Of a DNA stretch of 64,000 nt, positions 1-64,000 are shown piece by piece. The notes below the pieces were generated by a model. The model had not been told where the DNA came from. It searched no databases and saw only the letters and a program-made list of their open reading frames with translations. Source of the stretch: Sparassis latifolia (taxonomy: Eukaryota > Basidiomycota > Agaricomycetes > Polyporales > Sparassidaceae); assembly GCA_018466975.1 (NCBI GenBank), contig CM031561.1, positions 3,162,001 to 3,226,000 on the forward strand. The letters are read 5' to 3'. Position numbers and translations under genes: made by a program. Numbering within the stretch: position 1 is the first letter of the stretch; each line of letters opens with the position of its first letter.

Positions 1-1086
1 AGGTTATCCTGTTGTTGCATGAATTGCCAATTTACCAAGTCATATTCGCAATGGTCATGGCCTCAGTGAAGGTCGTGTTATAGGATGGCTTCCTATAGTT
101 GGTCTTTTATATTTGGGTATTTTTCTCTACTTAGTGAATTTTTTTAGGTTTCGAAAAATGCAAAGGAGGATGGCAAGACAGATTGGACGAATTTCAAAAA
201 TGTTGTATGGCATGAGTCCTTTCACAAGATCTTGGAAACAATTGAGATACATTCTCAAACTGGATATGCATTTGCATGTGGTGACCAAATTATGCGCATG
301 CTATATCCTCTTATATTAATTTTGTCAGCAGACTTTGAAAAATAGTGTGTATTCAGATTTGTGAAAAGCATGGATAATTTATTTATAAACTTTACAGAGA
401 GGTCATGGCACTCAATCGTGGTTTCAAAGGAAAGCATCCTTGCCCTGTTTGCCTTGTGCCCACAGAGCTACTATCCGATATTGCAACCACTTATCCATTA
501 CGAAATGCAGAGGACTCACAGCATTTAGTACGAAGTACAAAACCTGCATCAGAAAAAGAGAATGATTTAAAAAATGCAGGTCTTCGACCAGTTGAAGTAT
601 ATTTCATTTTTGTTATATATTCTAAAATTTTTTATTTATATTTTGTTTTGCAGAATGTTTTCTGGAGGGTTAAGCATTCTGATCCACATCGTGCCATGTC
701 ATTTGATGTCATGCATGCACATACGGGTGAATTATGGGGCAAGCACTTATGGCCAGAATTCAGCAATTTTGTGATAACATTGAAGAAAGAGCATGTTATT
801 GATTCACAGTAGGTTATTTTTATTTAATCAAAACAATTTAATTGCTAAAAATAATAGAATGGATGCTTTACCAACCTGGCGAAACCTCAATCACTTTGAA
901 AATGTTATAAAGATTCACTTTACTGATGCAAACAAGTATGAAGATATATCAAAGGTAATGTCTTACTTAAGCAGCTGTATTGAAAATACTTATTATAACT
1001 TAGATGATTATTTTTGCCTCGCACAATGTGGTCACTAAAGAGAATTGCCCAAGTGGCTATCTTCTATTACGGTGCATTCGCAGCTA
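1..1086 (+). pseudogene. Plavaka-type transposase remnant, 5' part
   Basis: Degraded coding DNA of a Plavaka (CACTA-like) transposase. Readable blocks include HPCPVCLVPTELL (near 435-475), FWRVKHSDPHRAMSFDVMH (near 660-715) and WRNLNHFENVIKIHFTDANK (near 870-935), separated by AT-rich stretches that look like introns. The left end of the element lies outside the window. The fragment is interrupted at 1086/1092 by the LTR retrotransposon and continues at 9202 and 14,067. AT-rich composition sets it apart from the GC-richer host genes. It is not expected to encode a working enzyme. Confidence 0.72.
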
Positions 1087-1091
1087 CCTGG

Positions 1092-1734
1092 TGTTACACG
1101 GCAGCGAAACACGAGCGTCTAGTCGAGTCGTCACGAGACAAGGTCTTAGTCTAAGACACAAGTCCGTTCAAGTGGCACTTCTGGCGATGTCCTCGCACTA
1201 AAGGTCGATCAGAGTTCGTTCTTATGACTCGTAGTAGCTGTCTGCTACTGACGGTCGATCTCAGTCAAAGGCAAGTGAAAAGCTGGTTTAATGGTAACCA
1301 GGTCGAGATGGGGATCCAGCTCGACAAGGTCGTCTACTTATACAAAAGGTATCCGCAGTACTACGCAGTAATGCAGAATCGTTCATTGGCTAGATAAGGT
1401 GAAACGATGTCTAAGCAGGGTAACAGCGAGGAAGTAATATGTATGGGAAAGCTGAGTAAGGTCGTGAGAGATAATCAGTACTAATGGGGATAACGAGTCG
1501 TGTATCAGAACGAGGTAAAGATGAGGCATACATGCACGTCTTACATGTGCGATGAGAAGAAGGTCCGGAGTTGGATCCGGTGTAACCCTAGACTAGGGGT
1601 TCTGGACATCTGGATAAAGAATCGGAGGTTGCGCTCCGATGAGTCACGTGTTGGATCACGTGGTCTGGTAACGTAAAGGGAACAAGGAAAAGAAAAAGAA
1701 AAGATGCGCCACAAGCGTGAGGAGCATTGTAACA
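1092..1734 (-). repeat. 3' LTR of the chromovirus (left copy)
   Basis: 643 bp and nearly identical to 8554-9196. It starts TGTTAC, ends GTAACA, and is preceded by the target duplicate CCTGG. Because the element is on the minus strand, this is its downstream LTR. The adjacent inner sequence 1735-1746, read on the minus strand, is the purine-rich GATGGGAGCTGA, a plausible polypurine tract. Confidence 0.92.
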
Positions 1735-1746
1735 TCAGCTCCCATC
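1735..1746 (-). other. Polypurine tract of the chromovirus
   Basis: On the minus strand the bases directly before the 3' LTR read GATGGGAGCTGA. Ten nearly identical bases stand before the 3' LTR of the non-coding LTR element at 13235-13244. Confidence 0.6.
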
Positions 1747-1781
1747 TAACGTTTCTTGTCCCACAAGAAATATTGTGATCT

Positions 1782-2525
1782 TCATCGTCGTCGGGGGCAG
1801 TCGCGGACATAATGATCTCCTCCACATCGGTAGCATGTCCGCCGGCTGGTTCGTGATCCTTGTTCGGGGATACGTCCATCCCTGTAGGGATGACTGCGAC
1901 GCGAAGAAGTGGATGCGGTCGAGAAAGATGGTTGGGATAACGGAGATCGTCCACTGGGTATGTGCGAACGAGGAGGGCGAGGTCGAACGGAAATTGGTTC
2001 TGGCGATGAGCGAGGAGTGGATGCGGGTATTCCATTAGTGGTGTATCCGAGGATGTGTCCGATGTCTTCGTCCCCATGCTCCCTCCAAATCTCCTGTGCT
2101 GTACGAGTGACCGTACTGCGCATTAATGACCAGACTTGGTCGACTCTGGTTCGGGCTCTACTCGTCCTTTCCTCTGCTGCGATGAGCTCTTGTCTGGCCG
2201 TCTGCATCCACTCGACCATTTCTAATGCTCGTTGCATGGAAACCACCGCTTGTCGATCTTGCGGGCGATTTTGTAAGGCGACGAGGATATCTGTGAAGTC
2301 GACAGGAACACGGATAGCCGAGACCAGACGTGTGGCAAATTCTTGTTCGTCTGATGCGTGACTGAGTTCGATAGAAGGTGAGGGCGATGAGGCACAGATA
2401 AAGGGTGTCTGTGCTCGAGAGGGTACTCCATTGACAAGCGTAGGCAATGCGGGTATGCTCATAATTGTGGAGGCAACTTCAGCGAGTATATTGTGAACAA
2501 GGTCGTCTATAGCGGAAGTGGGCAT
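1782..2525 (-). CDS. Accessory zinc-knuckle ORF downstream of pol in the chromovirus
   Basis: Open frame of 247 residues on the coding strand of the element, between integrase/chromodomain and the 3' LTR. The middle is helix-rich, followed by a Pro/Ser/Arg-rich tract. The C-terminus carries CYRCGGDHYVRDCP, a C-x2-C-x3-H-x4-C zinc knuckle one residue shorter than the usual retroviral C-x2-C-x4-H-x4-C. Chromoviruses normally carry the knuckle in Gag, so a second one in the env position is unusual. The frame is uninterrupted although pol has stops. The function is unknown; nucleic-acid binding is the obvious inference. A translated search against other fungal Gypsy elements would show whether it is conserved. 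Confidence 0.55.
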   Translation of the reverse strand: MPTSAIDDLVHNILAEVASTIMSIPALPTLVNGVPSRAQTPFICASSPSPSIELSHASDEQEFATRLVSAIRVPVDFTDILVALQNRPQDRQAVVSMQRALEMVEWMQTARQELIAAEERTSRARTRVDQVWSLMRSTVTRTAQEIWREHGDEDIGHILGYTTNGIPASTPRSSPEPISVRPRPPRSHIPSGRSPLSQPSFSTASTSSRRSHPYRDGRIPEQGSRTSRRTCYRCGGDHYVRDCPRRR

Positions 2526-2551
2526 TGATGATATGTCGTTTTCTCCTCCTT

Positions 2552-2764
2552 TTATACCTTTCGGTCGTTAAGGGGATCGCGGTTATCTGTGATGTGAAAT
2601 AGAATGTCGTGGATCCGAGTAATAATCAAATAGATGAAAATCCATTGGACGATAAAGAGTATTCCCACAGAGATAAGAGCTGCCTGATCAGTTCCAGGCA
2701 TCGTTCTGATCACCCCAGCCGTTAGCGTGCGGGCTGTCTCGCGTGAAGAGTGTGTGTTTGACAA
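2552..2764 (-). CDS. Small membrane ORF of the chromovirus (70 aa)
   Basis: Starts at ATG 2764 and ends 27 bp before the zinc-knuckle ORF. Residues about 29-52 form one hydrophobic helix (AALISVGILFIVQWIFIYLI), followed by a polar tail. It overlaps the preceding small ORF (2688-2864) in another frame, giving a compact chain of short frames in the env position. I do not recognise a family. Confidence 0.35.
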   Translation of the reverse strand: MSNTHSSRETARTLTAGVIRTMPGTDQAALISVGILFIVQWIFIYLIITRIHDILFHITDNRDPLNDRKV

Positions 2765-2864
2765 GTCGTCTGATAAGGATTTGGTGGATGATCCAAAGAA
2801 AAGTGAGGGTTGTGCAGTGGAGGACGATTAGGAAGATGATGAGGAAAACCGTCATGGTAGTCAT
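2688..2864 (-). CDS. Small membrane ORF of the chromovirus (58 aa)
   Basis: ATG at 2864, stop at 2688-2690. The first half is strongly hydrophobic (TVFLIIFLIVLHCTTLTFLW) and is followed by a basic stretch, so it would be a single-pass membrane peptide. It overlaps the 3' end of pol by a few codons and the next small ORF by 77 bp. It could be translated by coupled reinitiation or be chance; the overlapping membrane-type frames argue mildly for function. Confidence 0.3.
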   Translation of the reverse strand: MTTMTVFLIIFLIVLHCTTLTFLWIIHQILIRRLVKHTLFTRDSPHANGWGDQNDAWN

Positions 2865-2881
2865 TCCGGGTTTCTTCTCCT

Positions 2882-6172
<3,291 letters not shown>

Positions 6173-6189
6173 GATTTCTCTGATAGATT

Positions 6190-7976
<1,787 letters not shown>

Positions 7977-8047
7977 GCGATGTGCTGGAGCACTATTCCA
8001 CCAAGATTATGGGGAAGTGTCCTTTCAAATTCCTCTGGGAGTAGTCA

Positions 8048-8212
<165 letters not shown>

Positions 8213-8529
8213 CTATGTCTACACGTAGACTGCACACCGCCCCAACTAAGTGGGTTCGCTCGTCATCGGCTAACAAGCCCGTAGAGTGTCTTCTGTCTTC
8301 AAACTGATACACCTATTTGCTGATTGCTCGAGTGATTACCTCAGCCTCCTCGGCCTATTGGTCTCTCGGACAGACCCCTCTCCGAAGATGAGTGATCAGT
8401 CTATCCCTTCAGCTACCTCGATTACAGAGTAATCTCAAACGGTGCTTTTAGCAATCGAATCGGGTGTATCGTTCAGTCTTCAAGGTTCGGTCCGGTCGGT
8501 AGTTTATTGTTAGACTCTAGGAAGTCACA

Positions 8530-8553
8530 GAGAGTAATAAGATCTCGACCTAA
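8530..8553 (-). other. Primer-binding region of the chromovirus
   Basis: Directly inside the 5' LTR; on the minus strand it reads TTAGGTCGAGATCTTATTAC. It does not begin with the TGG expected for priming by the CCA end of a tRNA. The non-coding LTR element at 10,223 has the related TTAGGACAAGATAATTATTT in the same place. Confidence 0.5.
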
Positions 8554-9196
8554 TGTTACGCGGCAGCGAAACACGAGCGTCTAGTCGAGTCGTCACGAGA
8601 CAAGGTCTTAGTCTAAGACACAAGTCCGTTCAAGTGGCACTTCTGGCGATGTCCTCGCACTGAAGGTCGATCAGAGTTCGTTCTTATGACTCGTAGTAGC
8701 TGTCTGCTACTGACGGTCGATCTCAGTCAAAGGCAAGTGAAAAGCTGGTTTAATGGTAACCAGGTCGAGATGGGGATCCAGCTCGACAAGGTCGTCTACT
8801 TATACAAAAGGTATCCACAGTACTATGCAGTAATGCAGGATCGTTCATTGGCTAGATAAGGTGAAACGATGTCTAAGCAGGGTAACAGCGAGGAAGTAAT
8901 ATGTATGGGAAAGCTGAGTAAGGTCGTGAGAGATAATCAGTACTAATGGGGATAACGAGTCGTGTATCAGAACGAGGTAAAGATGAGGCATACATGCACG
9001 TCTTGCATGTGCGATGAGAAGAAGGTCCGGAGTTGGATCCGGTGTAACCCTAGACTAGGGGTTCTGGACATCTGGATAAAGAATCGGAGGTTGCGCTCCG
9101 ATGAGTCACGTGTTGGATCACGTGGTCTGGTAATGTAAAGGGAACAAGGAAAAGAAAAAGAAAAGATGTGCCACAAGCGTGAGGAGCGTTGTAACA
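8554..9196 (-). repeat. 5' LTR of the chromovirus (right copy)
   Basis: 643 bp, the partner of 1092-1734, followed by target duplicate CCTGG at 9197-9201. As the upstream LTR it should hold the element promoter. Comparison with the left copy by eye gives nine differences, all transitions, six at CpG or its deamination products. Confidence 0.92.
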
Positions 9197-9201
9197 CCTG
9201 G

Positions 9202-9405
9202 AGCTTTTTACGCTTGTGTCTCTTGAGGTGCATACAACACATATACTGACACTTGGACGTGAAAAGCTTTCCGAGTTCTCAGACTTTATGGATGTGAGTT
9301 TAAATGTTATAATTAGTTTATAAAAGTTTGACTAGTAAAATAGCAATATCGTGCACAGGTTGATGATAAAAATAGCAAAAACTGGGACTTTTCAAAAATG
9401 CATAC
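9202..9405 (+). pseudogene. Plavaka transposase remnant, middle part
   Basis: The short stretch between the two LTR elements continues the Plavaka gene. The segment before 9400 reads about NSKNWDFSKMH in the expected frame, and the same peptide continues after the second insertion at 14,067. An intron-like AT-rich stretch lies near 9292-9358. The last five bases, CATAC, are the target duplicate of the second element. Confidence 0.65.
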
Positions 9406-10222
9406 TGTTACAAAGCTCCTCTCTGAGGAACGCGTGGACGAATTCCGCCTCTACCTTTACCGATCACATGACAATGACATCACAGAGCCTAGACTGACCA
9501 TGTGACAATGATGTCACCGACCACATGACCATGATGTCATCATGGTCATCGCCCTTATCTACCCGGCACGGATCTACCAGATCATCTGATGATGTGCGCC
9601 TTGTGCTCAAGGCATGTTTACCTCATGTACAAGATCCAGACCTAGGACGCACTTCCTATCACACATGCGACAAAGGCATGTTTGCCTCACCTTTGCCTTA
9701 CCTTTACGATACAGGTACCGAACCTCATGGGCATGGCCCTAGACCCTGATACATGCGCTAGACGCACAACGACCCCGCTGCTGCCTTGTCTTTGCAGCAC
9801 GACCTTATCTCCATATGGACAGATTGTCTCTCACGCAGAGTCATGACTGACTCAGCATTCTCATGACCGTGGGACAGGTATACGAACCCTGTGCCCTTGT
9901 ATTGATACCGATGGACCAATCGTAGTTCTAGTATTACAGGTAGACAGACGCCTGTACTCGTATATAAGACCGAGAGGACAAGCTGGAGCCCCCATCTTGT
10001 CCTGGTTACACATCAACCAGTTTTACCATCTACATCTGTGCGACAGATCGACCTTGGTCCGCAGACAGCGGCCAAGTGTTCATAAGACAGCTCCACTGGG
10101 CTGACCTCTGGTCATCGCTGTGACTGGAGGTCGGACCCCTCACGATTGACTTGAGCCCTTGTGAAGGCTTAGTCACTAGATGACGAACCGGATGTACGGT
10201 GGCACGACTGGCCCCCGTAACA
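9406..10222 (+). repeat. 5' LTR of the non-coding element
   Basis: 817 bp, nearly identical to 13245-14061. It starts TGTTAC and ends GTAACA. A TATA-like string TATATAAGACC at 9960-9970 could be the core promoter. A 74-codon frame occurs in both LTR copies at equivalent positions; I treat it as chance. Confidence 0.92.
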
Positions 10223-10332
10223 TTAGGACAAGATAATTATTTACCGCTCAACCTCCTATGGTTTAGTGCAGAACTTGACGACCCCGACCTCGACCGGTTT
10301 ACAGACAGTGACCGTGTCATGATATGTTCCTT

Positions 10333-10536
10333 GACCGAACAAGGCGACGGATACCTTGCACCTCCTGAGCAGACAGCTCATTCGACCGAACAAGGCGACG
10401 GATACCTTGCACCTCCTGAGCAGACAGCTCATTCGACCGAACAAGGCGACGGATACCTTGCACCTCCTGAGCAGACAGCTCATCCGACCGAACAAGGCGA
10501 CGGTTACCTTGCACTTGATTCCTCGTCTTGTCCGAA
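10333..10536 (+). repeat. 51-bp tandem repeat, four copies, in the non-coding element
   Basis: Copies start at 10333, 10384, 10435 and 10486 with the shared core GACCGAACAAGGCGACGG; the last copy diverges. 51 bp is a multiple of three, so both strands read open through the block, which creates repetitive frames on both strands. With no gag/pol homology, a structural or packaging role is as likely as a coding one. Confidence 0.85.
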
Positions 10537-12310
10537 TTGACATTAGGATGACACTACCCGACCTCGACTCGTCCATGTTCGCAGACAGCGTAACATTAGG
10601 ACACCCATGACTACAGAGATGGAGATACCGTGATTTGACACTCCATTCTCTTGACTTCGACCTTGTCCATTAACATTAGGACACCTGTGACAACAGAGAT
10701 GGAGATACCGCGATTGACACTCCATACTCTCGATATCCAACATTGGAACGACGAAGAAGACCCTTGTCTGGTCATTACTAGGTGAGACCAGATTTTCGAA
10801 AAGACAATTGATTGGCACCTTGTCCGAGACGAACTCTCAAGAGTTTACCCTTCATTGGGTGACTCTCAGGGGTCGAATCCCCTCATGCGAGGAAAGCTAC
10901 GACATGTGTAATAATCAAAGACATGTACGAGCTGCATGTGACTGCGAATCGGAAAGGTTTGGCCACCGTAGAATTAGTACCGATTCTATGGACCGTGATG
11001 AACTGAGGATGGTGCGCAGCCTTTGACGAAGGACTTAAGTCGCACACTTGATGATCATGGCTGACAACACCGAGTGCGGCGAGATACCCACGGTGCAGAT
11101 TGATCCCGGGAACGGCAACCCGTATAAACCGTAGACTCTTAATTGAGTCCGATCTGATGACCATCTGATGATTGTGATCCCTGAATGAGAGCTCGGACTG
11201 AGCAAGTGGACACTCGCTCTCCACTATAAACAAACGATAGATCTTGGCTGAGAACACCCTGCATGGCGAGTTACCTGGGGTGCAGAAAGATTGACAACTC
11301 GATTCCATTACGAGTTGATGACCATGGAATGTTTGAAGATACCGCGAGTTGACACTTCAAACCATTCCCTGTCGAAGAGGCTCTCGACGTTAAAGAAACC
11401 GAAGAAGATCCTGATGTAACAAAAGGATCTGAACGACGACCGTCGATCACAGCTCTCGACGCTAAAGAAACTGAACCTGGATGAACCTTGAATGACATAG
11501 TAAAAGGTTCTGACAGAAGACGGATCCTGGCTCTCCGTATAAACCAATGATCCATACCGAACTTAGGCCGAAGGTTCGATGAGGCGACGATTAGCCTGAT
11601 GATGGAACTTAACAAAAGATCACATCACCGAAGAACGACTTGGAGTTAACAGTATATGACACTCCAATTCCCGATGAACGACACCCGATATTAGGAAACT
11701 CCTAATGGTCCTTTGTTGACCACCACGATAAAGACTTGAGCATGATCAGACAGACATGACTCACGATCTGATTTGAAGATGTCTGGAAGTCCCAGACGGT
11801 CCTTTGTTGACCACCATGATAACAACACTCGACGCTAGATGCCTAAACAGGTCTAGCATTCCTTGACGATCAGACAGATCTCAATGGACGAACTTACTGC
11901 GAACGACAGCCTTTGACATGGCACTTTCAATGACATGTGCGGGGTAGTTCCCCATGGATAGAAAGGATACTGGATCACGGCCGATCCTTGGATTTGATGT
12001 AGACTGTTGTCTCATCATCTGGACGAACGAACTTAACAAACAGACGAACACGACATACGACACCGCGATGAATAGGGCATCCATGGAATATGGATGGAGG
12101 TAGTCGATTTCATTCGACACCAACACACGATAAGACCCCACATGAAATATTCGATGAAGTATCACGCTAGGCCGGGGTAGTTCAAACCTAGCCCGGGGTA
12201 CTTTAATGATAAAGACATGAAACTGGACATGAAACCTGAATGGGAGCTATCGCTTACCAGAAGACGATTAACCATGCTGACATTGACGATGATCAGCCAA
12301 CCACGATACA

Positions 12311-12511
12311 TGTCCGCAATGACTTAAAACTAGAAGACGACATTTGTCCGTAATGACTTAAAACTAGAAGACGACATTTGTCCGTAATGACTTAAAACTA
12401 GACGATACTTGTCCGCAATGACTTGAAACTAGAAGACGATACTTGTCCGCAATGACTTAAAACTAGAAGACGATATTTGTCCGCAATGACTCGAAACTAG
12501 AAGACCCTTGC
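12311..12511 (+). repeat. 34-bp tandem repeat, about six copies, in the non-coding element
   Basis: The motif TGTCCGCAATGACTTAAAAC recurs at 12311, 12345, 12379, 12410, 12444 and 12478, with spacings of 34, 34, 31, 34 and 34. The unit also contains TAGAAGACGA. No coding sense is visible. Confidence 0.85.
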
Positions 12512-12929
12512 CGCCCACCCTCTTTTTCCCTTTACGATTTGTTACCTGTTTTTATCGGTTTCAGATCCAGGGTATCTGGTTTTTTTGAATGGGAGCTGAT
12601 AGGGGATAGTAGGCGAGGATGCATATCCGAGCCAAAGGAATGAGCCCGAGTGCCCAGGTGACGAGGAACGAGTGGAATCGAGAAGTGACGAGTGGAATCG
12701 AGGAACGACAAGAGTAATCGAGGACGAGGAACCCTCCCACAAGGGCAAATTTTTTCCCCCCCTCCTCCCTTCCACCACACTCTCTTTCCATCTTGCGAAT
12801 TTTTGAAGACATCGCTACACCATGAGCCCTCCTGATTTTTAGGCCGGGGTAGTAGTAGGGAAGAATGGGCAACGCGAGTTGACTCATTCACCGCGTAAAG
12901 CACAAAGAAACAAGACTAATGGAAGATTT

Positions 12930-13010
12930 ATGAACATAGCTGAACAGCTTATGAGAAGAAGACGAACGATGAACATAGCTGAATAGCTTATGAGAAGAAG
13001 ACGAACAGAA
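12930..13010 (+). repeat. 39-bp direct duplication in the non-coding element
   Basis: Two adjacent copies of a unit containing GAACATAGCTGAACAGCTTA, the second with one change (GAATAGC). Part of the repeat-rich 3' interior. Confidence 0.7.
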
Positions 13011-13234
13011 GACTTGCAGTTGGAGCGAGCAGTCCTAAAGGGATGCGAGCGACAAGCAAAACGAAGTTTGCGAAGCTGGATTAACACCCAGGTCAATTTT
13101 TTCATTTTCCGCCTCTGATTTACCCAGAATCATGCGATGACATGACACGACGAACAACGATACATGGAATTTCTCCATTCCATTTCCCGACCGACTTTCT
13201 TGACGACTTCAATCCAGGGAATTGAAGACCTGAA

Positions 13235-13244
13235 TGGGAGCTGA
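13235..13244 (+). other. Polypurine tract of the non-coding element
   Basis: TGGGAGCTGA lies immediately before the 3' LTR. The same bases, in the element's own orientation, precede the 3' LTR of the chromovirus. Confidence 0.6.
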
Positions 13245-14061
13245 TGTTACAAAGCTCCTCTCTGAGGAACGCGTGGACGAATTCCGCCTCTACCTTTACC
13301 GATCACATGACAATGACGTCACAGAGCCTAGACTGACCATGTGACAATGACGTCACCGACCACATGACCATGATGTCATCATGGTCATCGCCCTTATCTA
13401 CCCGGCACGGATCTACCAGATCATCTGATGATGTGCGCCTTGTGCTCAAGGCATGTTTACCTCATGTACAAGATCCAGACCTAGGACGCACTTCCTATCA
13501 CACATGCGACAAAGGCATGTTTGCCTCACCTTTGCCTTACCTTTACGATACAGGTACCGAACCTCATGGGCATGGCCCTAGACCCTGATACATGCGCTAG
13601 ACGCACAACGACCCCGCTGCTGCCTTGTCTTTGCAGCACGACCTTATCTCCATATGGACAGATTGTCTCTCACACAGAGTCATGACTGACTCAGCATTCT
13701 CACGACCGTGGGACAGGTATACGAACCCTGTGCCCTTGTATTGATACCGATGGACCAATCGTAGTTCTAGTATTACAGGTAGACAGACGCCTGTACTCGT
13801 ATATAAGACCGAGAGGACAAGCTGGAGCCCCCATCTTGTCCTGGTTACACATCAACCAGTTTTACCATCTACATCTGTGCGACAGATCGACCTTGGTCCG
13901 CAGACAGCGGCCAAGTGTTCATAAGACAGCTCCACTGGGCCGACCTCTGGTCATCGCTGTGACTGGAGGTCGGACCCCTCACGATTGACTTGAGCCCTTG
14001 CGAAGGCTTAGTCACTAGATGATGAACCGGATGTACGATGGCACGACTGGCCCCCGTAACA
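13245..14061 (+). repeat. 3' LTR of the non-coding element
   Basis: 817-bp partner of 9406-10222, followed by target duplicate CATAC. Seven of the eight differences from the 5' LTR are at CpG sites or their TpG/CpA products. Confidence 0.92.
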
Positions 14062-14066
14062 CATAC

Positions 14067-15053
14067 ACATCATCATGCATTCAATGATATAATTTCCAAG
14101 GGTGTTACTCAAAACTACAATACAAAGCCAAATGAACAGCTGCATCACCCTTTGAAAAAGGCCTATCAATTGCGTACAAACTTTAAAAAGGTTGCAGATC
14201 AGGTAGATTGAAATTTTATAATCACTAATTATTTGCTAACAAATTCTATAGATTCTGAAGGTTGAATAGCACTCCATGGTTATAACACACATTCGTGCAC
14301 ATCTTGACTATAAGGATAATGTCTACAAGCAGTTTGAAGAGGAAAAAACACCTTCAGCTATGCAGTTTGGTCATGTGTACCTTGGCGCACCAGAGAAGGC
14401 AACCACATTTGCAGAGCTTGAAGAGCTTTATCATGGAGATATGGCTTTTAGAAACTTTCACAGTCACCTGTCAACATTCTTGAACAACTTTGTTCAAGTA
14501 TATGGACCAGGCCTTCCAAGTGGTAAACCTATTCAATTGAAAAGAGATGACAAAGTATGTTTTTCCTTTTTTAAAATTATGATAGAGAGATAATAATTTT
14601 TATACCTATATCAGATCACTGAATGTCGCTTTATGAAGGTTGCTTATGAATCCAAAGTTACTTGGAAAGAAAATATCAACTATTTATGATGCACCCCCTC
14701 ACTTTGGTGAAAAAAAACCCACGTTATGATCATGTTATCATTGACACTCAGGAGGGCAAATTTTTTGCGAAACTTGCTTTTATATTCACAGTTATAGTTG
14801 GTGAAGAGAAATATCCAGTGGCACTGGTTCATAGCTTGGATGCACCAATAGGTGTTTAGCAGCGGAAGGATAAAGATCTTAAACTCCATCATCTGTGAGC
14901 TAAACGTCGCTCATTATGTGAGTTTATATCAGTCCGTTCAATTGTTCGTGGTGCATATGTAGTGAAAGATGCAAAAACCAGTGGGGATTATTTTGCTGTA
15001 GATGTTGTGGATACAGATATGTTTCTCCGACTTAGAGAAATATTCAAGGACTA
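14067..15053 (+). pseudogene. Plavaka transposase remnant, 3' part
   Basis: Continues the transposase after the second insertion: HHAFNDIISKGVTQNYNTKP, HHPLKKAYQLRTNFKKVADQ, an intron near 14201-14251, then YKQFEEEKTPSAMQFGHVYL and further blocks to FLRLREIF at about 15,048. These are recognisable C-terminal Plavaka motifs. A TAG at about 14,857 (after LVHSLDAPIGV, where Arg is usual) and local frame changes near 14,690-14,760 make it a pseudogene. The element's right terminus is not resolved. Confidence 0.75.
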
Positions 15054-16205
15054 GATTATTTTCTAACCATACTGCATATAATAAATGTCCATGATTCTTG
15101 TTCACTTTGTCTGATTTCTGGTGAGTGGCACACCGTGTCGTTGTAGGTAGATGCAGTGGGTTGGGGATCCAGAAAATGGTATGGTCACATGATCATAACT
15201 CATCTGTCACGCTTTCCGATGACACACAATCTTTCACAGTGTACACAACAGGTAGGACACCCAAGATAACTAGCAGAGTAACACTAATACAACTAATGTA
15301 CCCTGCATATTAGGACCAGTTTCTGATACCAAAATGTAGCTGTACAGTGCCCGAAACAATACACGTACATGCAAAGGTGGATCTCCTCCTGATGCTCACA
15401 TCATTGATTGCGTGCACTGCCCATGGGCCATGGGCCTCACCGCAAGTTCATGTCCGTGCATGTCATGCATGTATGCTGACACAAGCGCTGCTGCTTCCTG
15501 TGCCACATGCACTTCACCCTCGCGGTGCTCGGACCGTGGGAAGGGTTTGTGCAGTCGTGTTCATTCACGGTACGGGTGCTTTTCCTATTCTATACATGCT
15601 AATATATTGACTTTTCACACTGGTGTAGGTCGCAGCATCGGTGTGCTCCTCCGCATGATGTTCATCTTGTCAATGTTGTCCACACCCCCATGACTTTCTG
15701 CACCTTCTACACCCACCACACTCACGAACACGTAGACGAAGCGTATTCATACATTATTTCCCTATACATTGCACGGCAGCATGAAACCTCGCTCCGAACT
15801 CCCACCCGATTATCAAAGTTGTAACATTTGACTCGTGTTGCGATTGCACGAACTTACCTGTCGTGTCTTGCTACTGCGGGGCTCACCTACAATGCGCGGG
15901 GTAGCACAGAGCAAGACGTGCAAACTCTGACGCACCGCGCGCGGATGCCCTCATGCCCGCTCGGATACAACTTGCACTGTAGTGCCCTGTGTTGCTCCAC
16001 CCTGTGGACATACCCCGCCTGCACGTGTGCGCACCACCACATACAGTCCCACACATCCACGAGCAAAAAATGCAAGAGTTTCCATCTTTTCTCTCATTCG
16101 ACATTTTCCGTACAGTGCCAGGTGCAGCAGACTCGATGTTGCGTGCCGGACCCTGCCAATCTACGCTGAAGCCAATGCTCTCATGAGTTTGAGACCACCA
16201 CCTGC
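15054..16205. other. No supported gene
   Basis: About 1.1 kb with only short unrelated frames. From 15,340 it becomes rich in Cys/His/Thr codons from CA-rich DNA. It may contain the eroded 5' end of the BCS1-like pseudogene that follows, but I could not align any of it to that family. Confidence 0.5.
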
Positions 16206-17099
16206 ATGTTGATCCACGGGGTCAGTGCGCACATCGCCGACAATTCATTTGGGGATGACGATGAGGACGATGAGGACACACATGGCAAGGTCAAGACCCG
16301 GGTCATCTTTCAGCCCATGTCAGATACGATGCACACCATCCATTACAAAGGGCACTGGCTGCGTGTCAAGCGTGGGAGAAAGACCAATGGCAGCAGCTGT
16401 GAGATGCTGTCCATCAGCGTCGTCACGCGCAACAACTCCATTCTGAAGCAGCTTGTCCTCCAAGCAAAGAAGGAGTATGAAGTGGAGTCCATACACCACA
16501 TCCAAATCTACTTCGACGACTCCCATGGATGCTGGCGATGGATGGACTCACGGCATAAGCGGCCGATCTCATCCATCATCCTGAACCCTGGAGTCAAAGA
16601 GATGCTCCTGGCCGACACTAAGGACTTCCTCAAGTCCGAAAAGGTAGCGTATATTCTTCTTTCTGCTTGTTTAAGGCACTGACAATGTATTAGTGGTACG
16701 CCAACTGTGGAATTCCCTTCCAGCGTGGGTATCTCCTGCATGGGGTACCCGGGTCAGGAAAAAGTTCCCTGATCCACGCAATCGCCGGTGAGCTGATGCT
16801 AGAAATATACGTGGTGTCGTTGTCATCATCGTGGATCAACAACAACACACTGACCATGCTGATGGGCTGAATTTCCGCACGGTGCATCGTGCTGCTGGAA
16901 GACCTAGACACAGCCTTCACTAGGAGCACTACGTGTGATAGCATGTCCATGGGTAGTCCAGAGAATGTCGCAACTGTCGCAGAAGAATCCACAGATTCGT
17001 CAAGCTGCCACGGTGCGAGGCACCATAAGAGTGAACAGCTGTGAGATGTGAATACTCTCAGTCTGAATGGACTACTGAATGCCCTGGATGGAGCTGGCC
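16206..17099 (+). pseudogene. BCS1-like AAA ATPase, truncated pseudogene
   Basis: Resembles the mitochondrial chaperone BCS1 family, expanded in basidiomycetes. Exon 16206-16643 has the BCS1-specific region (TIHYKGHWLRVKRG, VVTRNNSILKQLVLQAKKEY, HGCWRWMDSRHKRP). An intron at 16644-16693 is followed by the Walker A box HGVPGSGKSSLIHAIAGEL and Walker B CIVLLEDLD. A TGA at 16868-16870 sits between them (LMG stop ISARC), where Arg is usual. The end is lost after SLNGLLNALDG (about 17,094), so sensor and C-terminal parts are missing, as are the N-terminal membrane segment and first exons. A working protein is not expected. Confidence 0.82.
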
Positions 17100-17574
17100 C
17101 AGCATTAGCATCAGCCCCCGAGGACCAAACAGACAATCGCACAGGCCAGATGCACCTCCCCCCCCACACACTCACCCCCCAATGGCCTCGCCAACCTGGC
17201 CACCTCCGCACAGTCTGCCCGGCCCCTTACACACACCACCATCATCCCCGCCCCCTCTGCATTGCACACCACGCACTGCACATCCGTGCACGGGCATGTC
17301 ACCGGGCCTGGCACGCAGAACAGCATGTCCGGGCACAAGTACTGTGTGCACGGCACTGTCCCCAGTGGATCCCCCCACACCGCTGTTGTCAGCCACAAGC
17401 GCTATGCACCATCGAGTGCTGAGGAAAAGCACACCGGCGTTGGATTGCAGGACCCACTGTGGGATGCCATCTGGCGGTCACTGCTGCTGGCCAAAGATCT
17501 GTTTGAAGAACCCGAATTGGGCACGGATGCCAGAGACCACTGCGATGCAACGACGGCGTGGAGCCCTGACTACG

Positions 17575-18030
17575 GCGTTGCCAAGGCCTCGCGATGCCCC
17601 GGGCAGCCTTTCTCCACCTCCCTGCACTCTCCCTCGGCCCTCTTCGACCCGTGCAGGCCCACGGAGGTAAACGACGGCCATGCGGTGCAACGATGCCCCC
17701 ACCACAAGATTGCCAAGGCCCCAGGTGGCCTCTCTCCACCTCCCCTACCCTCCCTCGGTCCCTTTCGACCCACGCAGGCCCACAGCGGCAAACAATGGCC
17801 ACACATTTGTTTTGGGTGGTTGAAGGGAAGTCCAGGTGAGTAAAAAAAAGCTTCTTTGTACCTATCGCGCCGTGCTAACTTTTTACAGCCACATCGTTGT
17901 TGCGCCAGCCACCGCAGTGCAACAGCAGCATGCAGCCCCCTCCTCGCGGTCGCGGACTCGGCCCTCTTCGATGCGTGCAGGCCCACAGTGGCAAACGACG
18001 GCGATGCAGTGGTCGCATCATCCACTGCAG
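17575..18030. repeat. Degenerate GC-rich direct repeats
   Basis: Three imperfect copies of a unit of roughly 100-120 bp, recognised by CCTCGGCCCTCTTCGA, TGCAGGCCCAC and GGCAAACGACGGC, at about 17,628-17,690, 17,752-17,800 and 17,955-18,010. The repeats open long proline-rich frames in several phases, which I do not count as genes. Confidence 0.6.
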
Positions 18031-18920
18031 TGTGACGATGCTGCCCCACCCCCTCCTCGCAGTTCTCAAGGCCCGACGAGCGTCGACGGCCCTGCCCTTT
18101 GGCTCGCACCACGGCCTCGCACTCCCCCCACCCCTCGCCCCTCCACCCTCGCCCCTTTGCCCTCACCCCTCCACCCTCCTCATTCGCATGGGCAGCCAGC
18201 AAAGCCGCACAGATGCGGGGAGGTGGAGACAGGCTGCCCAGGGCCTTGGCAAATATGTAGCGGGGCCGTCATTCTCAGCAGCAAGCAGAGTGAGGCCTCC
18301 GATGTGTATGTCCCCTCACCGCGGGCATCATCAAGCTCACTTGTTATGCAAGTTCTCATACCGGACAACATGCACCGCTGTATTGGTGAGTTATTTCATC
18401 TTTGAAGATTTCGGATGCTAACATTGGGTGAACATTTGCAGCTTTGCAAACTTCTGGGTTCTGATCCACCACGCTGCACAATCCTTACCTTGAACGTAAC
18501 TTTACATGCTGCGCACAGCCTTCTCAGACACATGGCTTCTGTTTCATGTTCGACCATGCTGCAACGGTGAGGTGAGTTAGTCCCAGAATTGTTTGGCCTT
18601 CTGTGATAGACGGGTCTGATGATCACACATCAAGTCTTGTCATGATCTCCGGGTAATGACCCCTTGGGTACTTGTCGGTGAGTTTCTTTCCACGAGAACT
18701 GGTGAACATTGACATGTGTAGGCAATGCTGCAAGGTTATTACATGTAACCCAGGACACGTTCGAGGATAGCGTGCGGTGCGGCTGTACAGCAATGCTCAA
18801 GTTGCTGTACATCTTCCAGTAGAAATATTGGTGCGTGAAGTACAACCCCAGGCTCTGTGCTCTGTTCACCCTGACACATTCTCCTTCAGTCTTTTTTTCA
18901 ACTCTTGCAGACATCGTGCT

Positions 18921-20677
18921 ATGCCCCGCCATCCGTGGGTGTCAGCTGGCTCACAGCCGGCTGAAGGACAAGCATCTGAATACATTGACATGGGGAATGA
19001 CGAGGATGATTTGCCTGAGATGCCTGAGATGCCTGGAGAAGCCGCGACACTGGATGACCTGAGGAACATGAGTACCTTACTGCAATTCAATCATGCACGT
19101 TGCAACACTAACATCACCGATACTACAGGCTCTCCATTCCTTGCAGATCCACCAAGTAGAACTGCGCAACGCATATCGCGAGTTACGTTTGGAGAACCTA
19201 CAACTCGCTGGGAGCCGTGCCAAGAACTCTCGCCATCCCTCGGCCTCAATTGTTGTTGTCCAGCATGCTGATGAAATCAGCAGGTGCACCCGGAGGTTCT
19301 CTGTAATGGACTCTCCTTGGGTGCCCGACGACATCTTTCCCCAGCTCAGAGGACGTCCCAATGTCGACCCATTGAGTAGCGAGCGCTACCAAATGAAACA
19401 GTCAAGGATACAAGGCATCATTGCAGAGCTGTACGATGCATCTCCCGAGGAGATTCATCCCATCATGGAGCACTCGGACTTCAAAGGCCAAGTATGTTCT
19501 CCTTTCCTTTGCCTGCTAATTCATGGCTCATTTGAATACTCTGTCGCAGTTCCATCACTTTGCCCAGCAGCAGTGTTCCAATGGCATCTACAATGCGAGT
19601 GAAAATAAGTCCATGGTTTTCGACTTCCTCCCGTTCAACGTACTCCAACTCATTGCGCAGAAGAAGATGGATGACCCGAAGGTGCTGAGTCTTTTGACGA
19701 AGCAGGGTGCTGGTGGCAATCTGAAATATATCAAATATCCTCCTATCCTTTACCCCGTGGATAAACCTGGAAACACACGCTACTTATTCATGAATCCCGC
19801 GCTGCTGAAGGTAGGTGCACAGCATAATTGCAGCCAAACATGCTTTGACAAATTTCTAACAGATTCTGAGAGTCATGCTCTTCGGGAAGACCACACTCAA
19901 CCCAGGCTGTTGGCCAAAGTCGAACACACTAGGATGGCTCTGGGGTGTTCGGAGCATCACCCCAGGCTCTATTTCAACAGTGGCTGTGGCTGTGAGTCGA
20001 CTTATTCGCTCGTGCTATGCGTGTTTGAGCCATAAGAATTCCACAGGCCCGGTACCTACTGTCAAAGGACTCATCGTTCGGCGAGATCGGTGTGGAGACC
20101 AAGATGCCGTACCAGCAGCATCAGGAGGAGTACAAAGAGCTCCTAATCAAGAAATCAGAGGAGAATCCTGTCGCCTTTGAGAAGCTCAAATGCTGGTTCA
20201 ACTTACAAGTCTTCGAGAGTATCCCGGGAGCAAAAACACCTCCAACTGGAGGCCACAGTGATGACGATGAAGATGCAGTATGTGTCGCATTCCTTCATCC
20301 TGCAGACGATGCATCAGATGCAGCCATCAGCACTGTCCTCAGGCTCGGATGCCCACATCACTCTTAGCTCCTCACATGCTTTGAGCTCTCGCTCCTCCAG
20401 TTCCTTAACCGCTGAGTCCTCACATGCACTCCGTGGTGCCGACAATGACAATGTCCTTGATGCCCAAGGCTCCAATGCCCCTGTGTCGGCTGGTACATCA
20501 CGAGCTAACCACACAGTTGGCAAAGTAAACCGCCTGCAAGCACCGCAACAAGTGACGACATCAAAGCCGGGGCGGAAGAGGAGGAACAAAAGCAAGGCTG
20601 CTGTGACAGACTCAGATGTTGAGCATGCTGTCGTTGAGGAGACTCAGGCACTTCGCACACGTCATAACAGATGGTAA
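18921..20677 (+). CDS. DUF6698-domain protein (agaricomycete-specific), possibly frame-damaged
   Basis: Start ATG 18921. The N-terminus is acidic (NDEDDLPEMPEMPGEAATLDD), followed by a helical stretch (LHSLQIHQVELRNAYRELRL) and the conserved domain in four exons: 19129-19491 (RYQMKQSRIQGIIAELYDA), 19550-19810, 19863-19991 (LFGKTTLNPG, GVRSITPGSIS) and 20047-20277, then a Ser/Arg/Lys-rich tail 20324-20677 (KPGRKRRNKSK). Introns 19492-19549, 19811-19862, 19992-20046 and 20278-20323 are GT-AG and keep frame. The join before 19129 does not keep frame with the only visible GT (19072), so either the first exon is different or the gene is broken there. The function of DUF6698 is unknown; the basic tail could bind nucleic acid. 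Confidence 0.7.
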
Positions 20678-20814
20678 GAACGAGACTTGTTAGGACATTT
20701 ACGTAGCAGTTAGCATTGCTTGTTAGCATTGGTTGTGTTCACCTGAATCTTTGGTGTGTTTAAGTGCGAATTGGAGATTATTCTATCATATAGAATAGCA
20801 AGTCATTCTCTTAT

Positions 20815-20900
20815 AAGACTTGCTGGTCAAGTGGTTAGTGTGTATCTACATTGTGCGTAATTATATCCCCTCAGTGTTCGACTCCCGGTCATAACAAGTG
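20815..20900 (+). repeat. tRNA-like sequence, candidate SINE head
   Basis: TGGTCAAGTGGTTAGTG resembles a pol III A box and GTTCGACTCCC a B box, about 45 bp apart as in tRNAs. The acceptor and T-stem halves pair poorly, so this is not a functional tRNA. A tRNA-derived SINE with a body toward about 21,240 is plausible. No target duplication or tail was identified. Confidence 0.4.
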
Positions 20901-21377
20901 TAATCAAAAGTCTAAAGTGATAAGTTTAAAGTCATAGAAAAGGACAAGAAGGAAATTAAAAAGTTTTGGTCTGACCGGGCTTGTCCTAGCTTGAGTTAGA
21001 TTGGTTGGATTGTATCCCATTATAATGTTACAAGATATTGTACCCCTACTCCCGTACCTTAGAAGATATCATAATGGCCCTAATGATCAGCAGACCTCTC
21101 AATACGTTCCGGCATTTACACTGCATTGCCATAAAAAGGTGGAATTAAGATGCATTGTAATATTTAAAGGCGATATTACGATATTCACTCTTCCACACCG
21201 AGCCGTTACAATGCCGGTCCGGCATTAACACATTGCAATACCTTACAAGGCCTTATGAGGAGGATTAGAAAGTTCCGACATACATAACCACACATAGAAT
21301 CTCACAACCACTTGGTCAGCACTATGTACACCGCAAGAGAGCATATTTTTGCTTTTTTTTCCATGTTGGGTTATAAT

Positions 21378-21530
21378 CGCAGTTCAGACCCGGTTTGGAC
21401 CTGGACCGGACCACGTCGAACCTGAACCTGTCTGAACCCAGGTCCGGGTTCAAGAAAACCTTAGAAGAAAGGACGGTTCAGGTTCAAGTCTGCTCAAAAC
21501 ATGGCTGAACCGGACCTGGACCGGACAACG
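21378..21530. repeat. Interleaved direct and inverted GGACC/GAACC repeats
   Basis: Strings such as GGACCTGGACCGGAC, GAACCTGAACCTG and CCAGGTCCGGGTTC recur in both orientations over 150 bp and could fold into hairpins. No coding frame. A decayed interspersed repeat is likely; nothing else is visible up to the gene at 22,136. Confidence 0.5.
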
Positions 21531-22135
21531 GCATCTTTAGCCTGCGAGGTCGTCGACCATCGACCGGAACAGGTTAGTCTTAGTCATCAAAACTCCTTGC
21601 GTAAAAAAGAGTCTGTCACCTATTTACACATGTTTACGTGCGTTGTACGGAGCTAGCAGAGGCGCGATACGAAATCCCTCGACAAGCCCTCCTCCAGTTC
21701 CTGGAGTCGGGGATGGCACTCTAGACCGTTTCTGCTTCTGATCTCTGCCTTCATATGGAAATGATTCCGATAGGAACAGTCGGTGCAAAGATCGTTCATT
21801 CGAGGTAAGCTCGACCTTCCTTCGTACGTGGCCGAATTTGCTTAAGCTCTCTTATGCGTGAGCATAAAGCTTCGTTAATATTTACGGTAGAACTTCGATA
21901 AGACGGAACCTATTCGGAACGGTGGGACTACGCGGAATTGCATTCGGAATGCCGGAAGAGCACATTCTTATGGTGTCCTAGCTATTGTCTAGCACACTAG
22001 CATCAAGGTCTCGTCCGAGAGGGCTCACACACGTTCCGTCTTGCTATCAGGCTTCCCATCTGTTCAGGTGTTTTTCAAACGTGACTTGGACCGTTATAAA
22101 AGCTTCTGCGTTCGAATATCCTCGCCAGTCTCAGT

Positions 22136-23102
22136 ATGGCCACTACTACCGCTCCCATGACAGAGGGGGTGATCCCTTTCACATACCAGGGGGAAGAATA
22201 CCACACCTACTACAAGGTCTTTGGTGACCTCACGCCTCCCACCAAGATGCCGTTGGTTGTTCTTCATGGAGGCCCTGGGCTCTCTCACGACTACCTCTTA
22301 CCCATATCCGATCTCGCTTCAGAGTCCATTCCTGTCATCTTCTATGATCAGATTGGCAATTCTCGGTCATCGCACCTGAGGAACAAACCACCTTCCTTCT
22401 GGACGATCGACCTCTTCATCGACGAACTCGTCAATCTGCTCAACCGTTTTTCTATCCAAGACTCCTTCAGCCTTTTGGGACATTCCTGGGGAGGGATCCT
22501 GGCGGCCGAGTATGCGGTCCGTCGGCAGCCGCCCGGCTTGCGACGCCTCATCCTTGCCGACTCTCTCCCTTCATCTAGCTTGTGGAACAAGTCGACCGCG
22601 CAGCTCATATACACCATGCCTAAGGAAGTCCAAGAGGGGATGGCATGCGGATTAGAGAATCCACGCAGGTTCAAGGCGGCGTTGGCGCAGTTCCACGCGC
22701 AGTACTGTTGCACCACGAAGCCATTTCCCAAGGAGCTCGCGCACTCATTCGATCTTGTGTTCGGGCCCCACGGCGATCCTACTGTCGCGCACGCGCCGTA
22801 AGGCGTCTTTGATTCCACCTTGAGCCTTCCACTTACGTTCATCGTTCTGCAGGTTACTCAAAAAATGGTCCATCATTGATCGCCTCCATCTTCTGCGCAT
22901 GCCCACGTTGGTGATAAACGGGCGCAAGGACATAGCCCAGGATTTTGTTGTTGAGCCGTTCTTCGACAACATACCCAAGGTGAAGTGGGTCACTTTCGAG
23001 AATTCGAGTCATACACCGTTCTGGGAAGAGCGCGAGAGATTTATGCAGCTCGTAGAGAGATTTCTCACTCCAGAGTCGTACGCAGAAAGGAATGTTATGT
23101 AG
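22136..23102 (+). CDS. Proline-iminopeptidase-like alpha/beta hydrolase (S33), copy 1
   Basis: 303 residues from two exons, 22136-22797 and 22853-23102; the 55-bp GT-AG intron is phase 2. The oxyanion box HGGPG is at residues 44-48, the nucleophile elbow GHSWGG has Ser117, the acid Asp is in INGRKDIAQDF and the His in SSHTPFWEE, a complete S33 triad. No signal peptide is seen, so the protein should be cytosolic. The family removes N-terminal proline or other residues from peptides, or acts as an amino-acid amidase. Three other copies lie in this window (28.7, 37.4 and 47.6 kb) with the same intron position. It starts directly at MATTTAPMTEG; the fuller copies start the same way. Confidence 0.92.
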
Positions 23103-23461
23103 ACCGTCGACCGCCTAGTAGTGTCAGATCTTAGCATACCTTACCGCACTTATATTCAGTTCCAGGACTGCAACTAGATCTTACAAATCATCTGCATTCA
23201 AGAAAGCAAAACGACGACAATGACATAGCAATGCAAAGCTAGCAAACATATAAGTAGATAAGTTCATAAGTTGAGGCGAACGAAGAAATGGAAGAATGCA
23301 TGACGTTGGTCATAGTCAAAAACTGGGCTGTCCATACATATGATGTGGTGTTGCAGATGCCAATGTCCTCTAATAATACACATGTACTCACTGCCGGGTA
23401 TCGTGCATACACATTGTCGATCGAAAGACACATCGACACGATATGCGCTGAGTGTTCACAT

Positions 23462-26400
23462 TCACGCAGGCACAGCACTCATACGCCTTGGCGTCTTCTC
23501 CGGTGGCGCAGTGTTTTCCTTCTCCTTCTCGTCACTCTCGCTGGAAGCGCTGACGGATGCAAGCGTTTCACGGCTTGAAAACGTTGACCGCAGACGCGAG
23601 GGTTCCGCAACTGAAGTAGAGGCGCGGCGTTGGGCAACGGCTGTTCGAAGGCTACTCGGGGGAACGCGCGAGCCAGATGGTATGCGCGTTGGGGTTGCAG
23701 CAGCAGAGGTCGCTCCAGTACCACGGCCAGGTGGAGGACCCATCGAGCCTTCCACAGACCGTCTCGCTGTGAGTGTCGAGACACCATTTTGACGCGTAGT
23801 CTTTCCGAGCGTGGATTTGGTGATTGTCGAAGGCGTCTCGACCAACTTGCGATCTTTAACTGAGCTCCCTGCATCAGACAGAACGGACGGTGGCCGTGAG
23901 CCTGCCAATGCGGGAGTGCCGAAGATTGATGACTCTCGGCGGTGGTGAGGCGCCTTCGGAACTTGTGCAGGTGTACCACCTGCTGTGCCTCGTACGCCAA
24001 TCCGTCGCTTGAGCTGGATCGAAGGTATCAGGTTGGCCAGAGGCTAGGTGTCCTAATATTGAGAGACGTACCAGTTCCAGTTCCTGCTGCTTGGAATCCA
24101 GAGCGATATTAAGGCCCTGCAAGTCTTCTTTGTCCTGTGCACGCTGCTTCGCGAAGTTGGTGAGCCGCACTTCCTTGTCGGCACTCTCCTGCTGTAACGC
24201 GTGCACCTGACGCCTGAGGCGCTCCGTCTCCTCCGTCAGTGCACTGACACGCTCCTTGAGAGAGCCGAGCGACACGTCGGTGTCTGCCTTCGAGCGGATA
24301 ACTTCCTCGAGTCCTGCACGTGCCTCCACTTCGCGGGCGACGACTTCTTGCAGCGTGCGGCTTTGTTCGTTCACAATGCGTGCATGATCGCGTTTCATTC
24401 GCGACATCTCCTCCTGTGCAGACTCAGCTTCCGCCTCCCGTGTTGTGAGACGTTTGTTGAGCTCTGCAACATCCGCATCGCGTTGACGGATGTGACCCTC
24501 CAGTCGGGAGACAGTATCAAGCACGTATTGTTTTTCTTGCTCGAGTGCCGTAACGCGATCTTCCCGCTCTTGAAGAGCTCGTGTGAGGTCATTCGCGTGT
24601 TCGTTTTCGGCACGGAGCTGGTCCTCGAGCTACATGAGGAATGAATCAATGTACCAAAGTTGGGCAGCGAACGGTACCACTCACATCATTTCGTTCATGT
24701 TCCAACTCCTCCTTCGCAGTCCACAAGTCCTGGATCTCGCTCTCCTGCTCGTCCTTCTTGTTCTCCGTTTGGTTCCAGTCAACCTCCATGCCGGAGATCC
24801 GCTCGTTGAGCGCGTCCACTTCGGCTTTGAGACTGTCCCTCTCTCGCACAAGCTCCTGCTCCTTCCCGCCTGAAGTTTCAGTATGCTTCCACTGCGCCTC
24901 AAGCTCCGACTTCACGACGCTCATCTCGCTTTCCTTGCGTAAAGTTTCCTCCCGTGCGTTCGCCAGCTGACTCTGAAGAGATATCTGCTCATTTCGTAGA
25001 GCGTCATTCATTCGCACGAGCTGGGCTCGCTCTTCCTCCCAGGCTACCATCCGCTGAGTGTCGTCCTGCTTCAATGTGTCCTTATTGTCCTCCTGCTTGC
25101 CCATCTGCTCCATCTCTTCCTTGGCTGCCTTGATACCAGCCTTTAACTCTTGCTCGCTCCGGTCTCGCCGTTGCAGCTCCTCTCTGGTCTTCTTGAGCTC
25201 TTCAACCCCACTGCTCTTCTCACGCTCCAGCTCCTCGATCTGTCGATGCAGCATGCGCAGAGCCTCCCCACTGGCCTCGTCCATCATGCTTCTCTCGACA
25301 CTTTCCTCCCGGCTTCGGTCGACCTCGTCTTGCAGACCCCGCACACATCGCTCGAGCTCAGACACACGCTTGCGCCAGCTGCGGACGGCGTTCTTCCTGC
25401 GTTCGCACTCCTCCTCGGAGGCTTCTAGCCGGGCGCCCAGCACGCGAACGAGCTCGTCGCGTGCACCGAGATCGACCTCGAACTGCACGCATAACTCTGA
25501 TTGCAGGGCAAGTTGTGTACGCAGCGACCAGATGATATCCTCGTCCTTCGACGCGGTGCGCACGTGCATTGGTTGTGGCGGTGTCGGGGAACGATCGTGC
25601 CGGGAGTGTAGTAAGTCGTCGCATTCGCGCCGAAGGGGTCCTTTTCCTTTTCCTTCTCCTGCTCAGGCGGAGCGTACACGACGACCGCGGAGGATTCGTC
25701 CTTGATATCCTCTTCGGGGCGCATCGACCGAAAGACCGTGTCGCTCAATGCGCGGCTACGGCTCCGTGAACTCTCCCGCAGCGAGTGGAACATCGTCTGG
25801 CCAAAGCTGAACGATAGACTACGGTCGTGTGATGGCGGCACTGGTGGCTCGTCTTCATCGCGGTCGTCCGTGTCCGCGGTCTCCAATGAGCGGTCGAGCT
25901 GCGGAGTCTCCGCGCGGCTCTGAGAGCTCCCATTCCGTACGTGGAACACCCGCTGGCCGAAGCTGAAGGGTAGTATCTGCTCGTCCTCCTGCTTAAGCTC
26001 TTGCTCATGAATTTCAGGAGCGCTCTCAAGCACAGGCACCTCGGTACTCTCCTTTAACGCCGTGTTCTGTGTTTCGTCCTCCTCGACCTCGATGGCACTG
26101 TCGAGTAATGGTGCCGCTGCAGGAATTGTGGGTTGCGACAGATCAAACGCTGATGAAAACAGATCTTGCGCATGTGGACGTGCTGGTGTGCTTCGTTGAA
26201 TGCCAGCCGAGAAGCACATGTCCTCGGGCGTTGAGTCCTCCGTCGAGTCTGGACTAAGAACCTTGTAGGCATCGCGCGAGAAGAAGCGTACGCTTTGGCC
26301 CGTCGCCGGCGTATTTCGGTCACGTAAGATAGAGCGAATGGAACCAAATTTCGTATCTGTGGTCGGTGTCGACGGGAGTGGTTTGTTGTCGGAATCTATG

Positions 26401-26817
26401 GAAGGACGACTAAGTGAGACTTCAGAGGCTGTAGGTCCAAACGACAGATTACATCACAGTACACGGAGAGTTTCATGTAAGCACAGGCAATTGTAACAGT
26501 AGATGAATGCAAAACTGACCGTTAGGATTACTTTGTAAAGAGGACTTTACTTTCTTGGGTAGTTGGATCTTCAACGGGGAAGACTCAAAAATAGGACCCT
26601 TGACCTTCTTGAGCAGTGCATGACGGCCTTGCTTTGACGGTGAAGGCGGAGGACTCGGGGATGGGAAAGGTATTTCCGAAGATTCGCGGAAAACAGACAA
26701 GTTGGGGTGTTGTTCAAACACACCTGCCAGGACATCGGTATGTGGCTCTTCGTCTTGGTCGAAACCCAGTGATGGTGCTCCAGGACGCTTCAGTACGCCA
26801 CTAATCTTTGACCACAT
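23462..26817 (-). CDS. Long coiled-coil protein with FSFGQ motifs, one apparent frameshift
   Basis: Five exons on the minus strand: 26817-26520, a long region 26428-24685, 24629-24072 and 24013-23462 (the long region counts as two exons only if the frame change is splicing). About 1050 residues when the frame is followed. The N-terminus is Ser/Pro-rich with KFGSIRSILRDRNTPATG and VRFFSRDAYKVLSPD. Two repeats (FSFGQRVFHVRN and FSFGQTMFHSLR) follow, then about 600 residues of heptad-rich coiled coil (ELERCVRGLQDEV and onward) and a basic Ser/Thr/Arg tail. At 25586-25589 (run of four G) the frame changes by one base; adding one base restores a continuous frame, so this is an assembly indel or a real mutation. 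The family is not named. Divergent pairing with MIS12 suggests, but does not prove, a mitotic role. Confidence 0.75.
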
Positions 26818-27132
26818 ACTAAATATTGTCGTAAGATATTAGGGAATAGGTCAAGACAATGAGCGCGGTAGTCGTAGGAGTGACTTTGCTTGAGTTGATG
26901 CTGAGATAGCCGATTGTTCTGTTAGAGTTTGTTATGCCAATCAGTACAGAGAAGGCAAGATACGGGCGAAATAATGAGAGATATTCTGAGGGCGATACAT
27001 TTGTCGCTCAGTCGTACGAAGCTGAAGACGAGCCGGCGGCGACCAAACTTCAACATGTACGCTGTGATCACATGACCGTTTACCGTGACTGTGACACTTT
27101 CGTGTCGTTGTGACCTCGTGTGTTCAACCGCC
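26818..27132. promoter_or_regulatory. Bidirectional promoter region
   Basis: 315 bp separate the start codons of the coiled-coil gene (minus) and MIS12 (plus). Both promoters must lie here or overlap the genes. No clear TATA box stands out. Confidence 0.5.
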
Positions 27133-28106
27133 ATGAGCGCACCGCCACCCAATGTTCCATCCGTCCTTCTTCCAGAACTCCTCGGGTTTGTACCACAATT
27201 ACTACTCGATGACATCATAAACATCGCCAACGATGCTGCACGGGAAGCAGTGGAGGGAATGCAAGAGTTCCTTGAACGGCGAGACGCTGAGCGCGTGAAG
27301 GAAGCCGAGGCAGCAGGCAAAGACAGAGATGCAGCAGACAGACTCGAAGCAGAGAGTATGGAAGAGCTGGAGAAGGGCATAAATTCATTCCAAACATTGC
27401 TCGAGTCGCACGTCGACATCGCCTTCGACTTTTTCGAGGCGTGGTCGCTACGGAACATCTTCGCCATACCGGCCGACTTGCAGATCGTCGCACCTCACCA
27501 CAAGGGAACCAACTTGGAGCAGCCAACAGAGAAAGAGGCAGAGCTGCTCGCAGATATAAGAGATCTTCGCAGGAAGATTCATGCAGTACGTTGCACCCTT
27601 CTACATGAGAATTCGTATCGTCTTATGTCCCACAGCAAAAGAAACTCCAGAGACTTTATACCCGCGCAGCGCGCATGTCCTCCACACAGCTCACGCACTC
27701 GCAGAAACGTCTCGAAAGGCTCTCCTTCCTTCGCGCACCGCAGCTGCAGGCGCTGCTCTCGCTGTCGGACGAGTTCCACGCGATGTACACGTCTGTCGCG
27801 GGACTACCGCCGCTCGACCCGTCTCTCACGGCCGCAGAGCAGGCGGTTGCGGAGCCCGGGAAACGGCCGTGGGAGACGAGTAAGACTGGGTATCTGAACT
27901 GGGCGGTCGAGCAGCTGATGGCGCGGGCGAAGCGGAGCGTCAAGGGCGGCGAAGGCGAGTTCGGGAGGGGCAGCGCTGCGGCTGCAGATGCGTACGGTGT
28001 GGGTAGTGCGGACGACGTCAAGGAGGCATTGGAGACCGTCGCGGGCGCTGGGGCTGTCGCAGAATTAGGCCGGAGGGAGGGTCAGGTCGAGACGGATACC
28101 CAGTGA
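27133..28106 (+). CDS. MIS12: Kinetochore protein Mis12/Mtw1
   Basis: 307 residues, exons 27133-27585 and 27636-28106, with a 50-bp GT-AG intron at phase 0. The N-terminus LLPELLGFVPQLLLDDIINIANDAAREAVEGM is the signature helical head of the Mis12 family (shown here as a pattern around residues 9-40: ELLGF, QLLLDDIINIAN). Two coiled-coil stretches follow (LEKGINSFQTLLESHVD; LLADIRDLRRKIHA continuing into QKKLQRLYTR). The C-terminus is Ala/Gly-rich and less conserved. Mis12/Mtw1 is the scaffold subunit of the MIND complex linking inner kinetochore to Ndc80 and KNL1, and is normally essential. The length fits the fungal family. An antisense frame over its 5' half is a shadow. Confidence 0.9.
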
Positions 28107-28688
28107 TGCGTTGGCGTGAAGTATGGACTGTAGTATAGTGAACTGTTGTATGAACAAGATGAGCATATTAATGATACAGATCGAAGTGGGTACGGACTGG
28201 AGTACTGAAGTCAGACGTTCTCCTCTTACCTGCCGGTCCCGCCCTTCCCAAAAAAAGTATTCCGAACCAAAATACTCCGGAGGACCTTGGCGTAGCTTCC
28301 ACAGTCGCGAACCACGGTACGGTCGAATTGCCCGACAGGACGCTCTCATGGACACGAAAATGAACTAGATCTTCGCGACGAGGACGATATTACCGTTGGG
28401 TAAGTAAGCAACGTTCCCACTCCTACCGCCGCGCATGACCATGGTGTATATCTGGGGTCCTGTAGGCGTGATAATGATGAATCAGTTAATGTTGATAGAC
28501 ATGCAAGAACATCGAGTGACGCAATGGGCGTTAGCATGGTAACTGCGAGCGCAGCATGAGCGCTCATTGATTATATGCACTCGTCATTCAACTTTATACA
28601 TCAGATTTTTCTCTTGATTTCCTGTAAGTACTGTTAATGAATACTAGCTTAATCATTATAAGCACTTGTCTCTCAGTATCGCTATATT

Positions 28689-29410
28689 TTACAACTTGAG
28701 GAACTCAGCGACGAGCTTCATGAACTTTTCTCTCTCCTCCCACTGGCAAAAGGTGTGTGGCTGGAGTTCTCGAAGGTGACCCACTTGACCTTGGAGATCT
28801 TCTGGAAGAAGGGCGCGACGACGAAGTCTTGCGCCATGTCCCCGCGCCCATTGATGAGGAACGTGGGCACGCGGACAAGGTGCAGGCGGTCAATGACCGT
28901 CCAATCTTTCATGATCCTGCAATCGCGATAAATTTCTACTGCACGGAAAATTGATCAACGAGGACTTACGGAGAGCTGCTAACAGATGTATCAGCGTCGT
29001 CCGCAAGATTCTGATTCAAAGAGTAAACCAGCTCAGCCGGCACTGGCTTCACTGTGCATCCATGAATGGCGTGACGGTGGAACTGCGCTTGCGCGGCGAG
29101 GTATTTCACCCTATCCTACTTCTGCATCGCCAGCCCCTCCTGCGCCTCCTTGGACATGTTCTGCGAGAGCTTCGCACACGGCTCCTTCCACAAGCTGAGC
29201 GCTGCGAGCGAGTCCGCGAGAATCAAGCGGCGCAGCCCCGCATGTTGCATGCGCACCTCGAACTCCGAGGCGAGGATCCCACCCCACGAGTGCCCGAGGA
29301 TGTCGTAGGAGTTTTGGATCGAGAAGTGCGTGAGCACGTTCAAGAGCTCGCGAACGTCCAGAAGGAGGGCGGCTTCTCGGGGAGGTGAGTGGAGCGCGCG
29401 TTCCCAATAT
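28689..29410 (-). pseudogene. S33 proline-iminopeptidase-like pseudogene, copy 2
   Basis: Minus strand. The first ~70 codons (oxyanion box included) are missing. The remaining protein reads from IGNAR (about 29,410) through the intact elbow ILGHSWGG to ADSLAALSLW. Codons between SFWTF and ELLNVL are deleted, a TAG interrupts after EGLAMQK (about 29,117), and a one-base loss in the T run near 28,754 shifts the frame at SHTPF, after which the normal WEEREKF ending is out of frame. The intron before the last exon (about 28,920-28,973) is at the family position. Not functional. Confidence 0.85.
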
Positions 29411-30664
29411 CAGAAACTTGCACCACGAGTAATTCAATAACACCCACCTCTTCAGCCATAGGAACTCCTGAGGCAATATTCCACGGCAGGTTTCAAGCAA
29501 GTCCAGACAGGAATCAGGTTCAAGTACGTGGCAAGGCAGTCAAGACAGACCTTCAGAAATAAGACAGTTCCATGCTGGTGAGCCGTTCAGCGAGTCCTGT
29601 CATCCTTACAGCCTATTTCACCCCAATGCTTGTCATGATCAGTATCCAATATTCAATATTCATGTTCCGCACAGCACAAAGTTTCATAACTCTATTATTA
29701 CGAAGTCACATCCGAGACACTCGGACAGTCAGAGAGGGCGCCGGCAACTGCCTGCCGACGGTGTCCGCTTTGGCAACCGTACTGTTCGAGTGCTTTCGGC
29801 ACGCTTTCGGCGTCAGTTTGCCATGTCCTCGTTACGCACCCGATAATAGTTTTCCTACTCAATCCTTTCGACGTCGTGGTACAACGCAGACTGGGGCGAT
29901 CAGAATCCTGATCAAAATCAGTATTGATAAGCTCAAGCAGCCCTTGCCAGCTGGAGGTTCTACCGAATCAGGAATAAGTGCATCCTTTCTCTCTCAACGG
30001 CGTGGTAGGTCTACTGCTAGATTTTGTAACCAGGTATCAGGTAACAGACCTCATGCTTACAGGGACTTCGCAGGGGTGATGTTGCCGCCGATTGGATTGC
30101 GAAAACGCGCCGCTTGTCATTTTGACAAATGCAATCAAGGCATGTCGACTTCCATTACAACCTGTTCTTCTGCCGCCTGCGCGTAAACGCAGGCACGATT
30201 GTTGCGTGCGGCTCCAATTCCCAGTGACATGCTAGTAGGCCTTACAGGACACGTACGGCATCAGTGTACTGAAGTCTCTGGACCCTTCGAACACCGACCT
30301 AGTCTCCCGCTGGTCTTCACCCTCTTATGCTCTAAGACTTCTTAAGCTTCGACGGGCGTTAATTGAAGGTGTGAGTCTTGGAGATGTATGGTAACCCAAA
30401 ACAGCGCAGCGCCCATCCCCTCGTGTCTCGGTGATAACGTCAGTTGCCATGTAAGCTCCGTTCTCGGATGCACATCCACATGTGCCCATAGTTCTGGTCT
30501 ACAGCATCTGCTATATAAGTGCCATCAACGTCGAGAGATGTGCGAATCCTCTCTTCGATAGGCGCTACCCAGCCAGACAGATCCACCGTAACTCACCCCG
30601 CGTCGTTGCCAATCCGCAATTCTCGGTCACCTGGAATTCGACCGTGCCCCACCGTTCATGCACC
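29411..30664. other. No supported gene
   Basis: Between the S33 pseudogene and the dynamin-like gene. A plus-strand frame at 29,572-30,186 shows no domain, no typical intron signals and atypical composition; I treat it as chance. The proximal part before 30,665 should hold the promoter of the dynamin-like gene. Confidence 0.5.
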
Positions 30665-33492
30665 ATGTATAAGAAGTCCCGTCTGCGAAGACTTGACACC
30701 ACCTCTCCACTCTCGCCCTCCCAACATTTTCACTCCGACGATATGCGAAAAGCCCCTCCCCACACTTCGGTTACTAGCGGCCGCGATGGTGGCTCAGCTG
30801 GTGTCGGATTGTCCGACAAGCAGTATTCGGCAGGGAGACGCAAGATGCTTGACCTGATCAACCGCTTGCATAAGACCGGGTTAGTGCATCGTCCGGACCG
30901 CATTCAGTTGCGAACTCATTGATATGCGTGCAGGGTACAAAAGGAAATCGACTTACCTGTGATAGCTGTCATAGGCTCTCAGAGTGCGGGGAAGTCCTCG
31001 CTTATAGAATCCATCTCCGGCATCACTCTACCCAGAGCGAGTGGGACGTGTACAAGGTACTTATTCTCGCATGATTGTTTGTTGCACTTCCTCACCAAGG
31101 ACCTCGCAGATGCCCGACAGAATGCACGCTGTCATTTTCCGCAGAACCTTGGAGATGTGTTGTCTCCCTCCGCTTCACTACGAATGAGAATGGCGAGACC
31201 ATTCCCGTTCGCAATGACCCCTTCGGTCCCCCGATCTTTGACAAGCCCGACGTTGAAGAGCGGCTCCGACGAGCACAGCGCGCGATCCTGAATCCGAGCA
31301 TTCATGCTCGTGACTTTCTCGAGGGTGTGGACGAGGATCCCGTCACCCGGGAACGCACTTTCTCGACCAACTGTGTGTCTCTAAGTATCAGCGGCCCTGA
31401 TGTCGCAGATCTGTCGTTCTGTGATCTGCCAGGTGTGTGCCTTTTTTGACTGTAAATATACTCAGTTGACAACGTCGTTTAGGTCTTATCGCCACCGAAG
31501 GAACTGGTGCCATGAAGGGCGACATACAGCTCGTGAAGAGTCTAGTCGCGTCCTACATCGAAAAGCCAAGCTGTATAATTTTACTCACTGTCGCCTGCGA
31601 GAGTAAGCAGTGATTACACCTTCTTCTGACATGTTCTCATGGCCCTCACTCGCTCAGCGGATTTTGAAAATCAAGGCGCGCACCAATTGGCTAGAGAGTA
31701 CGATCCGGACGGGAAGCGCACGATTGGTGAGGATCTCTGGTCGTTCCGTACTAACATGCATCGGACTGACGCTCCGACCAATAGGTGTTCTAACTAAACC
31801 CGACCGGATACCCTTGGGAGAAGAGGAACGATGGCTCCGATTCATCAAGAACGAGTCTGAGCCTCTAGAAAACGGTTGGTTCGGTGTGAAACAACCAGAT
31901 TCACGTGCTCTAGCGGCTGGCATTACCTGGAGCGAAGCACGCGAACTAGAGCGAGAGTTCTTCTCGTCTACGTCGCCGTGGGCTGGTGTGGATCTGCAGA
32001 TCCAGCGTCACTTCGGGACGGCAAACCTGACGGATCGTTGCAGCTCGATCCTGTCCGGTCTCATTGCAAAACGGTCGGTTCTCCATACTTAATATTAGTT
32101 GTGCCTTTCTGAATCCGTCTTCATCAGACTTCCGGAGATACAGAGCGAACTGCAAGACATGCTGCAGAAGACGGAGAATAATCTTCGCCAACTGCCGAAA
32201 CCCCCCTCGAGCGACGCTCTGGGCGAGGTCTTCAACCTGCTCACGCAGTTCTCGGGAAGTCTTGCTGAGTATCTCGAGGGAACGCCAGAACCGGACGGTC
32301 TTTTGCAATCCATTAGGCCCATAAAGGAGGTGTTCCGCCAGGATATTCTCACAACCGCGCCGGACTTCCGTCCTTACGGGAGGTTACCGTTACCGAACGA
32401 GCCGCAGGATAATCGCCGTTTCATTGCTCCGGAATTCTTGTCTCACGAGACCGTGTTCGTACCCAGCGACGACGCAAATGCCGTCTACATCGACGATGTT
32501 ATGGAGCGAGCAAACCAGTACGTCTACTCTTCTTCTAGCGTGAGGCAGAAATCTGAAAGATTTGTGCCTATGAAGGTCTATCACGCGCCAGCTTCCTGGC
32601 TATTTCCCCTTCGTTGTGGTGGAACAGTACATCCAAGATGTCATTGGGACTTGGGAAGGGCCCACGAGAACTCTCTTCGACGCTGTCCAGCACATACTCA
32701 TCCAGAAGATCAAGCAATTCATCGAGATTCACTTCGAACAATATCCTCTCCTACAACAACGCGTGGCGTAAGCGACATTCGTGTCTTAGGTGCTCAACCT
32801 TGCTAACAACTGCTTTCAGAGCTATCGTCACGTCATACATTCTAGAATGTTCAGATCAGACGAAGAGTCACCTGGACTGGTTGCTTGCGCTGGAGAAGCG
32901 CCCTCGCACGCTGAACGAGCATTACTACAGGGACTACAGAGACAAGTTCCTAGCGCACTACAAGGGGTGCCGCCCGCAATATGGCAACACGTCCTTGGTG
33001 GAGAAGCTCGCGCAGTATAATCCATCCGGACAAGACGCCTCGCTGAATGACAGTGTCTCTCAAATTGTGCAGGGCTTTGCTGGGCTCGGGATCTACGGCA
33101 TCAACCCGGTTGATTTACCCAAGGTTCTACCCACTGATCCCTTCGAGCCTGCTATCGACGTCATGGCAAGCGTCCGCGCATACTTCCAAGGTGAACCCCT
33201 TCGTCCTTGCGTATTGGGAGCTCTGTACTGATGCCCCGCAGTGGCGTACAAGCGCTTCACAGACAACATCCCGAATGCCATCGACCACGACCTGATCCTT
33301 GGCCTCAAGCGCGACCATGCGTTGGAAAAGGCATTGCGGAAGGGGCTCGGGATCGGGGGCACTGATGCCGACGTCCAATGTGGCGAGTACATCCGGGAGC
33401 CTCCTAATGTCCTGTTGAAGAGAGAAGAACTGCAGAAAAAGCGAGAACGGTTAGTGTCGGCGAGGAAGGAGCTGATGGATCTCTGGCTTTGA
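30665..33492 (+). CDS. Dynamin-superfamily GTPase, Mx/Vps1-like
   Basis: Ten exons: 30665-30879, 30934-31056, 31110-31432, 31483-31602, 31658-31726, 31785-32073, 32128-32517, 32576-32767, 32820-33190 and 33242-33492; 780 residues. All nine introns are 49-59 bp, GT-AG, and preserve frame. G1 is GSQSAGKSS (about residue 86), G3 DLPG (about 218) and G4 TKPD (about 287). The switch region has the Mx-like GTCTRCPTEC. The middle/stalk region follows, and the C-terminal part resembles a GTPase effector domain. There is no PH domain or proline-rich tail, so it is closer to Mx/Vps1-like dynamins than to endocytic dynamins. Such proteins assemble on membranes and divide or remodel them using GTP. ATG 30743 is an alternative in-frame start. 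Confidence 0.92.
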
Positions 33493-34150
33493 GCTGTGAA
33501 CGTCGTTTCTCCACATATATCTGATGCGTTATCTCTGTACGTGCGATGCTTGTCTTTGTCCCATACAATGCCACACCGTATACATCTTGAGACCGTTGAT
33601 CAGAGGAAGGCCGGCGCCCAAGTTGACCGATACACTCTGTACGATGATACGTGACATACGTCTTCTATTATTCGGCCTACAGAAATAAGTAACCAGTTCG
33701 ATGGCGCACAGACTCCTTAAGCGCCAATATATAGCGACTGAACTCACAGTTTTACTTCTCAACGCCTCATCGACATCTGCAACAAGTGTCTTCCTACCTG
33801 CCCTTCAAATTCAGCGCCACAAACGCGACCGTGACGTCGTCACGCGTATTGATCACGTGCTGGGAGTAAATAATCAAGTATGCGGGCGTTACAATCATAA
33901 TGCTGAAGTGTTATGTCATGTCGAGCAACCAGAGTGGCGACGTCTCGCAGTCACAGAGGCATCTCATTAATGAAGATGCTTCACCAGGGTATAGAAGTAT
34001 TTTCGCGGTAGACGGCTCCAATAGTTCAGTTCCTCGTTGGCTTCCACTCTCATTAGTGCGTTCTGCCGTCTTCTGGCGGTGAATGTATCCTGACAGTCGC
34101 AAAACTCTTAGCTGGCATTGACCACGGCGGCGTTAGCTGTGCCTGCCGTT
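33493..34150. other. No supported gene
   Basis: 660 bp between the dynamin-like and TMEM242-like genes; only short frames. It should hold the terminator of the first and promoter of the second. The segment 34,111-34,150 has a counterpart at 52,624, upstream of the dead copy of the second gene. Confidence 0.5.
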
Positions 34151-34851
34151 ATGCTTTGGCGCCAGCGAGGTGTCGCGCTTTCTAGGACACTGGCAGACGC
34201 ACCACCACCACCGCCACCGCGGCGGACAGTATCAGGAGGCACTATCCTTCCACGCAGCACAGCATCAGGAGGTGCTCCTCCACCACGTCGAACGGTCGCT
34301 CTACCTCCCATAGTGCCCCAGCGAGCCTCTCCATCGTCATCGCAATCGTCTACCATGCAGGCCGGCGGACCGACTTTGATTCCGGATGCAGAGGATAATT
34401 TCAATGGCGCGCTATACACCATGAAAGCGTTTGGCATCGCTACGCTACTCGTTACCGTCGGAGCCGGGACGGCGGTTTGGGGCATAAAGACCGCACTGGG
34501 CGTACGCGACGTGAGTGTGCTCAGCCTGAAGTTTTCGTGTATTCTCATCCTGTGCAGACCCAGGAATTCGCGGATCGCGTGCGGATGTTCATCGTGAAAC
34601 GCATGCCTGTGTTATCTTACCGGATATACCGACCGCTAGGCCTCGAGGACGAGGAGCTTGACGCAAAGTCGGTATCTACCTTGTCTCAACCACATCCTGA
34701 TGATGTGCTTCAGTGGTCTTGGCCGGACGCAGAGAAACGGCTGAAGGCTGCGTTTGAGAGAGATGGTTTTATGGGTTGGGCGGAAGCCGCAGTGACAGAG
34801 CTGGAAGCCGAAGGACAGGTAGAGCGTGTCCGCAGGGGCCATATATCCTGA
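34151..34851 (+). CDS. TMEM242-like small membrane protein
   Basis: 217 residues from ATG 34151 in exons 34151-34510 and 34558-34851 (47-bp GT-AG intron, phase 0). An internal ATG at 34355 (MQAGGPTLIPDAEDNFNG) may be the true start, because the upstream 68 residues are only proline-rich. The core is ALYTMKAFGIATLLVTVGAG and VWGIKTALGVRDTQEFADRV, two close hydrophobic helices and an amphipathic segment, which resembles TMEM242, a mitochondrial inner-membrane assembly factor in animals. The C-terminal half (QWSWPDAEKRLKAAFERDGF, WAEAAVTELEAEGQVERVRR) is helical and charged. The assignment is by pattern only. A decayed copy lies at 52,624-53,273. Confidence 0.55.
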
Positions 34852-35083
34852 TTACCTGTCCATGGGTTTCTAGTCTTTTTAGGGAGATCCACGCAGCCTA
34901 CACGATCTAAGTCTCTCTCCTCAGGCGTAGTACTTGAAAGTAGTGCAGCGGCCTGCCAGCTGCAACATTCACCCAGACAAAGTTACGATTCAAACAACGC
35001 TGACTGTGCAGGTTACACCGGGTCACAAACGCTATGTGTACACAAGATTGGGTACCAGACGGTATCATACTAGTTATCCTAAG

Positions 35084-36290
35084 CTATGCCAAACGGTTAA
35101 CCGTCATATCCGAGGCCTTAGTACGGAGATTGGGATACGATCCACCCTTGAACGTCATCATCGACAGGTCATTTGTGAGATCAGTCCCGCCAGCCGTCGT
35201 CGACCGTCCCGTCTCGTCGCGGAATCTGAGCGCGGAGAGGTTTGCCTCTGTGACTGTCTCGTTCGACCATGCACGCCCAAGACTAACACGGAGGATCACG
35301 AGCTCCGGTGCGATACACTGTATGACTACGTGAGTGACCTTTACACCACCGGAACCAGAGCAACAAATAGGCGCACTGCAATTTGGGAAACCAGAGGAAT
35401 GAACAAATTCTCTGCCGTATTCCCTAAGCCGTAGAGGATAATGAAGACCAAAGAAACGAGACCGTAGGGAAGTGCAGATTCCAGCAGCATCGTGGCAATG
35501 CCAGTGTAAGTCTTTCCGTATTTCTTTCCGAGGGGCGTATTGATAATCTGCCGACGCATCCAGAAAAGACGCGTGATGAGGAGAATGGTAAGTAGGATGT
35601 TGAGAGACATTGACATCGACCAGTAAGCAATGGAGAAGTTAAGCGTTGCGCTGGCCCAGAGGCTTGAAGCTGGCTGAGCGGCCTGAACGGTAGTGAGTAT
35701 GGATAAAACTGGATGATAGAAAGTGGTTAATCAAGCGGGCCAATGGAGAAGGACATTATGACTCACTAGTCGATGCCAACCACATCAACGTTGGAATCAC
35801 TACGATATACCACTTCCTCCAGATAACGTGGACGCGGTAAAGCTTGATTCCACGGTAAATAATCGAAATGGAAAGTTTGCTAGTGAATTTCCTCACCAAG
35901 GACCCGTCGGCTAAGAAGGTAGAGACGAGAGTCGCTGAGTTACCGAGGGTGTTTATGGGGAGTGCTTGCTGCTGCATTAAAAGGCAAGCGCACGCGAGCT
36001 CGCTGAAATGCATGTTGATACAGATGTTGATGCTGGCCAAAACGAACAACATCGTGACGAAAGCCAGCCATTTCCAATTGTTCTTCTTTTTTTCAAGAAT
36101 TAGATAGTATACGCATGCGAAGTAGACGACGATGTGTACGCCTACGGTGAAAGCAGGATCATGAGCGGATGCGACGAGCGAAGAGCATTCACCGACCGTA
36201 GGCGACACAGCCAATGAAGACAGCAGCAAGGTTAGTCTGCTCAAACCAGAGATCGGGGGCTGGTTCATCGGTAGCATACGGATTGGTCAT
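35084..36290 (-). CDS. Seven-transmembrane fungal protein, copy A
   Basis: Five exons: 36290-36197, 36141-35897, 35842-35767, 35708-35377 and 35317-35084; 326 residues with all GT-AG introns keeping frame. Seven hydrophobic helices can be traced: FIGCVAYGVHIVVYFACVYY, LAFVTMLFVLASINICINM, TLGNSATLVSTFL, WYIVVIPTLMWLAST, MSLNILLTILLITRLF, ESALPYGLVSLVFIILYG and FIPLVSQIACIAPELVILRV. The C-tail is cytosolic-looking (AWSNETVTEANLS). The N-terminus MTNPYATDEPAPDLWFEQT is polar. It matches copy B (50,811-52,013) exon for exon; exon 1 is 94 bp and exon 3 76 bp in both. An uncharacterised basidiomycete 7-TM family with GPCR-like topology, but no recognised receptor motifs. Confidence 0.8.
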
Positions 36291-37377
36291 CGTGGTGGAA
36301 CGCAAGGAATATCCGCAGCCTACAGACCAATCTGTAACCGCGACAGGAGATCGAAAGCTTTATACCACAAGATGAGGAACTCAGCGTGAGTACCACCAAG
36401 CTTCTTTCCCGTCCCCTCACGATCAGACACATCATTCGCCGCCGAAAAGATAGTTAGATTCTGACTGCTTGCGCCCTGAAGCTGAATTAGAACTCCTACG
36501 CCTCTGTGCGCTTGGACCGCATGTTTTAGTGAATGATGACTTCGACTTCTGATGTGTCCAGATGACCGAATGGCGTAAGCTACTTCCAGCCGTCTAGCGG
36601 TAGGGACAGTTCATAATTCTGAATGATTATTGATCCCCGTCCTACTCCGCAAAACAGTGAAGACAGGCAGCGCTTTGACAGGACTTACAACATTTAGAGG
36701 CTGCACGCCATGACGACTCAGCGCCCCGCTGATCTAGGGAATAAATGTCAAAGGCTCAATTGTCCGCGTGATATTGGGACTACATACGATTTGATTGACT
36801 TGATGTATTACGCATACTGGGCAGGAGTCCAGAGATTCCAATTCCCATGCCTGAACATCCTTTGTAACATCTTCAAGCTGCCATCGCTTGGGCGCCGTAG
36901 TCACGTATTGCGCAGAAGGCCCGGATAACAGAGCGCCAAACGCAACGGCGATTAAGATCGAGCAACTACTTGATTAAGATTGAGCAACTACTTGTAAACG
37001 GGAAGTTCAACCCAGTCGGAATCAATAACTGAGGTCGCCGCGCCATTAAGGATGGCAGCTGAGATCGAGGGGTTGTCACGATCACTGTCTTGCGCGCTAA
37101 ACCACTGACCAGGCCCTCCAATTGGAATGCTGAAGCTTGAAGCCCCGCTTGCTCTACGAATATGTTTCATTTTACATCTTGCTGGCACATAATATATTTT
37201 TACTTTACAAACGCCGTAGAATGCTGACGTACAAAGTGCTATGCCTGGACTGCAGAATAGTATCAAGACACGGCGAAGAATGATGGATCAGAAATCAGAG
37301 ACGCGGACTGTGCTGCAGGGGTTCAGCTACTGTACAATATCAGAAATTTCAATACCAAGCCATCTCCTCCGGGATAT
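36291..37377. other. No supported gene
   Basis: Nothing beyond short frames, with AT-rich intergenic composition toward 37,200. It holds the promoter of the 7-TM gene (minus) at its left end and the 3' side of the S33 gene at its right end. Confidence 0.5.
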
Positions 37378-38314
37378 CTACAGGTCGAGAAACTCGCCAA
37401 CGAGTCGCATGAATTTCTCCCTCTCCTCCCAGAAAGGGGTGTGGCTCGAGTGCTCGAAGGTTACCCATTTGACCTTCGGTATGTTCTTGAAGAAAGGTGC
37501 GACAACGAAGTCCTGCGCGATGTCCTTTCGCCCGTTCACCACAAACGTGGGCACGCGCACAAGATGCAGGCGATCGACAATCGACCAATCTTTGAGGATG
37601 CTAGATTCGATTAGAGTCAACAGAGCTACAGAACAGAGAAGGAAAGCCTTACGGTGCAGTGGCGACAGTGGGGTCCCCATTCTCTCCGAAGACCTGGTCA
37701 AAAGAATACGCCAGTTCCTTCGGGAACGGCTTCGCCGTGCAACCGTGAACTGCGTGAAACTGCGCTAAAGCAGCTCGGAACTTCGTCGGGTCTTTCATCC
37801 CACCAGCCATACCCTCCTGGACGTCCTTCGGCATGTCTTGCAACAGCTGCATATTCGACTGGTTCCACAAGCTGGACGCTGCAAGGGAGTCTGCGATGAT
37901 GAGGTGTCGCAAGCCGGGAGGCTGCCTGCGCACTTCAAATTCGGAACCAAGCACTCCGCCCCATGAGTGGCCCAAGAGATCGAACGAGTCCTGGATCGAG
38001 AAGTGAGAGAGGAGGTTCACGAGCTCGTCAATGAAGAGATCGATACTCCAAAACACAGGGGGCTTGTCCTTGATATGCGTGGAACGCGCGTTCCCAATCT
38101 GATCGTAGAAAACTACGGGGATAGACTTGTTGGCGAGGTCGGAAAGCGGAAGGAGGTAGTCGTGCGAGAGACCTGGGCCACCGTGGAGGACGACAAGCGG
38201 TGTATGCGTTCGATTGGCAAGATCTCCGAAGACCTTGTAATAGGTCTGGTAGGTCTCGCCCTGGTAGGCGAAGGGTATAGTGCCCTCTGAGACTGCTGCA
38301 GTAGTGGATGCCAT
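37378..38314 (-). CDS. Proline-iminopeptidase-like alpha/beta hydrolase (S33), copy 3
   Basis: 294 residues, exons 38314-37653 and 37600-37378, with a 52-bp GT-AG intron at the same phase-2 site as copy 1. All catalytic elements are present: HGGPG, GHSWGG nucleophile elbow, NGRKDIAQDF acid and HSSHTPFWEE histidine. The frame is open upstream of ATG 38314, but homology begins at MASTTAAVSEGTIPF, so that start is chosen and no signal peptide is predicted. It faces a 7-TM gene on the left and a single-TM protein gene on the right. It is the mirror-image counterpart of copy 4 at 47.6 kb. Confidence 0.92.
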
Positions 38315-39583
38315 TCTAACACAGTGTGAATGCAACAAATCGCACGCAGGAGTTGAGATTCCTCCCACCTTTCTGAGTGAGGGCGACGTGTGGCTGGAAT
38401 TGAACCTGAAGGTGCAGACAGATGAATACTGCGAAAAGCTGGGAGGGAGAGCAAGTTCCTGGCCGCTATATGGAGAACACAGTAACCGGAAGACAGCGGC
38501 TGACACTGGGTGAATAATTGTAAAATATACTAGCGGTGGTGCAATTCCTTCACGCTCGAGATACTTCCATGATCTCTGCGGGCTGGAATGGGGCAGGCCT
38601 GTGACGAAAACGCCTCATCGCCCTGCGAAGCACCGATGCAACTGTTTGCAACGTGACTCACTTCTCATACAGCTTCTTCCCACGAATCGTTGACTTGCAG
38701 AAATGATCATCGAAGATGCTCATCTGCAACACCGGTAACTCGACAGAGATGGAAATGGGGGATGCGTATTGGTGGGACAAAACTGGGGTTCGTTAGAAGT
38801 CGCGAAGACACAAAGATGCGAAGATGCGGCACGTCTGGAACCAGTCCGTCGTTACAGTCCTGCCCTCAGAACTCACTCCGGTCATATGGCGAGTACCTAC
38901 CTATCAAAGTGGACGACGGCGCCGGAAAAGCTGCTTCGCGGGAGCTATCGAGTGGCGGTTATCGATCGTTCGTGGCGTTCCTGATTGGGCGCCCGATATA
39001 CTAATCAGAGCTTAACCATTTAGCTAAATATTCTGAAGAGAGACGCTCCGAAATCTTGGGAGAAGCTTCGTCGACTAACGCTTCCTGTGCTCATGATCTC
39101 GGGCTTGTAGTATGTGGTGCGATTGAGTGAATATTACGGAGTGACGGTGCGTCACTACATGCACGCCTAAGATTGAGTGCAGTCATCATTGAATATTATT
39201 GAACGTTGAATTGGAGGGGCGATTGCAATGGAAGCAGAAGCAAATGCTGGTGCTGTTGGCTGTATGGATCCGAAGCTGTGGGGTCCTTATGGATCCGAAG
39301 TCGTGGGGCCCCGCCGTGGTGCGGCGGAGTACTGATACTGAACAGGTTCGGATGAATACCGTTGCACACAGACGTGTCAAGCCTTTGGACAGCAGGGCTA
39401 CTATTATTCGCTCGTGAGTACTGTACTTGAGTCTCGATTGAGGTTAGCATCCAACAATTCGTGACTTGATACATCGAGATTTTAGTAACCGTGTTGACAT
39501 TGCGCCGAGTGCGTCTGGTAGATAGCATAGGACATCACCTTCCCTCGACGATTGAGCTCTTCGTTTGTTGCTGCGTCACCGTC
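38315..39583. other. No supported gene; divergent promoter region
   Basis: 1.27 kb between the divergent S33 gene and the single-TM protein gene. Short frames only. Around 39,230-39,310 short direct repeats occur (TATGGATCCGAAG twice; TGTGGGG/CGTGGGG). Confidence 0.5.
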
Positions 39584-40621
39584 ATGCGTCGTACACCAGA
39601 GTATCTTCCTCTGTCTTCGTCTGCCGTCGATTTAGATTGCCAGAGCGAACTCCCCGAGGATGGAACAAAGACTTGGTTGCGGGCACGCATCCCAGGTGAG
39701 TGTCCACATCCAAACCCATTTGTACACTTCATGTCGTGGTCAAACAGACACTACGAACAGCCTTGTCTTCTGGTCCTGCGTTTCCGTAATCTGCTCGTCC
39801 ATTCTCTCCTTCACCCTGTTCACGTACGGCACGGTCATCGCAGCGCCCCAGCATCTATCGTCCTCTAGGGGACAGGCATTGCGCCGACCGAACCCATACG
39901 TGAATCACGACAAGGTGCTGCAGAATGTGACATACACCTTCCCTCCAATCGTCAATTTTCCACCTCTCGTGTTACAGATCAGTACCTTTGATCGTCATCG
40001 CACTATGCGCGAGGATAGTAGACAATGGCATTCACGACTTGGTACGGTGTACCCGCATGACCGTCATATTACTGTCTCTCATGAGGTGCGCGCCCGCGAT
40101 GCAGCTGTCGTTCCAGGATGTCGGAAATATGATGAACTATTTCTCTAGACGTCCACGATCCTGCAATTTCGAAACCTCGACTATGCCATGGAACGTTGTG
40201 TACTCACTCTCACACTTCCGCTCAAAACGGATGTGCTTGATCCTGCCATTTCCATCCACGATCCAAGTATTTTGGATGTGTGGGTGTTGAACGCTTCCTT
40301 GGAGCTTTCGCCACATATCACAGGCACATGGAAACATGCACCGGCGCGCCGATCGCTACTTGCTACGTTCGCAGTCTCTCTGGATAATCTAAGTTTATCT
40401 GGGGAGTTTCATTGCCCATCGGAGGAGTTCACAACGCTGGAGCTCGCTTGTTCTTCCACCGTCTCAGCATGCCGCGTCGACTTTTGGCAAAACCTGAGGT
40501 TGGTTCCCATCGGAGGTGAGCGCTTGAGTATTGAGTATCCTTGGCGAACAGGCAAAATGCTCAATTTTCCGCAGGAATCTACATCACGCAATCGCAGTCC
40601 GTATTCGGTGGCTCGGGGTAA
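39584..40621 (+). CDS. Single-pass membrane protein, uncharacterised basidiomycete family
   Basis: 287 residues in four exons, 39584-39695, 39748-40085, 40149-40515 and 40575-40621, with GT-AG introns in frame. A short cytosolic N-terminus (MRRTPEYLPLSSSAVDLD) precedes one TM helix (LVFWSCVSVICSSILSFTLF), then a motif RRPNPYVNHDKV and a beta-rich outer domain (FRNLDYAMERCVLTLTLP, SILDVWVLNAS, LSLSGEFHCPSEEFTTLELAC, ACRVDFWQN). Many agaricomycete genomes carry this type without known function. Four cysteines of the outer domain are paired in sequence. Topology would be type II, with the C-terminal domain outside or lumenal. A truncated relative lies at 42,945-43,220 on the other strand. Confidence 0.72.
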
Positions 40622-41948
40622 CCAAGGAAGCCGTCGACTCCGAGCTTAGACAATCGATCGTTTTATCAGTAGAATTGGAAGAATGTTCGGCTAGATCCGC
40701 GTTAAGTGATTGCATAAAAATCTGTCGGAAAAAAATAAGGTGCCGGATCTTGCCTGACAACTCCTTATTTGAGACTTATAACTGTCTTGTGGGGGACAAC
40801 AATGGTGCTAAAATTACTCAAAATGCCCTAGGGAGGTCAAAACACGCGTCGCAACTGCCTTATCAGGCATGAAAGGTTTTTCCGACACAGTTCACAGGTT
40901 GAATTGCACAGGTACTCACGCGTACCCCCTGATCTGGTATTCACATTTATGAGCGTGCCCCGTCAACGCGGGATCCACAAAATCAGTAGGTTTGCAAACA
41001 ACGATGGACAGCGCGCCTAGATACCGAATTTCAATTTCAGTATCCGGCGCGCAGTTGGCATCATACGTCTCGTCACTGCATCAATCATATCCTGGCCACA
41101 ACGGACGCCATAATGAGCGCCACGACGTCGTCGGTGATATCAGTCGATTACACGCGTTCAAGCATTGGTGAGAGGTGCACTATGGGTCGGTGCTCAGCAT
41201 TTGAATAATTTATTCTGTCGGACTACTCCGTAGTAGATAGACATCAGGGCCCCTCCCATCGGATATATATCGAGAAGTCCCTTGGCAAGAAGCTACCTAC
41301 CTATAGCGGGTAGTGGCCAGGAACTTTCTCCTTGTTGTACGGGAATGTAGGCTGTGGCGTGCTGGACCGCCGAGTGACGCCCATGGCACCGAAGAGTAGG
41401 TGTATGGGCGTACGGCGGCGATGGCGACTGACAACATTTGAACTGCCTTCATAGAGTCTGGTCTGTCCGGAAGTTCCTTTGCAATACCGAAGCTTCTTGG
41501 GGAATCGGTTATCAGCGGGCCTCCTGAGAATCACCCTCAGACGACAGCAATTCTACAGTAGCACTCACGTTTTCGCTCTCCTTTAGTGCTATCAGCGAGT
41601 CGAGGATCCTGTCGACGCGGTGACTGACTGCGTCCGTCAACCGGGCGGAAGAGTAGAAACCTTTCAAGCCTGGGTTTCGATTTCTCTTTCGGGTTTCTCA
41701 ACTGAATGCATGCCAAGGATCAACTTTCCTGATATCGAATCTTCCACACCATTCATTTCTATCGTCAACTCCATGGATCGCGCGGATGTCCTCGCGTGTA
41801 CTGCGCACTGACGCAGAAGGTCATGAGTGTATCAACCGGCCTCCGAACTATGTTTCTACTGGCCGCAGTTGATGTCGACAAAATTATCTCCCCTAGATAG
41901 ATCTCCTCATCCCAATTCCCTTGAACATTTGCCAAAATATTGACCGCC
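40622..41948. other. No supported gene
   Basis: 1.3 kb of intergenic DNA with only short frames. It should contain the promoter of the UstYa-like gene at 41,949. Confidence 0.5.
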
Positions 41949-42610
41949 ATGCGCCAGCACGTCCAACTCCCCTTTGCACTCATTGTTTGTGGAGTTTGCG
42001 CACTCACTGTATCCCTGCTTGTGCACATCACCAGCGCGATACAGTACTTACACTCACAGTCCTCACTTGGTCAGTATCTGTCTCCGCGATGTGGACACAT
42101 GATGTCTGACTATGTACTTCGATTACAGGACAGACCCGTGTGGCCGAGTTTTCTATCCCCATACGCTATGCTGCACTCTCCACGGTTAAATCGCCTCGCT
42201 TGGGCCTTTACGCTTCGGATGCGGAGTGGCGCTCTTTACTCCCGTCTGGTGAAGGCTTCCTGTACCTCCCGAGCGATGGCGAGCATTACCTCGTCTCACA
42301 CTACCATCAATTGCACTGTCTGCGGTCTCTGCGGATGTACTTCCTTAAGCATGACAATCTCTCCGAGGCCGACTGGGGCCACGTCGATCATTGTCTCATA
42401 TATTTGCACCAGATGCTCCTGTGCAATGTCGACCTCACCCTCGAGCCAGCTAATCATAAACAGTTGACGCCTGACGGGAGGCTCACGAATGCGGTAACAG
42501 GGATAGATGTCACGCATCGCTGCAAAGATTGGGCGCAGGTCAGAGGTTTCATGGAGAGTAACTACGAGCAATGGGGCGATACTTACAAGACAGAAGGGAC
42601 GTCACCGTAG
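41949..42610 (+). CDS. UstYa-like (DUF3328) protein 1
   Basis: 200 residues, exons 41949-42069 and 42129-42610; the 59-bp GT-AG intron is phase 1. One N-terminal TM helix (LPFALIVCGVCALTVSLLVH) is followed by a lumenal domain with both family motifs intact: HYHQLHCLR (H-x2-H-C) and DHCLIYLHQMLLCNVDLTLE, and a C-terminal THRCKDWAQVRGF. UstYa-family proteins (first known from ustiloxin B biosynthesis) are membrane-anchored oxidases that crosslink or otherwise modify ribosomal peptides in the secretory pathway. It is one of four in 8 kb. Length and intron position match the other copies. Confidence 0.9.
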
Positions 42611-42944
42611 AGTAACTGAAGCCGAGATAGAGTGTAATTGCAAGCTTGCTGTGTATTATTTATCGTAAAGTTTTTCAGGTCGAACACTGCGGGTTTCTTG
42701 TTTGCATTCTCTCATTCGCGAACACTGGTTGCTGCTGCTCAGTGCTCTCCGAGAAATTCATACTGCGGACGAAAATCTCAATCTACATATTTCCGGCGAG
42801 GGGTACATCAGAAGTACCGTGTTATCTACATAACTTCTACATACTCACTGGAGACAGTCAGGGTCGCGATTAATACGCAGACATGGGCGATGGGACAAGA
42901 AACTCACAACGAGACCGAGCACGACATACAGCTCAATGTTCTAC

Positions 42945-43220
42945 GCGGGGCAGACCTGCAAATATGTCCGGGCGCGGTAGGTCCTCGATGGCGACGGCAC
43001 CGGTGCGGGTATACTGAAACCCGTCGATGGTAGCCGCAAGATTGATCGCAGCGAAAAGCATCGTCAACGCGCAGAGGATGTACAATAGCACTATCATCCT
43101 ATGGGATAAATTTGCGGCAGGAATACCGGGCGGGGCGAGCTCCTCGGATGAATGAACCAGCTGTTTCATTTCGTCGTCATCGTCGGAGGTGCTCGGGAGA
43201 GCACTGTAAAGTGATTTCAT
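42945..43220 (-). pseudogene. Truncated relative of the single-pass membrane protein
   Basis: Minus strand from ATG 43220: a polar acidic N-terminus (ALPSTSDDDDEMKQLVHSSE), one TM helix (MIVLLYILCALTMLFAAINL), then DLPRPDIFAGLPR and a donor GTAGAA at 42944. Organisation and the RP-D/N-P/I-Y/F motif match the gene at 39,584. No continuing exon with the beta-rich domain is found before 42,610; the best acceptor leads to a stop within eight codons. It is probably a gene remnant, possibly a membrane peptide if translated. An alternative upstream ATG exists at 43,310. Confidence 0.5.
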
Positions 43221-45236
43221 GGCTGAGAAAACTCTACGCATATCAAGGGGAATTTGAATGAGCCTAGTTTCCATGTCGTTGGTAAGCATTTCTACTCTAC
43301 AACACAGCAAGGGACATACCTTGTCTGCGAGCTTGCGATGCAGATGTAGAGCCTTGGTGCTCGATAATCCTTTTAACAGCGTCTTATCTTCAAATGCTCG
43401 AACACAAGTCTCGGGGAACTAGCACTTAAGCAAGAACGTACCAGTGAATGGAGGTGATAACTTTCGATCTGGTAGAATCACCACATCACCGGAAAAATCC
43501 ACGAATCATTATCATATATGGTAGTAACGTTACATACACATTTTCAGTCGCCGCCGTATGCTCTACGTGTTATCAAATGGAACAACAGAGAACTCCGGAG
43601 GAAGACCGCTTCGAGTTAGAGTAGTATACAGCGTTACCAGACGTAGAAGACCGGCCAACTCGGTCAGAACCACAGCTCGCACCCTAGTAGATTTAGATGC
43701 TCGAGTTACTTACTGTAATTTCAATGATCAGTATAGCTGCCCCCGAATACCTACACTGGCAGATATGATGACTCTGAGCGGCGTGGAAGCTAGTTTAGGA
43801 GATGTTTTCACAACTCACAGTTCACGAGTCCATGCAAAGCCGTACATAATACTTACGTAAATTCCAGCTCTCGCGGACTCTCACGGGTGCTCCGTCGCAA
43901 TTCTAAACGAACTTTCTCCAATATATACTGCTCTTCATACAATTCGAACCACTGGTCACGACGTACAGCCAAGGAAAATACAGTACTGAGTGTGTTGACG
44001 CGTAACAAGGAAAGAGAGCAGTTATAATCAGTTATGAATTTGTGAGAGGTGATATCGCACTTAAAATATATATCCTTGCTTTTGCACAACAGCTGAACCA
44101 GAGCTTGAATGAGACAATATAACTTAAGCTAGTCGAGGCTCATGATTTGCTCTCCCCGGATGTATTTCTCCCACAAATTCAGCATACAAAGAGTCCCACT
44201 CAATATAATCTAATCACAGTGCAGGATGCGCGAGACACAAATCGGGTACATCCGGTCACAGTAGTTGAACAAATATGTGACGATTTTGCCCCCCCACTCG
44301 GCACCTGTTTATAACCTCCCTCCACTTGGGTCCCTCCATTTAGCTACTTCATAGATATCCTTCATCGTACATCCACAGCATTTTTGAGCACGAACGAGGG
44401 TGAATGGCCTAATATTGGATGAGTCTCTTATCTTGTGCACGTCACGCTGAAGTCACTCTCCGGCTCACGCTGTGATGGAATTTGGCGGGGCTCCAGCCTT
44501 TTGAGGTGTGTTACTATGTGTGACACGAGCGTGATGACCGAGTAGGCCAGGCATAATTGTGGTTTCCCCTGATAACACTGTATCATAATCGAGATCTCCG
44601 ATCATCTTCATCCACAGAGGACCCGAGAGGGCCGGCAGCGAAGCCGCGGCGCCCAAAATTCCCTTTTTGGTGGCTGACGATGAGGTAAAACGCGGACATG
44701 GACCGAAAAAATAGGTAGTGATGCCTCTTTTTTGCGGACATTTCTGGTCACAAATGGCACATTTCTAACGGACAATTTTTGGTCCTCCGGATCAGGCATC
44801 TTGGGGGTTCCTACCCGCAGTGAATCGGCTATACTCAATCAAAATCAGATAAGGTATTGCTTCCTCCGTTAGTAATGTAAGAAGGGTCCACATCTTCTGT
44901 GATAATGCGTGGCATCTGTTGGAACGGTATACACACGAATAACTGTCGGCTGAAGGCTGGAAGCCCTAGAGGTGGACCACTAGAATTCCACCTCCATCTG
45001 ATACGTTCATCTAGAAGGTACGTTGATATGATATTGATTCTTTACAGTGAGACATCATGATTTGTTACTTGTTCAGGTCGTGAGTATCGCACTCAAAAGA
45101 GGACTGAACATGTGGTTGAGGTCCGGTACCTCTGGCTTCGTGCAATTTACATAAAGTTCAGCTCAGTCTTGGATGTTCTTCCTGGAGTTGTCACCACTGC
45201 CTGCGTACTTGTCCTCTTATCCTCGCTCAACCCAAC
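43221..45236. other. No supported gene; upstream region of the small secreted peptide gene
   Basis: 2 kb of relatively AT-rich DNA with short frames only. Runs CCCCCCC at 44,288 and AAAAAATAGG near 44,705 are low-complexity. The last 200 bp should hold the promoter of the peptide gene at 45,237. Confidence 0.5.
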
Positions 45237-45444
45237 ATGCTTGCATTCCGCAGCCTGATGTTTTTCATTGCCTTCATTGCCCTAGCCAAGGCCTCTCCGG
45301 TATCGCAAGGTGAGGATTGTTCCGCAAAATAGTGGATTGGCAAAAATCGCTAACATCATCACAGTTGACGATGTTGACTGCGACGCCGAGGATATTGCGA
45401 AGCGCGGGGAAATTGTTGGCCCTGGTCTAGCACTGTGTTTTTGA
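45237..45444 (+). CDS. Small secreted peptide precursor with Kex2 site; candidate RiPP precursor
   Basis: 50 residues in two exons, 45237-45309 and 45365-45444, with a 55-bp GT-AG intron at phase 1, too short to appear as a single open frame. Residues 1-19 form a signal peptide (SLMFFIAFIALAKA core, likely cut near ASP). A short acidic propeptide containing DCDAEDIA ends in KR at residues 37-38, a Kex2 site. The predicted product is the 12-mer GEIVGPGLALCF. It lies between UstYa-like genes 1 and 2. Fungal dikaritin-type RiPP precursors have this layout, usually with several cores; here there is one and it lacks Tyr. It could instead be an unmodified secreted peptide. It ends Cys-Phe, so it is not a CaaX pheromone precursor. 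Confidence 0.55.
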
Positions 45445-45850
45445 GGTGAAATGGTTGACCTACATTCACAGCATCCTGATGCTGACCCACTTCGTTTGCT
45501 GTAGCACCATGTCTAGGCCTCGCCAGTACTAGATGATAGGTCATGCATTTGAGGGAGTTAGTTCCGGAGTCAGTAGCGCACCCGTGTATCTCCGCCATTA
45601 AGTGATGTTCCCTCGTGACTTCTTGTCAATAAACAACCTGTTAAGAGTGTTTCTACAAACATGCAATGATATAAGCGCTATTCTGTAATTCCATAAGTAC
45701 CCAGACTCAGATAAGGAGGGCTATCCCGTCGTTCGCATAATATCCACGAGCACAAACTTCTCGTGCACAGTTTGGTGAGATCACAACATTGTATTCTCGC
45801 CCCTTGTTCACCGAGGACTGATATCCAGACACATTCATGCAGAGAACAGC
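45445..45850. other. No supported gene
   Basis: 400 bp between the peptide gene and UstYa-like gene 2; it must contain the terminator of the first and promoter of the second. Confidence 0.5.
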
Positions 45851-46533
45851 ATGAATTTATCATTAGCAATGTTCCGGCTCTCCGCCGCGGTTCTCATGCT
45901 CATCGCGACTATTGCTTTCGCGATTTTCATGAGCGGTCATCATCTTCAGCTACGGACGCAGGAAAGAGGCTCAGAACACTTATACAGTAAGCAAGGCATT
46001 TTTTTGGCTTCCTCGGCCATGGTTGACCCCTCTAAACTGGCTAAGCTTTCCTAGGGAATGACTATCCCCAAGCGTGGCCCCTCCCTGCATTGATACCGGT
46101 TCACATGTCTCACGAGGATAGCGTGCACTACGACTTCGAAACACCAATAGGTGACGCCGAATGGAACGCCACCTTGCCTAGCGGAGGAGTGCTCCTGCAC
46201 CTCGGCCCCAAGCTCCGTCCCTTCTCGCTCTCCATGTTTCACCAGATGCGCTGCCTCAACATCATTCGCGGGGGCCTTGCTGCCCTTTATGCAGACGGGA
46301 CTCCGGGTGCACGACTGCGACAGCCAAATCTCACGAGGCACTGCATGAATTATCTGCGACAAATGGTGCTTTGTCGAGCGGATCTGCGGTTAGAGTCGGT
46401 GAGAGCGCCGAGGGGATATAAGTTGGCAACATCTGAGGTGACACACGCGTGTCAGGATTGGAATGCGGTGTACTCTGCGGCGGAAGAGAACTATGCTCAA
46501 TATCTGATCACGCTGGAGGAAGTAGACGAGTAG
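45851..46533 (+). CDS. UstYa-like (DUF3328) protein 2, first metal-type motif altered
   Basis: 204 residues, exons 45851-45986 and 46055-46533; the 68-bp GT-AG intron is phase 1 as in the other copies. N-terminal TM helix (AVLMLIATIAFAIFM). The first family motif reads MFHQMRCLN, where the second His of H-x2-H-C is Arg (codon CGC); the second motif RHCMNYLRQMVLCRADLRLE is intact, as is THACQDWNAVYSA. The change suggests altered or lost activity, or a partner role in a heteromer, as UstYa-type enzymes often act in pairs. A second in-frame ATG lies six codons downstream. Confidence 0.88.
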
Positions 46534-46641
46534 ACGCTAGTGTTTACTGCATTGACTACAGCGGAGGGAGAAGCTGGAGACAGAACGATATTGTAGACAA
46601 TCAATATGGCGTAAGGCACACTATGGCCTTCTCACTCCTGT

Positions 46642-47332
46642 TCAAAAAAGTAAGGTAAGCAATGCTGCAGTACAACACAAGGGACAGTATCTCACAGCAC
46701 TGTTCTCCCAATTGTAATAATTCTCGTCCATCATTTGGAAGACTATACTCCAATCCCTGCATGTATGTGTCGCGCCGAGTCTCTCAACTTCAAAATCCTT
46801 TTCCTCGAAATTCCCAGGCTCCAGGGTCAAGTCAGGAGCGCACAGAATCCCTTGCCGAAGGTAATTCAAACAATGCTTAATGTGCGCTGGAGTCGCAAAG
46901 CGTGCTTTGCCGAATGCAAGGTTGAGCACGCGAAGACAATGTAACTCGTGAAACATTGTGACCACAAACATGCGGTCTTCGGGCCCAAGGCGTACGTAGC
47001 CAGATCCGGGAGACATCGACGAGAACCACTCGATGTCAGAGGGAACACCGAGCAACGGGTAATGCATGCTTTCCTCCACCGTCATTGATACTAGTGGAAG
47101 GTCAGACATGTTCAGCGGGAGTGTCTCCGGGAAATCGTGCCCGTAGTAAGCTGTTGCATTCAAAATTGTCATCCGATGCGTACTTCAGAAACACACACTT
47201 ACAGTATGTTTTGGCCTGCCGTGCAGAACGACCATGGCTAACATAGTGCGCGATGTGTACGAGGTTCAAGCCGCTGATCAGAACGAGGAGGGACGCTACT
47301 GCTCGTCGAGAGAACATACTCGGTGGTGACAT
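46642..47332 (-). CDS. UstYa-like (DUF3328) protein 3
   Basis: 212 residues on the minus strand, exons 47332-47203 and 47150-46642, with a 52-bp phase-1 GT-AG intron. N-terminal TM helix (AVASLLVLISGLNLVHIAHY). Both motifs are intact: MFHELHCLR and KHCLNYLRQGILCAPDLTLE, then THTCRDWSIVFQ. The C-terminal tail (YCPLCCTAALLTLLF) is extra, hydrophobic and Cys-rich, not seen in the others; the end may have been changed by a shifted stop. Tail-to-tail with UstYa-like gene 2 (109 bp apart) and divergent from the S33 gene at 47,637. Confidence 0.9.
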
Positions 47333-47636
47333 CCACGATGCAATGCTTAGCTAGCACGCCGTCGTCGGCTACAAGAGAATATCGTCAGTCGCGCCGCCTA
47401 ATTCAGCCGTTCATCAACTTGATGAACAGCCGAATGAAGGTTGTGACTGTGGGTCCAACAAACCTTACTGAGTCTTGAACTTTATTCTGTCATTGTTTGT
47501 TTGCCCACAGAAGGATGCGCAAAGATGCGAAGCATCCGAACAGTGTCAGTGCACGGGGACTTCAAGAGAAAGTCTGCAAAAGGCATACGCATGCTATAAA
47601 GGTCTACCATTATCTTGCCACATTAACAGCGCTACA

Positions 47637-48650
47637 ATGATCCAGAAGAATCGTTACTGCACCAAGTTGCTCGCCCTCTTCTCCTCCTTCGCTTGCCTCG
47701 GGGGAGCAGTCAACGACATACCTATTACCGAAGGCACCATCCCCTTCACGTACCAGGGAGAGACGTATCAGACGTACTACAAGGTCGTCGGTGACCTTGC
47801 CACAGTAGATGGCTCCAACACTCCACTCGTCGTTCTTCACGGTGGACCGGGCCTATCCCACGATTACCTCCTCCCCATCTCCGACCTCGCCATCAAGGCA
47901 TCCATCCCTATCGTTTTCTATGACCAGATCGGAAACGCGAGATCGACGCACCTGAGAGATAAACCGTCCTCGTTCTGGACCATCGACTTATTCGTCGACG
48001 AGCTTGCGAACCTCATCTCCTCTCTCTCTGTTCAAAACTCGTTCGCACTCCTGGGACATTCTTGGGGTGGTGTTCTCGGCGCCGAGTTCGAGGTTCGCAG
48101 ACAGCCAGAGGGACTCAGGTACCTCATTCTATCGGACTCGCTCGCTGCGTCGGATCTGTGGAGCCAGTCCACTGCGATGCTGGCGCGGTCCTTCCCGAAG
48201 GCCGTGCAGGAGGGTCTGGCGGCGGGCATGACAAACATGGAAGAATTTCGCCCGGCATTGGCGCAGTTCAATGCAGTTCATGGTTGTACTGTCAAACCAG
48301 TTCCCAAGGAGATGACCTACTCCTTCAATCAGATATTCGGACCGAATGGCGATCCCACTGTCGCTCGCGCCGAGTGAGTGTAATTCTAAGATTGCATGGC
48401 TTGAGCTGAACGAGTCCATTTGCACAGTATATTGCAGAACTGGACAATTATCGACCGCTTAGATCTCGTGCGCACATCCACGCTCGTGATCAACGGTAGG
48501 AACGATATCGCACAGGATTTCGTCGTTGCGCCGTTCTATCAGAACATCGCGGAGGTGAAGTGGATTACCTTTGAGCAGTCGAGTCATACACCATTTTGGG
48601 AGGAGCGAGACCGTTACATGCAGGTTGTTAGCAGCTTTTTGCGTCCGTAG
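47637..48650 (+). CDS. Secreted proline-iminopeptidase-like hydrolase (S33), copy 4
   Basis: 319 residues, exons 47637-48373 and 48428-48650 (54-bp phase-2 GT-AG intron, same site as copies 1 and 3). It differs at the N-terminus: MIQKNRYCTKLLALFSSFAC followed by LGGAV is a signal peptide, so this copy should enter the secretory pathway. The triad is intact: HGGPG, GHSWGG, NGRNDIAQDF and SSHTPFWEE. The position among UstYa-like genes and the secretory route fit a role in trimming a secreted peptide, but its substrate is unknown. The frame continues upstream of 47,637; this ATG is chosen because the signal sequence begins there. Confidence 0.9.
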
Positions 48651-49306
48651 ACGTAATATTGTGTGGCCACACCTCATAGCAAACATCCAAATATGACGTG
48701 AAGAGATACATTGCTGGTTTCAGGACCCCGACAAACTGTGCAAACAAACTGCGTCAGTGAATTGTGCACAGAGATATTAATTGCAAGAAAACACCCAGAG
48801 AAGGGATGAAAACTCTCTACGCTGGAGAGTTGGTCCTATAGACCCTACAAGACATGTTACATGTCGATGTTATCAGACATGGAGCATATGGCAGCTTGAT
48901 AGAAGACAGATGCCACGTACAAGTTGGATTCTTCAACCCGGGCACAAGTAGCGCGCCTACTAGATTGGAACGACATTATAGAAAATGTAGCTCCGCCAGT
49001 CTACGGATTGATACCGGGAGCACACAGGTACACCCGCTGCTTGCCTGTTGGACACGTGTTCCAACAGAAGTCTGTTCCAAGGCGAGAAGGATGTCTTCAG
49101 AGTTCGTCTCTATACAGCGTCTACTCACCAGAACCCAGAATTCCGGTAGAAAAATCAGTTCAACTAACCAGGTGATGTACATTAGACCGGGGATACTGGA
49201 ACAAGACGGGGTCATCGGGTAACGCGCATCTAACTACTCTTGGCACTTCATAAGACTTACAGAAGCTCGAGCACTCCCCGCCTCGCACATCGTCACGACC
49301 CAAAGC
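48651..49306. other. No supported gene
   Basis: 650 bp between the secreted S33 gene and UstYa-like gene 4; short frames only. Confidence 0.5.
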
Positions 49307-49975
49307 ATGCACAAGCATCACATCCTCCCCAACAGCGTGATTCGAGCAGTGATAATTGCGCTCGTTGTCTCGCTGGTCCTTAACACCATCGGCACGTTCG
49401 TGCAAAGTGAGTTTCGCTCCCTAGTGCCGCGTACAGTGTAGTTAATCGTCGCGCATTCAGGTGGCAAATCGAGTACACACATCCGCGCACTCACCAGATT
49501 GCCCATCAGGGTCCGCCCTGTAGCACTGGAAGTTGTCGACTCCGATCGATATGGCATGGATGACGACAACGACTGGGCATCCGTCATCCCGTTCGGACAC
49601 GGATTCGTCCGCCTGGGGGAAAACGACGCTTATTACGCGGTTTCGATGTACCACCAGATTCACTGTCTCAACAGCTTTCGCAAGATGTTTAATGGACATC
49701 GCAACGAAAGCCGTGCGACACACGACGCTGGACACGCCCTGCATTGTCTCACATACCTGCGGCAGATGGTACTGTGCAGTGCTGATGAGACGCTGGAGCC
49801 CGCTTTCGCTGCCCTCAACGTTGACGGAAGAAAGACGCAGGCGGCTTACGGTTCAGGGGTAATTCACCAGTGTCGGGATTGGGTCCAGGTGCGAGAATAC
49901 GTCGAGCGTAACTACGAGGAGTGGAAGGATGATGATCATTACGCGGTTACAGAGGCTAGTGCAGTGGCAGAATAG
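49307..49975 (+). CDS. UstYa-like (DUF3328) protein 4
   Basis: 204 residues, exons 49307-49406 and 49461-49975; the 54-bp GT-AG intron is phase 1. N-terminal TM helix (VIRAVIIALVVSLVLNTIGT). Motifs intact: MYHQIHCLN and LHCLTYLRQMVLCSADETLE, then IHQCRDWVQVREYVERNYEE. The acidic loop DSDRYGMDDDNDWASV precedes the first motif. Together with copies 1-3 it defines the UstYa cluster; it lies beyond the S33 gene, next to 7-TM copy B. Confidence 0.9.
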
Positions 49976-50810
49976 ACGGTACCTTGCTTACTATCATAGT
50001 CACAACTTACAAAGTCATGATTCAGAACATCACGAATAGCCACACTTTCTTGATTCTCGCTGAACTACTATGCGTGCGCGCAAGTACTGGCATCATCATG
50101 ATGGTGTTGCGAAATATCTGATCAACTTTCCGGTAAGGCTGGTGAAGTTGTTGTCGTCTATTTGTGCACTGAGCCAGTCGGCGGTGGGACATTAATATTG
50201 TTCTTCTCCTGCCTCATGCTACCCACAGGCTTGCTTTCAGTGGATTCTTCGGAACCCAATAAATGCATCCCGATGCTCATACGCCGAATGTCCATCTCAT
50301 CATTTACCCAGGTCACTGTCTTGTCAAGGATTTGGGGTTATGATAGCTTTCATCATCCGTTATAATGGAAGCCTCTACGTTACGACACCCGCGAATGTGT
50401 ACTACTTATGCATCTGCGAAGCCGTATCCCTCGTGGCACACTGTACGTGTCTTCTAAGAATATCAGATCGTCCGATGGTACGGGATGGAGTACATCCATA
50501 CAATGCAGATGTGGGTGTGGTTTCTGAATATCCGAAAACGTGATGTTCTCACCCCAGTTCCGCCTGGATGCGATGGTCGCATCTCTGTCAATTGTCAGAA
50601 GGGGTCTTACATAATGATTATCCATGCAACATCCTCTTCGATGAGATGGAGGCTTTGATACCGGATTTACTGTGAATTCCGTATTCCCAATGCGGTTTCA
50701 ATATGAGCGGCCCTGTATGTCCAAAGATGTTTGTCAAACCGCGCAGAGACGAGCTATATCATGCTGAAACTAACGAGTCTCTGCAACCCCATGCGCCTCG
50801 GGCCCTCGGA
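49976..50810. other. No supported gene
   Basis: 835 bp between UstYa-like gene 4 and 7-TM copy B. Short frames only. The in-frame ATG at 50,703 upstream of the 7-TM gene is not favoured because homology to copy A starts at 50,811. Confidence 0.5.
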
Positions 50811-52013
50811 ATGTCTACCTCGTACGCCACAGATGAGTCTCCGTCGCAGCTTTGGTATGAGCAATCTATCAATGCTGCCGTCTACATCGGCGCAATGGCA
50901 TGGGGTATGTCGTACTGTTATGCTGCCCTCCCATGGTTATTGATTATATTTGACTGCGCAGGGGTACATACGTCGGTCTTCTATACGGCCGTCAGATGTA
51001 TCCTCCAGAATCAGAACCAGAAGAGGCGTTTTATATGGCTTCCCTTTGTTTGTGCACAGTTCACCATGTCGACGGTGAACATTATTTGCAGCATCAATTT
51101 CAATGAACATGCGTGGATTGACGAGCGCAACTATCCCGGTGGCCCACTTGCCTTCATCGTCGAACGGCAGTCTCTACCGGTCAATACTGCTTCCATTGCA
51201 GCCTCGGTCGTCACAATCTTCCTTGCTCAAGGATTCTTGGTGAGCACGATTATCTCTATTATCGTTCTATTCCTTATCACAATATCCTAGATTTTTCGAG
51301 TGCACGAGCTATGGAAGAAGGCTTACATCACACTTTGCTTGATCCTTGTCTTACTTGCATCGACAGGTATGGTTCTCAAATTCTATACACAGTGCTACGG
51401 TCGACGCGTTCCGCAGTCATGTCTGTCCTCCACTGCATACAGGCGTCTCGTACATCTTCTGGCCTATGGGATCAATCTACCCTCAGCCTATCGGTACCCT
51501 TCGCATCGCTAGCCATGTCTCTGAACATCCTCCTCAGTATCTCCCTTACGTGGCGGCTCCTGGACCTCCGCCGTCAGCTTCCCTCTGTGATCACCGATCA
51601 CTTGAAGGAAACCTACACCGGCTTTGAAGCTCTACTGGTAGAATCCGCACTGCCATACGGTATTGTCTCTTGCATATTTGTAGTACTATATGGGCTGCAG
51701 AACGCCGGTGCAAATCTCTGCGTTCCGTTACTCGTGCAATTGGAGGCAAGTCATGCAGCTCGTTCATTTCTTCCTGCGCTCATGGTTGGCGACGGTGCAG
51801 GGTATCGTTCCAGGATTGGTTATTCTGCGCATTGTCCGCGGATACGCTTGGTCAATGGACATTGTTCGTCGGGTTGGTCCGGCAAATATTACTTTCCGGG
51901 GTTCTCTCGGTCGCCCTGTAGATTTTTCTGGGACGGACGAAGTGTCATTGGCGACGCTTAACCTCCCGTCGGGACACTCGTCGGATGCGAAGGTGCCCTC
52001 TGATCTGGTCTAA
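50811..52013 (+). CDS. Seven-transmembrane fungal protein, copy B
   Basis: 329 residues, exons 50811-50904, 50962-51239, 51291-51366, 51417-51745 and 51801-52013. The start is set by alignment with copy A (MSTSYATDES versus MTNPYATDEP). Exon lengths 94 and 76 for exons 1 and 3 are identical to copy A. The last intron (51746-51800) starts GCAAGT and ends GTGCAG, a GC-AG intron at the same place as a GT-AG intron of copy A; no GT in the area keeps frame. Seven TM helices as in copy A (MSLNILLSISLTWRLLDLRR, ALPYGIVSCIFVVLYG, IVPGLVILRIVRGYAW). The tail is Ser/Asp-rich. Uncharacterised; GPCR-like topology only. Confidence 0.8.
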
Positions 52014-52623
52014 ACGACTGCCGGTGTTTCGAAATTACGCACCTGTATTATAATGGTATGGTTGTACTTTCATAATGCGGCAATTATCTGTGGCTATGGT
52101 GCCTTAGTGCTATTGAGAATGTGAATTCGTGATTTAGTCCCCATTCTACGACAGGTATCAGCAAAGGAGTGCTAGTACCGACGCGGACGCGCGGTTGACG
52201 TGAGTTTATTGCTCTGCTTGAATACGTTGTCATACTCAATATTAACTCAATATATGTACGTAGCTCTACGGCACTTCACGCCTTTGATCAAGAGGATCCT
52301 GCGTCCCACCTTCGTTCAACGTCGAGTCGACTCTCTCAATGAAAGTTCTGAAATAGACCATATGAATGCAGTGGAAATAACAATTTCGAACTCTTCAGAA
52401 GATGATACTCACAGTTTCATGGACGCCGGCCAGGACACATCAGACTAACAGCTATTTTATTCTGAACGGTTCCAAAATTCTAGTCTCCCAAGGCAGACTA
52501 CAAAATCATCCCTCTTAGTGGGGAAGGGGACGGGATGATACCAAAACCCCAAATCATTGTCCATGGTAAGTTCTAAAATATGTATGCTCGGTTTGTCGTT
52601 CTCATCGTGACGTTTGTCTGCTG
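52014..52623. other. No supported gene
   Basis: Contains an 82-codon plus-strand frame (52,200-52,448) with an acidic Ser-rich end (ISNSSEDDTHSFMDAGQDTS). It may be an eroded fragment of another gene, but no family is recognised. Confidence 0.45.
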
Positions 52624-53273
52624 CTAGCACTGACCCACGGCTTTGACTGTCTTTCTGCTTCGGCGCCAGCGAGGTATTGCGCTTGATAGGACACTGGCAA
52701 ACGATCACACGAACTCTCGTAACATGGGTAGAAGCTTCTGCATCGCGTCGAATGGCTGCCATTCCTCCGACGCAGCCAATTTTGACCCCACTGGGAGCGG
52801 ATTCCCCCATCGCCACATTTATTTTCTGCTGTGAAAGGAGCAGGGTATAATATCGACCTACCGCGAAAGCGTTTTGCATCGCTAGCCTTCTCGTTCGCGT
52901 TGGAACCGGGACGGCCGTCTGGGTCCTAGAGACCGCGCTGGGAGTACGCGACGTGAGTGTACTCAGTCTGAAGTCCTTCAGTGTTCTTATACTCTGTAGA
53001 CCCAGGAATTCGCCAAATCCAGAGGACGAGGAGCTTGACCCAGAATTGGCATCTACCTTGTCTCAACCACATCTTAAGGATGCGCTTCAGTGGTCGTGGC
53101 CGGACGCAGAGAAACGACTGAAGGCTGCATTTGAAAGACATGGGTTCATGGATTGGGCGGAAGCTGCACTGCAGGAACTGGAGGCCGAACGGCACGTTGA
53201 GCGGGTTCGAAAGGGCACGCATAGCACGTCACGAAAAATGCATGACCGACGCTCAAGACACTCTAGTAACTAA
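52624..53273 (+). pseudogene. Decayed copy of the TMEM242-like gene
   Basis: Nucleotide-level copy of 34,111-34,851, including the intron (GTGAGTGTACTCAGTCTGAA here, GTGAGTGTGCTCAGCCTGAA there), so it arose by DNA duplication and not through mRNA. The first exon has lost its start and carries stops. In the second exon about 70 bp after TQEFA are deleted, which shifts the frame to an early TGA. The distal part (QWSWPDAEKRLKAAFERHGF) is well preserved in its old frame. Confidence 0.85.
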
Positions 53274-53557
53274 CTTCTAAGCAGTGAGGGATGCGTTCTC
53301 AGCATTGATCTTATCGTAAAAGAGAAGAATAATCCTGAACACATAAATTCGTTGCGTGGAGTCGCCGCATCCCAGTGTGGCAGGCCAAAAGGGTATTGCA
53401 TGCTCCATGTCATATTCATGTGGTGTACATAGACAACAATGCCAACATACGATGCGCGAGGCAATCGAGGGAAGACGCCCCAACCGTTTTGACACCTGCC
53501 CGCCGCCAATCGGCGCAAATCACTGCACAGCGTCGGAACGCCCAGCGCCTAAGACCC

Positions 53558-54396
53558 TCACGTAGACTTGCTAGCGGCAGCGACGCCCTTGCGCACGGTA
53601 TCTCTGCGGGCTTTCTTCGCGAGCAAGACACAAAAGCGCTCGAAATCGTTCAGTGACCGCCGCTTCTCGATCGCCGCGCGTCTCTGTGCCCACGATGACT
53701 TCTGCCACTTCTCGACGGTGCCCTCCTTCTCGAGCTGCTTGCGGATGACCCCAGAGCCTGCTGCGCGGGGCAGCTTGGTGAGGACAAATGGTGTAAGTGT
53801 TAGGTGGCGGTAGGGGAAGGATTGCCGAGGCACGCCTGTTGTGGGACCGTCGATGATGGCCTAGCATTGTCATGAGACACTCAGCAAAATATCTTAAGCA
53901 AAGGACGGCGGGAACATACTACTCACGCGATTGTGGTCAATAATTTCCGCGATCACAGCGATGTGACCTGCATGCGGGCCGCCCTTGAGGAGCACAACTA
54001 CATTATGCAAAGGCCAAATCAGTTCTACACTTCCAGATTATAGAGAGTCGAACACACCTCGGCCAACCTCGACGAAGCGTTTGAAGTTTGATTCTTGTGC
54101 CTGTAGACGGAGAGACAGTCAGTCCTAGTACCACTCACTTCAAATTCGGCCGTTCTCATAACCAGCATGACCCACTCCGGTATCCAAATCCTCCAACTGA
54201 AAACACCGCATCATGCGAGAGTATAGGTGACACTCTATACCATGCCCTCATCTCCCATCTGAACTTCATCCGCCGTCATCCACCTCTCCGAACAGCAATC
54301 CACCTCTAGAACTCGCAGAAACTCCGAATTTTTTGCCAGTTGTAGGTCATGCAGGATCGAACCATCATACAGACGATAAGAGGAGCTCACCGGCAT
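53558..54396 (-). CDS. RPL14: 60S ribosomal protein L14 (eL14)
   Basis: 140 residues, four exons on the minus strand: 54396-54391, 54100-54058, 53997-53927 and 53860-53558. The first coding exon is only ATGCCG (Met-Pro), ended by GTGAGC; a long 290-bp intron follows, as is common in ribosomal protein genes. The protein then reads NFKRFVEVGRVVLLKGGPHAG, IAVIAEIIDHNRAIIDGPTT and VPRQSFPYRHLTLTPFVL, the eL14 KOW-like core, then LNDFERFCVLLAKKARRD and an Ala/Lys-rich tail. eL14 is a structural protein of the large ribosomal subunit. Length fits fungal eL14 (about 138). A TIR element ends 127 bp upstream of the start codon, so promoter sequence is limited to that interval or provided by the element. 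Confidence 0.93.
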
Positions 54397-54522
54397 GGTA
54401 GGTGCTTGCGGATGTCAATTGCGGTCGGTTTTCTGGCGGGCGTCGAGAAATCTCTGTTGACTGTTTCGGGAAGTCGCGAGAAAGTGGTGTACACGTGATC
54501 ACGTCGCGCGACGCGACTCGCG

Positions 54523-55394
54523 TCAAGGGGCATGCACCGGCAGATTCCGAGACACAGGGTAGGGGGAGGGGGGGGGCCTCCGAGGCCCTTAACCGGAAAT
54601 TATATATATATATTTAAAACCTGCATAAAATATCCTAAGCACCATGTCGGTCGGAAGGGGCCAGCAGTCTCACGAATATAAGTTGTGGTGAGCACAGTCC
54701 TTTAAGCTTTAATTGTTTTCATTACTCTAACACCAACATCTCAAATCTTTAGCTGTTACCCTCGAGTCCCACGGGCGAGCCATCTACCTATCAGCTGGAC
54801 GGTCCTGATCTAGCGTTGCGGGCTCAACCTGTAACCAACCGGTTGGATATTCCTATTGATCCTAAGCTTCTACCTGAGAGCGAAGAGGATTTGGACATCG
54901 ACATAGCAACCCAGCACTCGACGGAGCCAGTAAACTCGGAATCCCACGAGGAGACGTTCTGCTGGTGTCAAGGTCCTGAATCGGGGAGGCAGTACATCTG
55001 GCTGTAAGCAATGGGTGTGTTGACTTATCATTATTTTTCGTCGTTGCATCTCACGTCCGCGTTATCCTGCTGTCAGTACCACTTTGAATGTGTCGACCTC
55101 CTGGAGCCACCGAAAGGCCCATGGTTTTGCATGGATGAATGCCATGCAAAATATCAGAAATCTCATGCGCACAAGAAAAGGAGAACAATGTATTGATCCG
55201 CGTGTAGTTACAGAGCTATATTGATAGTATATGCATCGAAAAACCTTTGTCTCTACTCTCCACGCGAAAACATACAGAAACCTTCCATATATGGACCGTG
55301 GGAAATTCCCACGGGGGGAGGGGGGGGGTCTCAAGGGTGCTTAACCGGATTTTCTGACCCTGTGTCTTAAATCCGATTTATGCATGCCCCTTGA
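54523..55394 (+). mobile_element. TIR DNA transposon-like element carrying a PHD-finger-like sequence
   Basis: 872 bp bounded by inverted TCAAGGGGCATGCA (54523-54536) and TGCATGCCCCTTGA (55381-55394); a second inverted block GACACAGGGT / ACCCTGTGTC lies at 54551-54560 and 55357-55366, followed inward by matching G runs and TTAACCGG. The flanks carry CTCGCG on both sides (54517-54522 and 55395-55400), a probable 6-bp target duplication. There is no transposase, so it is non-autonomous. The interior holds a gene-like sequence ending in a PHD-type zinc finger, probably captured from the host. Confidence 0.7.
54760..55196 (+). pseudogene. PHD-finger-like gene inside the TIR element, probably broken
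   Basis: Readable peptide PTGEPSTYQLDGPDLALRAQ up to SESHEETFCWCQGPESG, then after an intron-like gap (about 55,004-55,076, GTAAGC to TGTCAG) YHFECVDLLEPPKGPWFCMDEC. C-x-C, H-x2-C and W-F-C-x3-C match the end halves of an ING-type PHD finger (C4HC3), but the middle Cys pair is missing (RQYIWL in its place) and the splice does not keep frame. ING-type PHD fingers read methylated H3 tails. Most likely a captured and decayed fragment. A possible first exon starts at ATG 54643. Confidence 0.5.
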
Positions 55395-55400
55395 CTCGCG

Positions 55401-56014
55401 TTGCACAACTTGCCGCACCCGAGCCTCTGTCTTCCGTCTACTGGCACATACATCTTGCGGCATTTCTGCTGTTGCTGATCCAATTTCTTATAAATTATTT
55501 GAATTCAGCCTCTCAACGTATATCTGCAAGCTACTCAACCCGATCCACTGTCGAACGCATCAGCCTGAGGATCAGGAATCGGGCTTTTCTCCATCGGTCC
55601 ATTGGTCTCCATCTGGCTCCAAATGGCGTGTATGAAAGCGTTCACAGAATGGTCCGTGATATTTCCCCCTCAAGTATTTGTATGATCTGCTCGATTTCAA
55701 TGGACTACCATGGGTTTATGGAAGAAGCAACTGGATTTACTCACCTCGGAAGGCTTAATTTATTTTCAGGCGTCAAATCTGGTACATACGCAGGGGCCTT
55801 AGTGGACGCGACTTCTTCATCGCCACTCAAGAGGCCGACACAGAACACGACCACACGATACACGGGTTGCAATTAGAGTATCATTGACGGCAGGTACGTA
55901 CTAAGTAGAATGTGCAGAGTGGAGGGCTAGCTGGGACTGAATGGCCTGAGTGGAGTGGTCGATACAGTATGTAGGTAATAAGTTAGACGTGTACAATCCA
56001 GGTAAGCGCAAAGT
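55401..56014. other. No firmly supported gene
   Basis: A plus-strand frame of 161 codons (55,391-55,876) overlaps the TIR end and contains one hydrophobic run (AAFLLLLIQFLINYL), but no domain and no introns; I treat it as unproven. The 3' flank of the tRNA ligase gene lies at the right side. Confidence 0.45.
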
Positions 56015-58671
56015 TCAGCTCATGAGTCCCTTGACTCGACCGTTCACCCATACATCCTTCAATTCAACGGCACCAATTTCCGCCGAATGCTCCCCTTGCC
56101 TCCACATCTCCACCAAGCCTCTCGCTTCTACAGGAAGGATCGACGAAGTCCCTGTTCCCACGGTTATGTGCAATACCTTCTTGAGGTCCGCAGGGAGATG
56201 TTGCACGAAATCCAGGCCCTTCTGGTCCGTACCCTGTTCGTCCTGACACACGGCCATGTCTACGACTGTAGCAGCCATAACACGGTCATTCCACACCAGA
56301 TGTCCGAGCCGGAAGCTGAAGAGCGGCGGCGAGGCCATCACGTCAAGTTCACCGCACCGCTCCCACAATGGGGTCTCAACAGGCAGCGAATTTGAGTGCA
56401 CAATCGTGACGTGTGGACGCTGTGCGACACGCTTGTCGGTGACTAGACGGTCCCAAAACTCCTGTGCCTTCGTGGGTATGCCTTGTTCGGCCAACTTCTT
56501 CCGTAACACGTCCTCCAGATCCACCTCCGCTAGAATGCCGTAGTACCGCGGCGTCTTTTTTTTCTTCTCCTGCTCGCTTTCCGGTCGTTTCGTCTTCGGC
56601 GCGTACCCGCGTGCGACCGCAAGCGCCTCGCCTAGCTTCTCTTGGTCCGGCATAGGCACACCGAGGATGCGCACGCAGGCGTCGACGGCCCGCTTGATCG
56701 CCTCTTCCAGCGTTTCCTCAAGGTCCATCTCGACCGAAACATCGACCTCGCTGTCCTGCAGCTCCTCCGCCTGGCGCAGGAACTGCCAGATGACGTCCTC
56801 GTGCGACTTCGTGAGCGCATCACCCCGGAGCGTCTGGTGATTGGCACCCCGCGCCAGCACGCGGTCCCCGCAAATTCGGTGGATCGTCGATGGTGGCTGG
56901 TCGAATGACCAATTGAGCGCCATCAGCCGGACGGGCGGATTGAAGTCGCGGACGGCGTCGCGCAGCGCCTGACGGTGCTGTTTCAGATGATTGTTTCTGG
57001 TGTTAGCGTATGTGAGTGGAGCACAGCCATGGCAAACGGAAGGAACTTCACCTGTCAGCGATGACCACATCATGAGTCTGGAGGAGTTTGACGACATTCT
57101 TGACAAAGACCGGCGCTGCTTTCTTCACGTGTACATCATCGCTCTGTGTATGTGCAAAACCGAACAGATGTGCCAGCGCGACTGCAACAGACGTTTTACC
57201 TTCACATGGATCATGAGTTAGCGTGAACACATCGCTACAGAGGTATAACATACCGACGCCCGGAATTGCCACTGGCACTATCACTGTCTTGCCAAACTTC
57301 TCCCCCTCCTGCACGATCGTCACCTTTTCCTCACTCACCACTGACACAGCTTCCTTACCCTCCTTACCTTCCATCCACTTCAAGAATCTATCCCTGGTGG
57401 CGATGATTCCCTTGCCCTTCAGGTATTGGGAAAACTGCGACCTGTCACGTTTGATCTCATCGATCACCCATTTCACATACACCACTGTTTCCGGGCGACG
57501 AAGCTTGCTCTTGGGCAGATTCCCTTGGCTAGGGCCTTTCGAGAGCAGGATCTTTGTCACCTCCCGCCAATCACGGTACATCATGTACGGCTCGTCAAAC
57601 TTGACCTTGAAAAAGAACGAGGAGCCCGGGGCGTACGGCGATGGCTTCGCAGAGGCTCTGTCCTTTGGTGCAACTACGTGCGTCCGCACGACAAAACCCT
57701 CCAGCGCCTCGCCCCTCCAGCTTCCCGACTTCCCAACTGCCTCGGTGAACTCCTTCACCTCGGGTATCGACTTGAGCACGGTCGACGGGGTCTGGATGAA
57801 ACCCCACTCTTTCGCGAACGTGTCTACCGTGTCCTGCAGCATCGTTTTGAATTGCTTTGTGCACTCGTTTAGGCCGTGCAGGTGGAGACCTGTCTTGTCC
57901 TTCGAGTACGGAAGCACATGCTCCTCGAACGAGTCGTCGCAAAGCTATAAGCGCGATGAGATTGGGTGAGAGAGAAACGCAGAGTGATCTCGCACGTACC
58001 TCTGCCACCGCAGTCCAGTTATTTTCCCAGAGCGTAGACGCGAGCTGCTCCTCGGTTTTGCCTGATTCTGCGAGGTGCTTGCGGAGCCACCGCTCTCCTA
58101 CCTGCGCGTGGCTCTCGCCTGATGCAGAAGCCGAAGGACCGAGCGAGTGTTTCGACGTCACCAGCAGCTTCGAGGGCGTGAGCGCTGCGATAAATATGAT
58201 GCAGCCGTTTGACTTGAGAGTAAGGACGTACGGAGCCGTCGTTTGTGCCTCTAGAGACGACCACTGATAGTAGATGAGAAACTATGAATGTTCGAGTAGG
58301 AACTGGCTCACTGTCGTCCAAGGCACTTCCCCGATGTTGAAAAACTTGTCGTACCCTCGCGCGACGATGCGGTATTTGACATCGCCTGACGGGTGCTTTA
58401 ACTCCTGTGTAAAGACACCTCTCGCAAGAGTTGGAAACGGCGACGGCACGTCATAATACTTGAACTCGTTCATCTTCCAGCTCCGGATATCAATGCTCGA
58501 GTCGGCAGGCGCCTTGTACTCCGAAGACCTGACAAGCTTGGGACTTTTCTTCGACAACCTATACAAGTCTGCTATGAGGTGAGAATCTTCCTCTGGAACC
58601 AGATCCGCCTCTGGAACATCTGACGGGGTAAGTCCGTTCGACGAGTCGGCGAGTTGTTCAGGTCGGACCAT
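56015..58671 (-). CDS. TRL1: tRNA ligase Trl1 (ligase-kinase-cyclic phosphodiesterase)
   Basis: 814 residues, five exons: 58671-58312, 58263-58000, 57944-57254, 57199-57052 and 56996-56015, all GT-AG and in frame. The N-terminal ligase domain has ARGYDKFFNIGEVPW and the nucleotidyl-transfer motif KSNG (about residue 137; LTLKSNGCIIF). The downstream box GEALEGFVVRT is the ligase motif IV region. The kinase domain has the P-loop VAIPGVGKTS (about residue 439), split by the third intron. The C-terminal phosphodiesterase has two H-x-T boxes (HVTIVHS, HITVGTG). The enzyme joins tRNA halves after intron removal and HAC1-type mRNA in the unfolded protein response; it is normally essential in fungi. 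All three activities look intact. Confidence 0.95.
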
Positions 58672-59481
58672 GGTGCTGAAGAAAGGAAGTCTTCTTGGAA
58701 AAGAAGAGAGTGTGGGTGGGCAAATGCCCCTTCGAAGAAGTTGTAGAAGTATTTTGGCGCAATGACTCTGAAGTGAGTCAGCTTCACCTGGCTCCGAATT
58801 GAGGTATGCAGTCGGTGTAGTATCTGAGTCCCCCAGTTGCAGTCACTGCGAGCCCGCGAGCTCGGGCCGGCGGCCGGGCTGCGATCAAAAGATGAACGAC
58901 GTTGACTTCCCAAAACGACTGTGGTCCGCGAGGCTCTCATTCCTCGGTATCATTGCGGTATCGCGTCCACCAAATTTATAGGAAGGACCAAGATATCGAT
59001 ATTCCAGACTATTGCACTCCAGATGCGACACCAGGCACGACTGCAATCTCTACTGGCCGCTGGCACGAGGCCTCTAAGTTATCCATCACCACTGTGAGTG
59101 GTCAAACTCAGACTACTCTCGAGGCGAAATTCTCACAGGAATCCTGGCGCGCATGTGAAGATGGCAGTGGCGCGGCGATGTCAGGCCTCCTGTCAGCCTG
59201 AAACAGGCCAGGACATGAAATTGGCACCTTCTGCCATGTCCCGTGCACGCGGCAACTCTGCACCGTATCCCGAACGTCCCCAGTTATCGCTGAGCTTGCG
59301 CTAAGTGGCAAGCGTGGACCAGCCTGTCAGGCTGTCACAATCTTATCGCTTCTTCCAAATGCTCCTCGTGTGAACACATAGTATAAAGCCGAGGTGTCCC
59401 CAACCTCGTGCAGGAGGCCCAACTCCTCTGCCCCGGTTCCTCTAGCTCCCTTAGCAGGACCACACATTTACTGAGGCCGGC
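58672..59481. other. Divergent promoter region; no supported gene
   Basis: 810 bp between TRL1 (minus) and the MFS gene (plus), with start codons facing outward. A 5' non-coding or short first coding exon of the MFS gene may be present, because family members usually have about 20-30 more N-terminal residues. Confidence 0.5.
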
Positions 59482-61465
59482 ATGGTACAGATCAAGTTTC
59501 CGCAGTTCTACACGTCGGTGCCGTCTCCCCAGATGCAGGTTGTGCAATGCTGACACCGAGTGTATCTCCACGTGCAGCACGCCTATGGCGCAGGTGGTCT
59601 TGGTTGGCATAACATGGTGCGCATTGCGTTCCTCAGTGCAAGTCCGTGGTGTAGTGACTGAGAACGTTGCTCAGTTTTGCGACAGTGGGCATGTTCAGTG
59701 CTGTCTCCAACTTGGGAGCTGGAGGGACCCAGGATGTCACACTGAGCGACACTGCGAACGGCGTGCTCTATGGCATGTTCGCTCTCACAGGACTGATTAG
59801 CGGCGGAATTAATAACTGTGAGTAGATCCTCTTTATGCTATGTGGTAACACTCACTTTGATGTAGTGCTTGGTCCCAGACTGACCCTTTTCTTCGGGACT
59901 CTCGGATACGCACTTTACGTTGGGGCGCTGTGGTGGTGAGTTGCGGGAGGCTTGGAAACGCGGGGATATCTCACACCTTCTCCGCAGCCACCAGACGCAG
60001 GGGACAGCCTGGTTCCTCATCTTTGCTGGCGCACTGTTGGGTATATCTGCAGCTCTGTTGTGGTCGGCCCAGGGCTCCATCATGATGAGTTATCCGCTCG
60101 AGAAAGATAAGGGAAAAGCATTTGGGATCTTCTGGGCGATCTTCCAGTTTGGTTCTTTCATTGGCGCAGTCATTGCATTAGCCATCAACATCCGTAGCGG
60201 AAAACTTAGCGCTGTATCGACTTCGACTTATATAGTGAGTCTATTGCACCCACATATCAAGAGTCCGTACTGACCAGCACGCAGGCGTTCCTTGTTATCA
60301 TCTTCGTCGGTATTGCTTCGGCATTCCTTGTGCTGCCGCCAAACCAAGTCGTTCGTGGCGACGGAACGATTGTTAAACTCGAGGCTGCGTCTGCTCCTCA
60401 CGAGGAACTTATTGCAATGTACCGCTTGTGTAAGGACTGGCGCGTCATCGGTGAGAGGCATGCATCTAGCCTATATCTCAATTTTGAGACGCATCCCAGC
60501 CCTTTCACCCATGTTTTTCGCGTCCAACTATTTTTATGCCTATCAGGGAGCTGTAAACGCCGGGAAGTTCGATGGCCCCACGCGTGCTCTGAATGCAACG
60601 CTCGAAGGCGCAGGTGCGATCATTGGTGCGCTCATGATCGGCTACCTCGTGCTTGACGTGAAGTGGTTGCATCGCCGCACCCGCGGTTATCTTGGGCTCG
60701 CTGTCACTGCTGTGATTACTATCATCGTTTGGGCTGTGGCGCTCTCATGGCAGGTCACGTTCAAGCGTGAGCCAGCCGCTTCGATTGTCCTGATCAACTA
60801 CAAGCACGCGAACTACAGAGGGAAAGGCGCCCTCTACTTCTTCTGTATGTCGAAGTCTTCGATACTCGAGTATATGCGTGCGAGCTGAGTTGCGGTCCTT
60901 TCAGACTATTTCGGCGATGCGTGCTATCAGGCCCTGGCTTACTGGATTATGAGTGCGCTCACGAACGATCCGTTCAAGCTTGCGCGCTTTGCCGGTATAT
61001 ACAAGGCCTTGCAGAGTGCCGTACGTACTCCTTTAGCCATTGTAATTCCGTGTTCTCATTACTTCATTTGTCTTAGGGAGCAGCTGGCAGCTTTGGTATG
61101 GACGCAGTCGCGACGCCATACCTGAACGAACTTGTACGTCGTCCGTTTCTTCTTAGTCTTGCCTACGATCCGTGCTAACATGCGCGTTCAGCTTTCCAGT
61201 TGGATCTTGATGCTGGTCTCTTTCCCTCTGGCGTATTTAGTTATCCGCGGCATCAAGGAGACCAACTACAATGACGAGGAGGTACGTACTGATTTATATC
61301 TGCCTCTGTATTTCTGTTGTCTTACTCATGGTCTTCGATCAGATGGTGTACGTCGACGATATCAAGAACGAGAAGATGGAGCAAGGTGCTGAGACAGCCG
61401 AAGCCGGGTCGATCGAGAAGGGTAGCATAAAGGGTGCGGAGGAAGCTATCACTGTGCCTGCGTGA
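59482..61465 (+). CDS. UNC93-like major facilitator superfamily transporter
   Basis: 478 residues in eleven exons: 59482-59538, 59594-59616, 59675-59817, 59866-59935, 59988-60234, 60285-60450, 60500-60844, 60905-61020, 61077-61133, 61192-61281 and 61343-61465. Introns of 48-61 bp are GT-AG and frame-true; the second exon is only 23 bp. The first helix region reads QVVLVGITCFATVGMFSAVS, then SDTANGVLYGMFALTGLISG; later ALLGISAALLWSAQGSIMMS, YPLEKDKGKAFGIFWAIFQF and a cytosolic loop WRVIALSPMFFASNYFYAYQ. Twelve helices can be counted. The acidic/basic tail ends AITVPA. The substrate is unknown in fungi. The N-terminus before 59,482 may be incomplete. Confidence 0.88.
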
Positions 61466-61977
61466 TGCGGTCCCTTACCTGGACTTGGTTATCATGAGCT
61501 GCTACTGATGACTTTTTACTGAACAACGGACCATTTGGCCGTTCATGTGACGTTCTCGGATTGTTGTGTAATTGCTAGGCGTAGATTGGGTATTTTGGGA
61601 CTGTAGATTATGGCTCGAACGTATGAGACAGAATAATGATCGGTAAGGTTTTGTGCCCACCTACAAACTACGTCACCTTCCTTTTTAAGACTGACACTTG
61701 CAGCCGCGATCTGGATCTATGGCTGCAGCGTCAAGCTTCGAAGACCACGATGGCAGTTGGCCTAGCCACCGGTACCAAGTATCTCTTAAGGCTGAGCCAA
61801 CAATCTCCCCAAGCAGAGGTGTCAACAATATTTATCTTGGTATCAGGTCGATACTGAGTAACCCACACCCGTTGGCCTTGATAACGGCAAGCGCTTGTGG
61901 CGGTACTGACCGCATGCCTCCCATGGCGCCATCACAGCCTTCTGCAATTGTTTAAGCGCCATGATAGTGAGCCCAAC
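61466..61977. other. No supported gene
   Basis: 510 bp between the MFS gene and the LRR-like gene; short frames only. The first exon of the LRR-like gene could lie here. Confidence 0.45.
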
Positions 61978-63912
61978 ATGACTCGAGGCTTGGAACCGCA
62001 GCTCACTTTAGGCAGGCACCGTGTGGGGGGCCGATGGGAAGGTCAAGTCATAGCAAGTCATCCAAACGGTTGCGACGCGTCCGTGCATCCCATGTCGTGC
62101 AAGATCCGAGGCGCGCCCTCCGGGCACAAGGCGCGTACTCGGAAGACCGTTCAGACTGTTGACATCAACCCGCTCTCATATGACCGCACGGACCCATTCA
62201 CTGCGTTCAATGTGCTGCGCCAGCTGCTGGCGTCGCTGCCGGCCAGGATTGGAGGGTGCCAGTATAAGCTCTCTCCGGAGGAGCACAAGATTTCTATGCA
62301 TTTGTTCACCATCGTGGAACCCTTCGTTGGGCTTTCACCGTCGCGCCGCACCCTGACCCGCCAGCCTACAGAACCACCTCATCATCAATCGTTGTCTGGC
62401 CCGTAACGTTCGGCGGTTGGAGATCCTGGACGAACGCGGGACAGAGCCAGAGTCTATTCCATCAGATATTCTTACAACCGACACTGATCTCGAGTCTACG
62501 GACGATGAGCTTGGGATGCACGTCAAGCAGGAGCGCTTCTTGGCTTCTGCTTTTGGCGAGAATGACTGCTCTCGACTCCTTGACCTGGTCTTGCAATCAC
62601 TCTCCCATCTCTATTGACGACATATGGCCCACGCTGCTGAAATGCCAGGGCCTCAGACACCTCGAGATCAATGACAATCTCGTATTTACTCCCGACGCAC
62701 ACCCTGATCATGAAGGAGGCACCAGCAGAAACACCCGTCGTACCGTTGTGAGTAGACTTCCATGCAGTCCGATCAGACTTGATCATCCATCTCCATTCAG
62801 TTACATGGACTGAAATCTGCCGGTCCTCATGCCACGAAACACAATTACGGCGCGACTAAAATTCCGGATCTTTCTCGCATCTCTGCTATGCTGAATAACT
62901 GCCCCAATCTCGAGGTGATTTGGGCCTCTTGGCATTTCTCACTAAGCGCACATGCTCACATGGGTATCAGGTCCTGCACGTAGATTATACCCAACGCCGT
63001 GGTGCCGGCTATCTCAATCCCGCCGCCGACGACTTCCTGCTCTGCGGCCGCTGGCCTTATTTGAAAAATCTGGTTTTGACCAACTTGTGGTGTTCCCCTC
63101 ATGCCGGTCTTGACGCCGCTGCGACCTTCCTCTTCACTCACGCTAACATCGAGGTTCTTCATCTGGATATTTCATTCCGTACTGCTACCGGGGCACCAAC
63201 CGTGCGATGCTCGCGCTCCCGCCGAACTCGCTCTCCCGCCTCCGCGAGCTCAAGGCAAGCAAGGAAGTTGTATGCGTAATCTTGCAGTGCCCCTGCGACA
63301 AACCAGGCTGGAGGCCACTGGAGACCATTAAGGGCGTGCAATTGACTGGGTCAACGTGGGATCATGTATTCCTAGCGAGCCTGAAGAAGTATGGCGCAAA
63401 TGCGCTCAAGAGGTTAGAACTCGCTGGGTGGAATGAGATGGATGATCTGAGGCGGCTTGTGGAGTGCGTACCGAAGTTGACCTGGCTGGATGTCGGCAAA
63501 CGAGGAGGGCCCGGAGCCGCTAATACTCCGCAGACGACCAGTGCGAGCAAACCTGTTACGGTCATAAACACCAATGCTGTGCGCCGTTCTTTTTTTTGAT
63601 ACCGATGTTTTTCTTAATAATGCTCCGCGACAGGTCGAATGGGCGACCCTGCTCTCGAACATGCCTGAGCTCACTACGTTCTACGGCGTCCGCTTCTTCT
63701 ACGAAGTGTCCGCCCTCGCTGCGGATCCATCTATCCTCTCGTTATCCGACCGCAGTCGCGTGCGCAAGAACGATGAGGTAGCGTCCGTGTTTGCATGGAA
63801 GTGCCCCAAGCTGCGGCGGCTGGACCATTGGGAGGAGGGCTCAGGCAAGGTCATTGTCCTACTCAGAGATGGCGAGAAGATCCGGTACGAGGTCAGACGT
63901 GTCAAGGTATGA
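61978..63912 (+). pseudogene. LRR-like (RNI-type) protein, frame broken in three places
   Basis: Plus strand, ending at the TGA 63910-63912. Readable parts: FTAFNVLRQLLASLPARIGG, EHKISMHLFTIVEPFVG, then NHLIINRCLARNVRRLEILD, LLKCQGLRHLEINDNLVFTP, LNNCPNLEVLHVDYTQRRG (joined over intron 62,915-62,970), YLKNLVLTNLWCSPHAG, NIEVLHLDISF, ALKRLELAGWNEMDDLRRLV, CVPKLTWLDVGKRG and CPKLRRLDHWEEG. The repeated L-x2-L-x-L pattern is of leucine-rich-repeat type, as in basidiomycete F-box/RNI-like proteins; no F-box is visible. The frame shifts by one near 62,365, near 62,611 and at the G run 63,190-63,193. Two of these are homopolymer sites, so assembly error or early pseudogenisation are both possible. 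The start is uncertain. Confidence 0.6.
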
Positions 63913-64000
63913 CCGCCAGATCTCCGGAGCTTGCAAGAAATCTTGATTATAATGACGGCATCTTCATTCTTCTCTGTTGTCATATCCTTGTTTCGAACGC

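Follow-up and report, generated by a model that had tools for sequence, protein, structure and literature searches.

The closest described systems are the dikaritins (ustiloxin, phomopsin and asperipin-2a), whose gene clusters resemble the locus analyzed here in having UstYa (DUF3328) proteins with HxxHC motifs, a signal-peptide precursor with a Kex2 site, and a clustered peptidase (PMC12048977). The presence of two HxxHC motifs has been proposed as a mark of RiPP-related DUF3328 proteins (PMC12048977), and the UstYa family is described as having a dicopper active site and carrying out O2-dependent cross-linking (PMC12186524). Victorin, a RiPP that has been grouped with the dikaritins (PMC10512285), derives from a multicore precursor, is chlorinated, and contains a ring that joins the side chain of a C-terminal Phe to an internal Leu (PMC9233826). 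DUF3328 genes are the most frequent genes adjacent to those of Kex2-repeat precursors (KEPs), being neighbors of 1758 of 7878 of them overall and of 103 of 1680 in Basidiomycota, where DUF3328-linked precursors are few; Tyr is present in 65.6% of the repeated sequences of KEPs with DUF3328 neighbors (Umemura 2020, PMC7329392). In Pleurotus, 16 UstYa-like genes 'probably involved in dikaritin production' have been reported, six of them developmentally expressed (PMC8893723, eLife 2022). The pairing of UstYa and precursor genes is therefore known in basidiomycetes, and the original prediction that the combination at the present locus is undescribed is not supported in this respect.

Surveys of fungal peptides have located precursors through their repeats (PMC7329392, PMC6339444, PMC9769878). 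The absence of a repeat from a precursor may nevertheless mean that it has a single core (PMC12048977), and a single core was predicted in a Trichoderma precursor (PMC7099791), so that predictions of single-core fungal RiPPs do exist. Among the papers that the literature searches listed, none was seen to describe a basidiomycete UstYa product or a single-core UstYa precursor.

The stretch of DNA that we analyzed, hereafter the window, spans 64 kb (C10:3162001-3226000) of the 41.4-Mb genome of Sparassis latifolia, which is assembled in 22 contigs. A cluster between positions 41949 and 49975 holds, in this order, UstYa A(+), the candidate precursor(+), UstYa B(+), UstYa C(-), a peptidase(+), and UstYa D(+) (Table 1). 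The exon borders of UstYa A-D, the peptidase, and gene E were placed by hand, and signal peptides and anchors were called by eye, without a trained predictor; called in this way, the precursor, the UstYa proteins, and the cluster peptidase each have a signal peptide or a signal anchor. The gene content first read from the locus, with four UstYa-like genes inside 8 kb, a short precursor with a signal peptide and a KR site between A and B, and a signal-peptide S33 peptidase between C and D, was borne out: all four UstYa models exceeded the Pfam cut-off for PF11807 (UstYa, DUF3328; 25 bits), the precursor resolved into two exons encoding 50 residues, and the peptidase has a hydrophobic leader and matches proline iminopeptidases.

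Table 1. Features of the locus, with positions in the 64-kb window
Feature	Position	Exons	Strand	Characteristics
Third intact proline iminopeptidase	22136..23099 (approximate end)		+	No signal peptide; 65% identity to cluster copy
Broken proline iminopeptidase remnant	28721..29492		-	In-frame TAG
Second intact proline iminopeptidase	37381..38320 (approximate ends)		-	No signal peptide; 71% identity to cluster copy
But2-like type II membrane protein E	39584..40649	39584-39695, 39748-40085, 40149-40649	+	PF09792 16.7 bits
UstYa A	41949..42610	41949-42069, 42129-42610	+	Signal anchor; both HxxHC motifs intact (HQLHC/HVDHC); PF11807 64.6 bits
Short membrane protein	42933..43274		-	N-terminal layout similar to E (LPRPDIFAGL); no C-terminal domain seen
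Candidate precursor	45237..45444	45237-45309, 45365-45444	+	Signal peptide, acidic pro-region, KR, C-terminal GEIVGPGLALCF
UstYa B	45851..46533	45851-45986, 46055-46533	+	HQMRC and LTRHC, 2 of 4 motif histidines replaced; PF11807 58.1 bits
UstYa C	46642..47332	47332-47203, 47150-46642	-	Both motifs intact (HELHC/HIKHC); start at 47332 or 47317 possible; PF11807 65.1 bits
Secreted proline iminopeptidase (S33)	47637..48650	47637-48373, 48428-48650	+	PDB 3wmr_A, E 1.7e-57; signal peptide
UstYa D	49307..49975	49307-49406, 49461-49975	+	Both motifs intact (HQIHC/HALHC); PF11807 77.2 bits
Membrane protein	50676..52448 (approximate ends)		+	Paralogue of 35344-36286 (-) by blastp; earlier read as 7-TM; no Pfam family above cut-off

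PF11807 has at least seven matches across the genome, a lower bound, and four of them fall within the window. The remaining three (C4:1295113, C10:3789170 and C6:275502) are isolated from the cluster and all keep the first HxxHC motif. Both motifs had been attributed to all four clustered genes; an alignment of their second exons upheld this for A, C and D and contradicted it for B. The histidines of these motifs may be copper ligands and, given those missing from B and the dicopper site of the family (PMC12186524), B alone is probably an incomplete oxidase. The closest pair of genes was A and D (48% identity by blastp), and B and C were 33% identical. When the four window sequences served as input, the structure predicted for UstYa D had a mean pLDDT of 43.

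The two exons of the candidate precursor are separated by a 55-nt intron (GT..CAG), with CATAAA at -87 and AATAAA 183 nt past the stop, and encode the product MLAFRSLMFFIAFIALAKASPVSQVDDVDCDAEDIAKRGEIVGPGLALCF. The 12-residue C-terminal peptide past its KR site is GEIVGPGLALCF. There is one KR and one core, without internal repeats and without Tyr, Trp or His, so that neither the repeats between Kex2 sites that characterize KEPs nor the repeated cores of dikaritin precursors are found, the leader and the KR site being present. A genome search with the precursor returned two matches, both to this same gene, and no second copy. With a codon score whose training set included the UstYa genes but not the precursor, the precursor reached 0.096 in frame and fell to -0.32 and -0.36 when the frame was shifted, whereas the UstYa genes scored 0.092-0.134. 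Only 6 of 2216 stop-free 50-codon null frames, which were overlapping draws from ~3.5 kb of presumed non-coding sequence, scored as high as or higher than the precursor. Codon use supports our taking the 50-residue frame as a real gene.

The cluster peptidase matches 3wmr_A in full length (query residues 26-317) and resembles the proline iminopeptidases of PDB entries 3wmr and 7a6g over ~290 residues. We found five copies of the gene, four in the window, one of which is broken, and one on C9. Among the intact copies only that of the cluster has a signal peptide, whereas those at 22.1 kb, at 37.4-38.3 kb, and on C9 appear by eye to lack one. This unique signal peptide is the best sign that the peptidase may have joined the secretory pathway. 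The gene lies divergent from UstYa C, with ~304 bp between them. It also belongs to a block that occurs twice around the cluster, in which the peptidase is joined by the membrane protein and by a third gene (34.4-34.85 and 52.85-53.27 kb). A plain inverted duplication was rejected, as the third gene keeps its strand; the block is a rearranged duplication, and the peptidase and membrane protein may be bystanders. The secreted proline iminopeptidase corresponds to the peptidase or transporter of dikaritin clusters, and a UNC-93-type gene lies at 59.9 kb, at a distance of ~10 kb.

We consider it plausible, with a probability of roughly 55%, that the locus is a small RiPP cluster of the UstYa type, whose precursor has a single core without Tyr. 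This reading is favored by the concentration within 8 kb of four of the at least seven PF11807 genes of the 41.4-Mb genome, by the possession in A, C and D of both of the proposed RiPP-marking motifs (PMC12048977), by the coding signal of the precursor together with its A-x-A cleavage site (a criterion chosen post hoc), and by the location of the only intact peptidase with a signal peptide in the cluster, divergent from UstYa C. The dicopper cross-linking of the family (PMC12186524), the victorin ring (PMC9233826), and the prevalence of DUF3328 genes beside Kex2-repeat precursor genes (PMC7329392) point in the same direction. The reading is weakened by the lack of repeats and of Tyr, which is so common in the repeats surveyed in PMC7329392, by the placement of the peptidase within a duplicated block, and by the absence of a promoter word common to the cluster: no 8-mer was shared by at least three of the six upstream stretches, a level of sharing that the best word exceeded in 182 of 200 random sets.

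Genes, motifs, hydrophobic leaders and anchors, and the KR site are seen directly, and on them we build a conditional account of the order of processing, the chemistry, and the parts that the peptidase and the But2-like proteins would play. The 50-residue precursor would enter the ER, where UstYa A, C and D, as type II membrane oxidases, would oxidize its C-terminal segment, with B acting as a partner that lacks the full motif. Cleavage by Kex2 after KR would release GEIVGPGLALCF, N-terminal trimming would follow and stall at the G-P bond, and the proline then exposed would be removed by the secreted proline iminopeptidase, leaving GLALCF. More speculatively, the But2-like membrane proteins may hold the substrate, or present it, on the lumenal side. 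A Tyr-based ring such as that of ustiloxin or asperipin is impossible in a core without Tyr. Given that Trp and His are also missing, the likely chemistry would be a cross-link from the C-terminal Phe, or from the Cys, to an internal Leu; alternatively, aliphatic residues would be hydroxylated, desaturated or chlorinated. The last six residues of the core may resemble the victorin core, a resemblance that we do not count as evidence. The nearest precedent for a Tyr-free core would be the Phe-to-Leu ring of victorin (PMC9233826), the two ring partners being both present in the core here; chlorination, however, is not readable from the sequence, and the victorin precursor is multicore.

Compared to the dikaritins, the cluster has a single, Tyr-free core in place of repeats and a UstYa B devoid of two motif histidines; a non-exhaustive Pfam scan of 30 window ORFs or models, several of them pieces of one gene, found neither a tyrosinase nor a methyltransferase. 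PF11807 proteins, the class-defining enzymes of dikaritins, are present, and the pathway would work like that of a dikaritin; since it lacks the repeats, we class it as a variant rather than a member. Basidiomycete KEPs with DUF3328 neighbors share with it the gene pairing and the phylum, but they were found through repeats, and a precursor without repeats would be missed. What sets the cluster apart is its single non-repeated Tyr-free core, its secreted iminopeptidase, and perhaps a But2-like partner.

The alternative that survives best is that the UstYa proteins act on a different substrate, which could be an unlinked precursor processed by Kex2 or else a non-ribosomal product, and that the 50-residue gene is their neighbor by chance. 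Cyclochlorotine is a product of the latter kind. In cyclochlorotine clusters, too, DUF3328 proteins are at work (PMC12048977), which counts against the RiPP reading, and the lack of Tyr in the core speaks for another substrate. In addition, no comparable precursor was detected within ~5 kb of the other three UstYa loci, where the only scan hit was the N-terminus of the UstYa gene itself, and UstYa genes in this genome consequently need not travel with a precursor. A scan with loose criteria (a leader, a dibasic site, and a short C-terminus) gave 11 candidates in control sequence that was taken from 20 places and totaled 200 kb, or 0.44 per 8 kb, as well as 7 in the whole window and 2 in the 28 kb surrounding the cluster; with candidates this frequent, the mere presence of a precursor-like frame has little meaning. 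However, none of the 11 control candidates has the A-x-A site of the precursor (again, the post hoc criterion), the precursor resembles the UstYa genes in codon use, and no NRPS, PKS or terpene enzyme was found among the same 30 ORFs or models. A leader hydrophobicity of 2.9 or more was reached by 3 of the 11 control candidates, two of them near-identical, compared to 2.97 for the precursor. Taken together, we regard a different substrate as possible, on the unlikely side. That the 50-residue gene yields an unmodified linear secreted peptide, to which the UstYa proteins are unrelated, is decidedly improbable: several Agaricomycete Kex2-processed proteins do give linear, minimally modified peptides, but their precursors are repeat proteins (PMC9769878), whereas here four UstYa genes flank one non-repeat precursor. 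It is very improbable that the frame is no gene and that the UstYa and peptidase genes form an accidental or ancient association, a reading with which the single genomic copy and the seven loose candidates in the window agree and against which stand the intron signals, the CATAAA and AATAAA elements, and the codon score so seldom reached by null frames.

Under the preferred reading of a RiPP cluster, a UstYa-flanked single-core precursor would explain part of the shortfall of DUF3328-linked precursors in basidiomycetes, and the exact 12-residue sequence provides a search target. A bolder proposal, which we hold to be doubtful, is that of a distinct UstYa RiPP class in which oxidases, a But2-like lumenal protein, and an iminopeptidase would serve single-core Tyr-free precursors, with a cross-link among Cys, Phe and Leu and with the iminopeptidase setting the N-terminus of GLALCF. 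Such a class, if true, would be invisible to repeat-based surveys.

The But2-like component of this proposal is named only for scores against PF09792 (But2 C-terminal domain) that are below the cut-off of 24.2 bits, with an E-value of 0.0097 for gene E and of 0.047 (14.5 bits) for a gene beside the UstYa gene on C4. Gene E has an acidic N-terminus, a TM segment, an RPNPY motif, and a C-terminal domain. A piece of a gene located 2-3 kb away from the UstYa gene on C6 had no match to PF09792, and the mutual matches of this gene and gene E (E 0.12, and 0.058 with 52% over 32 residues) are at noise level, given that in the search that gave 0.058 a C2 match taken for chance scored 0.039. The C4 gene, when searched against the genome, found only itself, and searches of the genome with PF00264 (tyrosinase) and the But2 family gave no match anywhere, the controls being likewise silent, so that these negatives carry no information. 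Gene E and the C6 gene have in common [A/S]MExCxLxLxLP, and the pattern built from them is present at these 2 of 4 UstYa loci and at 0 of 20 control loci; an RP-type pattern matched one control locus and an N-terminal pattern two, neither being specific. The short membrane protein at 42933..43274, for which no Pfam family was found, is either a truncated relative of E or a short gene. A similar gene at C10:3913554 (E 6.4e-4) has no UstYa match nearby, and the But2-like family, if it is one family, extends beyond UstYa loci. By these weak homologies, a But2-like family seems to occur beside three of the four UstYa loci, an association that is new here. Simple arithmetic indicates that even with 50 members in 41 Mb about 1.2% of given 10-kb stretches would hold one, so that, provided the weak links hold, chance would not account for an occurrence at three of four loci. 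A But2-like protein that truly recurs beside UstYa loci would be a candidate partner of these enzymes and a handle for finding clusters.

A duplicated and rearranged block flanks the cluster on either side, and is marked by a pair of paralogous genes, neither of which had a match in the Pfam search, together with membrane proteins and peptidases. The proline iminopeptidase family is locally expanded: of five copies detected genome-wide, four lie within the window, and one of these four is broken.

The membrane proteins listed below share a common layout, composed of an acidic start, one TM segment and an RPxxY-like motif, with a But2-like domain present in some of them but not all. Judged from sequence links that are weak, UstYa genes seem to be repeatedly adjoined by such proteins.

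Coordinates of duplicated and recurrent features (L010, L012 and L043 are other stretches, each with its own coordinates)
Feature	Location	Position
Paralogous gene pair	window	34.4-34.85 kb and 52.85-53.27 kb
Proline iminopeptidase copies	window	22.1, 28.7-29.4, 37.4-38.3, 47.6-48.65 kb
Membrane protein	window	39584-40649
Membrane protein	window	43274-42933
Membrane protein	L010	3103-4174
Membrane protein	L012	~7.7-8.6 kb
Membrane protein	L043	3549-3965
Cu-oxidase match pair	C1	742472/618729
Cu-oxidase match pair	C1	583466/730545
Cu-oxidase match pair	C10	3467308/3569729

Elsewhere in the genome, Cu-oxidase matches on contigs C1 and C10 occur in pairs with identical scores within each pair, a pattern suggestive either of recent duplication of large segments or of sequence duplicated in the assembly.

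An LTR retroelement occupies window positions 1077-9218. Comparison of its two LTRs revealed near-identity (639 matching positions, 10 mismatches and 3 gaps), and its insertion was therefore recent; by eye, we read the element as Ty3/Gypsy type.
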